A DNA stretch of 54,172 nucleotides from Deltaproteobacteria bacterium. GTDB taxonomy: Bacteria; Desulfobacterota; Desulfobaccia; Desulfobaccales; 0-14-0-80-60-11. Where the stretch lies: NCBI GenBank assembly GCA_021813445.1, contig JAKAKP010000040.1:1-54172 (forward strand), read 5' to 3'. The notes beneath the pieces are model-generated. The model made no database searches. It saw only the letters and a program-made list of their open reading frames with translations, and was not told the origin of the DNA. The translations under genes and the position numbers were made by a program. Below are positions 1 to 54,172 of this stretch, piece by piece; the first letter of the stretch is position 1, and each line of letters starts with the position of its first letter.

Positions 1-263
1 TGGCTGCCTCCAGATAACATATTGTTATCGTTGACTATAACACCTTATCGGCATTATGGACAGCGTTATTTTAGGGGCATCAAGAAAAGAGTTTTTCAAC
101 AGCCTGCTAAATCCCCCTTTTCCAAAGGGGGACTTTGGATACCTTCGCTTCGCTCAGGACAATAACCTGGTGTTTCCGCATTCTTAAGTTCAAAGGCCAA
201 AAGCAGCACATATGTTATGTTCACGCTGAAATCTGCGTTAACCCCTGGTCCCGGATCCCTGCC
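1..263. other. Left-edge non-coding stretch with repeat fragments, no etfA
   Basis: I find no convincing gene here. The stretch holds a C5/G5 palindrome box at 108-137 (ATCCCCCTTTTCCAAAGGGGG), the shortest copy of the family seen in full at 5764, 11201 and 46406. It also holds a short TTCGCTTCGCTCAGGAC fragment near 145-163 that resembles the right half of the element at 16354. It is the region downstream of etfB, where etfA would normally lie. Confidence 0.6.
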
Positions 264-1055
264 TTAAATGACCTTGGCCTCTTCATGGAGCAGCCGGGCC
301 AATTCCCGGGCCTTGGCCGCGGTGTCGCCCTCCACTTTGATCCCGGCCTGCCGGGGCACCGGCAGCTCCAGGGCCGCGACCCTGACCTTGGCGGCTGCGG
401 GCCCCACCTGCTCCGGGGCCAGACCCAGGTCCGCCAGGGTCTTGACCGCCAGGGGTTTCTTTTTCGCCTTCATGATGCCGGGGAGGGAGGCATATCTCGG
501 GCTCCAGATGGCATGGGCGCCGCCAAAGGTGACCAGAGCCGGCAGGTCCGCCTCCACCTGCAATTTCGCCCCTTCAATGGGCCGCTCGATCCTGACCCGG
601 CCGTCCGCCACTTCCAGGGCCACGGCCAGGGCCAGATGGGGCAGGTCCAGAAGCTCGGCCACCATGATGCCCACCTGGTTTTCATCATCATCCACCGCCC
701 GATGGCCGCAGAAAATGAGATCAAAAGGCATCTGCTTGAGGGCCGCGGCCAGGACCCGGGCTTTGCCCAGAGCGTCGCTGCCCGTGGTGGCCGGGTCATC
801 CACCAGGACCCCTTGATCCGCACCCATGGCCAGGGCGCCGCGGATGGCCTCCACCGCGCGCTGGGGCCCCAGGCTGAGGATGGTGACCTGGGCGGCCTGG
901 CTGTCTTTGAGGCGCAGGGCCGCTTCCACCGCGTACTCATCGTAGGGATTGCTGACCCACTTGACGTCGCTGGCGGCCATGGATTTGCCGTCCTCACCGA
1001 TTCTGATCACCGTTTCCGTATCCGGCACTTGCTTAAGCAAGACTACGATATCCAC
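264..1055 (-). CDS. etfB: Electron transfer flavoprotein beta subunit
   Basis: Beta (small) subunit of the cytoplasmic electron transfer flavoprotein, which takes electrons from acyl-CoA dehydrogenase and passes them to a membrane quinone oxidoreductase or a bifurcating partner. The protein opens VDIVVLLKQVPDTE, the family signature, and has the NPYDEYAVEAALRLKD and AMGADQGVLV segments typical of EtfB; about 263 residues is normal length. The start is a GTG at 1055 with AAGGAG seven bases upstream, rather than the ATG 11 codons earlier. It is the last gene of a minus-strand operon after enoyl-CoA hydratase. The alpha subunit does not follow in the 263 bases that remain, so it must be encoded elsewhere or the pair is split. 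Confidence 0.93.
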   Translation of the reverse strand: MDIVVLLKQVPDTETVIRIGEDGKSMAASDVKWVSNPYDEYAVEAALRLKDSQAAQVTILSLGPQRAVEAIRGALAMGADQGVLVDDPATTGSDALGKARVLAAALKQMPFDLIFCGHRAVDDDENQVGIMVAELLDLPHLALAVALEVADGRVRIERPIEGAKLQVEADLPALVTFGGAHAIWSPRYASLPGIMKAKKKPLAVKTLADLGLAPEQVGPAAAKVRVAALELPVPRQAGIKVEGDTAAKARELARLLHEEAKVI

Positions 1056-1124
1056 GTGTTTCTCCTTCTTTCTTTTTCCCCTCTCCACCCCCTGGGGGGA
1101 GAGGGGGTTCTGATCCCGGATTCA

Positions 1125-1898
1125 TCACAAAAACTTGGGCGGCCGTTTCCCCAGGAAGGCGGTGGTGCCTTCCTTGGCGTCCGGGTGGGCGAAGCAGAGG
1201 CCGAATGCATCCGCTTCCAGGACCAGGCCGGCGCGCAGGTCCAGGCCGTAGCCGCGATCTATCACCTGCTTCAGGGCCTGCATGGCAAAGCGCCCTTTTT
1301 GGGCAATGATTCTGGCCGCTTTCAGGGTTTCGGCCAGAAGCTCGGCATGGGGGAAGACCCGGGCCGCCAGGCCTATGGCTTGGGCCTCCGCGGCATCAAT
1401 GGTGCGGCCGGTGAAGCTCAACTCCTTGGCCAACCCCAGCCCCACCAGGCGGGCCAGGCGCTGGCTGCCGCCAAAGCCGGGGATAATCCCCAGGTTGATC
1501 TCCGGCTGTCCGAACTTGGCCTCTTCCGAAGCGTAGATGATATCCGCGGCCAGGGCCATCTCGCAGCCGCCACCCAGGGCGAAGCCGTTGACTGCGGCCA
1601 GCACCGGCACGGGCAGTTCCTCCACCTGGTCCATCACCTCCTGGCCCCGCCGGGAAATCTGCCGGGCCTGGAGGGCATCGGCCGCGGCCAATTCCTTGAT
1701 ATCCGCGCCGGCGATGAAGGCCCGGCCCTGGCCGGTGAGGATCAGGACCCGGACTTCGAGATTTTGCCTGACCTGGTCGCAAACCGCGGCAATCTCGCCC
1801 AGCATCTCGGCATTCAGGGCATTCAGCCGGTCCGGGCGGTTGAAGGTCAGGGTGGCGACCCCGTCCTCGACGCCAAACAGCACGGTATGGTAAAGCAT
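1125..1898 (-). CDS. Enoyl-CoA hydratase / crotonase
   Basis: Crotonase-superfamily enzyme, probably hydrating crotonyl-CoA to 3-hydroxybutyryl-CoA in this cluster. Both catalytic glutamates of true hydratases are visible, in LGGGCEMALAADI and GQPEINLGIIPGFGG, and the oxyanion-hole segment AGADIKELA is present; 257 residues is typical. The ATG at 1898 is preceded by CAGGAGG with good spacing, which decides the start over the TTG one codon earlier. It lies 25 bases after a GNAT gene and 69 bases before etfB, so it is likely co-transcribed. Chain-length preference is inferred from the neighbours, not from the sequence. Confidence 0.93.
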   Translation of the reverse strand: MLYHTVLFGVEDGVATLTFNRPDRLNALNAEMLGEIAAVCDQVRQNLEVRVLILTGQGRAFIAGADIKELAAADALQARQISRRGQEVMDQVEELPVPVLAAVNGFALGGGCEMALAADIIYASEEAKFGQPEINLGIIPGFGGSQRLARLVGLGLAKELSFTGRTIDAAEAQAIGLAARVFPHAELLAETLKAARIIAQKGRFAMQALKQVIDRGYGLDLRAGLVLEADAFGLCFAHPDAKEGTTAFLGKRPPKFL

Positions 1899-1923
1899 CA
1901 AGACCTCCTGGTCCGCGGTTATC

Positions 1924-2505
1924 TTACGCTGCCGCCATGCCAGCCGGCGCCAGCGTTTTGATCATCAAGACGATATCTGACTCATGGCCGGCTGCGTCCA
2001 TGACAAAGCCGGGCAGCACTGCGGCCTTTTGGAACCTCAGCTTTTCAAAGAGATAGAAAGCCTTGGTCAATTCCGGCGGAACTTCGGCGGTGAGCTGTTC
2101 CAAACCCACTTTGACCGCGACCTCCTCCAGGTTTTGGATCAACAGGGTGCCCAGGCCCTTGGCCCGGTAGCGGGGGTCGGTGGACAGATTCACCTGGCCC
2201 TGGTGCCGGGTCCAGGCGCTCAGGCTGAAACGCAGGGACGCGGCCCCGACAATCCGGTTCTCGTGCAGGGCCACCAGGGGCAGCATGACGTCGTAGTCCA
2301 GCGTTTCCATCCAGTTTTCGATGACCTTGGGGTCCGTCACCTCTTCCTTCAAGTCCACCCGTTCTTCCGGAGCCAGGCTTTGGAAATAGGCGAGAAACGC
2401 CTGCTCGTCATCCTTCAGCAAGGGGCGCAAGGTGATGGCCGTACCATCTTCCAGTTTGACTTTCCTGGGGTAGGTCTGTACCAGTATGGTTGCGAGGTTA
2501 TTCAT
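1924..2505 (-). CDS. GNAT acetyltransferase (Pat-like), copy 1
   Basis: Single-domain GCN5-related N-acetyltransferase of 193 residues. The N-terminus (YPRKVKLEDGTAITLRPLL) resembles the start of GNAT domains fused to or encoded beside acyl-CoA synthetases (Pat type), and the acetyl-CoA loop is seen as RYRAKGLGTLLIQNLEEVA. It is clearly paralogous to the GNAT on the other side of the thiolase gene. Its place inside a beta-oxidation operon suggests lysine acylation of metabolic enzymes, but the substrate is unknown. It sits 16 bases after the thiolase stop codon. Confidence 0.82.
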   Translation of the reverse strand: MNNLATILVQTYPRKVKLEDGTAITLRPLLKDDEQAFLAYFQSLAPEERVDLKEEVTDPKVIENWMETLDYDVMLPLVALHENRIVGAASLRFSLSAWTRHQGQVNLSTDPRYRAKGLGTLLIQNLEEVAVKVGLEQLTAEVPPELTKAFYLFEKLRFQKAAVLPGFVMDAAGHESDIVLMIKTLAPAGMAAA

Positions 2506-2521
2506 AGCGGTCTCCGGCGTC

Positions 2522-3715
2522 TCAGAAATACCAACTGCGTTCCACGATCATGGTGAAACCCATGCCGCCGCCCACGCAGAGCGCGGCCAGCCCCACCCGG
2601 GCGTCCCGTTTCTGCATTTCGTACAGCAGGGTGACCATGACCCTGGTGCCGCTGCAGCCGATGGGGTGCCCCAGGGCGATGGCCCCGCCGTTGACGTTGA
2701 CGATCCCCGGGTCCAGGTGCAGTTCCTGGAGGCAGGCGATACTCTGGGCGGCAAAGGCCTCGTTGAGTTCCACCAGATCCACCGGTTTGCCCAAGGCTTC
2801 CTTGGCCTTGGCCACGGCGTTGCGCACCGCGTAAATAGGACCCATGCCCATCAATTCCGGCTCACAGCCCTGGCAGTCATAGGAGACGATGCGGGCCAGG
2901 GGGCGGATGCCCATCTTGATGGCCTTTTCCTCGGACATGACCAGCACCGCCGCCGCCCCGTCGTTGATTCCCGAGGAGTTGCCCGCGGTCACGGTGCCGT
3001 CTTTCTGGAACGCGGGCCGCAGTTTTGCCAGCTTTTCCATGGTGGTGCCGAACTTGGGGTATTCATCGGTATCGAAGATGAGGGGAGGCCCCTTCTTTTG
3101 GGGCACCTCCACCGGCACGATTTCATCCTTGAAGCGGCCGGATTTGATGGCCTGCTCCGCCTTGCGCTGGGACTCCAGGGCAAACGCGTCCTGTTCTTCC
3201 CGGGTGAGGTGGAACTTCTCCGCCACGTTTTCGGCGGTGATGCCCATATGGGTGTCGCCGAAGGAGCACCAGAGGCCGTCATGAATCAGGACGTCCACGA
3301 TCTGGCCGTGGCCCATGCGCTGGCCCCAGCGCGTCTGATTCAGCAGAAAGGGCGCCTGGCTCATGGATTCCATGCCCCCGGCGACGATGATCTCCGCGTC
3401 CCCGGCGCGGATGGCCTGGGTGGCCATGATGATGGACTCCAGGCCGGAGCCGCAGACCACGTTGATGGTCATGGCCGGGGTGTATTGGGAAATGCCGGCA
3501 ATGGCTGCGGCCTGGCGGGCCGGATTCTGGCCCTGGCCGGCCTGCAAGACGTTGCCCATAATCACCTGATCCACTTTTTCCGGGCGAATCCGGGCGCGGC
3601 GCAGAACTTCTTTGATGACCAGGCCTCCCAGCTGTGCGGCCGGCAGGTCCTTCAAGGCACCGCCGAAGCTGCCGATGGCAGTCCGGACCGCACTGGCAAT
3701 CACTACTTGACGCAT
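2522..3715 (-). CDS. Acetyl-CoA C-acetyltransferase (thiolase)
   Basis: Degradative/biosynthetic thiolase interconverting acetoacetyl-CoA and two acetyl-CoA. It starts [19 protein letters not shown], has the nucleophilic cysteine at residue 88 ([11 protein letters not shown]), the NEAFAAQ motif, [10 protein letters not shown] with the catalytic histidine, and the C-terminal CVGGGMGF cysteine; 397 residues is standard. The frame stays open far upstream, but the ATG at 3715 follows AGGAGG and matches the family N-terminus. The start overlaps the end of the upstream GNAT gene by 13 bases, so the two are translationally linked. Confidence 0.96.
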
Positions 3716-4275
3716 GGCCCCTCCTTTACCTCGGGACTCAATTCTTTCACCAGCAGGGCAATATCGGCATACCGGTTCTGGTGCACATCCTTGACGTAGT
3801 TTTTCAATTCCGTCAGCAGGGCGAAGCCCGCCTTTTCGAAGGCCTTGATGACCCGGGCCTGAGTGGTGACGATGCGGGCCAGCAGCTTTTTCACCTTGTG
3901 GCCCGCGGCCAACTGGGACAGTTCCCCCAGGAGCAGAGCCCCCAGGCCGCGGCCCTGGAACTCCGGGGTGATGGTGACCCGGACCTCGGCGATATGCCGG
4001 CCCCACCCGAAGGTATGGAAGTGCAGGGTGGCATTGGCCACCACCCGGCCGTCTACTTCCGCCAGGATGGGCAGGACCCGGTCGTAATTGAGATTGCGGG
4101 CCCATTTCTCCAGGAGCTTGCGGTCGGTGACGTCGTTGCCGAGCCAACGCCGGTTTTCCTCCGGCAGGCTCATGAAAAAGGCGTACAGCGCGTATTGATC
4201 GTCCCGGCTCATGGGCCTCAAGGTGAGGCAGGCCCCGTCTGTCAGAGTTACTTGCTTGGGATATCCTTCCAGCAT
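3703..4275 (-). CDS. GNAT acetyltransferase (Pat-like), copy 2
   Basis: Second GNAT of 190 residues. It begins [26 protein letters not shown], which aligns with the start of the copy downstream of the thiolase, and has the acetyl-CoA loop [19 protein letters not shown]. The two copies are divergent, so the duplication is not recent. The gene overlaps the thiolase start by 13 bases and follows the acyl-CoA dehydrogenase after a 262-base spacer full of repeats. A role in acylation control of the pathway enzymes is inferred from context only. Confidence 0.82.
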
Positions 4276-4295
4276 GTTTGCTATCCTTGAATGTT

Positions 4296-4500
4296 CCAGT
4301 AATCAGTAGCCAGTGGCCAGTAGTCAGTAATCAGTAGTCAGGAAAAATCCAAAACCCAAAATTAGCCAGAGCTACTTCGAAAAGTTCTTTTCGGTGGCGC
4401 AGGCTTTCCAGCCTGCGCCATTCCTGGAGCGGGCGAGACACCCGCCCCCACGATTCTCTTCATAATTTGTGGGTAAGACTCAAGCCCATGAAAGACTGCG
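4296..4500. repeat. Repeat spacer: short tandem repeat plus family C palindromes
   Basis: Bases 4296-4342 are an imperfect tandem repeat of AGTAATCAGTAGTC-like units. Bases 4385-4500 are a copy of a dispersed element: a palindrome GGCGCAGGCTTTCCAGCCTGCGCC, a second palindrome GCGGGCGAGACACCCGC, then TTCATAATTTGTGGG...CATGAAAGACTG. The same order of parts recurs at 22160-22430 and, more loosely, at 33534-33660. No gene is seen in this spacer. Confidence 0.7.
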
Positions 4501-4537
4501 TGCATAAAACCGAAAACAGAAAACCGAAAACCGTCTT

Positions 4538-5695
4538 TTAAAGCATATTGGCCGTGATCAGCCGCATGATCTCCCCGGTGCCTTCGTAGATTTGGGTGAT
4601 CTTGGCGTCCCGCATCATGCGCTCCACCGGGAACTCCTTGACATAGCCATAGCCGCCCAGGACCTGCACCGCCTCGGTGGCGACCCACATGGCCACGTCG
4701 CCGCAGAGGCATTTGGCCATGGCGCTCATCTTTACCAGTTGCTCGGGAAGACGGCTCATGTCCTTGGGCTGCTCCTGGTAGAGGGCGCAGGTCTTATAGA
4801 GCAGCTGCCGGGCGGCCTCGGTCCTGATGGCCATGTCTGCCAGCTTGAAGCCGATGCCTTGATGCCGGATGATGGGCTTGCCCATGGTTTCCCGCTCCTT
4901 GGCGTAGGCCACCGCATATTCCAGGGCTCCGGCCGCGATCCCCAAAGCCTGGGCGGCGATGCCCAGGCGGGAGAAATCCAGGGTCTTCATCAGGACCGGG
5001 AACCCCCGGGATTCGCTGCCCAGGAGGTTTTCTTTAGGCACCCGGCAGTCTTCGAAAATGAGCTCCACGGTGTCCGACCAGCGAATGCCCATTTTGTCTT
5101 CTTTCTTGCCCACGGAGAAGCCGGGCATGCCCTTTTCCACCACAAAGACCCCGGCGTTGATGTGGGTCGGCCCCTGGGGGTCGGTGACCGCGTGGACCGT
5201 GAGGACATCGGCTACGCCGCCGTTGGAGATAAAGGTCTTGGTGCCGTTCAGGATATAGGAGTCGCCGTCTTTCACTGCCCGGCAGCGGAGCCGGGCCACG
5301 TCGGAGCCCGCGGCCGACTCGGTCACCGCAAACGCGGCCAGATGCTCTCCGGTGGCCAATTTGGGTAGAAACCTCTGCTTCTGCTCGGCATTGCCGGAGA
5401 GCATGATGGGCAGCGCCCCCAATTCCTGGACTGCGATCATCAGGCCGCAGGCCGCATCCACTTTGGAGAGCTCTTCCACGACAATGGCCAGGGCCAGCAT
5501 GCCGGCCCCAGCGCCGCCATACTCCTCGGCAAAGTCGACCCCGAAGAGGCCGTTTTCCCGGAGCAGATCCACCATCTCCCAGTCAAAGACGCCGTCCGCA
5601 TCCCGCCGGGCCGCACCGGGCTCCACCTGTTCCTTAGCCAAACGCCTTACCATATCCTGCATCATCAACTGTTCTTCGGTCAGTTCGTACTGCAT
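4538..5695 (-). CDS. Acyl-CoA dehydrogenase (short-chain, butyryl-CoA type)
   Basis: FAD-dependent acyl-CoA dehydrogenase oxidising an acyl-CoA to the trans-2-enoyl-CoA and handing electrons to ETF. The FAD-binding segment AFAVTESAAGSDVARLRC, the substrate-loop ILNGTKTFISNGGVAD and the C-terminal GGYGYVKEFPVERMMRDAK and QIYEGTGEI motifs are intact; the last one carries the catalytic glutamate. At 385 residues it has the usual size. With crotonase, thiolase and IcmF in the same cluster, butyryl-CoA or isobutyryl-CoA is the likely substrate. It could also run in reverse as a crotonyl-CoA reductase with ETF. Confidence 0.94.
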   Translation of the reverse strand: MQYELTEEQLMMQDMVRRLAKEQVEPGAARRDADGVFDWEMVDLLRENGLFGVDFAEEYGGAGAGMLALAIVVEELSKVDAACGLMIAVQELGALPIMLSGNAEQKQRFLPKLATGEHLAAFAVTESAAGSDVARLRCRAVKDGDSYILNGTKTFISNGGVADVLTVHAVTDPQGPTHINAGVFVVEKGMPGFSVGKKEDKMGIRWSDTVELIFEDCRVPKENLLGSESRGFPVLMKTLDFSRLGIAAQALGIAAGALEYAVAYAKERETMGKPIIRHQGIGFKLADMAIRTEAARQLLYKTCALYQEQPKDMSRLPEQLVKMSAMAKCLCGDVAMWVATEAVQVLGGYGYVKEFPVERMMRDAKITQIYEGTGEIMRLITANML

Positions 5696-5763
5696 GGATT
5701 CTCCCTTGGCTGTTTTTACAAGCTGTTGAAAATAGTCCTTGTGCCCGAAAAGGTGCAGTTCTT

Positions 5764-5855
5764 ATCCCCCCCTTTGAAAAAGGGGGGGTAGGGGGGATTT
5801 GTATGCACTCGAAATCCCACTAAATCCCCCGTTTTCAAAGGGGGACTTTAGAACC
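5764..5855. repeat. Dispersed repeat family A (C/G box pair)
   Basis: Two palindromic boxes about 60 bases apart: CCCCCCTTTGAAAAAGGGGGG followed by TAGGGGGGATTT, then AAATCCCCCGTTTTCAAAGGGG with GACTTTAGAACC. The same two-box layout is present at 11201-11290 and 46406-46495, and a single box at 108-137. Each lies between genes. The pattern is direct sequence evidence; the function is unknown. Confidence 0.75.
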
Positions 5856-5968
5856 CCGCTGTGTTTCTATTGACCTTAAATTTCCATTCACCGCTATCTT
5901 TCAAACAACCTATTGGCGCGTAGCCTGCAGGGCGGGAAAGCGAAGCGCATCCCCCCTCTGCCGCGCCC

Positions 5969-8900
5969 TTACATATTCCTCCTATACTTTCCCCCCACTT
6001 CGTAGAGCACCTGAGTGATCTGGCCCAGGCTGGCCACCTTCACGGCTTCCATCAACTCGGCAAAGATATTGCCGCCGCCCAGAACCGTCTTTTTCAGGGC
6101 CTCGAGAGCCGCGGGGGCTTTCTGCCGGTGCTTTTCCTGAAATTTATGGAGATTATCCAATTGGGCCCGCTTTTCCTCATAGGTGGCCCTGGTCAACTGG
6201 GTGGGTGGCCGGCAATAATTTTCCCCCAGCGTGTCGGGGCTGAGGTAGGTGTTGACCCCGATGATGGGATACTCGCCGGTATTCTTCTTGAGCTCGTAAT
6301 AGAGGGACTCATCCTGGATTTTGCCCCGCTGATAATAGCTCTCCATGGCCCCCAGCACCCCGCCCCGGCGGTTGAGCGCCTCGAATTCCTTGAGAACCGC
6401 GTCCTCCACCAGGTCGGTCAATTGCTCGATGATAAAACTGCCTTGCAAGGGGTTTTGGTTTTTGAAGAGCCCGAACTCCCTGGTGATGATCAATTGAATG
6501 GCCATGGCCCGGCGCACCGATTCCTCCGTGGGGGTGGTGACGGCCTCGTCATAGGAATTGGTGTGCAGGGAATTACAATTGTCCGTCAGGGCCATCAGGG
6601 CCTGGAGCGTGGTGCGGATGTCGTTGAATTGCATATCCTGGGCGTGCAGGGACCGCCCCGAGGTCTGCATGTGGCACTTGAGCCGCTGGCTCGCAGCCTT
6701 GGCCCCGTACTTGTATTTCATGGCAATGGCCCAGATTCTCCGGGCCACCCGGATGATCACGTTGTATTCCGGGTCCATGCCGCTGGAGAAGAAGAAGGAG
6801 AGATTCTTGGCAAAATCATCAATGGCCATACCCCGGCTGAGGTAGTACTCCACGTAGGTAAAGGCGTTGGCCAGGGTGAAGGCCAGTTGCGACACCGGGT
6901 TGGCCCCGGCTTCGGCGATATGGTAGCCGCTAATGCTCACCGAATAGAAATTCTTGACTTTATTATCAATAAAGTACTGCTGGACATCGCCCATGAGCCG
7001 CAACGCAAAGGGGACCGAAAAAATGCAGGAGTTTTGCCCTTGGTCCTCCTTGAGGATGTCCGCCTGGACCGTGCCCCGGACGTGGGCTAGGACCAGTTGC
7101 TTAATCCGCACTGCTTCTTCGGGATCGGGATCGCGGCCGTTTTCAGCTTTGAATTTTTCCAGTTGCTGGTCAATGGCGGTGTTGAAGAAGAAGGCCAGAA
7201 GGATGGGCGCGGGGCCGTTCACCGTCATGGAGACACTGGTCTTGGGCGCACAGAGATCAAAGCCCTGGTAGAGCTTTTTCATGTCCTCCAGGGTGCAGAT
7301 GCTCACCCCGGCTTCTCCGATCTTGCCGAAGATATCCGGCTCTTCCGCCGGGTCTTCGCCGTACAGGGTCAGGGAGTCGAACGCAGTGCTCAATCTCTTG
7401 GCGTCGTCATCCTGGGTGAGGTAATGAAACCGGGCATTGGTCCGCTCCGGCGGGCCTTCCCCGGCAAATTGCCGCTTGGGATCTTCCCCTTCTCTCCGGA
7501 AGGGAAACACCCCGGCGGTATAGGGAAAATGGCCGGGCAAATGCTCTTGGCGCAGCCATTTCAGGGTATTCGCCAGACTCTCGAAGTTGGGCAGGGCAAT
7601 CTTGGGGATCAGCAAACCGGAGAGCGATTCGCTAAAAAGCGGGGTCCGCTTGATTTCATTTCTGGTCCTGACCTCAAATTCCTCCTGGGAGTATTGCCCC
7701 CGGATTTTTTGCCAACCCGCCAGGGCGTCTCTGATCTCGGGACCGATCTCTTTTTCCGCCTCAGCCGCCTGCGCAGCCAGGTCCAGCCCCAGTTCCCGGC
7801 TGACGGTGCGGATGGCTTCCAGCTTTTGCAGTTGGGCTACAGCTTTCCTGGTTTTTTCATGATAACCGCGCACCGTGTGGGCGATTTCCCCCAGGTAGTG
7901 CTGCCTAGAGGTGGGCAGGAGGGCCGATTGGGACGATTCCTGCAGCGAGTAGCTCGCGGCTGGGGGAATGGGCCAATCGAGCAGGCCCTTGTCCTTGAGG
8001 GCCGACAGGACCCGGGCGAAAAAGACGTTGAGGCCGGGGTCCCGGAAGTTGCTGGCCACGGTGCCGATGATGGGCAGGGTGTCATCCGGCGTCCCGAAGA
8101 GATTGTGATTGCGCCGGTATTGTTTCCGCACCTCCCGCAGGGCGTCCAGGGAATTCTTATGGTCAAACTTGTTGATGGCGATGAGATCGGCAAAATCCAG
8201 CATGTCGATCTTTTCCAGTTGCGAGGGCGCGCCGAATTCCGCAGTCATCACATAGATGGCCACGTCGACGTATTTGGTGATGGAGACATCCCCCTGGCCG
8301 ATGCCGGGAGTCTCCACGATGATCAGGTCGTAACCCGCGGCCTTGAGGATGTTGATAGAATCCTCCAGGGCCAGGGACAGCTCACTGGCCGATTCCCGGG
8401 TGGCCAGGGAGCGCATGAAGACCTTTTCCGGATTGGCGAAATTCATGCGGATGCGGTCGCCCAACAGGGCGCCGCCGGTCTTTTTCCGGGTCGGGTCGAT
8501 GGCGATAATGGCCAGGGATTTGTCCGGATAATGGCTGAGGAAGCGGCGGATGAACTCGTCTTCCAGGGAGCTCTTGCCGGAGCCGCCGGTGCCGGTGATG
8601 CCGATTACGGGCGCAGGCTTGGAGGAGACCGGCAATTCCTTTCTGAGGCGGGCGAAGCCGCGTCCCTTGGCTTGATGGTTGTTTTCCGCCAGGGAAATCA
8701 GCTGGGTGATCGCGTAACTCTGGCGCTGCCGCACCTTTTCCGGCCAATCTTGGGGCAATTGCGGAAACTTGACCGCGCCGGCCTTCTCCATCATGTCCTG
8801 GATGATGCCCAGGAGACCGAGCTTCTGGCCGTCTTCCGGGGAATAGATTTTGGTGATGCCGTAGTCTTCCAGTTCCCGGATTTCCGCGGGGACGATGACG

Positions 8901-9211
8901 CCGCCGCCGCCGCCGAAGATCTTGATGAAGCTGACGCCATTTTGATCCAACAAGTCCTTTACATATTTAAAGAATTCTAAATGGCCGCCCTGATAGGAAC
9001 TGACGGCAATGGCGTGCACGCCCTCCTGGATGGCGGTGTAGACGATCTCTTTGGCGGCGCGGTTATGCCCCAGGTGGATGACCTCGGCGCCGGCCCGTTG
9101 CAACAGCCGGCGGAAGACGTTGATGGACGCGTCATGGCCGTCGAACAGGGTGGTGGCGGTAACAAAGCGGACTTTGGCCTGACTGGCTTTCCTGGTTGAT
9201 TCCTTGGGCAT
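5969..9211 (-). CDS. icmF: IcmF: isobutyryl-CoA mutase fused to its G-protein chaperone
   Basis: Adenosylcobalamin-dependent interconversion of isobutyryl-CoA and butyryl-CoA. Residues about 12-140 are the B12-binding domain with DGHDAS at 24-29, where H26 is the lower cobalt ligand. A MeaB-like GTPase follows with P-loop GTGGSGKSS near residue 207, ETPGIGQGD and NKFD. The C-terminal half is the mutase TIM barrel (FDLCAPKTSVSMTVNGPAP). The substrate loop reads KEDQGQNSC, with Gln where methylmalonyl-CoA mutase has Arg, which matches IcmF. 1080 residues is the full family length. The ATG at 9211 is chosen because the frame upstream has no family similarity; GGGAG lies just upstream. It heads the acyl-CoA dehydrogenase-thiolase cluster. 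Confidence 0.95.
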   Translation of the reverse strand: MPKESTRKASQAKVRFVTATTLFDGHDASINVFRRLLQRAGAEVIHLGHNRAAKEIVYTAIQEGVHAIAVSSYQGGHLEFFKYVKDLLDQNGVSFIKIFGGGGGVIVPAEIRELEDYGITKIYSPEDGQKLGLLGIIQDMMEKAGAVKFPQLPQDWPEKVRQRQSYAITQLISLAENNHQAKGRGFARLRKELPVSSKPAPVIGITGTGGSGKSSLEDEFIRRFLSHYPDKSLAIIAIDPTRKKTGGALLGDRIRMNFANPEKVFMRSLATRESASELSLALEDSINILKAAGYDLIIVETPGIGQGDVSITKYVDVAIYVMTAEFGAPSQLEKIDMLDFADLIAINKFDHKNSLDALREVRKQYRRNHNLFGTPDDTLPIIGTVASNFRDPGLNVFFARVLSALKDKGLLDWPIPPAASYSLQESSQSALLPTSRQHYLGEIAHTVRGYHEKTRKAVAQLQKLEAIRTVSRELGLDLAAQAAEAEKEIGPEIRDALAGWQKIRGQYSQEEFEVRTRNEIKRTPLFSESLSGLLIPKIALPNFESLANTLKWLRQEHLPGHFPYTAGVFPFRREGEDPKRQFAGEGPPERTNARFHYLTQDDDAKRLSTAFDSLTLYGEDPAEEPDIFGKIGEAGVSICTLEDMKKLYQGFDLCAPKTSVSMTVNGPAPILLAFFFNTAIDQQLEKFKAENGRDPDPEEAVRIKQLVLAHVRGTVQADILKEDQGQNSCIFSVPFALRLMGDVQQYFIDNKVKNFYSVSISGYHIAEAGANPVSQLAFTLANAFTYVEYYLSRGMAIDDFAKNLSFFFSSGMDPEYNVIIRVARRIWAIAMKYKYGAKAASQRLKCHMQTSGRSLHAQDMQFNDIRTTLQALMALTDNCNSLHTNSYDEAVTTPTEESVRRAMAIQLIITREFGLFKNQNPLQGSFIIEQLTDLVEDAVLKEFEALNRRGGVLGAMESYYQRGKIQDESLYYELKKNTGEYPIIGVNTYLSPDTLGENYCRPPTQLTRATYEEKRAQLDNLHKFQEKHRQKAPAALEALKKTVLGGGNIFAELMEAVKVASLGQITQVLYEVGGKYRRNM

Positions 9212-9267
9212 TCTATAGCTCCCGAAAAAGATGCTGATAACGACTTGCCATCTTACGGCGTGGCCCT

Positions 9268-9440
9268 GTAGGGGGGCACCCATGTGTGCCCCCCGGCACC
9301 CGCAAAAACCCTATGCTCCAGCCCTTAATAATCAATATAATCATAGAATTAAGGCGCAGTGGTATTTGCCGGTGCCGGGGCGGACACGCGGGTCCGCCCC
9401 TACGGAAAAATTGTCATCAGATTGCGACCGGGTATGAGAC
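9268..9440 (+). repeat. Dispersed composite repeat family B, copy 1
   Basis: An element of about 173 bases with two palindromic cores: GTAGGGGGGCACCC...GTGTGCCCCCC at the left and GGGGCGGACACGCGGGTCCG with CCCCTAC at the right, joined by an AT-richer middle (TAATCATAGAATTAAGGCGC) and followed by AAATTGTCATCAGATTGCGA. Copies with the same order lie at 26173-26346 in the same orientation and at 16573-16748 inverted. The rest of this 336-base gap between icmF and the membrane protein gene shows no gene. Confidence 0.8.
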
Positions 9441-9547
9441 CCGAGTGCCGGGGAGGTGCGGCCAAGCTGGTCCCCAGCGGTGATTTGCGGTGGCATCCCG
9501 CCGTCTCCTTCCTCAGTTGTGGTCCCGTGGGTTGCGCGGTCTAACCG

Positions 9548-10852
9548 TCAGTGTTCATGGACATAGAAGGGCCATTTGTGGAAAAACCACTCGTTCCAGA
9601 GGAGCGGGATGATCCACCAGAAGTTCCAGATGAGGGATTCGCCTCCCACGATGCGGCCCGCGGCGTTATGGGCGTGCACCATGTGTTCGACGCCCAGACC
9701 CCAGCCGCCGAAATTGATGTAATAGTAAAAGCTATAGTTCAAAACCATTAAGATGCCGACGCCGATGGTCCTGAACCAGAAATTCCCCCAGGAGTCCACG
9801 TCATGGCCGGGTGCCAGGTCATCGAAATAATGGTGCCAGGCGAGGAAGGGGATCAGGGTGAAGCCCGCGATTTCTGCGGCGTGATACCAGAAAAAGCGCA
9901 TGGGGTTGCCCTTGTCCGTGGCGGGCAGGGCCTTGAGGATTTCCTCCATATTCAGCCAGGCGGGCGCCAGCTTGACGCAGAGCCAGGCCAGGATGTAGCC
10001 CAGGAGGAAGGTCAGGATCAGGGAAATAAAGCCCTTCCAGGGCTGCGGCAGTTTGATAAGCGACCAGGGCTTCATGCGCCAGACATTGGGAGTCATGAAG
10101 AGCACGATGATGGCCCATTCCCACCAGCCGAAGACCCAGTGCACGTGCGGAGTGCCGGCGATGCCGCCCCACCAGGGAAGCCCCAGGGCGTAGGATTTTC
10201 CGAAGAGCACCCCGTAGATCAGGCCCCAGAAAGGCACGATGAGGATGCTGAAGTAAAACATGGTCAGCATGCTGCACCAGCCCAGTTCGGCCAGCCCGGC
10301 TTCGGGCTGTTTCAGATCACTGGGCCGGATGGGCCACTTGCCGAAGAGGATGGTGGTATAGGGATAGCTGAAGAAGCCGATCAAGACGAAGGTCACCACG
10401 GCCCTTTCGCCGAATCTGGCCGCGGGATTGGTCAGGGCCTCCAGCTTCAGGGTACTGGCCACGCCTTCGGGCATCACGGTCTTGCCGGCCGCGGCCAAAG
10501 TTTCCAAATTCAATTGACTGAGGAAGTTGAAGCCTAATCCCAGAATCCGATAAAAAACCACGTGGATGACAAACCACACTAAAACCAGGTTAAAAATAGT
10601 TTCGACGATGCCCCTGGCCGGCTGGGATAATTTATGAAAAGGCCAGTCCCCCATGAACATATGCTGCCAGAGGCCCACCAGGATCATCATGGCCATATAA
10701 ACGGTGAAGGGGTAGGGATGGGAACCCACCGGCCCCCGGGGATCAGTGAAAATGTACCAAATAATCCAGGCTACGAAAAAGAATACGAAAAAAGAGACAA
10801 TACCCGTGACGGGCTGCCCCCAACGCGGCCGCAACGCTACTGGACTTGCCAT
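9548..10852 (-). CDS. His/Trp-rich polytopic membrane protein, unknown function
   Basis: I do not recognise this family. The 434-residue protein has about ten hydrophobic segments, starting near residues 15-35, and is rich in aromatic residues. Histidines cluster in or beside membrane segments: WQHMFMGDWPFHK, HVHWVFGWWEW, YHAAEIAGF, WHHYFDD and EHMVHAHNAAG. Repeated His in such positions can mean metal, heme or proton binding, but no known oxidase signature is visible. The ATG at 10852 follows GGGAGG with five-base spacing. A small gene lies 52 bases upstream in the same direction and they probably share a transcript. Annotation as a transporter would be a guess. Confidence 0.8.
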   Translation of the reverse strand: MASPVALRPRWGQPVTGIVSFFVFFFVAWIIWYIFTDPRGPVGSHPYPFTVYMAMMILVGLWQHMFMGDWPFHKLSQPARGIVETIFNLVLVWFVIHVVFYRILGLGFNFLSQLNLETLAAAGKTVMPEGVASTLKLEALTNPAARFGERAVVTFVLIGFFSYPYTTILFGKWPIRPSDLKQPEAGLAELGWCSMLTMFYFSILIVPFWGLIYGVLFGKSYALGLPWWGGIAGTPHVHWVFGWWEWAIIVLFMTPNVWRMKPWSLIKLPQPWKGFISLILTFLLGYILAWLCVKLAPAWLNMEEILKALPATDKGNPMRFFWYHAAEIAGFTLIPFLAWHHYFDDLAPGHDVDSWGNFWFRTIGVGILMVLNYSFYYYINFGGWGLGVEHMVHAHNAAGRIVGGESLIWNFWWIIPLLWNEWFFHKWPFYVHEH

Positions 10853-10904
10853 ACATTCCTCCCTTTAGATGGCGCTCTGGTAAAGATGCGAGTTCTATTA
10901 CGGC

Positions 10905-11096
10905 CTAGATGCTGTCCATGTGCTCTTCTTGGTATTGGCGTACCGATTCTTCATCCACCAGTTTCCGCATGAATTCCAGGCAGGTCTGGTCGGTGACAAT
11001 TGCCGGCCAAATTGCCGGCAGCAATTCACAGACCACCCGTTTCTTGCCTTCGGCATCCAGAGCCAAGGCCGCGGCTTTGATTTCTTCGAACGTCAT
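10905..11096 (-). CDS. Small hypothetical protein (63 aa)
   Basis: A 63-residue soluble protein, MTFEEIKAAALALD at the start, strongly helical and acidic at the end. A strong ribosome binding site, GGGGAGGG, lies seven bases before the ATG, and the gene sits 52 bases upstream of the membrane protein gene on the same strand. The opening resembles small addiction-type or regulatory proteins (FEEIKAAALALDAEGKKRV), but no toxin partner is adjacent. Function unknown; it may be an accessory of the membrane protein. Confidence 0.6.
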   Translation of the reverse strand: MTFEEIKAAALALDAEGKKRVVCELLPAIWPAIVTDQTCLEFMRKLVDEESVRQYQEEHMDSI

Positions 11097-11200
11097 CCCA
11101 ATCCCTCCCCTCTATCTTGGTCTTGATGCAACAAGTCATTTCAAAACCTGTTTTCGGAGTCAATTTTCAGAAACCAGGATATGGTTGCTGAGGCACGAAT

Positions 11201-11290
11201 TACCCCCCTTTGTAAAAGGGGGCAGGGGGATTTATAAGCGCCCCCAAATCCCCCCAAAATCCCCCTTTTTCAAAGGGGGACTTTAAGAAC
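11201..11290. repeat. Dispersed repeat family A (C/G box pair)
   Basis: Copy of the two-box element: CCCCCCTTTGTAAAAGGGGG with CAGGGGGATTTATAAGCGC, then AAATCCCCCTTTTTCAAAGG with GGGACTTTAAGAACC. It occupies the gap of 332 bases between the small gene and hbd. A CATTTCAAAACCTG stretch at 11140 resembles the terminal repeat of the element at 16354. No gene is seen in the gap. Confidence 0.75.
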
Positions 11291-11428
11291 CTGCTGGTTT
11301 GGGTTTTGGTCTGAATCAATGCCATTCTATTTACGAAAGGCCTCCCGGAGCTCGTGGCAGGTTGCAGGCCCGCTTCCGGCTGCGGCCTTCCCCTTCACGG
11401 TTACTATTTTGTTCTCCTGATCCTATTG

Positions 11429-12301
11429 CTAATTGTATTCGTAGAACCCCCGTCCGGTTTTCCGCCCCAGCCAGCCGGCCTCCACATACCTGCGCAGCAG
11501 CGGACAAGGCCGGTATTTGGAATCGCCAAAACCGTTAAATACGGTCTCCATGATGGCCAGACAGGTATCCAAGCCGATGAGATCGGCCAGGGCCAGAGGA
11601 CCCATGGGGTGATTGGCGCCCAGTTGCATCACCAAATCGATGTTTTCCCGGGTGCCCACTCCCTGATAAAGGCAGTAGACCGCTTCGTTGATCATGGGAA
11701 TGAGGATGCGGTTGATGAGAAACCCCGGATAATCGCTGGCTTCTGCAGGCGTCTTGCCGAATTTGACGCACAGATCCCGGATCACCTCAAAGGTCTCATA
11801 TGAGGTGGTCAGGGCCCGGATCACCTCCACCAACTGCATGACCGGCGCCGGGTTCATGAAGTGCATGCCGATGACCTTGTCGGGCCTCTGGGTCAGGGCG
11901 GCGATGCGGCCGATGGGAATGGATGAGGTGTTGGTCGCCAGGATGGCCGTGGGCCGGCAAATGACGTCCAGCTCCCGAAAAATCTGAAATTTTAGCGCCT
12001 CCTTTTCCGTGGCCGCCTCGATCACCACCTCCGCCGCAGACATATCCCCGAGATTAACGGTGGTCTGGATGCGGCCGAGGGCCGCATCTTTTTTCTCGGG
12101 ATTTAGTTTGCCCTTTTCGATGCCTTTGTCCAGGCTTTTGATGATGGTCCGCAAACCCCGCTGCACCAAGCCCTCATTGATATCGCTCATGATCACCGCC
12201 AGACCGCTCAGCGCCGCCACCTGGGCGATGCCGTTGCCCATCTGGCCGGCGCCCACCACGCCGATGGTCTTTATCTGCATCTTGCCTTTAGTTCCGCTCA
12301 C
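11429..12301 (-). CDS. hbd: 3-hydroxyacyl-CoA (3-hydroxybutyryl-CoA) dehydrogenase
   Basis: NAD(P)-dependent oxidation of 3-hydroxybutyryl-CoA to acetoacetyl-CoA, the step between the crotonase and thiolase encoded 8-10 kb downstream. The Rossmann motif GVVGAGQMGNGIAQVAA, the catalytic histidine in GMHFMNPAPVMQLVEVI, GFLINRIL and the C-terminal GRGFYEYN are present; 290 residues is normal. The start is taken as GTG at 12301 with GGAGGG upstream; an ATG seven codons later (12280) is a possible alternative. An imperfect inverted repeat, TTGCA(GGATG)TGCAA, lies about 70 bases upstream and could be an operator. Confidence 0.94.
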   Translation of the reverse strand: MSGTKGKMQIKTIGVVGAGQMGNGIAQVAALSGLAVIMSDINEGLVQRGLRTIIKSLDKGIEKGKLNPEKKDAALGRIQTTVNLGDMSAAEVVIEAATEKEALKFQIFRELDVICRPTAILATNTSSIPIGRIAALTQRPDKVIGMHFMNPAPVMQLVEVIRALTTSYETFEVIRDLCVKFGKTPAEASDYPGFLINRILIPMINEAVYCLYQGVGTRENIDLVMQLGANHPMGPLALADLIGLDTCLAIMETVFNGFGDSKYRPCPLLRRYVEAGWLGRKTGRGFYEYN

Positions 12302-12600
12302 TCGGCCCTCCGTTTGCCTTCAAAAGTAATTGACCGTTAGATCAGTCAGTAGCCCAGGCAATAATCCTTGCAGGATGTGCAAAGGCTGTACCAGTGAAGA
12401 CATAACGGATAAGAAGCTGAAATAATATGGAAATAATCTATCCGGCTGAACCGCCATCCCCCTCCTCCTCTAGCAAATGCTACAAAACACCGCCAACTCC
12501 GGGGACGACTACCTGGCCATGAGAAATAATTGATGAAATACTGCCACTTAGGAGAGTGGAGGATTAGCTGCAAGGCTGTAGCATATCAGGCATGGTCAGT

Positions 12601-12628
12601 GTAGGGGCACAGCAAGCTGTGCCCCTAC
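12601..12628. repeat. Perfect 12-bp inverted repeat
   Basis: GTAGGGGCACAG, a four-base CAAG loop, and CTGTGCCCCTAC form a perfect hairpin. The arm resembles the left core of repeat family B, so this may be a reduced copy. It stands in the 427-base divergent region between hbd (minus) and the histidine kinase (plus), which otherwise holds only the kinase promoter. Confidence 0.75.
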
Positions 12629-12650
12629 GCCTGCGTTTTCAAGCCGCCGG

Positions 12651-12679
12651 TTGAGGTTGCAGGGGATTTATTTTATAAT
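12651..12679 (+). promoter_or_regulatory. Predicted sigma-70 type promoter of the histidine kinase operon
   Basis: TTGAGG at 12651-12656 and a perfect TATAAT at 12674-12679 are separated by exactly 17 bases. Transcription would start near 12686, leaving a leader of about 43 bases to the ATG at 12729. This rests on sequence match only. Confidence 0.6.
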
Positions 12680-12728
12680 AATTTTATCAGGTTTTTCCCT
12701 GGAAAACCCGGGATTTGAGGGTAACGCC

Positions 12729-14861
12729 ATGGTCCGGAAACTGAGTGCGTCGCATTATCAGCGAGAGTTAAGAACCAAAGAAAGGCTTCTGTCTTCGATT
12801 CACAAGATCAGTAGCCTGTTGACCCGTCCCATATCCCTGGACCAGATTCTGAACTCCATCGTCAAGGAGACCTACCAGGTTTTCGGCCTGACCCGGGTGG
12901 GCATCTTTCTCACCGATAAGGACAAGGGTCTGCTGGAATGCAAATACATTATCGGCTTCAGCCCGGAGGAAACGGAGCGGGCCCTGACCAAACCTTACCG
13001 CCTGGCGGACCACGACTGCCTGGACACCAAAGTGGCCCGTTACGGGAAAACCATCTATTCCCCGGACATGGTGAACGACCCCCGGGCCACCCCCCTGGAC
13101 CTCAAGGTCTGCCAGAACATGAGGCGGCGGGGTACGGTCATCGCACCCCTGAAGATCAAAAAGGACACCATCGGCCTGATCGTCGCGGACCGGCGGGACC
13201 AGGAATTGCGCCTCACCAAGAAGGACATCGATTCCTTCTCCACCTTTGCCAACCAGGCCAGCGTCATCATCGAGAATGCCCGGCTGCAGGAACAGAACCA
13301 GAGGAAGATCCGGCAATTGCTGGCCCTTCAGGAAATCAGCCGCAAAACCAGCTCCACCATCAACCTGCAAAAACTGCTGAATCTCATCAGCGCCAGCGCC
13401 ATGAAGATTACCAAGGCCTCTAGTTGCGCCCTGCTGCTGATGGATGATTCCAAGCAGCACCTGCGGGTCGCCTCCCAAATCGGCTATGAAGAGATGGATG
13501 ACCTGGAAGGTTTCCGGCTGCGAGTGGGGGAGGGCATCGCCGGCTGGGTGGCGCAACACGGGGTGCCTCTGCTGGTGCGCTACGTGAGCCAGGAACCCCG
13601 TTACGTGGAGGTGGTGAAAGAAGTGGAATCGGAACTGGACGTGCCCTTGATCAGCGAAAATAAGGTCCTGGGGGTCCTGAACGTCAACAGCCGCAACCGT
13701 GCGGCCTTTTCCGAGGACGACTTGAAACTGCTGTCGATTTACGCCGGGCACACCGCCAGTCTGATCAAAAACGCCAGGCTTTACGGCCAGGTCATGACCG
13801 AGCGGAACTTCCGGGAAAACATCCTGGAAAGCTCCCCCAACAGCGTCATTGCCATGAACATGAAGAAGGAAATCACCTCCATCAACCGGCAGACGGAGGA
13901 GTTATTCCGCCTGAAACGCAAAAATGTCCTGGGCAAAAAGGTCGCGGATGTCTTTGACACAGAAATAGTCCAGGTGGTGGATCTGGCCATCGATCACGGC
14001 ACGCTGAGCGATTACCAGGAAATCCGCAAAAGCCGCAAAGACGGCAGCCATTTGATCTTGGGCGTCATCTCTTCCTGGCTGCGGGACCATCAGGATAACC
14101 GTATCGGCGTGGTTTTCAGCGTCAGGGACCTGAGCGAAGCCAAGAGGACCGAAGAGATGATCCGGCGGATGGATCGCTTGACCTCCATCGGTCAGCTCTC
14201 CGCGGGCATCGCCCACGAAATCAGGAACCCTCTGGCCAGTATCAGCCTCAATGTGCAGATGCTCTCGAAAAAATTGGCCCTGGACGACGCCAGCAGAAAC
14301 ATCGTCGCCGACACCCTGGAAGGCATCGACCGCATCAAAAGCCTGGTCAAGGGGATGCTGGATTTTGCCAAGCCCTCCACCCCGGCCCTCAAGAGAGGCT
14401 CCATTGCCCGAGTGTTGCGGAATTCCATTTCCTTATTGGATTCCCAAATGCGGAAAAAAAGAGTGGAGGTCAAAGTGGACCTGCCGGAGACCCTCCCCGA
14501 GATCGTCATCGATGAACAACAGATCCAGCAGGTCCTGGTCAATCTTTTGCTCAACGGCCTGGAATCCATGGCCGACGGGGGCAGCATCAGGATCATCGGC
14601 AGACTCGGCAGCCATAACAAAAAACGGCAGCGGCACCTGGCTTTGCAGATTAGCGACACAGGCGAAGGCATACCTGCGGCCAATCTCTCCAAGGTGTTCG
14701 ATCCCTTTTTCACCACCAAGCCGGAAGGCACGGGGCTGGGCCTCTCCATTGTCCATAAAATCCTGGACCAGCACCAGGCCTCCATTGAGGTGGCCAGCCA
14801 GGAGAACCGCGGGACCACCTTTATCCTGAGATTCCCGCTCCAGCCAGCCGGGGGAAGATGA
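12729..14861 (+). CDS. Sensor histidine kinase, GAF-GAF-PAS-HisKA-HATPase
   Basis: Cytoplasmic sensor kinase of 710 residues with no membrane segment. Two GAF domains (about 30-190 and 205-365) precede a PAS domain (about 375-480) and a kinase core. The phospho-acceptor His is residue 496 in SAGIAHEIRNPLASISL; the ATPase has NLLLNGLES (N box), DTGEGI (G1) and FDPFFTTKPEGTGLGL (F/G2). The HEIRNPL box and arrangement are those of NtrB-like kinases. The ATG at 12729 follows GAGGG; residues upstream are not conserved-looking. It overlaps the response regulator by ATGA, so the pair is translationally coupled. The signal is unknown. Confidence 0.95.
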   Translation: MVRKLSASHYQRELRTKERLLSSIHKISSLLTRPISLDQILNSIVKETYQVFGLTRVGIFLTDKDKGLLECKYIIGFSPEETERALTKPYRLADHDCLDTKVARYGKTIYSPDMVNDPRATPLDLKVCQNMRRRGTVIAPLKIKKDTIGLIVADRRDQELRLTKKDIDSFSTFANQASVIIENARLQEQNQRKIRQLLALQEISRKTSSTINLQKLLNLISASAMKITKASSCALLLMDDSKQHLRVASQIGYEEMDDLEGFRLRVGEGIAGWVAQHGVPLLVRYVSQEPRYVEVVKEVESELDVPLISENKVLGVLNVNSRNRAAFSEDDLKLLSIYAGHTASLIKNARLYGQVMTERNFRENILESSPNSVIAMNMKKEITSINRQTEELFRLKRKNVLGKKVADVFDTEIVQVVDLAIDHGTLSDYQEIRKSRKDGSHLILGVISSWLRDHQDNRIGVVFSVRDLSEAKRTEEMIRRMDRLTSIGQLSAGIAHEIRNPLASISLNVQMLSKKLALDDASRNIVADTLEGIDRIKSLVKGMLDFAKPSTPALKRGSIARVLRNSISLLDSQMRKKRVEVKVDLPETLPEIVIDEQQIQQVLVNLLLNGLESMADGGSIRIIGRLGSHNKKRQRHLALQISDTGEGIPAANLSKVFDPFFTTKPEGTGLGLSIVHKILDQHQASIEVASQENRGTTFILRFPLQPAGGR

Positions 14862-16240
14862 TGTACCGCTATAAAATCATGATCGTCGATGACGACAAGC
14901 TCCTCCAGAATTCTCTGAAGAACGTCTTATCTGATAAGTATGACACCATAGTAGTGGGACGGGGCGAGGACGCCATCGAGCTCCTGCGCCGCCGGGCAGT
15001 GGACCTGGTGCTCCTGGATGTCAGGTTGCCCGGTCAGGACGGCATCGAGACCTTGAAACAAATCAAGACCCTGGAGTCCGACCTCCTGGTGATCATGATG
15101 ACCGCTTATGAAGACGTGAAAACCGTTATCACCTCCATGAAGATGGGGGCCTACGATTACCTGGTGAAACCCCTAGAAATCGAGGAACTGGAAATCATCG
15201 TCGAAAAGGCCCTGGATAACCTCAAGCTCAAAAAGGAAGTGGAGGAGCTGCGCAAAAATTACCTCAAGGAATTCAATGTCGGCAATATTATCGGTGAGAG
15301 CCCGGCCATCAAGAAGGCCATCGAGTTCGCCGACAAGGTGGCCAAAAGCTACGACACCACGGTGCTCATTGAAGGGGAGACCGGCGTAGGCAAGGAAGTG
15401 ATCGCCCGGACCATCCAGAGCCGCAGCGCCCGCTTCAATAAGCCTTTCGTGATTATCAACTGCGGGGCCATCAGCAAGGACCTGGTGGAAAGCGAACTCT
15501 TCGGCTACGAACGGGGCACCTTCACCGGCGGCCTCCAGGAAGGCAAAAAGGGCCAGTTGGAAATGGCCGACGGCGGCACCCTGTTTCTGGACGAAATCAG
15601 CGAGCTTCTGCCTGCCTCCCAGGTGAAGCTGCTGCGCTTCCTGGAGGAAAAGGAATTCTTCCCGGTGGGCGGCACGAAGAAGCGCCAGGTGGATATCCGC
15701 ATCATCGCCGCCACCAACAAGAGCCTGCAGCTGGAGTGCCAGGCCGGCCGCTTCCGGGAGGACCTCTATTACCGTCTCAATGTGGCCAAAATCACCATCC
15801 CGCCTTTACGGGAGCGCCAGGTGGACATCCTCCCTCTGGCCCTCTTTTTCATGAACGGTTTCAATGAGAAATTCGGCAAGAATTTTCGCGCCATCTCCCC
15901 CGCGGCCCGGCAGATGCTGCTGGCTTACCCCTGGCGGGGCAACGTCCGGGAACTCCGGAACGCCATCGAACGGGTGGTCCTGATGGAGGAAGATCAGGAA
16001 ATCCTCCCGGCCCACCTGGCCTTTCTGGGCCTGGCGCCGCCGGAAACCAATCTCCAGGGCCAAGCGGCCCCGGGCCTGAAGCTGCCCCCGGGAGGCGTAA
16101 ACCTGGACGAATTGATCAAAGGCCTGATCATGGAGGCCCTGGAGGCCAGCCGCGGCAACCGCACCCGGGCCGCCAAACTGCTGGGCCTCACCCGCCCCAC
16201 CCTGATTTACCGCCTGGAGAAATACGGGATTGAGGTTTAA
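14858..16240 (+). CDS. NtrC-family sigma-54 response regulator
   Basis: Receiver domain with phospho-acceptor D54 (LVLLDVRLPGQDG), the MMTAYED and YLVKPLE switch positions, then a sigma-54 AAA+ domain with Walker A GETGVGKEV, Walker B GGTLFLDEI and the R-finger region YYRLNVAKITIPPLRER. A Fis-type helix-turn-helix (NRTRAAKLLGLTRPTLIYRL) ends the 460-residue protein. The sigma-54 contact loop reads GTFTGG at 220-225 instead of the canonical GAFTGA, an unusual but probably active variant. It starts inside the kinase stop codon. The next plus-strand gene has a sigma-54 promoter, so that gene is the obvious target. Confidence 0.95.
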   Translation: MMYRYKIMIVDDDKLLQNSLKNVLSDKYDTIVVGRGEDAIELLRRRAVDLVLLDVRLPGQDGIETLKQIKTLESDLLVIMMTAYEDVKTVITSMKMGAYDYLVKPLEIEELEIIVEKALDNLKLKKEVEELRKNYLKEFNVGNIIGESPAIKKAIEFADKVAKSYDTTVLIEGETGVGKEVIARTIQSRSARFNKPFVIINCGAISKDLVESELFGYERGTFTGGLQEGKKGQLEMADGGTLFLDEISELLPASQVKLLRFLEEKEFFPVGGTKKRQVDIRIIAATNKSLQLECQAGRFREDLYYRLNVAKITIPPLRERQVDILPLALFFMNGFNEKFGKNFRAISPAARQMLLAYPWRGNVRELRNAIERVVLMEEDQEILPAHLAFLGLAPPETNLQGQAAPGLKLPPGGVNLDELIKGLIMEALEASRGNRTRAAKLLGLTRPTLIYRLEKYGIEV

Positions 16241-16353
16241 GGAAATGTCGTTTTTGAATAATTAGACAATTCGTGGTAATCTGTCTCTTCTGAAAAATCT
16301 ATATATAGACAGGCCGTGGCGGTTGAGCGCCTTTTGGACGGGAAGCACTGGAA

Positions 16354-16474
16354 GCCATTTCAAAACCTCAAATAACCCCGGACTGTCATTCTGAGCGCCG
16401 CGAACCTCGTCTTTTCGAGGGCTTGAGATCCTTCACTGCGTTCAGGATGACAAAAAGAGAGGTTTTGAAACGGC
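16354..16474. mobile_element. MITE-like element with 16-bp terminal inverted repeats
   Basis: GCCATTTCAAAACCTC at 16354-16369 faces GAGGTTTTGAAACGGC at 16459-16474; the arms match at 15 of 16 positions. The inside holds CATTCTGAGCGCCGCGAACC and TTCACTGCGTTCAGGATGAC, itself an imperfect inverted repeat. It encodes no protein. A right half of the same element (GCTTCGCTCAGAATGAC then GAGGTTTTAAAATGGCTTC) lies at 51750-51806. Confidence 0.7.
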
Positions 16475-16572
16475 TACCAGGCAAAATGATCATGCAGAGC
16501 AATGCCGCAGGAAATGGCGGGAGGCGATCCGCTTTTCCCCCCCGGCCTTGGGAGCGGCGAGGCCCGCCCCGT

Positions 16573-16748
16573 CCCATAATACCAGGTCGCAATCTAATGG
16601 CAATTTTGCTGTAGGGGCGGACCCAGGTGTCCGCCCCAGCGCCTGCAAAATCCGTGGCATCTTAATGCGATGATCACCTTGATTTTTTCGGATCGGGGGA
16701 TGTTGTTTTTGCGAGCGCCAGGGGGGCACACACGGGTGCCCCCTACAA
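16573..16748 (-). repeat. Dispersed composite repeat family B, inverted copy
   Basis: Read on the minus strand this has the same order as the copies at 9268 and 26173: GTAGGGGGCACCCGTGTGTG core, GCGCTCGCAAAAACAACATC, AAGGTGATCAT middle, GGGGCGGACACCTGGGTCCG core, then CAAAATTGCCATTAGATTGC. It fills part of the 717-base gap between the response regulator and the AbfD-like gene. No gene is seen in that gap. Confidence 0.8.
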
Positions 16749-16866
16749 ACCCAGGCCGCTTGACTGCCACTTGGTATAAATTGTCTGATATGCTACAGCT
16801 ATGCAGCTTATCCTAGATCCTACCTCTGACCCAGTTTTCCCCCGGACGGATATCCCCTGATATTTC

Positions 16867-16886
16867 ATCCTGATATCCATCAGGAT
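16867..16886. promoter_or_regulatory. Perfect inverted repeat, candidate activator site
   Basis: ATCCTGATATCCATCAGGAT has perfect 7-base arms (ATCCTGA / TCAGGAT). It ends four bases before the sigma-54 -24 element, with further GATATC-like sequence at 16848-16855 (GGATATCC). Candidate binding site for the response regulator encoded just upstream; its closeness to -24 is atypical for an enhancer and would also fit repression. Confidence 0.5.
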
Positions 16887-16890
16887 ATGC

Positions 16891-16906
16891 TGGTATAGCC
16901 CTTGCT
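16891..16906 (+). promoter_or_regulatory. Predicted sigma-54 (-24/-12) promoter of the AbfD-like gene
   Basis: TGGTATAGCCCTTGCT keeps the invariant GG and GC separated by ten bases and has the TTGCT -12 element of the TGGCAC-N5-TTGCW consensus. Transcription would start near 16917, giving a leader of about 40 bases with GAGGAGG before the ATG at 16958. An NtrC-type activator is encoded directly upstream. Confidence 0.65.
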
Positions 16907-16957
16907 AATTATAATTTTTCAACCGATTAATCTTCCAGATATGAGGAGGCAAACCCC

Positions 16958-18430
16958 ATGGCCTTGATGACCCCGGAACAGTTCGAAGCCAGCCTGAAGC
17001 GCTTGAAACCGAAGGTCTTTATGAATGGCAAGCGGGTGCCGGATATCCTGCAAAATAAAAACACCCGCACCGTGGTGGAGGCCAACAAGGCCAGCTATGC
17101 CTGGGCCCTGGACCCCAGGTACCGGGAGATCATGACCTGCTATTCGCCACTGGTGGAGGAGGTGGTGAACCGCTACACCTACGTCAGCGCCAGCATCGAT
17201 GATCTGGTGAAAAAGGCGGAAGCCGGGACCTTCACCGCGGAGATGCTGGGGACCTGCATTTACCGCTGTGTGGGCTATGACGCGTTCCACGCCCTGGCCG
17301 CCACCACCTGGGAGATGGACCGGGACCTGGGCACCGGCTACCGGCCCCGCTTTCTGGAATATCTCAAGATGGTGCAGAGAGAAGACCTGTCCGCGGCCGG
17401 GGCCCTCACCGAACCCCGGGGCAGCCGCAGCAAAAAGATCGTGGACTGGCCCGACCCTTATCTGGCTCTGAAGGTGGTGGAGAAGAACGACCAGGGCATC
17501 GTGGTGCGGGGGGCCAAGATCAACATCAGCGGCGCGTATGCCTCCCATGAACTGGTGGTGCTGCCCCAGGGGGCCCACTCCGAGGCCGAGGCCGATTATG
17601 CCGTGGCCTTTGCCACGCCCACGGACGCCCCGGGGATCACCTATGTCTGCCAATATTCCCCCTATTCCGCGGAGCGGGACCAGGCCGAGGACCCGGAGGA
17701 GCTGGGCAACCCGGTCTTCGGCCAGCGGGAGACCGCGATGGTGATCTTCGACAACGTCTTCGTTCCCTGGGAGCGGGTCTTCCATTGCGGGGAATATCAA
17801 TATTCCGGCAAGATGGTGGCCCGCTTCGCCCGGACCCACCGCATGACCTGCGGCGGCACCTGCAAGGTGGGTTTCATGAACCAGATCATCGGCGCCTGCA
17901 AGTTGATCCAGGAATACAAGGGCCTGGATAAGGTGGCCCACATCAACGAGCAGCTCACCGAGATGGTGGTGCTGCGGGAGACGGGCCGGGCCTGCGGCCA
18001 GGCCGCGGCCCGCCAGGGCAAAGAAGAGCCGCCGGGCTCCGGGGTCTTCCTGCCGGATGAACTCATGGGCAATGTGGCCAAGCTCAATATCTGCGAGGCC
18101 TTTTGGCGGGTCATGGCCCTGGCCGGGGACATCGGCGGCGGCCTGGTGGTCACCATGCCCTCCCTGAAAGAATTAAAAAATCCGGAAGTCAAAGATTTCA
18201 TGGAGGAATTCTACAGCTTCGGCTCGGATGAACCCACGGCCAATATCCTCAAGGTCCATAAGCTCCTGCAGCATTGGACCGCGGGCCAGCACGGCGTGGG
18301 CACCTGGCACGGGGCCGGCCCCCCCGCCACCCAAAGGATCGCCATCCAGCGGACCGTCAATTTTGAGCATGAGAAGGAATTGGTGAAGAGGACTTTGAAT
18401 CTCAGGGAAAAAGAGCAGAAAGAAAAATAG
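16958..18430 (+). CDS. AbfD-like protein (4-hydroxybutyryl-CoA dehydratase / HpaB superfamily)
   Basis: A 490-residue flavoprotein-fold protein related over its full length to 4-hydroxybutyryl-CoA dehydratase, an oxygen-sensitive FAD and [4Fe-4S] enzyme making crotonyl-CoA. Cys100 and Cys104 (TCIYRCVGYDAF), His294 and Cys302 (THRMTCGGTCKVG) match the four cluster ligands, though the His-Cys spacing is one residue longer than in the clostridial enzyme as I remember it. Other catalytic positions differ: Tyr at Q101, Leu at M149, Ser at T190, Cys at Y296, and Gly for E455 (GTWHGAG). So the fold and cluster are well supported, the exact substrate is not. A radical SAM gene follows after 11 bases. 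A sigma-54 promoter lies upstream. Confidence 0.82.
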   Translation: MALMTPEQFEASLKRLKPKVFMNGKRVPDILQNKNTRTVVEANKASYAWALDPRYREIMTCYSPLVEEVVNRYTYVSASIDDLVKKAEAGTFTAEMLGTCIYRCVGYDAFHALAATTWEMDRDLGTGYRPRFLEYLKMVQREDLSAAGALTEPRGSRSKKIVDWPDPYLALKVVEKNDQGIVVRGAKINISGAYASHELVVLPQGAHSEAEADYAVAFATPTDAPGITYVCQYSPYSAERDQAEDPEELGNPVFGQRETAMVIFDNVFVPWERVFHCGEYQYSGKMVARFARTHRMTCGGTCKVGFMNQIIGACKLIQEYKGLDKVAHINEQLTEMVVLRETGRACGQAAARQGKEEPPGSGVFLPDELMGNVAKLNICEAFWRVMALAGDIGGGLVVTMPSLKELKNPEVKDFMEEFYSFGSDEPTANILKVHKLLQHWTAGQHGVGTWHGAGPPATQRIAIQRTVNFEHEKELVKRTLNLREKEQKEK

Positions 18431-18441
18431 AGGTTAAGGTC

Positions 18442-19326
18442 ATGCCGCTCTATTACGAGGAACCCCTGTACCGGCCCCCCAGCGAGGCCGGAAGCCTGCT
18501 GATCCAGGCCACTGTGGGCTGTTCTTTCGCTCATTGCACGTACTGCATTTCCTCAGTCGAGGGTAGATTCGCCATCCGGCCCCTGGCGGATATCCGCCAA
18601 GACCTGGCCGAGGCCCGGCGGCTTTACGGCCCCCGCGTGCCCAAAATCTTTCTCCTGGCCCAAAATGCCCTGGCCATGCCCGCGGCTGATTTGCTGGAGA
18701 TCAGCGCCACGGCCCATGAGCTTTTCCCCGGTTTGAAGCAGATTTCGCTTTACGCCCACCCCCTGGACCTGCTGCAGAAAAGCCGGGCGGAACTCCAGGC
18801 CCTGGTCGCGGCGGGCGTGACCCTGCTTTATGTGGGCCTGGAATCCGGCAATGACGAGGTGTTGCGGCGGGTGAAGAAGCACACTACGGCCGCGAAATCC
18901 ATCCTGGCCTGCCGCCGGGCCCTGGACGCGGGCTTGCGTCTCTCTTGTACGGTGATTATCGGCCTGGGCGGCAGGGAGCTGACCGGGGAACATGCCCGGG
19001 ATACCGGCCAGATGATCGCCGCCATCTCCCCCCAATATCTGGGCTGCCTGACGCTCATGCCCTACCCGGGGAGCGGGATGGACCGCAGCATTACCCAGGG
19101 GACCTTTGAGCCCCTTGCGCCCCCTGAAGTCCTGGAAGAGTTTCGAGTGCTGCTGGAAAATATCGGCCCCCTGGAGCGGACCTGTATCTTCCGGGCCAAC
19201 CACGCGTCCAATTACCTGTCCTTGGCCGGCGATCTGCCAGCCGACCGGGAGCGGCTGCTCCGGGAGATCGCGGCGGCGCAATCCTCCCCGGGCTCTCTCC
19301 GGCCCGAAGCCTGGCGCGCCCTGTAG
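18442..19326 (+). CDS. Radical SAM protein with CX4CX2C motif
   Basis: Radical SAM enzyme of 294 residues. The cluster motif is CSFAHCTYC, that is CX4CX2C rather than the usual CX3CX2C; this variant is known from a subgroup of uncharacterised radical SAM proteins with a GCS(F/H)NxCTFC-like motif. LLYVGLESGNDEVLRRVKK and TVIIGLGG are the beta-strand 4/5 segments of the SAM barrel. No second cluster or B12 domain is evident. It is 11 bases after the AbfD-like gene and must be co-transcribed with it, so it may act on that protein or on the same substrate class. It ends 29 bases from a convergent gene. Confidence 0.85.
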   Translation: MPLYYEEPLYRPPSEAGSLLIQATVGCSFAHCTYCISSVEGRFAIRPLADIRQDLAEARRLYGPRVPKIFLLAQNALAMPAADLLEISATAHELFPGLKQISLYAHPLDLLQKSRAELQALVAAGVTLLYVGLESGNDEVLRRVKKHTTAAKSILACRRALDAGLRLSCTVIIGLGGRELTGEHARDTGQMIAAISPQYLGCLTLMPYPGSGMDRSITQGTFEPLAPPEVLEEFRVLLENIGPLERTCIFRANHASNYLSLAGDLPADRERLLREIAAAQSSPGSLRPEAWRAL

Positions 19327-19355
19327 GCGGCAGGCGGGTGGAGACCCCAGTCATT

Positions 19356-21095
19356 TCACGGCGTTTCGTTCAAAGAGACTACCACCGGTTCCAGGTCACA
19401 GCAGGTCAGCAGATTCAGGCACCCATAGTCTTGGGGAAAATCGAATAATTCGGTCAGGGAGCGGCCCGGGGCCAGGGAGAGTAAAATGCGATTCACCCCT
19501 GCGTGCCCGACGATGAGCAAGTCTCCAGGCGTAGACGCGAGCGCGGCATAAAAGGCCGGCAAGACCCGGTGCGCACAGTCCAGGAAGCTTTCGCCCCCCG
19601 GCGGGCGAAAGTTGATAAAGTCCTTGCCCCTGGCGGCGTACTCTTCAGGATAGCGCTGCTGCACGGCCTCGAAGGCCAGGCCCTCCCAGGCTCCCAGGCT
19701 GATTTCCCGGAACTCCGGCCAGGCCCGGGGCGTAAGTCCATGGGGCGCGGCGATGATGGCGGCCGTCTCCATGGCCCGGCGCAAATCGCTGCCATAGACC
19801 GCGGCCAGCCGCTCCGGCCGCAGCCGTTCCCGCAGGCTTTCCGCCTGTCTATAGCCCTCGGGGCTTAAGGGGACATCCAACTGCCCCAGATAGCGCCGGC
19901 CGGGCCCCGGGGGCTGAATCGCGCCATGCCGCACCAGATATATTGTTTGTGGTCCGGCAGCGGCAGCCGGGTAAAAGCCTTGAGCGTATCGCCGGATGAG
20001 CTCTTCGAGAGAAATCCCCAAAACCCCTTCCAGGCGCTGCTTGATGATCCGGGCCTGCTCCAGCCTCCTGGCGACGGAGGCCATGATCTCCGGTTGCTCC
20101 GCAAATTTCTCGGAGGCAGGCTGGAAGCGCTCCTCCAGGGACACCAGACGGTCCCGGGCCACTAATTTATCGGCCAGGTAGAGGAGCTGTGACTCCTCCA
20201 CCGACGGCGCCAGGGATCTAAGATCCACATGGGTGGCCACCAGACGACCCACGGCGCCATAGCCCAGGTCCTCCAAAATCCTGTCCCCGGTCCGGGCGTG
20301 ATCGGGCTGCCCCTTGGCGAGATCATGCAGGTAGCCCGCGGCGAGGACGAGCGGGATATTAAGGTGCAAGCCGGCACAGTTGAGGTGGACGGCCAATCTG
20401 CCGGCAAGCTCGCCCACCAGGAGACAGTGGCGGCGCAAAGGCGCGGGCAGGCCATGCCGGTTCCAGATGGCCTCACACTCCCGGCGGGTGGGGAGAGCCT
20501 CCCGCAGGCTGTAGGCCCGCAGGCGTTGATAATCCAGGGGGGTATTGCAGTCCAGGAGCACGGCTTCATCCAGGACCTCCAGGTCCAGAGCCACGGCGTC
20601 GTAGCGCTGCAGGAAGGCCCGCAAGCCCCCCTCGCAGTCCGGGGGCAGGTCGCGCACCAAAGCGGTGGCAATGAGGGGCGGATGGCCCCGGCGGCCCAGG
20701 AAGCAGGGATAGGTGATGCTTGCGCCCTGCCGGTTTTGGGCCTGCAGCAGAGCCTTGATGGTGCGGGGCTTCACCAGCGGCAGGTCCACCGGCAGCAGGA
20801 AAAACCCGGCGATCTCCGGCTCCAGGCTGCGCACTCCCGCCTGCACCGAGGAGAACATGCCCTGATCATAACCGGGATTAAAGATAACCCTGACCCCCAG
20901 CTTTGGCAGAAGGGGCCCGATTTCCCCGGCCCGGTGGCCGGTGACCACCCGGAGGTCATCCACCCCGGCGGCACGGAAGCGCCGGACCGCCTCCTCCAGA
21001 AAGATCGATGGTCCCAAAGGTTGCAGGGGCTTGCAGGTCCCCAGCCGGGAGGCATAGCCTGCGGCCAGGATCAGGGCGGCAATGCCGCGGCTCAT
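19356..21095 (-). CDS. Triple fusion: MobA-like nucleotidyltransferase, HD domain, histidine phosphatase
   Basis: 579 residues in three parts. Residues 1-195 are a MobA/MocA-like NTP transferase (LILAAGYASRLGTCKPLQPLG), expected to attach CMP or GMP to molybdopterin. Residues about 225-370 are an HD hydrolase (HCLLVGELAGRLA, YLHDLAKG). Residues about 390-579 are a histidine phosphatase (YLVRHGAIQPPG, SDLRRAMETA, VGHAGVN). It overlaps XdhC by four bases (ATGA) and is the last gene of the molybdenum hydroxylase operon, so a role in maturing the cofactor is likely. What the HD and phosphatase parts hydrolyse is unknown. Confidence 0.9.
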   Translation of the reverse strand: MSRGIAALILAAGYASRLGTCKPLQPLGPSIFLEEAVRRFRAAGVDDLRVVTGHRAGEIGPLLPKLGVRVIFNPGYDQGMFSSVQAGVRSLEPEIAGFFLLPVDLPLVKPRTIKALLQAQNRQGASITYPCFLGRRGHPPLIATALVRDLPPDCEGGLRAFLQRYDAVALDLEVLDEAVLLDCNTPLDYQRLRAYSLREALPTRRECEAIWNRHGLPAPLRRHCLLVGELAGRLAVHLNCAGLHLNIPLVLAAGYLHDLAKGQPDHARTGDRILEDLGYGAVGRLVATHVDLRSLAPSVEESQLLYLADKLVARDRLVSLEERFQPASEKFAEQPEIMASVARRLEQARIIKQRLEGVLGISLEELIRRYAQGFYPAAAAGPQTIYLVRHGAIQPPGPGRRYLGQLDVPLSPEGYRQAESLRERLRPERLAAVYGSDLRRAMETAAIIAAPHGLTPRAWPEFREISLGAWEGLAFEAVQQRYPEEYAARGKDFINFRPPGGESFLDCAHRVLPAFYAALASTPGDLLIVGHAGVNRILLSLAPGRSLTELFDFPQDYGCLNLLTCCDLEPVVVSLNETP

Positions 21096-22138
21096 TGGCT
21101 TCTTCCGGCCCGGACCTGGATGAGTTCGGCCACGATGGACACGGCAATCTCCTCCGGGGTTTCGGCGGCGATGTTGAGCCCGATGGGCGAGGAGACCCGC
21201 TGGAAATCCGCCTGGGAGAAACCTGCTTGAGCCAGGGCCGCGTAGATGGCCTGCCGCTTGCCGCGGCTGCCGATCATGCCGATGTAGCCGGCCGGGGTCG
21301 AGAGAGCCTGGCGCAGCACCGCCTGGTCGTGGGCGTGGCCCCGGGTGAGCAGCACCAGATAGCTGTCCCCGTCGATGGCCAGCCCCTCCAAGGCCCCTTG
21401 GAAAGAGTTGAGGACCATGACCTCATGGGCGTCGGGGAACCGCTCCCGGTTGGCAAACTCCTGCCGGTCGTCCAGCACCACGGTGCGAAAGCCCACCAGC
21501 CCGGCCAGAGGGGCCAGTTGTTGCGAGATATGCCCGGCTCCGAAGATATAGACGGTGCCCTGGCGGCCCAGGGCTTCCACCAGATATGGCTTGCCCTCGT
21601 GAGAGAGTATTTGCGGGCGGCCTCTGCCGGCCTGGGCCACAAGGGTCTGAACGATTTGCGGGGCCAGGCCGCCGGTGATGGCACCATCACTTTTTATAAG
21701 ATACTGGACCACGAGCTCCGGGATCTCGAAGGCAGAGGGCAGGGCGGTAATCAGGCAGGCCTTTTCCCCGGCTTCCAGAGTGGCCGCGATGTCCCGGTAC
21801 AGTTCCCGATCCTCCGGCCGGGTTCCGGACAGAAATTGCACCAGGACCTGGACCACCCCGCCGCAGACCATACCCATGCGGGCGGCATCTCCCGCGGTCA
21901 GCGTATATTTTTTGAGCACCGCCTGGCCGGGACCGCGGACTGCCGGGGCCAGTTCCCGCACCCGGGCCTCCAGGACGCCGCCGCCGATGGTGCCCACAAG
22001 GCCGCCGTCCTGCCGCATCGCCAGGCGGGAGCCCGCGGCCCGGGGGGCCGAACCCGAGCGGCTGACGATGGTGGCCAGCGTCAGGCTCTCGCCCCGGGCC
22101 AGCAAAGCGGCAATGCTGTGGTATATGCTCTTGGTCAA
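21092..22138 (-). CDS. xdhC: XdhC-family molybdenum cofactor insertion factor
   Basis: XdhC/CoxI protein that binds Moco, promotes its sulfuration and inserts it into xanthine-dehydrogenase-family enzymes. The N-terminal TLATIVSRSGSAPRAAGSRLA with GTIGGGVLEARV and the C-terminal Rossmann part (VYIFGAGHISQQLAPLA, VLLTRGHAHDQAVLR, GYIGMIGSRGKR) are typical; 348 residues fits. The start is a TTG at 22138 with no strong ribosome binding site, chosen because the family N-terminus begins here and no other start lies nearby. It overlaps the downstream triple-fusion gene. Confidence 0.92.
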   Translation of the reverse strand: MTKSIYHSIAALLARGESLTLATIVSRSGSAPRAAGSRLAMRQDGGLVGTIGGGVLEARVRELAPAVRGPGQAVLKKYTLTAGDAARMGMVCGGVVQVLVQFLSGTRPEDRELYRDIAATLEAGEKACLITALPSAFEIPELVVQYLIKSDGAITGGLAPQIVQTLVAQAGRGRPQILSHEGKPYLVEALGRQGTVYIFGAGHISQQLAPLAGLVGFRTVVLDDRQEFANRERFPDAHEVMVLNSFQGALEGLAIDGDSYLVLLTRGHAHDQAVLRQALSTPAGYIGMIGSRGKRQAIYAALAQAGFSQADFQRVSSPIGLNIAAETPEEIAVSIVAELIQVRAGRSQ

Positions 22139-22159
22139 TTTGGGGACGCGGCTCCGAAA

Positions 22160-22430
22160 GGGTTTTTCATGGTGGCGCAGGCGTCTCGCCTGCGCTTAAT
22201 ATCAAATTCATATTGCCATGCAACAAACCGGCAGAATCAGCGGCGTTCATCTGCGTGTATCGGCGGTTAAATATTAGCCGCCGATGCACGCCGATACACG
22301 CCGGTTTTTAGGATTTGTGGCATGCAAAAGCGAACATGGTATAAGCGGGCGGGCGAGACGCCCGCCCCTTGGAAAATTTCATAATTTATGGCCGAACCAA
22401 AGGCTCATGAAAGACTGCCATAAATCGCTT
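22160..22430. repeat. Repeat spacer, family C copy and a strong hairpin
   Basis: The gap between xdhC and the FAD-subunit gene holds GGCGCAGGCGTCTCGCCTGC near 22173, a hairpin at 22253-22291 with arms GCGTGTATCGGCGG and CCGCCGATGCACGC (13 of 14 pair), and GGGCGGGCGAGACGCCCGCC followed by TTTCATAATTTATGG and CTCATGAAAGACTG. The parts match the spacer at 4385-4500. The hairpins could weaken transcription between the enzyme genes and the maturation genes. No gene is seen. Confidence 0.7.
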
Positions 22431-22439
22431 ACTATCAGC

Positions 22440-23282
22440 TCACCGGGGCACTGCCAGCAACCGCAGCAGCAGGTTGCCGGCCAGGGCGCGGCGGTAGGCG
22501 GCATCGGCCCGGACATCACTGATGGGAGTGACGCTTTGGCGCACCAGGGCCGCGGCTTGCTGGAGGGTTTCCAGGGTCAGCCTTTTTCCCACCAGGGCTT
22601 CCTCGGCTGCCGGGCAGGTGACGATGGTCGGCCCCACGCTCCCCCAGGCCAGGCGCACTTTCTCCACCAGCCCCGCGGCCGACAGGCGCAGGAGGGCGGC
22701 CAGACTGGCAATGGATACGGCCAGGGCCTGGCGCTGCCCCGCTTTCTCGTAATGTTGGAGGTTGTAGCCCTCGGCCTTAGGCACCCATATTGCGGTCAGC
22801 ACCTCGCCCTTATCGATGCGGGTTTGCCCCGGGCTGACAATAAAATCTTGCAGGGCCATATGTTTCACGCCGTCCCGGCGGCACAGCTCGACTTCCGCAT
22901 CCAGGGCGTAGAGAGGCGGCAGGGTGTCGCCTGCAGGCGAGGCGGTGCAGATGTTGCCGCCGATGGTGCCCATGTTGCGGATGGGCGGGGAGCCGAGGAC
23001 CGCGAGGGCCTGCGCCAGTATGGGCAGACGCTGCTGCACCAGGGCGCTTTCCAGGAGTTGCGCGTGGGTGGCGCAGGCGCCGATGCGAATGCCATCCCCT
23101 TCTGTTTCGATCCCGCGCAGCTCGGCAATCCGTTCGAGACAGATCAGGGCCGGGGGATGGACGGCGGCATTGCGCATTTGCACCAGCAAATCCGTGCCCC
23201 CGGCGTAGATCGCGGCCCCGGGTTCGTCTTGCCAATGGCGCCAGAGTTCGCAAAGAGTGCGGGGTAGAAGCACCTTTTTCAT
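22440..23282 (-). CDS. Molybdenum hydroxylase FAD-binding subunit
   Basis: CoxM/XdhB-type FAD subunit of 280 residues that accepts electrons from the [2Fe-2S] subunit. Flavin-binding signatures AGGTDLLVQMRN and RNMGTIGGNICTASPAGD are complete, followed by the C-terminal CODH-flavoprotein domain. The ATG overlaps the stop of the iron-sulfur subunit gene (ATGA). The substrate of the holoenzyme cannot be told from this subunit. Confidence 0.94.
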   Translation of the reverse strand: MKKVLLPRTLCELWRHWQDEPGAAIYAGGTDLLVQMRNAAVHPPALICLERIAELRGIETEGDGIRIGACATHAQLLESALVQQRLPILAQALAVLGSPPIRNMGTIGGNICTASPAGDTLPPLYALDAEVELCRRDGVKHMALQDFIVSPGQTRIDKGEVLTAIWVPKAEGYNLQHYEKAGQRQALAVSIASLAALLRLSAAGLVEKVRLAWGSVGPTIVTCPAAEEALVGKRLTLETLQQAAALVRQSVTPISDVRADAAYRRALAGNLLLRLLAVPR

Positions 23283-23782
23283 GGAGTGGCGTCCTTGGGT
23301 GCGGTTTCCTCCGGCTTATTTTCCGTTTTCCGGGCCGCAGCCTCCACTGCATCTACGATTTTTACGTAGCCTGTGCAGCGGCAGAGGTTGCCGCTCAGGC
23401 CCGCCCGGATTTCCATCCGGCTGGGGTCGGGGTTCCTTTCCAGGAGATGTGCGGCGGCCAGCACCATGCCGGGGCTGCAGAAGCCGCATTGCACCGCGCC
23501 GCACTCCACAAAGGCCTCCTGGAGGGGATGCAAACCTGTCTCCGTCCCCTGGCGGAGGCCTTCAATGGTAGTGATGCTCCGCCCCTGGAGCTGTGCCGCC
23601 AGCATGAGGCAGGAGAGGCGGCTCTCGCCGTCCACCAGGATGGTGCAGGCCCCGCATTCCCCGGCGCCGCAGCCTTCTTTGGTTCCGGTCAGGCCCAGGT
23701 CCTCCCGGAGCAGGTCCACCACCCGGCGATCCGGCGGGGTATCTAGCTGCATTTCCTTGCCGTTCAAAACAAAGCGGATCAT
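23279..23782 (-). CDS. Molybdenum hydroxylase [2Fe-2S] subunit
   Basis: CoxS/XdhA-type subunit of 167 residues with two [2Fe-2S] clusters. The plant-ferredoxin cluster is bound by CGAGECGAC plus a downstream Cys (SRLSC), the second by CGFCSPGM and CRCTGY. The ATG at 23782 shares its A with the stop codon of the large-subunit gene (TGATG) and follows AGGAG, so it is preferred to the TTG one codon earlier. The acidic, Pro/Lys-rich tail of about 15 residues is extra and probably disordered. Confidence 0.95.
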   Translation of the reverse strand: MIRFVLNGKEMQLDTPPDRRVVDLLREDLGLTGTKEGCGAGECGACTILVDGESRLSCLMLAAQLQGRSITTIEGLRQGTETGLHPLQEAFVECGAVQCGFCSPGMVLAAAHLLERNPDPSRMEIRAGLSGNLCRCTGYVKIVDAVEAAARKTENKPEETAPKDATP

Positions 23783-26067
23783 CAACGTGCTCCTTGACTC
23801 ATCTTGCCCAGCACCCGGTCCGGGGTGAAGGGCGAACGGGTCAGGCGGAGGCCCAGGGCGTCCTCGAGGGCCGCGGCAATAGCCGGTAGCGGCGCATTGG
23901 CCCCCACCTCGCCGATGCCTTTCATGCCGAAGGGGCCGGTGGGTTCCACCGTCTCCACGGCCATGGACTCGATGCCCGGAATATCCCTGGACGTCGGTAA
24001 AATGTAGTTGGTAAGGTTGGGGTTCAGGATTTCCCCCTGATGCAGGAGGACCTGTTCCATGAGCGCGTAGCCGATCCCCTGGGCCACCGCTCCCTGCACC
24101 TGTTGCTCAAAGCCCTGGGGATTGATGACCCGGCCCCCTTCGGTGACGGCCAGGTAGTCCCGGACCTCGATGGTGCCGGTAAGCTCATCCACTTCCACAT
24201 AAACCAGATGAGCCGCGTAGGAAAAGAATACGTGGGGAAAGCCGATGAAGAACTCTTTGCCGGTATCCGGGACATCCTGGGCCACGGGCATGACGAACTG
24301 GCTGACGCTGGACCGGTCCGTTTCCGGGAATAAACCAGCCAGAAACTCCAGGTCCAGGTTCCGCCCCGACGGCAGGTGGCGGACCTTCCCGGGCACCAGG
24401 GCAAACCCCCGTACTTCATCCGTCATCAACACCAGCGCGGCGCGGTGGCAGAGCTTCTCTTTCATTTCCTGGCAGGCCCGGATGAGGGCATTCCCGAAGG
24501 TGTAAGTGGTACGGCTGGCCGAGGAGGAACCGGACGGCAGGCTCCGGGCCGTATCCGGCGGCACCAGTTCCAGGCGGGACGCGTCCTGGCCCAGGATTTC
24601 CCCGGCCATTTGCAGGAACGCGGTGGCGTTGCCCTGGCCCATATCAGGGACACTGTTGTAAATCCGAAACTTGCCTTCTGGAGTGAGTTCCAGCTTGGCG
24701 ATGGCCGAATCCGGCAGCCCCCGGCCGTAGCCCATGGCATTGAAGACCGCGGCCAGGCCGACTCCCCTTTTTTTGAAAGGTCCTGCACCTTGCTTCCATT
24801 TCTCCCGGTCCGTCCAGAGCGCATGGCGTTTTATGGCTTCGAGACATGGGACCAGGCCGGTGGAGTGAACCAGGGTGACGCCGGCGCAATTTTTGTCCCC
24901 CCGCTGCAGGGCGTTGCGCCGCCGGAAATCCAGGGGGTCCAGACCCAGCTTGGACGCGAGGAGATCCATGATCCGCTCGAAGGCAAAGGAAACCTGGCAG
25001 ACGCCGAAGCCGCGCATGGCCCCGCCGATGGGGTTGTTGGTGTAGACGCACCAGCCTTCGATGCAGGTATGCGGCAGCCGGTAGGGGCCGCCCGCGTGTT
25101 CCATGCCCAGCTCCATGATCTCTCCGCCCAGATGGGCGTAGGCCCCCGAATCATAATAGAGGCGGCAATGGAGGGCGTGCAAGGTCCCGTCCGCCTTGGC
25201 GCCCGCGCGATAATACAGGCGCGCAGCATGGCGCTTATACCCGGCAATGAAACTCTCCTCCCGGTCCCACCACATCTTCACGGGCCGTCCGCCCGCGTGC
25301 ATCGCCGCCAGGGCCAGCAGGCACTGCACGGTGGCCCCGTCCTTGCCGCCGAAGCCTCCCCCCAGATAGGGACTGATGACCCGGATGGCCCCCATTTCCA
25401 GCCCCAGGGCGTGGGCGATCTCGAAGCGGTCCCGAAACGGCGCCTGGGTGGAGACGATCATGACGATGCTGCCGTCCGGCTCCTGCCAGGCCAACCCGTT
25501 TTGCGTCTCCAGGAAGCCGTGCTCCTGGAATGGCACCTCGAAGGTCTCTGCCACCACGACGTCGCATTCTTTGAAGGCTTCGTCCGCCTGGCCCTGCTCG
25601 ATTTTTGCCCGAAGCAGCAGGTTGCCGCGCTCATGGAGCTGGGGGGCCCCGGGTTGCAAGGCTTCTTCGGGGTCGAAGACCGCAGGCAGCGGCTCAATTT
25701 CCACCCGGATGCGGGCCAGAGCTTGGGCCAGGACCTCCCGGGTTTCGGCCAGCACCAGGGCCACCGGTTCGCCCCGGTGCCGCACCTTTTCCCCGGCCAG
25801 CACCGGCTGGTCCTTGTGCACGATCCCCTGCCGGTTCGTGCCGGGAACGTCCTTACGGGTGAGGACGGCCACGACTCCCGGCAGGGCCTGGGCCGCGGCC
25901 ACGTCCACCCGGAGGATTCGGCCGTGAGAGACCCCGGCCCTTTTCGCCCCGGCCCAGAGCAGGTTCTCCGGGTAATAGTCCGCGGCGAACTTCTCCTCGC
26001 CCGTGACCTTGGTCCAGGCATCCTGACGCGGCACGGCATAGCCGACTCCAAGCAGTCCTTTTTTCAA
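23782..26067 (-). CDS. Molybdenum hydroxylase large (Mo-binding) subunit
   Basis: Catalytic subunit of a xanthine-dehydrogenase-family hydroxylase, 761 residues. Moco-binding segments are GGGFGGKDG, AMRGFGVCQ, and GMKGIGEVGANAP with the catalytic glutamate. The AYRCSFR loop of aerobic CO dehydrogenase is absent; AMRGFG is XDH-like, so an aldehyde, purine, N-heteroaromatic or aryl-CoA substrate is possible. It begins at a TTG (26067) supported by GGAGGGG upstream and by the family N-terminus. It is first of a five-gene operon ending in XdhC and the cofactor triple fusion. Confidence 0.93.
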   Translation of the reverse strand: MKKGLLGVGYAVPRQDAWTKVTGEEKFAADYYPENLLWAGAKRAGVSHGRILRVDVAAAQALPGVVAVLTRKDVPGTNRQGIVHKDQPVLAGEKVRHRGEPVALVLAETREVLAQALARIRVEIEPLPAVFDPEEALQPGAPQLHERGNLLLRAKIEQGQADEAFKECDVVVAETFEVPFQEHGFLETQNGLAWQEPDGSIVMIVSTQAPFRDRFEIAHALGLEMGAIRVISPYLGGGFGGKDGATVQCLLALAAMHAGGRPVKMWWDREESFIAGYKRHAARLYYRAGAKADGTLHALHCRLYYDSGAYAHLGGEIMELGMEHAGGPYRLPHTCIEGWCVYTNNPIGGAMRGFGVCQVSFAFERIMDLLASKLGLDPLDFRRRNALQRGDKNCAGVTLVHSTGLVPCLEAIKRHALWTDREKWKQGAGPFKKRGVGLAAVFNAMGYGRGLPDSAIAKLELTPEGKFRIYNSVPDMGQGNATAFLQMAGEILGQDASRLELVPPDTARSLPSGSSSASRTTYTFGNALIRACQEMKEKLCHRAALVLMTDEVRGFALVPGKVRHLPSGRNLDLEFLAGLFPETDRSSVSQFVMPVAQDVPDTGKEFFIGFPHVFFSYAAHLVYVEVDELTGTIEVRDYLAVTEGGRVINPQGFEQQVQGAVAQGIGYALMEQVLLHQGEILNPNLTNYILPTSRDIPGIESMAVETVEPTGPFGMKGIGEVGANAPLPAIAAALEDALGLRLTRSPFTPDRVLGKMSQGAR

Positions 26068-26172
26068 TATCCCCTCCGGGAACAGTTTAAATGCGACGCC
26101 CAGGTTGAGCTGAGACCCCCATTTTTCAAAAGGGGAAGTAAAACTGCGTTGCCATCAAACGACGGGGATGTT

Positions 26173-26346
26173 GTAGGGGGGCACCCGTGTGTGCCCCCTT
26201 GGCGCTCGCAAAAACAACATCCTCCGGCCTTCATCAATTAAGGTGATCATAGAATTAAAGCGCCGCGGCATTTGCAGCCGCCAGGGCGGACACCCGGGTC
26301 CGCCCCTACAAGAAAATTGCCGTTAGATTGCAACCCGGTATTAGAT
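26173..26346 (+). repeat. Dispersed composite repeat family B, copy 3
   Basis: Closely matches the copy at 9268-9440: GTAGGGGGGCACCCGTGTGT core, GCGCTCGCAAAAACAACATC, GTGATCATAGAATTAAAGCG middle, GGGCGGACACCCGGGTCCGC core and AAATTGCCGTTAGATTGCAA. A weak family A box (CCCCATTTTTCAAAAGGGG) lies just to the left at 26116-26135. The 336-base gap holds no gene. Confidence 0.8.
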
Positions 26347-26403
26347 GTCCTGGCAATTAAGCAGTATCTCAATTTGGCATACCCAAGACAAACGCCTTTT
26401 AGT

Positions 26404-27621
26404 CTAATGCTTGGCTCGTGCCAGGGCTTCCTCGGGCGCGTCTATTTTTTGCCTCCCCAGAGCCAGCAACAGGCAAACGGCCAGGGCGAGAAGGCCGGAG
26501 CAGATATAGAACAGAGAAGGGAAGGCCCAGCCCGCGGCCAGGAGCAGCCCGCAGATATAGGGGCTGAGAAAGAAGCCCGCGTCCATCATGAAGAGGCACA
26601 GATTGGTATTGAGCCCGCGCAGAGGCACGGGGGAAGCCACGAACATGGTGGCGTTCAACAGGGGCAAAAAAACGCCGATGCCCAGGCCGTAGCCCACGGC
26701 CAACAACGCGAAGGTCAAGGGAGTCCGGGCCTGGCCGAAGGCCAGAAACCAGAGAACGAGGAATAACGCGAAAAGGGTCATGGTTTTAACCTTGCCGATC
26801 TTATCCAGCAGGGGCCCTCCCAGGACGCGCAGGGCGATCATCACCAGGGTGGAGATGGTGAAAAAGTAACCTGCATCACCGCCCCCCACGGCCTTGAAAT
26901 ATCCCTTCACAAAGTAGAAGACCGTGGCATAGCTCAGATAGAGCAGCAGGTTGACGGCCAGGAGGAGCACCACTCCCGGGTGCTGCAAGTTCTGCCGGAG
27001 TTCTTCCAGGCTGGGGCGTCTGGCGAGGGAGGCATGAACCTTGCCCAACAGGACGCGGGTCCGCTGGCGCAGCACCCAGAGGATAATAATGCCTGGGACC
27101 GCCAGCACGGTAACGCCGGCGTAGATTCTGGCCTCGTTTTTCACATAGGGCAGCAGAGCCTCGGTCACCAGCGGCATCACCGCATAAGGGACCAGGGCCG
27201 TGATGCTCAGGATGCCAAACCCCTGGGCGCTACGCTCCCTGGGAATTAAATGCACCGCCAGGGCCATGCTCGCCGAGACCAGCAGGACGAACGCGGCGCC
27301 GTGAAAGATGCGCAGGACGACGAGGGACGGAATGGTCACGGCCCAGGGATAAGAGCAGAGCGCCGCCATGGCCATGAGGAGGGCGATGAGCATGGCTCCG
27401 GCCGCGTTTTCCAGGCATAACATGGGGATAATGGCCAGCCTCAGGGCGAACGCGGTCATGGGCTCGAGCCCCAGTAAAAAGCCCCGCCATTCCTGGGGAA
27501 TGCCGATACGTCCCAGGTAGCTGAAAAAACTGTAGAACACGGACATATTGCAGAAAGCGAAAAAGGAAACGAAACAGAGGCAGACAAACTCGAACGTGAA
27601 TAATTTTTTGGGTTCCGCCAT
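26404..27621 (-). CDS. Major facilitator superfamily transporter
   Basis: 405 residues with 12 predicted membrane segments in two bundles and a basic central loop (RQRTRVLLGKVHASLARR). The motif GGPLLDKIGKVKT in the second half corresponds to the MFS loop 8-9 signature. The second helix carries charged residues that could bind a solute. It is the last gene on the strand that starts with the HATPase-GNAT fusion and acyl carrier protein genes, with 67 bases to the preceding gene, so it may export the product of that set. The substrate is unknown. Confidence 0.88.
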   Translation of the reverse strand: MAEPKKLFTFEFVCLCFVSFFAFCNMSVFYSFFSYLGRIGIPQEWRGFLLGLEPMTAFALRLAIIPMLCLENAAGAMLIALLMAMAALCSYPWAVTIPSLVVLRIFHGAAFVLLVSASMALAVHLIPRERSAQGFGILSITALVPYAVMPLVTEALLPYVKNEARIYAGVTVLAVPGIIILWVLRQRTRVLLGKVHASLARRPSLEELRQNLQHPGVVLLLAVNLLLYLSYATVFYFVKGYFKAVGGGDAGYFFTISTLVMIALRVLGGPLLDKIGKVKTMTLFALFLVLWFLAFGQARTPLTFALLAVGYGLGIGVFLPLLNATMFVASPVPLRGLNTNLCLFMMDAGFFLSPYICGLLLAAGWAFPSLFYICSGLLALAVCLLLALGRQKIDAPEEALARAKH

Positions 27622-27688
27622 CTAGATTTTCCCGATCCGGTCAAGGGCTTAAAAGCGCGGAGATATTCTATCCGCGGCCCGGGCTCCC

Positions 27689-28720
27689 TCAGGGGCGCGG
27701 CTGCGTCTCGCGCCAATCGGCCTGCACCATTTCCAGGATACGGCCCGCCTTCTCCTCGAAAAGCTGAAGGCCGTCCCAGTGGGGCGCTCCCTGCAACCTT
27801 TGCATTAGCAACCCGTCTGTATCGAACCAGCGTGGCAGGTAGCCACAGAAAAAATAGCCTCTTTGCCGCAGGTGCTCCACCGCGGGGCCGATCCAGGGGG
27901 AACCCAGGTTCAGGAAGCACTGGAGCACCACGAGCTCCTGCGCCTGGGCCTCCTGCTCCAACTTTGCCACTGCCTGCGTAAAATCTGCCCCCGCGCCCTG
28001 GACATTGGCCCGGGCGACTCCGGCATACGGGAAGAACTTCACCGTGGTCTCGCTCTTACAATCCCGGGGAATCGCCGCGGTGGAGGGAGTAATTTCCCTG
28101 GAAAGATCCAGGTCGCTTAAGATGTAGGCGATTTGTTCCCGATAGGCTGATGGGACAAAGACCTCGTGGGGCCGGTCGCCAAAAGACCGGAACTGGATCA
28201 GGCAGGAGACTCTGCCCGGAGCGATTTTTTCCTTTTCATAGACCTCGTAGGGCATCAGGTCCACTTCCAGGGCCACGCCTTTCATGCCCATGAAGGCGGA
28301 AGCTTTCTGGGTCGCCAGATGGCTGCAGACGGCTTCGCCGAAGATGCCGTCCGGACGGACGTGCGGGATCAGCGTTTCGGCAATATACTGATTGATCTTG
28401 TAAGCGGCAAAGGTATCCCGGTAGCTCTTCAGTACGAGATACTGACCGACTTCGAAAAGGTTCCCGTAAGGGGGCGAACTGCGGTAGAGAGCCCCGTGGG
28501 CGATAATGTCTCCCTTCGGTGTCCGGGCCACGACCGAATGGATATTGCCGCTTTGGTTTTCCTCCCGGATACGCTCAGGAATGTAGTAGGTATCAAAAGG
28601 ATAGTCAGGGCCATAAACGGCATAATACAGGTTGGCTATGCCCAAGGCGTCTTCGGGGCGGAACCGGTCAATTTGAAACCGCTGACCGCTGTCAACGGGG
28701 ATTTCGCGGGCGATGCGCAT
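27689..28720 (-). CDS. GNAT-fold protein, unknown acyl acceptor
   Basis: 343 residues. The N-terminal 150 resemble the GNAT domain often fused to RsbW-like ATPases: FRPEDALGIANLYYAVYGPDY, a YY(I/V)PERI segment, then HGALYRSSPPYGNLFEVGQY. The usual RGxGxG acetyl-CoA loop is not clear (SYRDTFAAYKINQYI at that place), so acyl-CoA use is uncertain. The C-terminal part has the FYFCGYLPRW(F)DTDGL-like ending seen in this group. The fusion protein encoded 3.5 kb upstream carries a related domain, which links the two. Confidence 0.6.
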   Translation of the reverse strand: MRIAREIPVDSGQRFQIDRFRPEDALGIANLYYAVYGPDYPFDTYYIPERIREENQSGNIHSVVARTPKGDIIAHGALYRSSPPYGNLFEVGQYLVLKSYRDTFAAYKINQYIAETLIPHVRPDGIFGEAVCSHLATQKASAFMGMKGVALEVDLMPYEVYEKEKIAPGRVSCLIQFRSFGDRPHEVFVPSAYREQIAYILSDLDLSREITPSTAAIPRDCKSETTVKFFPYAGVARANVQGAGADFTQAVAKLEQEAQAQELVVLQCFLNLGSPWIGPAVEHLRQRGYFFCGYLPRWFDTDGLLMQRLQGAPHWDGLQLFEEKAGRILEMVQADWRETQPRP

Positions 28721-28849
28721 CGTTGTTTCTGACTCCAGCGGGGGTGGTCATCACCGCTTTTGCCCCGGAGGGGATTCCGGCACTGCTTGCCATATACCGC
28801 CAATTACCAAAAGACTCGCTCTCCCATTAACACAAATGCCATGCCGTTC

Positions 28850-29089
28850 TTATGACATTTTCAGGTTTACGTAAACTACAAAATCATTGATGGTCCTAAG
28901 CTTAATGGCATCCGCATCCGAAAGATCGATCCCAAATTTCTTCTCCGTCGCCGCGGCAATGACCGGCAAATCCATGGAGTCGAGCCCCTGATCCACCAAC
29001 GGCGCGTCAAATTTTAATTTATTCACCACGTCTGGATTTATTCCCGCTTCTCGCATCACAGCAATGATATCGGCTCCTGCCACCTTCAT
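28850..29089 (-). CDS. Stand-alone acyl carrier protein
   Basis: 79 residues with the four-helix ACP pattern and the phosphopantetheine attachment serine in GLDSMDLPVI. The N-terminal part is MKVAGADIIAVMREAGINPD. The ATG at 29089 is preceded by AAGGAGG with good spacing; the ATG seven codons earlier overlaps that ribosome binding site and is rejected. It lies 162 bases after an acyl-CoA-ligase-like gene and has no fatty acid synthase genes around it, so it probably serves a dedicated pathway in which the ligase or a GNAT loads or unloads it. Confidence 0.9.
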   Translation of the reverse strand: MKVAGADIIAVMREAGINPDVVNKLKFDAPLVDQGLDSMDLPVIAAATEKKFGIDLSDADAIKLRTINDFVVYVNLKMS

Positions 29090-29251
29090 CCGTTTTTCCT
29101 CCTTTTTCATGAATCCGGGATAGCATTTGCGTTAATGGGACCGCGAGTGTATCGGTAAATCCGGCGCACCGGGAGAAGCAGAGTGCCGCCGGGGAATTCC
29201 AGGGCCGGTTGCCGTGGCCTGGAACAGCAAAACCGCATGGGCTATTTTTCG

Positions 29252-30754
<1,503 letters not shown>

Positions 30755-30975
30755 TTTGTCTTTTCCTAAAAGGATTAGACCGATACCAGGCCTCAATTAA
30801 CAAGCACAGGATAGTACGAACCTGCCGGTGTGTGCCGTTGCATCAAGGCGGACACCCGGTCCACCCCCCATAGATCGACCGGAACACCCGGGCCACCCCT
30901 GGAGCGCCTGGAGGCGAAACAGGTCCATTTCCCAGGTTGGTTTCATTGCCTCAGGGGCTGCCGCCGACATTCCCC

Positions 30976-32151
30976 TCAACTAGTCTTAATGCCGCCTAAT
31001 TGCGGCTGCAGGCAATATTTTTTATTGCCGGTCCACGGTTCGCCGAGCACCTTGCCCAGGGCCTCCACCAGGGCCTCCATAGCCTCCCCGTTGGATATCG
31101 TGACCCGGATCCAATTGGGGAAGCGGAAGCCGGTCATGCTGCGGACCATGACGCCGTGGGTCATGAGCTTCCGGTAAGCCAGGGCGTCATTCAGGGGCAG
31201 CTTGATCATCATGAAGTTGCCTTCGCCTAAAACATACGACAACCCCAGGCCCTCAATCTCCCTCTTCAGGAAGGCCTTGCCCTGGCTGACGAGCTCCCGG
31301 GTGCGGGCCACGTGCTCACCGCTGTCTTCCATTGCCGCCAGGGCCGCCATCTGGGCCAGGGAGTTGACCGAATAGACGACGCAGGTGCGCCGGATGACCT
31401 CCACCACCTCGTTGCTGCCCGCCAGGTAGCCGATACGCAGGCCAGCCAGGGCGAACATCTTGGAAAAAGTCCTGAAGATGACCAGATTGGGGTACTCCCG
31501 GATGAGGTCCAGGCCGTCGGGATAGTCGGGGTCCGCCACGAACTCGGCGTAGGCCTCATCCACCACCACGATCTGCTGTCCGTTGATGCGATCCAGAAAC
31601 CGGCACAATTTTTGTCTATTCCAGGTGCTGCCCGTGGGATTGTTGGGGTTGCACACGAAAATGATCTTGGTGCGGGCATCGATGCTGGCCAACATGCCTT
31701 CGGCGTCAAACCCGAAATCCACCAGGGGCACCAAGCGGGATTCGACCCCCGAGAATTCCGCCACCCATTCGTAGACGGCAAAGGTTTTGTCCGCGGTGAT
31801 AATGTTGTCCCCCTCCTGGCAGAAGGCTTTGATCGCAAAGCTGATCACCTCGTTGGCGCCGTTTCCCACCAGGAACTGGTCCGGATGCATCCCGAATCGG
31901 TCGGCCAGCTTATACCTCAGGTAGTAGGCGTCGCCGCTGGGATAGATGGCGGCCCGGAGAGGCGGAAATTTTTGAATGACCGCCGCGGCCGCGGGGCATG
32001 GACCCAGGATATTCTCGTTGTTGTTGAGGCGGAAGATCCGGGAGCACCGGTAAATCTTCTTCAATTCTTCGTCGGGTTTGCTAGGGATGTAGGCCTGGAA
32101 CCGCTTAACATAAGGCGGCACCAAATAATCCAGGGGGGTAGGGCTCGTCAT
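30976..32151 (-). CDS. HisC-like PLP-dependent aminotransferase
   Basis: 391-residue fold-type I aminotransferase of the histidinol-phosphate aminotransferase group. The PLP lysine lies in FRTFSKMFALAGLRIGYL; NPNNPTGS, VDEAYAEF and the C-terminal RVTISN are intact. The N-terminus (VPPYVKRFQAYIPSKPDEELK, LNNNENILGP) matches HisC-like enzymes. No other histidine genes are nearby, so this is probably a specialised transaminase in the ligase/ACP set. The start at 32151 is fixed by ATGA overlap with the upstream fusion gene. Confidence 0.9.
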   Translation of the reverse strand: MTSPTPLDYLVPPYVKRFQAYIPSKPDEELKKIYRCSRIFRLNNNENILGPCPAAAAVIQKFPPLRAAIYPSGDAYYLRYKLADRFGMHPDQFLVGNGANEVISFAIKAFCQEGDNIITADKTFAVYEWVAEFSGVESRLVPLVDFGFDAEGMLASIDARTKIIFVCNPNNPTGSTWNRQKLCRFLDRINGQQIVVVDEAYAEFVADPDYPDGLDLIREYPNLVIFRTFSKMFALAGLRIGYLAGSNEVVEVIRRTCVVYSVNSLAQMAALAAMEDSGEHVARTRELVSQGKAFLKREIEGLGLSYVLGEGNFMMIKLPLNDALAYRKLMTHGVMVRSMTGFRFPNWIRVTISNGEAMEALVEALGKVLGEPWTGNKKYCLQPQLGGIKTS

Positions 32152-33467
32152 GAGCACGCCCCTTGAAATTGAAACAGCACCACGTCCCCCACCCCCGACC
32201 AGGGGAAGACCAGACAAGGTTTGAAATCATGCCGCAATAGACCGGGAGTGAACGCGGCCTGCCAGGATTTGCCCACGTCGAGGTAAAAGAAGATATTCAG
32301 CATCCCCTCTTGGTGCAGCAGCTGAAGATGCTGTTCCAGATTCTCCTCAAAATCCGTGCCGAACCACATCGGCCGCAAGGTGGCGGTGGCTTCCGAGCGG
32401 TCGAAGTGGGTAGAGAGGACGGAATGCCGGGCATGCTTTTCCCCCGCCTGAGTGACGTGCCTTATTTCCCGGGGGAGGATCAGCCGCTGGTATTCCTGCC
32501 CGAGAAAATCTTCCAGGTCCGGGTGCACCCAGGCGACACTCCCCAAGTCCTCATGCAGGAGCCGAAACCATGATTCCCGCCAGAACTCTTTGCCGTCCAT
32601 GCGGAACATGGCGCCACCCAGGAGTTCGAAGTATTCCAGGGGTAATTCCGGGGTGGCAAAGCGATTGATGAGGACGACGACTTCGGTCCTGGCGATGGCC
32701 GAGATACAGTGGTCCAGAAGAGAGTTGGCCATGGCCGATCCGGCTTCCTGATTAAACAAATAGGGCCCGAAACACTCGACTACTTTACTTCCCGATTGGT
32801 GCCAGAAGATGCCGCCGCCTATTTCACCCGCCGGACCCACAGCTACCGCGGCGTCGTAATGCTCTCCGGCTGTCATGTCCACCATTTTGCCGGGGAAGTC
32901 AAAAAATTCAGGAAGGATCTGGCCCTGATAGCATTCCTTGACCAGACGCGCGAACAGCTTCAATTCTTCAGCAGCGGGCGTCCGGATGGAGAATTCGCCC
33001 AGGGGCTGCGGTATGGCCAGGGGAGATTCTTCGAAAAGGGGATACGACTTTTCTTTGAGCAGCGTCAGCTTCAGTCCCCTGCCGTCCACCTGGGATACGG
33101 CACACCGGTCCACCAATCTTGCAGCCAGCACGAGCCCCGTTTCTTCTGATTCCGAGTCATCGGTGGGCAGCGCCCCGGCCGTGAGGTTGAAAGCGCGCAG
33201 GTCTATGTCCGCGACGGGAAAGATAAATTCAACTTGCACATAATATCCGCCACTGGTGCAGCGAATTTCGATTTGCTCATAGTTTTTCAAAACGACGCGG
33301 CAGAGATGGGCAAAAACTCTATTAGCAGCCGTAACCAGGTCGAACGCTTTCGGTTTTCCCATCCCCAAGGCGATGGCCGCATTTTCCACGAATGAATAAA
33401 CCAGCGGGGCAAAAGCTTTGCCGGTATAAGCCTGCAGCAAAACAGAACGCCTGGCATCTGGTCCCAA
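32148..33467 (-). CDS. RsbW-like ATPase fused to GNAT-fold domain
   Basis: 439 residues. Residues about 15-150 resemble an anti-sigma/HATPase_c_2 domain (VYSFVENAAIALGMGKPKAF, later ETGLVLAARLVD and DGRGLKLTLLKEK), but the acidic/Asn N-box is degenerate (LVTAANRVFAHLCR). Residues about 165-439 are a GNAT-like domain related to the protein encoded at 27689. TTG at 33467 with AGGGG upstream is the probable start. Such fusions are known but uncharacterised; here it opens a set with aminotransferase, ligase and ACP. Confidence 0.6.
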   Translation of the reverse strand: MGPDARRSVLLQAYTGKAFAPLVYSFVENAAIALGMGKPKAFDLVTAANRVFAHLCRVVLKNYEQIEIRCTSGGYYVQVEFIFPVADIDLRAFNLTAGALPTDDSESEETGLVLAARLVDRCAVSQVDGRGLKLTLLKEKSYPLFEESPLAIPQPLGEFSIRTPAAEELKLFARLVKECYQGQILPEFFDFPGKMVDMTAGEHYDAAVAVGPAGEIGGGIFWHQSGSKVVECFGPYLFNQEAGSAMANSLLDHCISAIARTEVVVLINRFATPELPLEYFELLGGAMFRMDGKEFWRESWFRLLHEDLGSVAWVHPDLEDFLGQEYQRLILPREIRHVTQAGEKHARHSVLSTHFDRSEATATLRPMWFGTDFEENLEQHLQLLHQEGMLNIFFYLDVGKSWQAAFTPGLLRHDFKPCLVFPWSGVGDVVLFQFQGACS

Positions 33468-33488
33468 TTTGGTTCCCCTGTCCTGAAA

Positions 33489-33660
33489 AGTTCAAAGTTC
33501 AAGGTTCAAAGTTCAAGGTTAACTGCCGGTAACTTTTCATAATTTACGGGTGAGCGAAGAGCTCATGAACAACTGTTTCGACAAGTTCTTAGTGATGGCC
33601 CCGGCTTGCCAGCCGGGGCGGATTAGACGCAGGCGCGAACGCCCGTCCTGGTTCCGACAT
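33489..33660. repeat. Spacer with TTCAAAG tandem repeat and family C copy
   Basis: Bases 33489-33520 are a tandem repeat of GTTCAAAGTTCAAG-like units. Then TTTCATAATTTACGGG and CTCATGAACAACTG match the tail of repeat family C (33534-33575), followed by GGCCCCGGCTTGCCAGCCGG. The 352-base gap contains no gene that I can support. Confidence 0.65.
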
Positions 33661-33819
33661 CCTAGTTAATTGTCGGAAATTGATTGTGGGTTTATGAATA
33701 TTTTTTTCGTACCCGGCCATATGCCAGCCCCAAAAGCCGGGACCGCGTTCGCATCAGGAAAGAGAGGCCGGAACGCCCATCCCGGCTCCCTTTCCTGAAA
33801 TCACTTAAAGAAGGCGGAC

Positions 33820-34275
33820 TTATTTTTTCCCGAGCTGATAAGGGGCCATCACCACTTTCACGTTTTTACCCTGCATGCTGCCCTGCAATTTGTCCCCCAC
33901 CATTTCGAAGTCCAGAACGTTGCCTAATTTCGAGGTGAAGGAGAATTTCAGCTGTTTTCCTTCCCCTTGGAGATTCACCGCATACCTGGCCCATCCCGCC
34001 TTGATTTTCAACTCCGGGGAATCCCCGTAGGCATAGATGATGCTTGCTTTATTGCCAGAGACTTTCTCAAAGACGATGATGGCATCAAGACCTGCCGCCG
34101 GCTGGGACTGGTTCTTCCAGGTGCCGCTCCAGGCCCGGGCGGTCAGCGCCGCTGGCGCCTTTCCTTGAATCTGCAGGTCCTGGGGCAGGGGCACATTGCT
34201 CATGACGCCGGCGGCGATCAGAGGTGCAGTCAAAACCAAACAGAGAACGGTTACCATGATCAGCCTGAATCGCAT
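33820..34275 (-). CDS. Secreted small protein, unknown function
   Basis: 151 residues with a clear signal peptide: MRFRLIMVTVLCLVLTAPLI then AAGVMS, cleavage probably near residue 22-25. The mature part is predicted beta-rich (ARAWSGTWKNQSQ, KLKFSFTSKLGNVLDFEMVG), resembling small lipocalin-like or glucan-binding periplasmic proteins, though I do not recognise the family. AGGA precedes the ATG. It is a single gene separated from both neighbours by repeat-rich or AT-rich spacers. Confidence 0.78.
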   Translation of the reverse strand: MRFRLIMVTVLCLVLTAPLIAAGVMSNVPLPQDLQIQGKAPAALTARAWSGTWKNQSQPAAGLDAIIVFEKVSGNKASIIYAYGDSPELKIKAGWARYAVNLQGEGKQLKFSFTSKLGNVLDFEMVGDKLQGSMQGKNVKVVMAPYQLGKK

Positions 34276-34812
34276 TCCTCTTCTCCTTTGCCTCCAATGA
34301 AATGGGGTAATGTGGTATTATAGCGCAATTAAGTGCAGAAAAGGCAATAGGGATGCTTTCATTTTGCCCGGGGATAAATGGAACTGCAGGGATTTGTCAC
34401 CCCCGGTTCCGCCACCATCACCGCCGCCGGGGGCTGATGGCCGCCGGGGGTGCGGTGCTGATTGGCTTCCGGTGAATCTCCCCTGGATTGTGAGCATTGC
34501 CGCCGGCCTCTCTGTTTTCAGTCCTGGCGGCCTTGGTAGTTAGGTTAAAAACTCCGGTAGGGACAACGTGGTCTGCCTGACTGCGCCAAAGGGGAGGATG
34601 GGGCTTTCTTTTTTCTCCTCATTTCAGATTGTCTCAGGCCTTGCCGGAGTTGCAAGGTGCCCAGGTCTTAAAGGGTTTACATGATAAATTTATGGTAGCG
34701 CGCCATTTTGCCTGAGATCGCGGATAATCGCAGTAACTGCATGTAGTGTCGTCAGGCTGCTAACCCCTTTTTTCTGACTTTGTAGTAATTTCTAGGCCCT
34801 CTTTTAACTTTT

Positions 34813-34856
34813 AGCATCCTTTAGTATGCATCTGATGCAAAAATCTTTAATATAAT
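34813..34856 (+). promoter_or_regulatory. 10-bp periodic repeat and -10 box before the Nif11-PilZ-HTH gene
   Basis: AGCATCCTTTAGTATGCATC at 34813-34832 consists of two related 10-base units. It ends 18 bases before a perfect TATAAT at 34851-34856, so the repeat covers the -35 region, where no good -35 hexamer is visible. The same units, three in tandem, occur just behind the gene at 35677-35706. The pattern suits binding of one protein face-on. The rest of the 677-base gap shows no gene. Confidence 0.5.
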
Positions 34857-34952
34857 TTTTTTTAACTCAGTAATTTGGGTTTTCCGAAACCTGTCAGTAA
34901 TGGTAATACCATTTCTCCCCCGCCACAGGGAGCGAAACTTGAGTATATAAGC

Positions 34953-35666
34953 ATGAATAAGAAAGATGCGTTTGAGTTTCTGCGTCTGATTCAGGAAAAC
35001 CCGCAGTTTTTAAAGAAAGCTCAAACCTGCGCTACGGATAAAGAAAGGATGGCATTCTTGCGGGATGAGGGCTTTGGGTTCTCTGCAGAAGAGTTTGAGG
35101 CGGCTATCAGGACCTGGCCTTCTTGCCTGGAGTCGGAGCCGGTTCAAGAACCCAAAGACCGTCGCCGCGCCGATCGCTATGAAGTTTTCATGAAAGTGAC
35201 GGAAGTCAATAACCAGCCGGTGCAGGACACCATAATCTTGGATATCAGTGCGTGGGGGGCCCGCATCGAGTCATTAATCCCTCTTTCTTTGGATAGCAGC
35301 GCCAATTTGAGCTTTTCTCTTCCCGGAGAAAAAAAGGACGAAAAGGTGCAGTTGTCCGGCAAAGTCGTCTGGTCCGGACAGGTGCCCATTTCCAAACGCT
35401 ATCAGGTGGGTTTGCAATTTTATCAATCCATTGAAAAGATGCAGAAAGAGGGAAAATTCGATATCGGCAAATTCAAACAGGCGGTTCAGAAGCGCAATGA
35501 GGGAATTTCTAATAAAAGTTTTTTAACCATCAAAGAATTTGCCGACACGGTAGGTGTCCACTGGTCAACCGTTTGGCGGTGGACCGCAGAGAACCGCATT
35601 AAATTTAAGCAAGTTAAAGCAGGCTGCAAAATTCTTATTCCCGCGTCGGAGTTGCTCAAGTTTTAA
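34953..35666 (+). CDS. Nif11-like / PilZ / helix-turn-helix fusion
   Basis: 237 residues in three parts. Residues 1-50 (MNKKDAFEFLRLIQENPQFL, then ERMAFLRDEGFGFSAEEFE) look like a Nif11 leader-type helical domain. Residues about 65-170 are a PilZ domain with both c-di-GMP motifs, RRADR (RxxxR) and DISAWG (DxSxxG). Residues about 190-237 are an excisionase/MerR-type DNA-binding helix-turn-helix (FLTIKEFADTVGVHWSTVWRW). That suggests a c-di-GMP-responsive DNA-binding protein. The ATG at 34953 fits the Nif11-like start; no strong ribosome site is visible. It precedes a chemotaxis and HD-GYP block. Confidence 0.82.
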   Translation: MNKKDAFEFLRLIQENPQFLKKAQTCATDKERMAFLRDEGFGFSAEEFEAAIRTWPSCLESEPVQEPKDRRRADRYEVFMKVTEVNNQPVQDTIILDISAWGARIESLIPLSLDSSANLSFSLPGEKKDEKVQLSGKVVWSGQVPISKRYQVGLQFYQSIEKMQKEGKFDIGKFKQAVQKRNEGISNKSFLTIKEFADTVGVHWSTVWRWTAENRIKFKQVKAGCKILIPASELLKF

Positions 35667-35676
35667 AATGTCTTTT

Positions 35677-35706
35677 AGCACCCTTCAGCATCCTTCAGCA
35701 TCCCTC
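35677..35706. repeat. Three 10-bp tandem repeats behind the PilZ-HTH gene
   Basis: AGCACCCTTC AGCATCCTTC AGCATCCCTC, one after another, starting ten bases after the stop codon. The preceding TTTTAGCACCCTTCAG matches TTTTAGCATCCTTTAG before the gene at 14 of 16 positions. Candidate operators. The remaining 350 bases to the chemoreceptor gene hold no clear gene; the last bases (AACTGGGGTCAGAGAGACAG) resemble extragenic palindrome flanks. Confidence 0.6.
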
Positions 35707-36058
35707 TGTTGTTAAAACTTTTCTTATCTCCTAACATGGCATTCTTGATATCGGAACACAGTCCACGTCCAGAATATCTCGTGGCAGCCTAGGAGAGACC
35801 CTACTGACGCTCATGCCAAGCTGGTCCGGAAGGTTCTGAATCAAAATTATTAATGGCAGAAAATATTAGCGTCCACCGGCCGCACCGGCCTTCTGCGCAA
35901 GGAGGCGGTGAAACCGGTGGCCAAGCGCATTATTTTGCGTTTTGCCCGAAGTCTTTGGAGGCGGCGACACTTATTTGCTGCCGAGTCAAAATGCGGTCTG
36001 CGTCTTTTCAGGAAACATGGGGAACCATTAAATTGAACTGGGGTCAGAGAGACAGGCA

Positions 36059-37666
36059 ATGAAGAGCATGGGATTGAGTATCAAAATGGTCGCCGCATTT
36101 CTGGCAGTGGCTCTCATCACCTTAATTAGCAACTGGATAGGGTGGCGGGAGTTAGCCCACAGCATGAAGGCTGCCGCTAAAGTCGAAGGCCTGGAGGACA
36201 TCGCCAAAAATCTCTGGAAGCAGGAGAACGACCTGGCCAGTTGGGTGGCTAAGGTCGGTGAGTTCCAAGGGAATGATAATCTGACTTCCTTAGCCGTGGA
36301 GCAGGATGACCATAAATGTGGTTTTGGCCAGTGGTACTACAGTCAAGCCCGGAAGCAGATGGAAACGGAGATTCCGGAGGTAAAGGAGCTGCTCGCAAAA
36401 ATGGCGGCGCCTCATGCCCAACTGCATAAGTCCGTGCGCACCCTGGAGCAGTTGCTGAGAAAAGGTCAGGATTCCCGGGCTGAGGCCAGAAATTTTTTCC
36501 ATACCGAAACCCGCTCCCATTTGCAGGAGATGCAAAACCTGCTGCAGCAAATCATCCCACTGGTGGAAGCGCACGTGCGGGAAACTCGCAATTCTGACGA
36601 ACAAAGAGGCCAGCAGGCCAAGTTTTTCATGCTGGCGGGCATGGTCGGCGTCCCATTGTTGGCCCTGGTTTTGGGAGGCTTATTGAGTCTGAGCACCACT
36701 AAACCCATTAATTGCGCCATCCAAGGTCTGAATGAAGGGACCGGCCAGATGGTCACCGCCGCCTCGGAAGTGGCCGCGGCCAGCCAATCTCTGGCCTCGG
36801 GTGCCGCCCAGCAGGCGGGGTCTCTGGACGAGATCTCCTCGTCCCTGGAAGAGATGGCCTCCATGACCCACCAGAATGCCGAATATGCCCGGCAGGCGAA
36901 TTCCCTGATGAACGACAACAGCCGCATGGTGGAAGAGGCCAATCACTTCATGAAGGAAATGACCAAGTCCATGAAGGATATTTCCCAGGCCAGCGATGCC
37001 ACCGCCAAAATTATCAAGACCATTGATGAGATCGCTTTTCAAACCAACCTGTTGGCCTTAAACGCGGCGGTGGAGGCGGCCCGGGCGGGAGAGTCCGGGG
37101 CTGGCTTCGCAGTAGTGGCCGATGAAGTCAGGAGCCTGGCCATGCGCGCCGCGGACGCCGCCCAAAATACCGCTCATTTAATCGCGGGCACCCTCACCAA
37201 GGTCAAGGAGGGTTCGGCCTTAGTGGACCAAACCGGCGCGGCCTTTTTGGAGATGGCGGCCAGCACCGGCAAGGTGAAGGAACTGGTGGCGGAGATCTCG
37301 GCGGCTTCCAGCGAGCAGGCCCAGGGGATCAGCCAAATTAATAAGGCGGTATCCGAAGTGGACAACGTGGTGCAGCAAAACGCGGCCATGGCCCAGGAGA
37401 GCGCCAGCGCCTCCGCGGAATTGAACGCCCAGGCCAGACGCATGGAGGGTGTGGTGGAAGACCTGGTCCTCGTGGTTAATGGTTCCGGCAATGGCAGAAT
37501 TCACTCAGGCAAACTGCCGCTGGTGATGCCGGTCAGGCAGGTGGCAGGCGCGGACGACTCCCGGGATGGCCTCCGGGAGCCGCAATCTCCTGGAAAAACC
37601 GAGGCCCTGGCGGCTTCCCCCTCCAGTCTCATCCCCCTGGGGGATGAGAACTTTAAAGATTTTTAA
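36059..37666 (+). CDS. Methyl-accepting chemotaxis protein with CZB-like sensor
   Basis: 535 residues: membrane segment at about 8-27, periplasmic sensor to about 188, second segment at about 190-212, then the cytoplasmic signalling helix bundle with the hairpin [20 protein letters not shown]. The sensor holds [11 protein letters not shown] and, 30 residues later, HAQLH; these fit the Cys and HxxxH zinc ligands of a CZB domain, but the first His of that motif is not seen. CZB domains are more often cytoplasmic. The C-terminus ends DENFKDF after a disordered linker. It lies in a c-di-GMP block with CheX nearby; no cheA or cheW is in the window. Confidence 0.93.
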
Positions 37667-37751
37667 ATACTTGGCATTAACAACCCAATTATCCGGTGGC
37701 AGGCATTCACATTTTTCAGCGGCTTAACCAGATATTCGAGGGAAAAGCATC

Positions 37752-38825
37752 ATGAGCTGGGAAAATCTTACCAAGGCAGAACTGATTCAGGAAATGGGGG
37801 CGTTGCACCTGCGCCTCACGCGACTGGAAGAATCCCAGTCCTGGCTAACCTTTGTGGAGGAGGAACTGCTGGCCGCGGAAAAAGAGAAGGCCATGCTGTT
37901 CGATGCCTTGGTGGAGCCCACCGTTTATCTAGATCCTTCCCTGCGCGTCTTATGGACCAACCAGGCGGCCGCCAATTCCCTGCAATTGATTCCGGGCCAA
38001 TCTATGGCCAATCTTTCCCGGGGGCATTGGGCGGGATTATCGCAGGTGGTCTTTCCCGCCAACGAAGCCTTGAGAACCATGTCGTCCCAGGAACAGGAGA
38101 TCGACTCTCAGGACGGCCGCGTCTGGCACTTGCGGCTTTATCCGGTGCGGTCCTCCCATGGGGGCATCAACGGCCTGCTGGCGACGTTGATGGATATCAG
38201 TGCCCGCAAGCGCGCGGAGGAAGCTCTGCAAAGGAGTTTGTACAAGCTGCAAAGGGCCTTTGAGGGGGTGGTCCAGGCCATGGCCATGGCCATGGAAATG
38301 AAGGACATTTACACCTCCGGGCATCAGCAGCGGGTGGCGCAATTGGCCTGCGCCCTGGCCGGAGAATTGGGGCTCGCGGCGGATTGCATCGATGGCTTGC
38401 GGGTGGCTTCCTTGCTCCATGACCTGGGAAAGATCGCGGTGGCCTCGGAGATTCTCAGCAAGCCGGGAAAGATCAATGACTATGAGTTTGCCATCATCAA
38501 AGCCCATCCCCAGATCGGCTACGACATCCTGAAGGCCATCGATTTTCCCTGGCCGGTGGCCCAGATCGTCCTGCAGCACCATGAGCGCCTGGACGGCTCG
38601 GGGTATCCTGCCGGCTTGAAAGAGGAGGAGATCCTCCTGGAAGCCAAAATCCTGGGAGTGGCCGACGTGGTGGAGGCTATGGCCTCCCATCGCCCCTACC
38701 GGCCGGCCATCGGCATCAGCCAGGCCCTGGAGGAAATCTCCCAAAAGAAGGGCGTGTCCTATGACCCGGTGGTGGTGGACGCCTGCCTGGAGCTCTTCAC
38801 TGCCAAGGGCTATAGCTTGACCTGA
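37752..38825 (+). CDS. PAS-HD-GYP c-di-GMP phosphodiesterase
   Basis: 357 residues. A short coiled coil (1-50) and a PAS domain (about 50-160) precede an HD-GYP domain with HDLGKIAV and HHERLDGSGYP, both complete, so hydrolysis of c-di-GMP is expected. No receiver or membrane segment. It starts 85 bases after the chemoreceptor gene and probably shares a transcript. Confidence 0.93.
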   Translation: MSWENLTKAELIQEMGALHLRLTRLEESQSWLTFVEEELLAAEKEKAMLFDALVEPTVYLDPSLRVLWTNQAAANSLQLIPGQSMANLSRGHWAGLSQVVFPANEALRTMSSQEQEIDSQDGRVWHLRLYPVRSSHGGINGLLATLMDISARKRAEEALQRSLYKLQRAFEGVVQAMAMAMEMKDIYTSGHQQRVAQLACALAGELGLAADCIDGLRVASLLHDLGKIAVASEILSKPGKINDYEFAIIKAHPQIGYDILKAIDFPWPVAQIVLQHHERLDGSGYPAGLKEEEILLEAKILGVADVVEAMASHRPYRPAIGISQALEEISQKKGVSYDPVVVDACLELFTAKGYSLT

Positions 38826-38898
38826 ACCAGGAGAGTGAAACTGGGCAGATTTTAAGAACTTAAGCATGGCGCCCAGGGTGGCGCCGGGGGAGATAATG

Positions 38899-39375
38899 AT
38901 GCCTGCTGAAAAAACCAGGGAACAATTGCTACAGGAACATCAACAATTAACCGCTGAACTTTGTAAGGTCAAACAGGAATTTAATTTAATGTTAAGTAAT
39001 ATTCCCGCAATGGTCTTCAAGGGTTACGCCGATTGGTCCGTAGATTTTTATAGCAACAGGGTGGAAGAGATGATCGGCTATTCCAAGAGCGCCTTTGATG
39101 CCCGTCTGTTGAAATGGATGAATATATTAGTGGAAGATGATCTGGACCACGCCAAATATGTCTTCCTCAAGGCATTAAAAACTGATCATAACTACGTCAG
39201 GGAATATAGAATTAAATGCAAGAATGGTCAGATCAAGTGGATTCAAGAAAGGAGCTATATTGTGTGTGACCTATCTGGAAAAATAGAATATATTAGTGGG
39301 ATATTCTTCGATATTACTGAGCAGATATTGAACGAAAGCTTGTTACAATATTCTGAGTCTCTGGAAGAAGTGTAA
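38899..39375 (+). CDS. Single PAS domain protein
   Basis: 158 residues: a short coiled coil (EQLLQEHQQLTAELCKVKQE) followed by one PAS/PAC domain (FYSNRVEEMIGYSKSAFDAR, VREYRIKCKNGQIKWIQERS). There is no output domain, so it must act through a partner, perhaps the HD-GYP protein before it. Two ATGs (38896, 38899) follow GGGGGAG; the second has better spacing. The base composition is lower in GC than the gene to the left. Confidence 0.78.
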   Translation: MPAEKTREQLLQEHQQLTAELCKVKQEFNLMLSNIPAMVFKGYADWSVDFYSNRVEEMIGYSKSAFDARLLKWMNILVEDDLDHAKYVFLKALKTDHNYVREYRIKCKNGQIKWIQERSYIVCDLSGKIEYISGIFFDITEQILNESLLQYSESLEEV

Positions 39376-39406
39376 TTATAAGAGACCATGAGCATAAAAA
39401 ATACCG

Positions 39407-39880
39407 ATGAATGTTGATTTTATTAACCCCTTCTTAGGCGCGGCCATCGAGGTATTAAAAACCATGGCTTTTATCGAGGCAAAACCCGGGAAACCCTTTG
39501 TGAAGAATGATGAAAAAGCCCAAGGCGATATTTCCGGGCTGATCGGCATTACCGGCCCCTGCATCGGTTCCATGTCTTTAACTTTCAGCCGTTCCTGCAT
39601 ATTAAAAATTGTTTCCACTATGTTGGGAGAGGATTTTACGGAAATTAATGAAGATATCAAAGATGCCGTGGGCGAATTGACCAATATGATTGCCGGCGTG
39701 GCCCGTAATGAATTGGGCAATGTGGGCCTGAAGTTCCGGGCCTCCATTCCCATGGTGGTCACCGGACCCTTTCATGAAATAAAGCATAAATGTGAATGCC
39801 CCATTATTGGGATTCCCTTTGATACGGATGCAGGTTCTTTTCTGGTGGAAGTTGCAGGCTTCAAGGATAACCAGGAGTGA
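39407..39880 (+). CDS. CheX-like chemotaxis phosphatase
   Basis: 157 residues of the CheX/CheC family. The catalytic ExxN is in AVGELTNMIAGVARNEL, and INPFLGAAIEVLKTM is the typical N-terminal helix. CheX dephosphorylates CheY-P; its presence here links the PAS/HD-GYP proteins to chemotaxis. It sits 31 bases after the PAS gene and 128 bases before the second HD-GYP gene. The 128-base spacer forms two small hairpins (GGCTTCAAGCC and CCGGTGCGAGACCGG), function unknown. Confidence 0.92.
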   Translation: MNVDFINPFLGAAIEVLKTMAFIEAKPGKPFVKNDEKAQGDISGLIGITGPCIGSMSLTFSRSCILKIVSTMLGEDFTEINEDIKDAVGELTNMIAGVARNELGNVGLKFRASIPMVVTGPFHEIKHKCECPIIGIPFDTDAGSFLVEVAGFKDNQE

Positions 39881-40008
39881 GGCCGGCTGTGGGGCGGCGC
39901 GGTTCTAGGCTTCAAGCCAGCATTGCCCTTAACCCGCAGACCTAAACGCTGACGCCGGTGCGAGACCGGTGGACGCCTGACACTCCTCATCCTTGGGAGG
40001 GCGGTAAG

Positions 40009-41316
40009 ATGAATCGCGACAGTTTTTTTGTTCCCTTAGAAATAAAGAAACTCCGCTCAGGGGAAGTAGTTAATTTCAATATTTATCTAAAATCAGAAAT
40101 GACGGCTGAAAGAAAATATGTACTTTTCTGCCGCCGCGGGGAAATATTTAATCCTGGTTCATTTATCAGGGTGAAATTAAATGACATCTATTATGTTTAC
40201 TATCAGCAATTTGAAAAAGATCAGGTTGATAAATATCTGTCCGGTATGGTTAGGTTAAATAATAATAGAATTAATCGTGTATCTCTACCAAGTAACTTGT
40301 CGCTGGCGTCGCCAGAACGGAGATTACCCAATAATGGCGCAGGCGCTAACGAATTCTATTTCCCATTGGCGGTCAAAAACTTAAATCCAGGGATAGAAGT
40401 CAATTTTGATGTTTTTCAAAGAATCAGCACTGTTGACAATGATGGTTTTGGATACAGCATCTTTATTTCTAAAGGGGAAGTTTGCCGGTTAGCATCATTA
40501 AATGAATTACATGACAAAGGCATGAAAATTATTTATTTTAATAAGAGAGATGAACCTAATGTCTTTAGCTATCTTTACCATAATCTTAACCTGAAATTAA
40601 AAGATGATAAAATAACGCCTGCCAAAAAGGCGGAACTGATTTATGACGCGGCCCTCCTTTGGACTCGCCGGTTCTATTTTTTAAAGTACAATAGGACGCC
40701 AGAGGAATTGGAGACCGGGTTTAAACTTATTAATTATTTATTAAATACTTTTCAAAAGGATCGGCACTACCACCAGTGGCTCCCCCGGATTCGCGGCTAT
40801 GACGGCAATCTCTACGTCCATTGCTTGAATACCTGCTTACTGGGGTTGGGCTTCGCCAAATATCTTAAATGGCCCAATGATAAAATCATGGAATTTGGGC
40901 ATGGAGCTATACTGCACGACATCGGCATGGTGGAGGTGCCGCCCGCGGTGTTAAACAAGCCGGTGCGGCTGTCGGAAAGCGAAATGGGGCTGGTCAAGAA
41001 ACATCCGGCGGAGAGCCACCGCATTCTCAAAAAAATACAATTTCTCAGCAAGAATTCCATGTTGATGGTTTTGCAGCATCACGAAACCGGCGATGGTTCC
41101 GGGTACCCCATGGGGCTAAGGCTCCCCTTGATCAATCATTGGGCCCGGGTTTTGCGCATCGTTGACAGTTATGAAGCCTTGACCTCCAAACGCAGTTGGC
41201 GGGATAAGCTTGATTCCATGAAGGCCCTGAAGGTAATGCGCCAGGAATGGCTCAACAGCGGGGTTTTCGATATTAATTATCTGGTGGAATTCATTAAGTT
41301 TCTCTCAGGCAAATAA
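40009..41316 (+). CDS. HD-GYP protein with duplicated N-terminal domain
   Basis: 435 residues. Residues about 5-85 and 105-190 are two copies of one small beta domain: FFVPLEIKKLRSGEVVNFNI and FYFPLAVKNLNPGIEVNFDV. The HD-GYP domain follows with HHETGDGSGYP intact, but the first motif reads HDIGM, with Met for the conserved Lys of HD(L/I)GK. Activity may be reduced or altered. The ATG at 40009 follows GGGAGG. Codons are AT-richer than neighbouring genes, which may mean a separate origin. The stop codon abuts that of the convergent DUF72 gene. Confidence 0.9.
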   Translation: MNRDSFFVPLEIKKLRSGEVVNFNIYLKSEMTAERKYVLFCRRGEIFNPGSFIRVKLNDIYYVYYQQFEKDQVDKYLSGMVRLNNNRINRVSLPSNLSLASPERRLPNNGAGANEFYFPLAVKNLNPGIEVNFDVFQRISTVDNDGFGYSIFISKGEVCRLASLNELHDKGMKIIYFNKRDEPNVFSYLYHNLNLKLKDDKITPAKKAELIYDAALLWTRRFYFLKYNRTPEELETGFKLINYLLNTFQKDRHYHQWLPRIRGYDGNLYVHCLNTCLLGLGFAKYLKWPNDKIMEFGHGAILHDIGMVEVPPAVLNKPVRLSESEMGLVKKHPAESHRILKKIQFLSKNSMLMVLQHHETGDGSGYPMGLRLPLINHWARVLRIVDSYEALTSKRSWRDKLDSMKALKVMRQEWLNSGVFDINYLVEFIKFLSGK

Positions 41317-42030
41317 CTAATTCCTGATTCTGGAGACGGCAAGCTCACGGAATCGCATGGCCATTTCGGGGCCTTTGGCCTCTTCCTCGTGTTTGAAGAA
41401 AACAAAGGCCTTTTCCCAGGGCTGCGCCAGGATTCTTTCCAGCCAATGGCACAGATCGGCTTCGGTGTAATCGGGCCGACGCAGGCGCAGGTAGCCCCAA
41501 GGCGCGGTGGGGATAATCTCCGGGGCCGGGTTCTCCTCAGTATCCGCCAGGCACAGGCTGCATCCCTGGCCGCGCAGGAGCTCCAGGATTTCTCCCCCGA
41601 GCCAGGAGGGATGGCGGAACTCAAAGGCGCAGGCGAAGGGGCCGGGCAGCAGGGTCAGGAAATCTTGCAGCAACGCACGGTTTGCCGGAAAACGGGGGGG
41701 CAATTGAAACAGGACCGGCCCCAGTTTCTGGCCCAAGACCGCAAGGGTCCTGAACAAGTAGGCCAGATCCCCATCCACGTTTTTTAGGCGCTTGAGATGG
41801 GTGATGACCTGCGGCGCTTTCAGCGCGAAGATAAAAGCGTCGGGGACCTGTCCGGCCCAGGATGCGACCACGCCTTCTTTGGGGAAGTGATAAAAGGTAT
41901 TATTGATCTCCACCGCGGTGAGGCGTTGGCAATAGAAGGGGAGCATGTCCTGGGGCGGGATCTTGGCCGGATAGAATTTGCCTTTCCATTCCTTATACGC
42001 GTAGCCGCTGGTGCCCACGAAGATTTGCAT
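41317..42030 (-). CDS. DUF72 (YecE-like) protein
   Basis: 237 residues, TIM-barrel DUF72 family: MQIFVGTSGYAYKEWKGKFYP, AVEINNTFYHFPK, FEFRHPSW and YLRLRRPDY are the family blocks. ATG at 42030 follows GGAGCG; the earlier frame part lies over the ligD spacer. It is last of the NHEJ operon, 46 bases after the ligase gene. Its biochemical role is not established; position suggests a repair link. Confidence 0.9.
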   Translation of the reverse strand: MQIFVGTSGYAYKEWKGKFYPAKIPPQDMLPFYCQRLTAVEINNTFYHFPKEGVVASWAGQVPDAFIFALKAPQVITHLKRLKNVDGDLAYLFRTLAVLGQKLGPVLFQLPPRFPANRALLQDFLTLLPGPFACAFEFRHPSWLGGEILELLRGQGCSLCLADTEENPAPEIIPTAPWGYLRLRRPDYTEADLCHWLERILAQPWEKAFVFFKHEEEAKGPEMAMRFRELAVSRIRN

Positions 42031-42076
42031 TTGGGAGCGCTCCGAAAAGATATTCTCAAGCCAAGACGCCAACCCG

Positions 42077-43672
42077 CTAAACCGCCTCAGGTATCTCCCG
42101 CACTACTTCCCGGGCGGCCTTATCTTCCCGCAGCCTGGAAAAAACCGGTTGGCGCATCAGGCCGTCTGCGGTCCAACCCGCGTAAGCCACTTCGCAGACC
42201 AGTTCCGGCTTGACCCAGGTGACCGGCGCGTTGGTAGCCGGTTCTATCTTAAAAGGGCATTCCGCCTGGATCAGAGGCTGCAATCTCGCCGATATTTCCC
42301 GGAGGTCCTCCGCTCCGAAGCCGCCTCCCGAATGGCCGATGTAAATCAACTCATTCCCTGCATAGACGCCTAAGACCAGGCTGCCGAAGTATTTTTTCCT
42401 TCCCTGGGGCGCGGTGAACCCGGCGATGACACCCTCCTGGGTGAGCCGCGTCTTGATCTTCAGCCACTGCCGGGTTCTTTTGCCCATGAGATACGGGCTT
42501 TGGGAATGCTTGGCGACGATTCCCTCCAGCCCCTTTTCCTGCGCGACCCGGAAAAACAAGACGCCTTCGCCCAGGATGTGATCGCTGTATTTCAGGTGCG
42601 GGCCAGCGGGGAGGATCTTTTTCAGGAGTTCTTTTCTCTGAAGCAGGGGCAGGGGCGTCAGGTCATGCCCCTGGAAGAAGAGGAGATCGAACACATAGTA
42701 GAGCAGATGCCCCCGGGGGGATTTTTGGTAGTTCTGGAGCATCTGAAAGTCTGGGCGTCCCGGCTCATCCACCACCACGATTTCGCCGTCCAGCACCGCA
42801 GCAAAGCCGCACTGCCGCAACGCCTCGGTAATGGGCAAAAACTTTTTATTGAGGGAAATAAGGTTGCGGGTATAAAGGGACACCTGGCCGTCGCGAATTT
42901 CGGCAATGGCCCGGTAGCCGTCCCATTTCACTTCAAAGAGCCAGTCCGGCTGATCGAACGGCTCTTTGGCCAGGGTGGCGAGCATGGGTTGAATGCCGTG
43001 GGGCATGGGTGCGAGCGGCGCTCCCTTAAGATCTGCGCTTTCCAGGGCTTCCTGGAGTAGAATTTGGTTTAATTTTTTAGGGCTGGAAGTTTCTCCCGCT
43101 ACGGCCGCGGCCAGCTCTTCCAGGGTCTGCTGGGAGGCCACGGAGCGGTTCCCCTGGAGAACGTCCGCTTTGGTGGCAAAGCGGTCTTTTTTCTTCAGCA
43201 GGAGCCAGGATTTCTCGTCCATTTTCGTTCGTACCAGGGCGAATTCCCCCCGCAGCTTTGCCCCTGCCAGGACAAACTTCAAATCCCCCCTTTGTAAGCC
43301 GTCTAAAAGAAGCTGCTCACTTTCCTCCCTGTCTCTGGCCGCGGGGTGCTGATAAAAGCCCCGGTCCCAGATAATGACCGCCCCCGCGCCGTAATTGCCC
43401 GCAGGAATGACGCCCTCAAAATCCTGGTACTCCAGGGGGTGGTCTTTCACCCTGACGGCCAGCCTTTTTATGGCAGGATCAAGGGAAGGTCCCTTGGGCA
43501 CAGCCCAGCTTTTCAGCACCCCGGCCAGCTCCAGCCGGAGATCATAATGCAGGGCCCGGGCCCCGTGCTTATGGACCACAAAAACGAGATGGTCCCCCGG
43601 AGGACGCGGGCGCGGCTGCGGCTCGGGGGTTTCCTCAAATTTCCGTTTGTCTCGGTATTCCTTTAAGCCCAT
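42077..43672 (-). CDS. ligD: LigD-type protein: 3'-phosphoesterase plus ATP-dependent DNA ligase
   Basis: 531 residues. Residues about 25-150 are the LigD phosphoesterase domain (VHKHGARALHYDLRLEL, GVIPAGNYGAGAVIIWD), which trims 3' ends. A linker leads to the ligase (about 215-525) with the adenylated lysine in FEVKWDGYRAI and later LDGEIVV and EGIVAKH. The polymerase domain of one-piece LigD is missing here and is encoded as a separate protein immediately upstream (three-base gap). Ends double-strand break repair with Ku. Confidence 0.95.
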   Translation of the reverse strand: MGLKEYRDKRKFEETPEPQPRPRPPGDHLVFVVHKHGARALHYDLRLELAGVLKSWAVPKGPSLDPAIKRLAVRVKDHPLEYQDFEGVIPAGNYGAGAVIIWDRGFYQHPAARDREESEQLLLDGLQRGDLKFVLAGAKLRGEFALVRTKMDEKSWLLLKKKDRFATKADVLQGNRSVASQQTLEELAAAVAGETSSPKKLNQILLQEALESADLKGAPLAPMPHGIQPMLATLAKEPFDQPDWLFEVKWDGYRAIAEIRDGQVSLYTRNLISLNKKFLPITEALRQCGFAAVLDGEIVVVDEPGRPDFQMLQNYQKSPRGHLLYYVFDLLFFQGHDLTPLPLLQRKELLKKILPAGPHLKYSDHILGEGVLFFRVAQEKGLEGIVAKHSQSPYLMGKRTRQWLKIKTRLTQEGVIAGFTAPQGRKKYFGSLVLGVYAGNELIYIGHSGGGFGAEDLREISARLQPLIQAECPFKIEPATNAPVTWVKPELVCEVAYAGWTADGLMRQPVFSRLREDKAAREVVREIPEAV

Positions 43673-43675
43673 GTC

Positions 43676-44581
43676 TTACAGATGCGGCAGTTTCTGTTGT
43701 TTCACCAGCACTTCCTGAAAGAGGTCGCCCTGTTGCTCGGCCCGGCGTATGGCTTCATCAGAGAGGAATTGCAGCTTCGCCGGGTCTGGCTGCAATACAA
43801 AATGCTCCAGTTCCTCCCAGGCCAGGGGACAGGAGACCAGGGGTTTTTCCCGGGCCCGCAGCGAATAAACGCAGATCATCGTCTTTTTGGGGTCGTTTTG
43901 TTCCCAGTTGATAAATACCCGGCCTGGCCGCGATTCCTTGGCCATTTTGGCAGTTATCAGGTCTGGATAATTTTTTCCCATGATCGCGGCCACGGCCTTG
44001 GCAAATTTTTTTGTCTGCCCGAAGGTCGTGTCTGAACGATTCAAAGGGATGTAGACATGGAGCCCCTTTTGACCCGAAGTCTTGACATAGCTGGCAAGCT
44101 GCAGCGGCAGCAGCAGGTCCCGGAGGATCAGGGCCACCCGGGTGCAGTCCAGGATGCCGGCCGGCTTGCCGGGGTCGAGATCAAAGACCAGGGCATCAGG
44201 GGTTTCCGGAGAACCGGCCCGGGCCAGGGGGACGTGGAGTTCCAGGGAGGCCAGGTTCTGCACCCACATCAGGGTGGCCAGATCGTTGACCAGGCAGACC
44301 GTTCTTTGCTCTCCATCGTCCTCGCGGACCTCCGCGGTTTGCACCCAGGCCGGTCGATGCGAGGGACAGCGCTTTTCGAAAAAAAAGTCCTGGTCCACGC
44401 CCTCGGGATAGCGTTTGAAAGTCAAGGCCCGGTCCTGCAAATGGGGCAGGATGAACCTGGCCATGCGCCGGTAATAATCGAGAATTTGAGCCTTAGTGAA
44501 GCCGTAGGCAGGATAGAGGTCCTTTTCGAGGTTGGCTAAAAAAAGCCTTCTTCCCTCGATCTCCACAATTTTGCGGCTCAC
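43676..44581 (-). CDS. LigD polymerase domain (NHEJ primase-polymerase)
   Basis: 301 residues, archaeo-eukaryotic primase-type polymerase that fills gaps at broken ends. DFFFEKRCPSHRP, FDLDPG (metal ligands), YVKTSGQKGLHVYIPL and VFINWEQND are the expected blocks. It is a stand-alone protein, unlike fused mycobacterial LigD. Its ATG overlaps the stop of the Ku C-terminal half by four bases (ATGA). Confidence 0.95.
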   Translation of the reverse strand: MSRKIVEIEGRRLFLANLEKDLYPAYGFTKAQILDYYRRMARFILPHLQDRALTFKRYPEGVDQDFFFEKRCPSHRPAWVQTAEVREDDGEQRTVCLVNDLATLMWVQNLASLELHVPLARAGSPETPDALVFDLDPGKPAGILDCTRVALILRDLLLPLQLASYVKTSGQKGLHVYIPLNRSDTTFGQTKKFAKAVAAIMGKNYPDLITAKMAKESRPGRVFINWEQNDPKKTMICVYSLRAREKPLVSCPLAWEELEHFVLQPDPAKLQFLSDEAIRRAEQQGDLFQEVLVKQQKLPHL

Positions 44582-44976
44582 TGGTTCTTCTTCAGGGCGC
44601 GCATGCTCTCCTCCAGCGCGGCGATGAGATCGGCCGGACCTTCTCCCTCCGCGGCCTCTGCTGCCGGAGCCTCTACCTCGCCTTTTTCTTTCGCTTTCTG
44701 CTTCAGGAGAGCCAAGATCTTTTGGCGGCGCGCGTCCGCGTATTTTTCGGGGTTAAAATCCGCCACGCTTGCTTTAATGCTCTGTTTTAGGCGGCTTTTC
44801 GCAGCGGCGTCGACCGTTTCTGGCCCGGGAGGGAGGTCCGCCGCAGGCAGGATTTCTTCGTGATAATGCAGGGTGATCAAGGCCAGCGCTCCCTCCTCGC
44901 TTTTGACCAGGACCAAATACTCGCGCTCATGGAGGACGAATTTGGCGAGCCCCGCCTTGTTGGTGCGGCGCATCAC
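44578..44976 (-). CDS. ku: Ku, C-terminal half (split gene)
   Basis: Encodes the second half of a bacterial Ku (MRRTNKAGLAKFVLHEREYL to a Lys/Glu-rich tail, about 131 residues from the ATG at 44973). In an unbroken Ku, YRLLREAMRRT would run on from the upstream half. The ATG shares its A with the TGA of that half (TGATG), and GGGGAGG overlaps the end of the upstream gene, so translation could be coupled. Either a heteromeric Ku or a frameshifted gene. Confidence 0.8.
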   Translation of the reverse strand: MMRRTNKAGLAKFVLHEREYLVLVKSEEGALALITLHYHEEILPAADLPPGPETVDAAAKSRLKQSIKASVADFNPEKYADARRQKILALLKQKAKEKGEVEAPAAEAAEGEGPADLIAALEESMRALKKNQ

Positions 44977-45362
44977 CTCCCCAGCAGCCGGTAAGCCTTT
45001 TCGCCCCCTTTCGCAGGCACGAGATAATAGGGGTGATCAAAATAGAGGGGGTCCACTTCCTGCAGATCGATGAACTCAACGATCTCGATGGTGCGGCTGC
45101 GCTCCGGGGAGACGGATTCCAGTTCCTCGTCGGCAATCAACAGATATTTACCGGGGCCGATTTCATAGCCCCGGATAACCTCTTCCGGGGGAACCGTAAC
45201 CTCTTCCCGGGGGCAGAACATCCTTCTGGCCAGGGGCGAATAATCTTTGCGGTGCAGCAGGTGAAAGGAGACGCGGCCGGGCTCGATGGCCTTGACCAAC
45301 TGCACCGGAATCGCCACCAGGCTGAAACTGATGGTGCCGGTCCAAATTGCCTGCACTGCCAT
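44973..45362 (-). CDS. ku: Ku, N-terminal half (split gene)
   Basis: 129 residues, MAVQAIWTGTISFSLVAIPV, the typical Ku beginning and beta-barrel part, ending KAYRLLGR and TGA. The bases CTGCTGGGGAGGTGATG show that one missing base after CTGCTG breaks the frame: adding one gives LLREVMRRT, the family sequence. Together the two halves make a normal-size Ku of about 260 residues. A second, intact ku lies 81 bases upstream. Confidence 0.82.
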   Translation of the reverse strand: MAVQAIWTGTISFSLVAIPVQLVKAIEPGRVSFHLLHRKDYSPLARRMFCPREEVTVPPEEVIRGYEIGPGKYLLIADEELESVSPERSRTIEIVEFIDLQEVDPLYFDHPYYLVPAKGGEKAYRLLGR

Positions 45363-45390
45363 TGCCTTTCCCCCGTTCGAAAGAACTTAT

Positions 45391-45430
45391 CTCACGCCAA
45401 GACGCGAAGACGCAAAGCAAGACGCAAGTT
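45391..45430. repeat. GACGC tandem repeat between the two ku genes
   Basis: CTCACGCCAAGACGCGAAGACGC followed by AAAGCAAGACGCAAG is a short tandem run of AAGACGC units of a kind common in bacterial spacers. It lies in the 81-base gap between the two ku genes. Confidence 0.6.
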
Positions 45431-45443
45431 ATCGGGTTTTCAT

Positions 45444-46214
45444 TCAGGCCACTTTCTTCAGGCTCGCTTCCAGGGCCTCCAGCAGCTTGTCCGGCGCCGT
45501 GGCTTTCAAGCGCCGGGGGCGCAGGAACGCAATCTTTTCGCCCCGCGCCTTTTTGTCAAGCAAAGCCTGCAACTTTTGCTGATGTTCGTTGGTAAATTTC
45601 TCGGGCTCAAAAGGCACGGTCAATTGCTGGATCAGATCGCCGCCGATTTTCAGTTCTTTTTCCGACAAAGCAAATTTCTGAAGATCAAGGGAGGCTACCG
45701 GAATCACTTCGTCGGCATAGCGCAAAGTGTTGAGGCGCAGGCGCTTCCCCCTTGCCTGCAAGGCCCCGAGATAGGAGCGCTTGCGCATGGTCCAGGTGCA
45801 GATGCCGGCCGCTGCCGTCTCCGTCAGCGCCTCGGCCAGCGCCTGATAGACTTTGGCGGAGCCATCGGGCTCCAGGTAATATAATTTTTCCAGGAAGATG
45901 GGATCGATCTGGGCGGTTTTGACGAATTCGTGGACTTCGATCATCCGGCTGCTTTGGGGTTCGGTTTCTTCGAGTTCCCCGGGATCGACGAGGATATATT
46001 TCCCCTCCTCCAGTTCAAACCCTTTGGTTTGCTCTGCCGGAGGCACGGGCACTTTTTCGTAGGCACAGACCATTTGTTGCTGCAATTTCACTTGATCATG
46101 TTTGTGGACTAAGTGAAATTGAATCCGGATTTCTTTGACCGCGGTATGCAGATTCACGGGGACATCCGTATCTCCAAAATGGATGACTCCTTTCCAGACG
46201 GTTCTGTCCGCCAC
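45444..46214 (-). CDS. ku: Ku, intact second copy
   Basis: 256 residues, full-length prokaryotic Ku that forms a ring on DNA ends and recruits LigD. ADRTVWKGVIHFGDTDVPVNLH, the KVYQALAEALTETAAAGICTW core and a basic C-terminal tail (RPRRLKATAPDKLLEALEAS) are complete. It is only distantly similar to the split copy. GTG start at 46214 with GGAGG seven bases before it. First gene of the NHEJ operon with its own promoter. Confidence 0.95.
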   Translation of the reverse strand: MADRTVWKGVIHFGDTDVPVNLHTAVKEIRIQFHLVHKHDQVKLQQQMVCAYEKVPVPPAEQTKGFELEEGKYILVDPGELEETEPQSSRMIEVHEFVKTAQIDPIFLEKLYYLEPDGSAKVYQALAEALTETAAAGICTWTMRKRSYLGALQARGKRLRLNTLRYADEVIPVASLDLQKFALSEKELKIGGDLIQQLTVPFEPEKFTNEHQQKLQALLDKKARGEKIAFLRPRRLKATAPDKLLEALEASLKKVA

Positions 46215-46270
46215 TGAGAATCCTCCCTGGTGCCCTCAAAGCCAGGCTGGTTGTTCAGTCTCTTAGCGAC

Positions 46271-46300
46271 AAGATAAGTATTGCGCGAAATGGCTGTCAA
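46271..46300 (-). promoter_or_regulatory. Predicted promoter of the NHEJ operon
   Basis: On the minus strand TTGACA (46300-46295), an 18-base spacer and TATCTT (46276-46271); transcription would start near 46264, about 50 bases before the ku GTG. The -35 is perfect, the -10 matches four of six. Confidence 0.5.
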
Positions 46301-46405
46301 GACAGGGGAGGTGCACATTTGAGCCCGGTCGGATGGAGGGGATGCCAGAAAGCCGACAGGCTGAGCAATTGACGGGAGATGCAGGATGAAATCCGTTGAA
46401 ATGAA

Positions 46406-46495
46406 TTCCCCCCTTTGCTAAAGGGGGGCAGGGGGGATTACCTAAGCGCTCGATAATCCCTCTAAATCTCCCTTTAGGAAAGGGGGACTTTAAAA
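46406..46495. repeat. Dispersed repeat family A (C/G box pair)
   Basis: TTCCCCCCTTTGCTAAAGGG with GGGCAGGGGGGATTACC, then AATCTCCCTTTAGGAAAGGG with GGACTTTAAAATC. It occupies the 326-base gap between the NHEJ promoter region and the exporter operon end. No gene is seen. Confidence 0.75.
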
Positions 46496-46540
46496 TCTTG
46501 GTTCAGAGATCGGGTTTGAAATAATAAAGGCAACTGTCTT

Positions 46541-48076
46541 CTAATTCTCAGGATTGGCAGAATAAGCGGCAGAAGTCGAAGGATTTTCTGTTTTAGCCTG
46601 ATCCTTTTCGGGCAGAGGCACGGTCTTCCACCAGCCGCCCCCCAGGGCCACGAACAAGGCGGCCGTGTCTTGAAGGCGCAGGGCCTGGGCCTGGATGTAG
46701 CCCAAGCGGGCCTGCTGATACTGGTTGTCCGCAGTCAGCACCTGCAGGTAGTTGGCCAGCCCGGACTGATAGTTTGCCTGAATCAGCTGCAAGGCCTGCT
46801 CGGCCGCGGCCAGGGCTGCGCTTTGCGCCTTGAGGGTCTCGGCATCATGCTCCACCGCCCGCAGGGTGTCGGCCACCTGCTGGAAGGAGGTGACCACCAC
46901 CTGCCGGTAGTCGGACAGGGAGGCGTTAAAGGCCTCAATCGCGGCTTTACGTTGATGCCAGAGGGTGCCGCCCTGGAAGATGGGCTGGGCCAGGGTGGCG
47001 CCGAGACTCCAGACATTGGCGGCAGTGCCGAAGAACTTGGTAATGGTGTCAGTGGTTTGCCCGTAAGAGCCGCTGAGGGTCAGGTTAGGAAACATATTGG
47101 CCGTGGCCACGCCGATGTTGGCGCTGGCGGTATGCAGTTGAGCTTCGGCCGCCAGGATATCCGGGCGCTGCCGCACCAGTTGGGAGGGGAGGGTGACCGG
47201 CAGGTCCCGGGGGAGGGTGAAGTCCGCCAGGGCGAGATGGGGTGCGGCCCATTCTCCGGGGGTGCGGCCCACCAAGGCCGCCAACAGATGATTGGCTTTG
47301 GCCAGGTTTTGCTTCAAGGGCGGCAGAGTGGCCTCCGTGGCGGCAAGCTGGGATTGGAGGCTGAGCACATTGGCGTAAGGTACGGTGCCAGCCTGGAATT
47401 GGGTCTCGGTGAGGCGGAGTTGTTCTTTCTGGAAGTCGATGAGCTTTTCCGTGGCTTCGATTTGGGACCTGTAGGCCGCCTGGGCCACCGCGGCGTTGGC
47501 TACGTTGCCCAACAGGGTCAAGTAGGTGCCCCAGGCGGTGTAATTTTGGTAATCGGCCTGGGCCGCCAGACCCTCGACGGTGCGCCGCGTCCCGCCCCAG
47601 AGATCCAGGAGATAGCTCACCGTGACCGAACCGGAGTAAAGGGTAAAGATGTTTCCCGGGGCATTGGCGGCCCCGAACTGGGCGGTGGTAAAGCGCTGCC
47701 GGGTGGTGTCGAAGCTGCCGCTGACCTGGGGCAAAAAGGCCCCGTAGCCGGCTTTAAGGTTCTCCTGGCTCTGACGCAGGCGGGCCTGGGCCGACTGCAA
47801 GGTGGGGCTCTGGCTAACAGCCTCCCTGATTAAGGCGTCCAGCTTAGGGGACTTGAATAAGCGCCACCAGTCCGCGGCGATGTCACCGCCGCGTTCGAAG
47901 CGCTGGGTCTGGCCGTCGGCGGCCACGGTTCTGGCGGGTTCCTGACCCTGGGTATATTGGCTCACCGCCGGAGGCTCCGGCCGCACGAAATCAGGCCCCA
48001 CCGCACAGCCCGCGAACAGCAGCCAGCAGAGAACGGCCAATGGCACCAGGCAAAGGGGATTATTTTGTTTCCACAT
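46541..48076 (-). CDS. Outer membrane efflux lipoprotein (TolC/NodT family)
   Basis: 511 residues. Lipoprotein signal peptide ends in LLFAGC (lipobox, Cys at about residue 24). Two repeated TolC-type coiled-coil halves follow, with RQRPDILAAEAQLHTASANIGVATA as the family signature. Forms the outer-membrane channel for the exporter whose other parts lie upstream. It overlaps the HlyD-type gene by 17 bases. Confidence 0.94.
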   Translation of the reverse strand: MWKQNNPLCLVPLAVLCWLLFAGCAVGPDFVRPEPPAVSQYTQGQEPARTVAADGQTQRFERGGDIAADWWRLFKSPKLDALIREAVSQSPTLQSAQARLRQSQENLKAGYGAFLPQVSGSFDTTRQRFTTAQFGAANAPGNIFTLYSGSVTVSYLLDLWGGTRRTVEGLAAQADYQNYTAWGTYLTLLGNVANAAVAQAAYRSQIEATEKLIDFQKEQLRLTETQFQAGTVPYANVLSLQSQLAATEATLPPLKQNLAKANHLLAALVGRTPGEWAAPHLALADFTLPRDLPVTLPSQLVRQRPDILAAEAQLHTASANIGVATANMFPNLTLSGSYGQTTDTITKFFGTAANVWSLGATLAQPIFQGGTLWHQRKAAIEAFNASLSDYRQVVVTSFQQVADTLRAVEHDAETLKAQSAALAAAEQALQLIQANYQSGLANYLQVLTADNQYQQARLGYIQAQALRLQDTAALFVALGGGWWKTVPLPEKDQAKTENPSTSAAYSANPEN

Positions 48077-49145
48077 AGACGTCCACCAGTTGTCCCGGAT
48101 AGACCTTCATGTTTTGCGGCGGCTTGAAGCGAAACAAGACCGGCAGCACCCGGACGTCCACCCGCTCGGTCCTTTGGTTGGACAGCTCGATCTTGGGGCT
48201 GACGTAAGGCTGCACCCGCTCAAACTCCAGGGGGATGCGGGTGTTGGTGCCCCGGATCTGCATCTGGGCGTTCATCTTATCCGGCGGCGGCATCCGGGGA
48301 ATGAGAATCTCATCGATGTAACACCGGACTTCCAGGTATTCCTGGGGCGGCCCCATGACCACCACGGGATCATAGCCCTGGGTGTAGGTGTTATAGGTGC
48401 CTTGGGTGGAGGTGAAATTGCCGGCCGCGGTGTTCACCGCCAACACGACTCCGTCCACCGGCGCCCGGATGGTGTATTTGGCCAGCAGGGCCGCGCCGCT
48501 TTCATAGGTTTTGGTCAAGGCCTCATATTGATGCTGCTGGTTTTGGATATCATAGATCCAGGCCCCGGCCTTGGTCAGCTCATACTGCCGCCGGGCCACC
48601 GCGAGGTTGGCCTTGTTGGCGTTAGCGGTATTCTCCGCGGTGTCCAACTGATCTTTGCTCACCGATTTGGGGTTCATCTGATAAGATTTGCGCAGTTTGT
48701 TCAGCGTATCCTGGGCGGTTTTCAACTGGGCCGCGGCATATTCCATCTGGGCCTTGGAGACCCGGAGGTTCTCCAGCCGGGGCTGGGCCTTGAGTTCCCG
48801 GAGGAGGGTCAGGGCCGCGGTGGCCTGGGCTTTTTGCTGCTCCACCGTGGCCCGCTGCACGGAATCGTCCAGCAGCACCAAGGGGGTGCCCTTTTGCACC
48901 GTCTGGCCCTCAGTGACCAGGATCTTGGTAATGACGCCGGGCACCTCGGGAAAGATATTGATGTTGGCCCCGTTGGACTGGTAGCTTTCGATGATGCCGT
49001 TGGCATAAATGCCTTGGGCATAAGGATTCACCGCGGGGTTAAAGGCCGGCGGCAGCGGCTTTTTTTGGATGCCGAGGAAATAGGCGCTGGCCAGGCCTCC
49101 CACCAGTCCTATAATGGCTAACATAAACAGCCACTTATTCTTCAC
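48060..49145 (-). CDS. HlyD-family periplasmic adaptor
   Basis: 361 residues, one N-terminal membrane anchor (KNKWLFMLAIIGLVGGLASAY), lipoyl-like half GVITKILVTEGQTVQKGTPL, a long coiled-coil hairpin and IRAPVDGVVLAVNTAAGNF. Connects inner-membrane ABC permease and outer-membrane channel. The GTG at 49145 follows GGAGG, and the start overlaps the ATPase gene by 11 bases; the upstream frame part is not used. Confidence 0.92.
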   Translation of the reverse strand: MKNKWLFMLAIIGLVGGLASAYFLGIQKKPLPPAFNPAVNPYAQGIYANGIIESYQSNGANINIFPEVPGVITKILVTEGQTVQKGTPLVLLDDSVQRATVEQQKAQATAALTLLRELKAQPRLENLRVSKAQMEYAAAQLKTAQDTLNKLRKSYQMNPKSVSKDQLDTAENTANANKANLAVARRQYELTKAGAWIYDIQNQQHQYEALTKTYESGAALLAKYTIRAPVDGVVLAVNTAAGNFTSTQGTYNTYTQGYDPVVVMGPPQEYLEVRCYIDEILIPRMPPPDKMNAQMQIRGTNTRIPLEFERVQPYVSPKIELSNQRTERVDVRVLPVLFRFKPPQNMKVYPGQLVDVYVETK

Positions 49146-49839
49146 GCAAACCTCCGCTGGTGATCTTGACGATCCTGCCGTCTTCCATTTGGATGATACG
49201 ATCGCCGTATTCGTAGATCCGGGCATCGTGGGTGACAATCAGGATGCATCGATGTTCGTTCAAGAGTTGTTCTTTAACGAAGGAAATGATCATGCGGCCG
49301 GTGGCGCCGTCCAGAGAAGCGGTGGGTTCATCGAAGATCAGGATGTCGGGCCGGCTGGCAATAGCCCGGGCCAGGGCGACGCGTTGCTGTTCCCCGCCGC
49401 TAAGCTTCGTGGGCGTCAGCGTCGCCCGGTCCTGGAGCCCCACTATCTCCAGATATTCCCCGGCAATCCGCAGGGATTCATCCCAGTCCTGCTTTTTCAG
49501 GATCAAGGGAATAGCGACATTCTCCAAGGTAGTCAGTTTCGGGAACAAGTGATAGTCCTGAAAGACGAAGCCGATATTGTTCAATCTGAAATCCGCGATG
49601 TCATTGGGAGGCAAGGTCCAGATTTCCTTGCCTTTAACCAGGACCCGCCCGGAATTCGGCCGGAGAATCCCGGAGATCATGCTCAACAGGGTGGTCTTGC
49701 CGCTGCCGGAGGGCCCCACGATATAGAGCATTTCCCCATAGTTGGCCTCGAAACTGATGCCGCGCACCGCATAGGTCTTGATTTCCTCCGTGCCGAACCA
49801 CTTTACCAGTTCGATGGCCTGCACCGCCGCTTCGGTCAT
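49135..49839 (-). CDS. ABC transporter ATPase (MacB/DevA type)
   Basis: 234 residues with Walker A GPSGSGKTT, Q-loop VFQDYHLF, signature LSGGEQQRVALARA, Walker B ILIFDEPTASLD and H-loop VTHDARI. The size and sequence fit LolD/MacB/DevA ATPases that pair with FtsX-like permeases. ATG at 49839 follows GAGG; the upstream permease ends three bases before it. Confidence 0.95.
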   Translation of the reverse strand: MTEAAVQAIELVKWFGTEEIKTYAVRGISFEANYGEMLYIVGPSGSGKTTLLSMISGILRPNSGRVLVKGKEIWTLPPNDIADFRLNNIGFVFQDYHLFPKLTTLENVAIPLILKKQDWDESLRIAGEYLEIVGLQDRATLTPTKLSGGEQQRVALARAIASRPDILIFDEPTASLDGATGRMIISFVKEQLLNEHRCILIVTHDARIYEYGDRIIQMEDGRIVKITSGGLREE

Positions 49840-49841
49840 CG

Positions 49842-50978
49842 TCAACCTCGGAAAATTTCGAAGGGTTCGATCTTGATGACCTTGCGCACCGCAATGTAGC
49901 TGGAGACTGCCACAATGACGAGCACCATGGCGAAGGCCAGAGCGAGATTGAAGAAAGTGATAACGGCAGCATAATTGGGCACCTTTTGCTTGGCGACGAA
50001 AATCAATAGAGAACTGAGGCCGATGCCCAGGCCATAGCCGGTGACGCCGGTGGACAGGGCTTGAAAGAGGATCATATAGACCAGCTCATAACCTTTGGCG
50101 CCGATAGCCTTCAAGGCCCCGAATTTTTCCATATTCTCCAAAACAAAGGTATAAAAGGTCTGGCCGCAGATGGAGAGGCCCACCAGGAAACTGATCAGGG
50201 TCATGACCAGGATGTTGGTGCCGACCCCGGTCTGGTACTTGTAATAGTCGGCCACCCGTTGCTGAAACTCTTTATTGGTCAGGGCCAGATAGCCGGCCTT
50301 GGCTACTTCCGCCTTGATGTGCGGGATGTCTGCGGCGCTCTTGGGTTCCACCAGGATATACGCCATGGTGAAGCGGGGAGAGGGGATATACTGAATGGCC
50401 CGCGTAAAAGTGGTATAGAGCGTAGGGATGCCGAACAGGCCGCTGGTGGCCACCTTGGCAATCCCCACCACCACGCCCCGGTGGTCGTTGAGTTCGAAGG
50501 TTGTGCCGATGGTGGGGTTTTCCAGCTTGGCGAATTCTTCGTCTTTCACCACTATGAAGCCGTTGTCGGCAAAAATATCCTGAATATTCCCCTGGATCAA
50601 TTCCGGGCGGCCCACCAGACTGGAGTCGTCCAAACCGAGGACGCTACAGGGTTGATAAGTGCCGTCCCGCAGTTTGACCAGAGAGGTCCCGGAATATAAG
50701 GGAACCGCGTAATTCACCCCATTGATGCTGCGCACCGCGTCCAGGATATAATCGGGCAATTGGATGCTGTTAAGGGGATTGTTGACCGCGGGGTCCATGA
50801 CCCAGACGCTGGAGCCGATGTTAATGATGGTGGCCGAGGCCTTGGAGAGGATGCCCGCAAAAACCGAAGTCATCTGCACCATGAGAAACACCGCAAAGGT
50901 AATCCCCACGATCAGGGTGGCAAATTTGCCCCGGTCGTTGACCAGCAATTTGAAGGCGATTTTCAGGATTCCTTTCAT
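49842..50978 (-). CDS. FtsX-like ABC permease (DevC/MacB type)
   Basis: 378 residues, four membrane segments: one near 20-42 and three at the C-terminus (about 255-370), with a large periplasmic MacB-like core between. The ending VRKVIKIEPFEIFRG is typical for DevC-like permeases. Makes the inner-membrane part with the ATPase gene directly downstream. Confidence 0.93.
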   Translation of the reverse strand: MKGILKIAFKLLVNDRGKFATLIVGITFAVFLMVQMTSVFAGILSKASATIINIGSSVWVMDPAVNNPLNSIQLPDYILDAVRSINGVNYAVPLYSGTSLVKLRDGTYQPCSVLGLDDSSLVGRPELIQGNIQDIFADNGFIVVKDEEFAKLENPTIGTTFELNDHRGVVVGIAKVATSGLFGIPTLYTTFTRAIQYIPSPRFTMAYILVEPKSAADIPHIKAEVAKAGYLALTNKEFQQRVADYYKYQTGVGTNILVMTLISFLVGLSICGQTFYTFVLENMEKFGALKAIGAKGYELVYMILFQALSTGVTGYGLGIGLSSLLIFVAKQKVPNYAAVITFFNLALAFAMVLVIVAVSSYIAVRKVIKIEPFEIFRG

Positions 50979-51005
50979 ACTCGTACCTCGGCGGGAAAAC
51001 AGGCT

Positions 51006-51665
51006 TCATTCCGCCTGCGCCAGTCCTTGTAAGGCGCATAGGGAAAACCGGGTGATATGGTCGGCCAGGGCCTTCACCTCTGCAGGTCCGTATTGCTGCT
51101 CCGGGAAAAGACGCTGGATGACCGGCTGGGCGTGGCGGTGATGCAGGCATTGGCCGATGATGCTTAACTGGCAGAGGCGCACCTGCTGGTCGGTGCCCGC
51201 GGGCCCCAAAATGGCCCGGACGATGGACTCCAGGCGCTGGGCCGTGGGGCGGATCATTCTTTCCACCACTGCATCCAGGGCGGCAGTGGGCTCGATCATT
51301 TCCCTAGCCATCAACTTGCTGCGCCAGGCGGGCGCACCTTCATCAAACAAGCTAAAGATAATGTGCTGGATAAAGGAGTGCAACCGTTGGGCCGCAGATA
51401 TATCCTGCCGTTCGGTCTCGGTTAGAGGATATTTCTCCAGGGCGTGGCTGTGGGCGTATTCAATGACCGCGGCGTAGAGGCCTACCTTATCGCCAAAATG
51501 ATAATTAACCGCAGCAACGTTGGCCCGGGCCCGTCGGCAGATTTCCCGGACCGTGGTCTTGTGAAATCCCTGCTCGGCAAAGACTTCACCCGCGGCCTCC
51601 AACAGACGCTGCTGGGTCTCGGTAGTCACTGCGGTGCCTTTTCTGGGGTACATGCCAGCCATCAT
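51006..51665 (-). CDS. TetR-family repressor of the exporter operon (CecR-like)
   Basis: About 219 residues. The N-terminal helix-turn-helix is TTVREICRRARANVAAVNYHFGDK, and the C-terminal domain resembles the CecR (YbiH) group, which in E. coli controls a similarly arranged ABC/HlyD system. ATG at 51665 is used; a GTG at 51629 with AAAAGG upstream is a strong alternative. It is the first gene of the exporter operon, 27 bases before the permease gene, so it likely represses its own promoter. Confidence 0.9.
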   Translation of the reverse strand: MMAGMYPRKGTAVTTETQQRLLEAAGEVFAEQGFHKTTVREICRRARANVAAVNYHFGDKVGLYAAVIEYAHSHALEKYPLTETERQDISAAQRLHSFIQHIIFSLFDEGAPAWRSKLMAREMIEPTAALDAVVERMIRPTAQRLESIVRAILGPAGTDQQVRLCQLSIIGQCLHHRHAQPVIQRLFPEQQYGPAEVKALADHITRFSLCALQGLAQAE

Positions 51666-51684
51666 CAAACCTATGTTTCAATTA

Positions 51685-51713
51685 AATGTATTAAACAAAT
51701 GTTTTAATGTCAA
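51685..51713 (-). promoter_or_regulatory. Promoter with operator of the TetR/exporter operon
   Basis: On the minus strand TTGACA (51713-51708), exactly 17 bases, TACATT (51690-51685). The spacer is filled by ATTAAACAAATGTTTTAAT (51690-51708, plus-strand reading), a near-perfect palindrome. Binding of the TetR protein there would block RNA polymerase. Confidence 0.7.
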
Positions 51714-51749
51714 TCCAAAAATATAACCGCCTATTTTCGCATGCTGTGG

Positions 51750-51806
51750 TAGCGCTTCGCTCAGAATGACAGTTTAGAGTAATATGAGGTTTTAAAATGG
51801 CTTCAA
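51750..51806. repeat. Half copy of the 16354 MITE-like element
   Basis: GCGCTTCGCTCAGAATGACA then GAGGTTTTAAAATGGCTTC match the right part and terminal repeat of the element at 16354-16474. The left half is not recognisable here. It lies between the TetR operon promoter and the end of the beta-CASP gene. Confidence 0.55.
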
Positions 51807-51846
51807 GTGAGAGATTTTCTTAGATATCGCCAGTGCGGTTTAGGAT

Positions 51847-53241
51847 TCAAATTTCCAGGCTCTGGTGAAGGTCGGGATAATAGACCGGCTCCAAACCTTT
51901 CTGGAGGAGGATTTTGCGCAAAGTTTTGGCGGGGTCCGGCTCGCCGTGGACCAGGATGACCTGCCGGGCCTTGCCTTTGACCCGCAGGGCGTATTCCACC
52001 AGTTGATCTTGGCCGGCGTGGGCGGAAAAGCCGTTGATGGTGACCACCTGGGCCAGGCGTTCATAATTTTCCCCCAAGATCTTCACGAAGCGTTCCCCTT
52101 CCACCAGGCGGCGGCCCAGGGTATGGGGGGCCTGCCAGGAGACGATGAGAATGGTATTGCGGGCATCCGTGATGTTGTTGCGCAGATGGTGGAGAACCCG
52201 CCCGGTTTCTGCCATGCCGGACGCGGCGATGATGACCATGGGGTTTTTCCGGTCATTGAGGGCCTTGGATTCCTCCACGGAATGGATATAGGTGAGCTGT
52301 TCGAAATCCAGGGCAGGATGCTGGGACTGGCGCATAAACGCCAAAGTTTCCGCATCAAAGCACTCGGGATGCTGGCGGAAGATTTCCGAGGCGTTCACCG
52401 CCAGGGGACTATCCACGTAAACGGGAAGGCGGGGCGCTTCCCCGGCGCGCATCATCCGATGCAGGCAATAAACCAGTTCCTGGGTGCGGCCCACGGCAAA
52501 CGCCGGGATAATGACCTTGCCCCCCCGGTGCGCGGTGGTCTTGATCACCTCCCGGAGCTGCTGATAGGCCCACTGGGGATCGGGCTGCAACCGGTCGCCA
52601 TAGGTGCATTCCATCAACAGCACGTCCGCGGTGTCGGGCAGAACCGGGTCCCGCAGCAGCGGCAGGTTGGGCCGCCCGATATCGCCGGAGTACCAGAGGC
52701 GGACCTTTCTGCCGCTCTCCTCCAGATCCAGGACCACCGCCGCGGAGCCAAGGATATGGCCCGCGTCCACTAATTTGGCGCTGACTCCGGGCACCGGCTC
52801 GAAGGCAAAATCATAGGGGCCAGGCTGCAGGTACGGTTTGACCTGAGCCGCGTCCTCTTCGGTGTAAAGGGGCTCGATTAAGGCTTCCCCCCGCTCCTCC
52901 CGTTTCTTGTTGAGATAGCGGGCGTCCGCTTCCTGAATGTGCCCCGCATCCCGGAGCATCAGGTCGGTGAGGTGGGCCGTGGCCGGAGTGGCGTAAATCG
53001 GCCCCTGGAACCCTTGCTTGACCAGATGGGGCAGATTGCCGCTGTGATCGATGTGGGCATGGGACAGGATCACGGCCGCGATGGCCCGGGGGTCAAAAGG
53101 GAAATTGCGGTTGCGGGCGTAGGTCTCCTGGCGCGGGCCCTGGAAGAGTCCACAATCCAAGAGCAGTTTCGAGCCGTTTACTTCCAGCAAATGCATCGAC
53201 CCGGTGACGGTCCGGGCGGCGCCGTGAAAATGGATACGCAT
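51847..53241 (-). CDS. Metallo-beta-lactamase/beta-CASP nuclease
   Basis: 464 residues. Metal motif HAHIDHSG, then DAGHILGS and SGDIGRPN (further metal ligands), and the beta-CASP part with PAFAVGRTQEL, AASGMAETGRVLHHL and the final NGFSAHAGQDQL. This is the family of RNA-processing exonucleases related to CPSF-73 (YsfB/TTHA0252 type). ATG at 53241. A single gene with spacers on both sides. Confidence 0.95.
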   Translation of the reverse strand: MRIHFHGAARTVTGSMHLLEVNGSKLLLDCGLFQGPRQETYARNRNFPFDPRAIAAVILSHAHIDHSGNLPHLVKQGFQGPIYATPATAHLTDLMLRDAGHIQEADARYLNKKREERGEALIEPLYTEEDAAQVKPYLQPGPYDFAFEPVPGVSAKLVDAGHILGSAAVVLDLEESGRKVRLWYSGDIGRPNLPLLRDPVLPDTADVLLMECTYGDRLQPDPQWAYQQLREVIKTTAHRGGKVIIPAFAVGRTQELVYCLHRMMRAGEAPRLPVYVDSPLAVNASEIFRQHPECFDAETLAFMRQSQHPALDFEQLTYIHSVEESKALNDRKNPMVIIAASGMAETGRVLHHLRNNITDARNTILIVSWQAPHTLGRRLVEGERFVKILGENYERLAQVVTINGFSAHAGQDQLVEYALRVKGKARQVILVHGEPDPAKTLRKILLQKGLEPVYYPDLHQSLEI

Positions 53242-53351
53242 ATCAGCCTCTTGGCCCAGGGTCCGGGATGGGGCAGCCTGATCTAGATTAATACCAGATT
53301 TTCACCTAAAGTTCCTCCCTGATAACCTGACGCACTAAGGAAAATTGACAG

Positions 53352-53423
53352 GACCAAGGCGAACTCTGGGCCATTTGCCTGAAAACAGGAAACTTTCCCG
53401 GGTGCAAGCCTGGGAGATGGGTC
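53352..53423 (+). ncRNA. Possible structured RNA leader before the adhesin gene
   Basis: A nested set of pairings can be drawn: GACC (53352-53355) with GGTC (53420-53423), GGC (53358-53360) with GCC (53408-53410), CTGGG (53366-53370) with CCCGG (53397-53401), and CCTG with CAGG around an AAAA loop (53378-53389). The internal loops GAACT and GTGCAA recall the layout of GEMM-I riboswitches, but the conserved GCAAAGCC is not matched. A competing hairpin TCCCGG...CCTGGGA exists. Unproven. Confidence 0.3.
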
Positions 53424-53436
53424 TTTAAAACTATTT

Positions 53437-53619
53437 TTGGGGCTCCAAAGACAAGTGCCGCATAATCTTAGAAAAATTGCTTTGCCATTGCGCATTGAAC
53501 CGGTGGCCCCGGATTCCCAGGTGGCTAAGCTCATCCGGGAGGCCAAGGCGGCCCCGGCCAAGACTGCACCGGCCCCTGCGGCCCCTGCCCCGGCTCTGCC
53601 CCCCGCACCTCAGAAATAA
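53437..53619 (+). other. Possible short reading frame or gene remnant, Ala/Pro tail
   Basis: A 60-codon frame whose second half (PVAPDSQVAKLIREAKAAPA then repeated AP) has strong GC3 codon bias and looks like a real protein tail, but no start with a ribosome binding site is seen. It could be the end of a decayed gene or chance. The adhesin start follows 68 bases later. Confidence 0.3.
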
Positions 53620-53687
53620 GAAAAGAAGGCGGCCCCGGCGCGCAGATAGACGCGGGTTTGACCTTTGGGGAAAAAGGATTCAGGTCT

Positions 53688-54172
53688 ATGAAAATAAAAG
53701 CTCACCTGGTTTCCCGCTTCTGGCGGCTTCTGGTGGTGGTCCTCTGGGTTATGGCAATGCTGGCGCCGGCCTTGGCCCTGGCCGATATCACCTATAATGA
53801 CGGGGCCACCCATACGGTCAGCGGCGACATCAGCGATGTCAATATGACCGTGGGGGCCACTTCTGCCGGACTCGGCACCACCGTAGAGCAAAGCCTTTAC
53901 ACCAACTCGTTGTCCGGGACCCTGACGCTGGGCCAGGATGCCCTCAGCCGCGGCCTCTAGAATTTGAGCGGCGGTACCGTCACCGCGGCCAATGAATATG
54001 TGGGTAATTCCGGCAGCGGCACCTTCGCCCAGAGCGGCGGTTCCCATACGGTAACCGGCGCCCTGACCCTGGCGGCCAGCGCCGGCAGCAGCGGCACTTA
54101 TAGCTTGAGTGGCGGCAGTCTCAGTGCGGGCACCATCTATGTGAACGCCGGGGGCCACTTCTTCCGCAGCGG
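53688..54172 (+). pseudogene. Secreted repeat adhesin, interrupted by an in-frame TAG, cut by the window end
   Basis: Begins with a signal peptide (MKIKAHLVSRFWRLLVVVLW, cleavage near APALALA), then Gly/Ser/Thr-rich beta-repeat sequence (DGATHTVSGDISDVNMTVGA). After codon 90 a TAG at 53958-53960 stops the frame, yet the same frame continues NLSGGTVTAANEYVGNSGSG and GSSGTYSLSGGSLSAGTIYV to the window end. Comparison with the later GTYSLSGG suggests the TAG replaced a Tyr codon in GTYNLSGG. Such repeats occur in autotransporter or PEP-CTERM-like surface proteins. Decayed gene, sequencing error, or readthrough. Confidence 0.75.

Follow-up and report, generated by a model that had tools for sequence, protein, structure and literature searches.

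An AbfD-like protein from a deltaproteobacterium belongs to a distinct clade with a different active site

The locus

The window analysed here, a stretch of 54,172 nt from a Deltaproteobacteria bacterium (contig JAKAKP010000040.1, assembly GCA_021813445.1), carries a gene for a protein that resembles AbfD, the 4-hydroxybutyryl-CoA (4HB-CoA) dehydratase known from clostridia. This gene is an ORF on the forward strand (16958-18430, +), which starts with ATG and encodes 490 residues. An earlier note on this DNA, made from its letters, had pointed at 17255-18330, a span that corresponds to about residues 100-458 of the protein. A gene for a radical SAM protein (18442-19326, +; Pfam Radical_SAM) starts 11 nt after the stop codon, an order that is kept in a 92% identical relative (L054), and the two genes are likely to be co-transcribed. 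Upstream lie a GAF/PAS-type sensor histidine kinase and an NtrC-type response regulator (12651-16240, +), with domains read from the sequence and an order that is the same in L054, for which we can only infer a link to the AbfD-like gene. A scan for the sigma-54 promoters expected of an NtrC-type regulator gave no excess over chance, the one sigma-54-like site found (16891-16906, two mismatches) not being evidence of a promoter, and no Rfam elements were detected in the window.

On the opposite strand, about 5-12 kb upstream of the AbfD-like gene, are genes for (i) an acyl-CoA dehydrogenase (4538-5695, -; NCBIfam matches below equivalog cut-offs), (ii) IcmF, a fused isobutyryl-CoA mutase/GTPase (5969-9283, -; NCBIfam NF045497, 1730 bits for a cut-off of 1500), which lies 7.7 kb away, and (iii) a 3-hydroxybutyryl-CoA dehydrogenase (11429-12301, -; NCBIfam PRK05808.1, 441 bits for a cut-off of 408). 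The crotonyl-CoA chemistry noticed earlier in the vicinity is thus real, and wider than had been claimed. This cluster (4538-12301, -), which also encodes a probable membrane protein of 434 aa that matches nothing in Pfam or NCBIfam, likely represents an isobutyrate/butyrate route with a membrane partner. Elsewhere in the genome there is one AbfT-like CoA-transferase (41% identity).

Two other features of the window deserve mention. Downstream (19356-21095, -) is a gene for a 579-aa fusion of a MobA-like nucleotidyltransferase, an HD domain and a ribazole-phosphatase-like histidine phosphatase, which adjoins genes for XdhC and a three-subunit molybdenum hydroxylase (22440-26067). Further on (51847-53241, -) is a beta-CASP metallo-beta-lactamase nuclease resembling both Cas14 of type VII CRISPR systems and aCPSF1, although it scores below both curated cut-offs.

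Family and fold

The AbfD-like protein is covered over its full length by the Pfam domains HpaB_N (2e-79) and HpaB (1e-54), and its closest sequences in the PDB are clostridial AbfD (1u8v_A, E-value 9e-103) and the 4HB-CoA dehydratase of Nitrosopumilus maritimus (6vjr_A, 9e-91). Its AlphaFold2 model, built with 35 sequences (pLDDT 91.7, pTM 0.90), retrieves the same two structures first in Foldseek, 1u8v (TM 0.94, rmsd 1.6) and then 6vjr (TM 0.92-0.94), ahead of HpaB-type enzymes (TM 0.76-0.88). It therefore has both the overall fold and the full-length homology expected of a canonical AbfD, and it belongs to the AbfD family by fold and by sequence, with 38% identity to the clostridial enzyme and 34% to the archaeal one.

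This ranking bears directly on whether the protein could be an oxygen-dependent flavin monooxygenase of the HpaB type, as its Pfam name would allow. Such enzymes (2YYG, 6QYH, 3HWC TftD, 6JHM HadA) do share its acyl-CoA-dehydrogenase-like superfamily fold and its Pfam families (PF11794/PF03241). However, they are more remote in structure and far behind in the PDB sequence search (1e-39 for 2yyg, the others weaker), the NCBIfam equivalog cut-offs for HpaB are missed by a wide margin (158 vs 480 bits for TIGR02309, 67 vs 885 for TIGR02310), the cluster cysteines of the window protein are absent from HpaB (2YYG has none of the cluster ligands) and the lineages in which it occurs are regarded as anaerobic. 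We rejected this assignment on the PDB, NCBIfam and Foldseek results, and consider it scarcely credible.

The active site

In a MAFFT alignment of 132 sequences, numbered on 1U8V, all four [4Fe-4S] ligands of AbfD are found in the window protein, as had been proposed: C99, C103, H292 and C299 correspond to C100, C104, H294 and C302. The same holds for the archaeal enzyme. Also kept are E257 (E258), K300 (K303), T150 and the FAD-loop motif. Around this conserved core, however, several residues are replaced, namely Q101 (Y102), M149 (L150), T190 (S191) and Y296 (C298), all four as the earlier note had read them, and R232 and R238 have become Tyr and Glu. The first cluster motif (17249-17269, +) accordingly reads G98-T-C100-I-Y102-R-C104 instead of C99-F-Q101-R-C103, while the second (17837-17866, +) reads H294-R-M-T-C298-G-G-T-C302-K303 instead of H292-R-Q-S-Y296-G-G-C299-K300, and is one residue longer.

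The fifth replacement on the original list, Gly at E455, did not stand, since E455 falls within a 4-residue deletion (GYRTESMHGAG vs GVG----TWHGAG), and the glycine is a matter of alignment choice. The loop concerned (residues 443-454; 18284-18319, +) reads HGVG----TWHGAG against SAVGYRTESMHGAG in AbfD, has no Asp or Glu at all, and is a site of low confidence in the model (pLDDT < 50 for residues 446-450). Thus, of the trio Q101, Y296 and E455, all present in both 1U8V and 6VJR, the window protein has none, but Y102, C298 and a deletion instead, and the alignment that was to decide whether the listed catalytic residues are conserved says that they are not.

Not all differences weigh the same. 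The change at T190 and that at M149 are weak evidence of altered function, because Ser keeps the hydroxyl and position 149 varies (L/M/I/V) within the clade to which the protein belongs. The longer His-Cys spacing, another feature pointed out earlier, is genuine (8 vs 7 in 1U8V), but as a stand-alone sign of lost function it had to be discarded, the solved archaeal enzyme 6VJR having a spacing of 6. The loss of Y296 and E455 is another matter, since Y296, deprotonated by E455, is reportedly the residue that reduces FAD in the clostridial enzyme, with E257 protonating via T190, as Zhang and colleagues are said to have proposed in 2015; activity was reportedly not measurable in their E257Q, E455Q and Y296W mutants and below 1% in Y296F and T190V.

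In the AlphaFold2 model, the second cluster motif sits in one continuous helix (residues 280-320). H294, C298 and C302, at i, i+4 and i+8, would therefore share roughly one helix face, and this suggests that C298 may be placed for contact with the cluster or the substrate.

A distinct clade

Relatives were gathered by a genome scan and from 395 sampled genomes of the phylum. Y102, C298, the absence of E455 and a spacing of 8 occur together in 82/82 distinct full-length members (46-92% identical to the window protein) of what we call the Y-clade, and in 0/37 canonical AbfD sequences, in which Q101, Y296 and E455 are invariant and the spacing is 6-7. Judging from these counts, the pattern is not a product of chance. 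It extends to sites that were not used in defining the clade (R232 to Y, R238 to E, E441 to Q, inserts T259 and G360), and M457 is W/Y throughout. The equivalents of E257 and K300 are also present in 82/82 members.

Because the groups had been named by their active-site residues, the tree was built with the columns around these residues removed. The Y-clade is still recovered (100/100 support), while 1U8V, 6VJR and a Cetobacterium gene that adjoins genes for 4-hydroxybutyrate dehydrogenase and a CoA-transferase share another clade (96/94). Forcing the window protein and its two nearest relatives into the clade of solved dehydratases is 461 log-likelihood units worse and is rejected (p-AU 1.9e-14), although the test is coarse, the three being taken out of their own clade at the same time. 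The window protein thus lies outside the solved dehydratases, in a family tree that the earlier note had named as a check on its own suggestion, and there is good support for assigning it to an AbfD-type clade of its own, in which the active site differs.

The apparent hosts of the Y-clade belong for the most part to the Desulfobacterota (Desulfomonile, Syntrophaceae, Desulfobacteraceae MAGs), to which eleven loci from Chloroflexota/Dehalococcoidia and a single Bacillota MAG must be added. In the order of the window, 3/29 genomes have an AbfD family member, all three of the Y-clade type and one with an extra diverged paralogue. The window genome (4.18 Mb, 97% complete) has the protein described here as its sole family member. 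At least four sampled genomes have both Y-clade and canonical AbfDs (L007/L144; L008/L145; L005/L157/L163; L028/L135), and this co-occurrence argues against redundancy. No biochemically studied Y-clade member was found, and the literature searched, where most subscription journals were absent, contained no account of the clade or of its signature residues.

Taken together, the Y-clade no longer has the electron-donor Tyr or its base, E257 and the hydroxyl at T190 persist, and two invariant residues are new, a Tyr at 101 and a Cys at 296. These sequences are most simply read as an initiation site that has been rebuilt, not one that has decayed. A rival reading is that radical dehydration has been lost and that the protein is an acid-base delta-3/delta-2 enoyl-CoA isomerase, similar to vinylacetyl-CoA isomerase. 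This would be in keeping with the disappearance of the proposed initiation pair from a site where His294, E258 and K303 are still present, and AbfD itself has isomerase activity, to go by the title of Scherf and Buckel (1993) as given in PMC7078158. We nevertheless find it distinctly unlikely, since the strict conservation of the cluster ligands, Y102 and C298 in 82/82 members suggests a working redox site and not a decaying one, and an isomerase has no obvious need for the mutase or ligase partners described below.

Gene neighbourhoods

The genes that surround Y-clade members differ from those around canonical AbfD. Within 6 kb, a 4HB CoA-transferase (AbfT) is found near 0/64 Y-clade genes vs 6/35 canonical ones. 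Conversely, B12-dependent acyl-CoA mutases (7/64 vs 0/35), PaaK-like ligases (5/64 vs 0/35) and MtaA-like methyltransferases (10/64 vs 1/35) are found on the Y-clade side. At least one of these last three families is near 17/64 Y-clade genes vs 1/35 canonical ones (L067) when raw loci are counted (p 0.003), and near 5/14 vs 1/21 when near-copies are removed (p 0.03), single families not being significant, so that the contrast is suggestive only. There is no single conserved operon partner, the neighbours that were considered (TetR, ComF, SAM_HAT, ProRS, LysM, mutase, PaaK and MtaA) all varying, and many Y-clade genes have no metabolic neighbour and sit beside housekeeping genes (ComF, ProRS).

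The mutases are found in Syntrophaceae-type loci (L104, L105, L109, L112, L143) and in L046 and L048, and the PaaK-like ligases in L046, L048, L052, L053 and L140. At substrate-selective positions, the mutases of the Syntrophaceae-type loci and the IcmF of the window have F/A/Q, which is the pattern of isobutyryl-CoA mutase and differs from methylmalonyl-CoA mutase with its R, and those of L046 and L048 have I/V/S.

The methyltransferases raise another scenario, a role in methyl-group or corrinoid metabolism in which a CoA ester is perhaps not used at all. About a dozen loci (50% to 81% relatives) do have an MtaA-like gene on or close to the downstream side, MtrH-like/corrinoid genes occur in a few, and with R232 and R238 replaced, contacts with the CoA phosphate may have been lost. 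Other loci, however, pair the Y-clade gene with acyl-CoA mutases and acyl-CoA ligases, and no MtaA-like match was found in the window genome (in a search run without a positive control), which leads us to regard this scenario as very unlikely.

A more serious contender is that the protein is a true 4HB-CoA dehydratase, in which Tyr102 and Cys298 stand in for Tyr296 and Glu455 in the same reaction. The cluster ligands, E257 and K300 are all kept, and the protein is the only family member in a genome that also encodes a 3-hydroxybutyryl-CoA dehydrogenase and the AbfT-like CoA-transferase. Against this speak the absence of a 4HB CoA-transferase beside Y-clade genes, the genomes that keep both Y-clade and canonical types, the replacement of the arginines R232 and R238 of the GRQS region and the near-abolition of clostridial activity that Y296F/W and E455Q are said to cause. 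On these grounds we deem it unlikely.

Several loci have other recurrent features. In L062, L066 and L114, a B12-binding radical SAM protein follows the Y-clade gene directly (-1 nt), the one in L114 being above the TIGR03975 cut-off (RiPP maturation radical SAM C-methyltransferase), and the radical SAM protein in the window occupies the same place but is shorter. In L102 (9659-9979, +) and 11 other Syntrophaceae-type loci, a conserved protein of ~107 aa with no known Pfam family is encoded immediately upstream of the Y-clade gene. Most of those loci whose sequence extends far enough also encode a CoA-disulfide-reductase-like flavoprotein and a C_GCAxxG_C_C redox protein ahead of it.

A possible mechanism

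On balance, and by a narrow preference, we picture the window protein as an FAD/[4Fe-4S] acyl-CoA radical dehydratase/isomerase of a distinct paralogous AbfD clade, which would initiate its reaction other than through Tyr296/Glu455 and act on a short-chain substrate other than 4HB-CoA. By analogy with the clostridial enzyme, for which Zhang et al. (2015), as summarised in PMC13101534, propose that substrate binding leads to one-electron transfer to FAD and that the resulting FADH radical starts dehydration via an allylic ketyl radical, FAD and the [4Fe-4S] cluster would still be bound, and substrate-induced electron transfer to FAD would remain the mode of action. Initiation would have to take another route because Tyr296/Glu455, the proposed clostridial initiating pair, is gone, and the simplest initiator would be the invariant Tyr102 on the C-x-Y-x-C loop and/or the invariant Cys298. 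The latter, exactly at the position of Y296 and roughly a helical turn away from H294 as well as from C302, could even take over a cluster position as a ligand instead of His294, which would free His294 as a base.

As for the substrate, a short-chain acyl-CoA that differs from 4HB-CoA and may be branched is probable, because B12 acyl-CoA mutases and PaaK-like ligases, and never a 4HB CoA-transferase, are among the metabolic partners where there are any. The earlier suggestion of a different substrate or reaction hence survives in part: a different substrate is plausible, in view of the distinct clade, altered residues and differing contexts, but the same reaction with another initiator is equally compatible with what is kept (cluster ligands, E257, K300 and the hydroxyl at T190). 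A bolder version, which we put forward as tentative and rather doubtful, is that Y-clade proteins are anaerobic radical enzymes with another way of starting the radical, through Tyr102 and Cys298 (as redox thiol or alternative ligand), and that the step they catalyse, so far undescribed, would act on a branched C4/C5 acyl-CoA in B12-mutase pathways.

AbfD is a textbook example of an enzyme whose radical is induced by the substrate, with no need for B12, SAM or ATP-driven electron transfer. The Y-clade is large and natural, its cluster/FAD scaffold is kept while the proposed initiation pair is uniformly replaced, and it offers a direct natural test of how AbfD is proposed to initiate its reaction. 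There are also practical implications, since '4-hydroxybutyryl-CoA dehydratase' annotations in anaerobic metagenomes, taken as markers of CO2 fixation via 4-hydroxybutyrate, can include a different enzyme, and Y-clade members can be recognised by C-x-Y-x-C, HRMxCGGxCK and T(W/Y)(H/Q)G without a preceding E.

Other AbfD-like groups

It has already been recognised that sulfate reducers and archaea can have several AbfD-like paralogues to which no function is assigned, for example three in Archaeoglobus fulgidus and five in Desulfatibacillum alkenivorans (PMC3949148). Our sampling contains two further variants. One, from Desulfobacterota and Dehalococcoidia (L067, 259-1695, +; L092, 472-1941, -; L149, 2940-6351, -), is 30-34% identical to the window protein and keeps CxQxC and HRxSY..C but has D, G or A in place of E455. 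The other (L120, L121, L123 and L030, 3084-4445, -) has a CTGxRC or CTGALC motif and keeps three Cys, the His292 ligand being replaced by E or Y.
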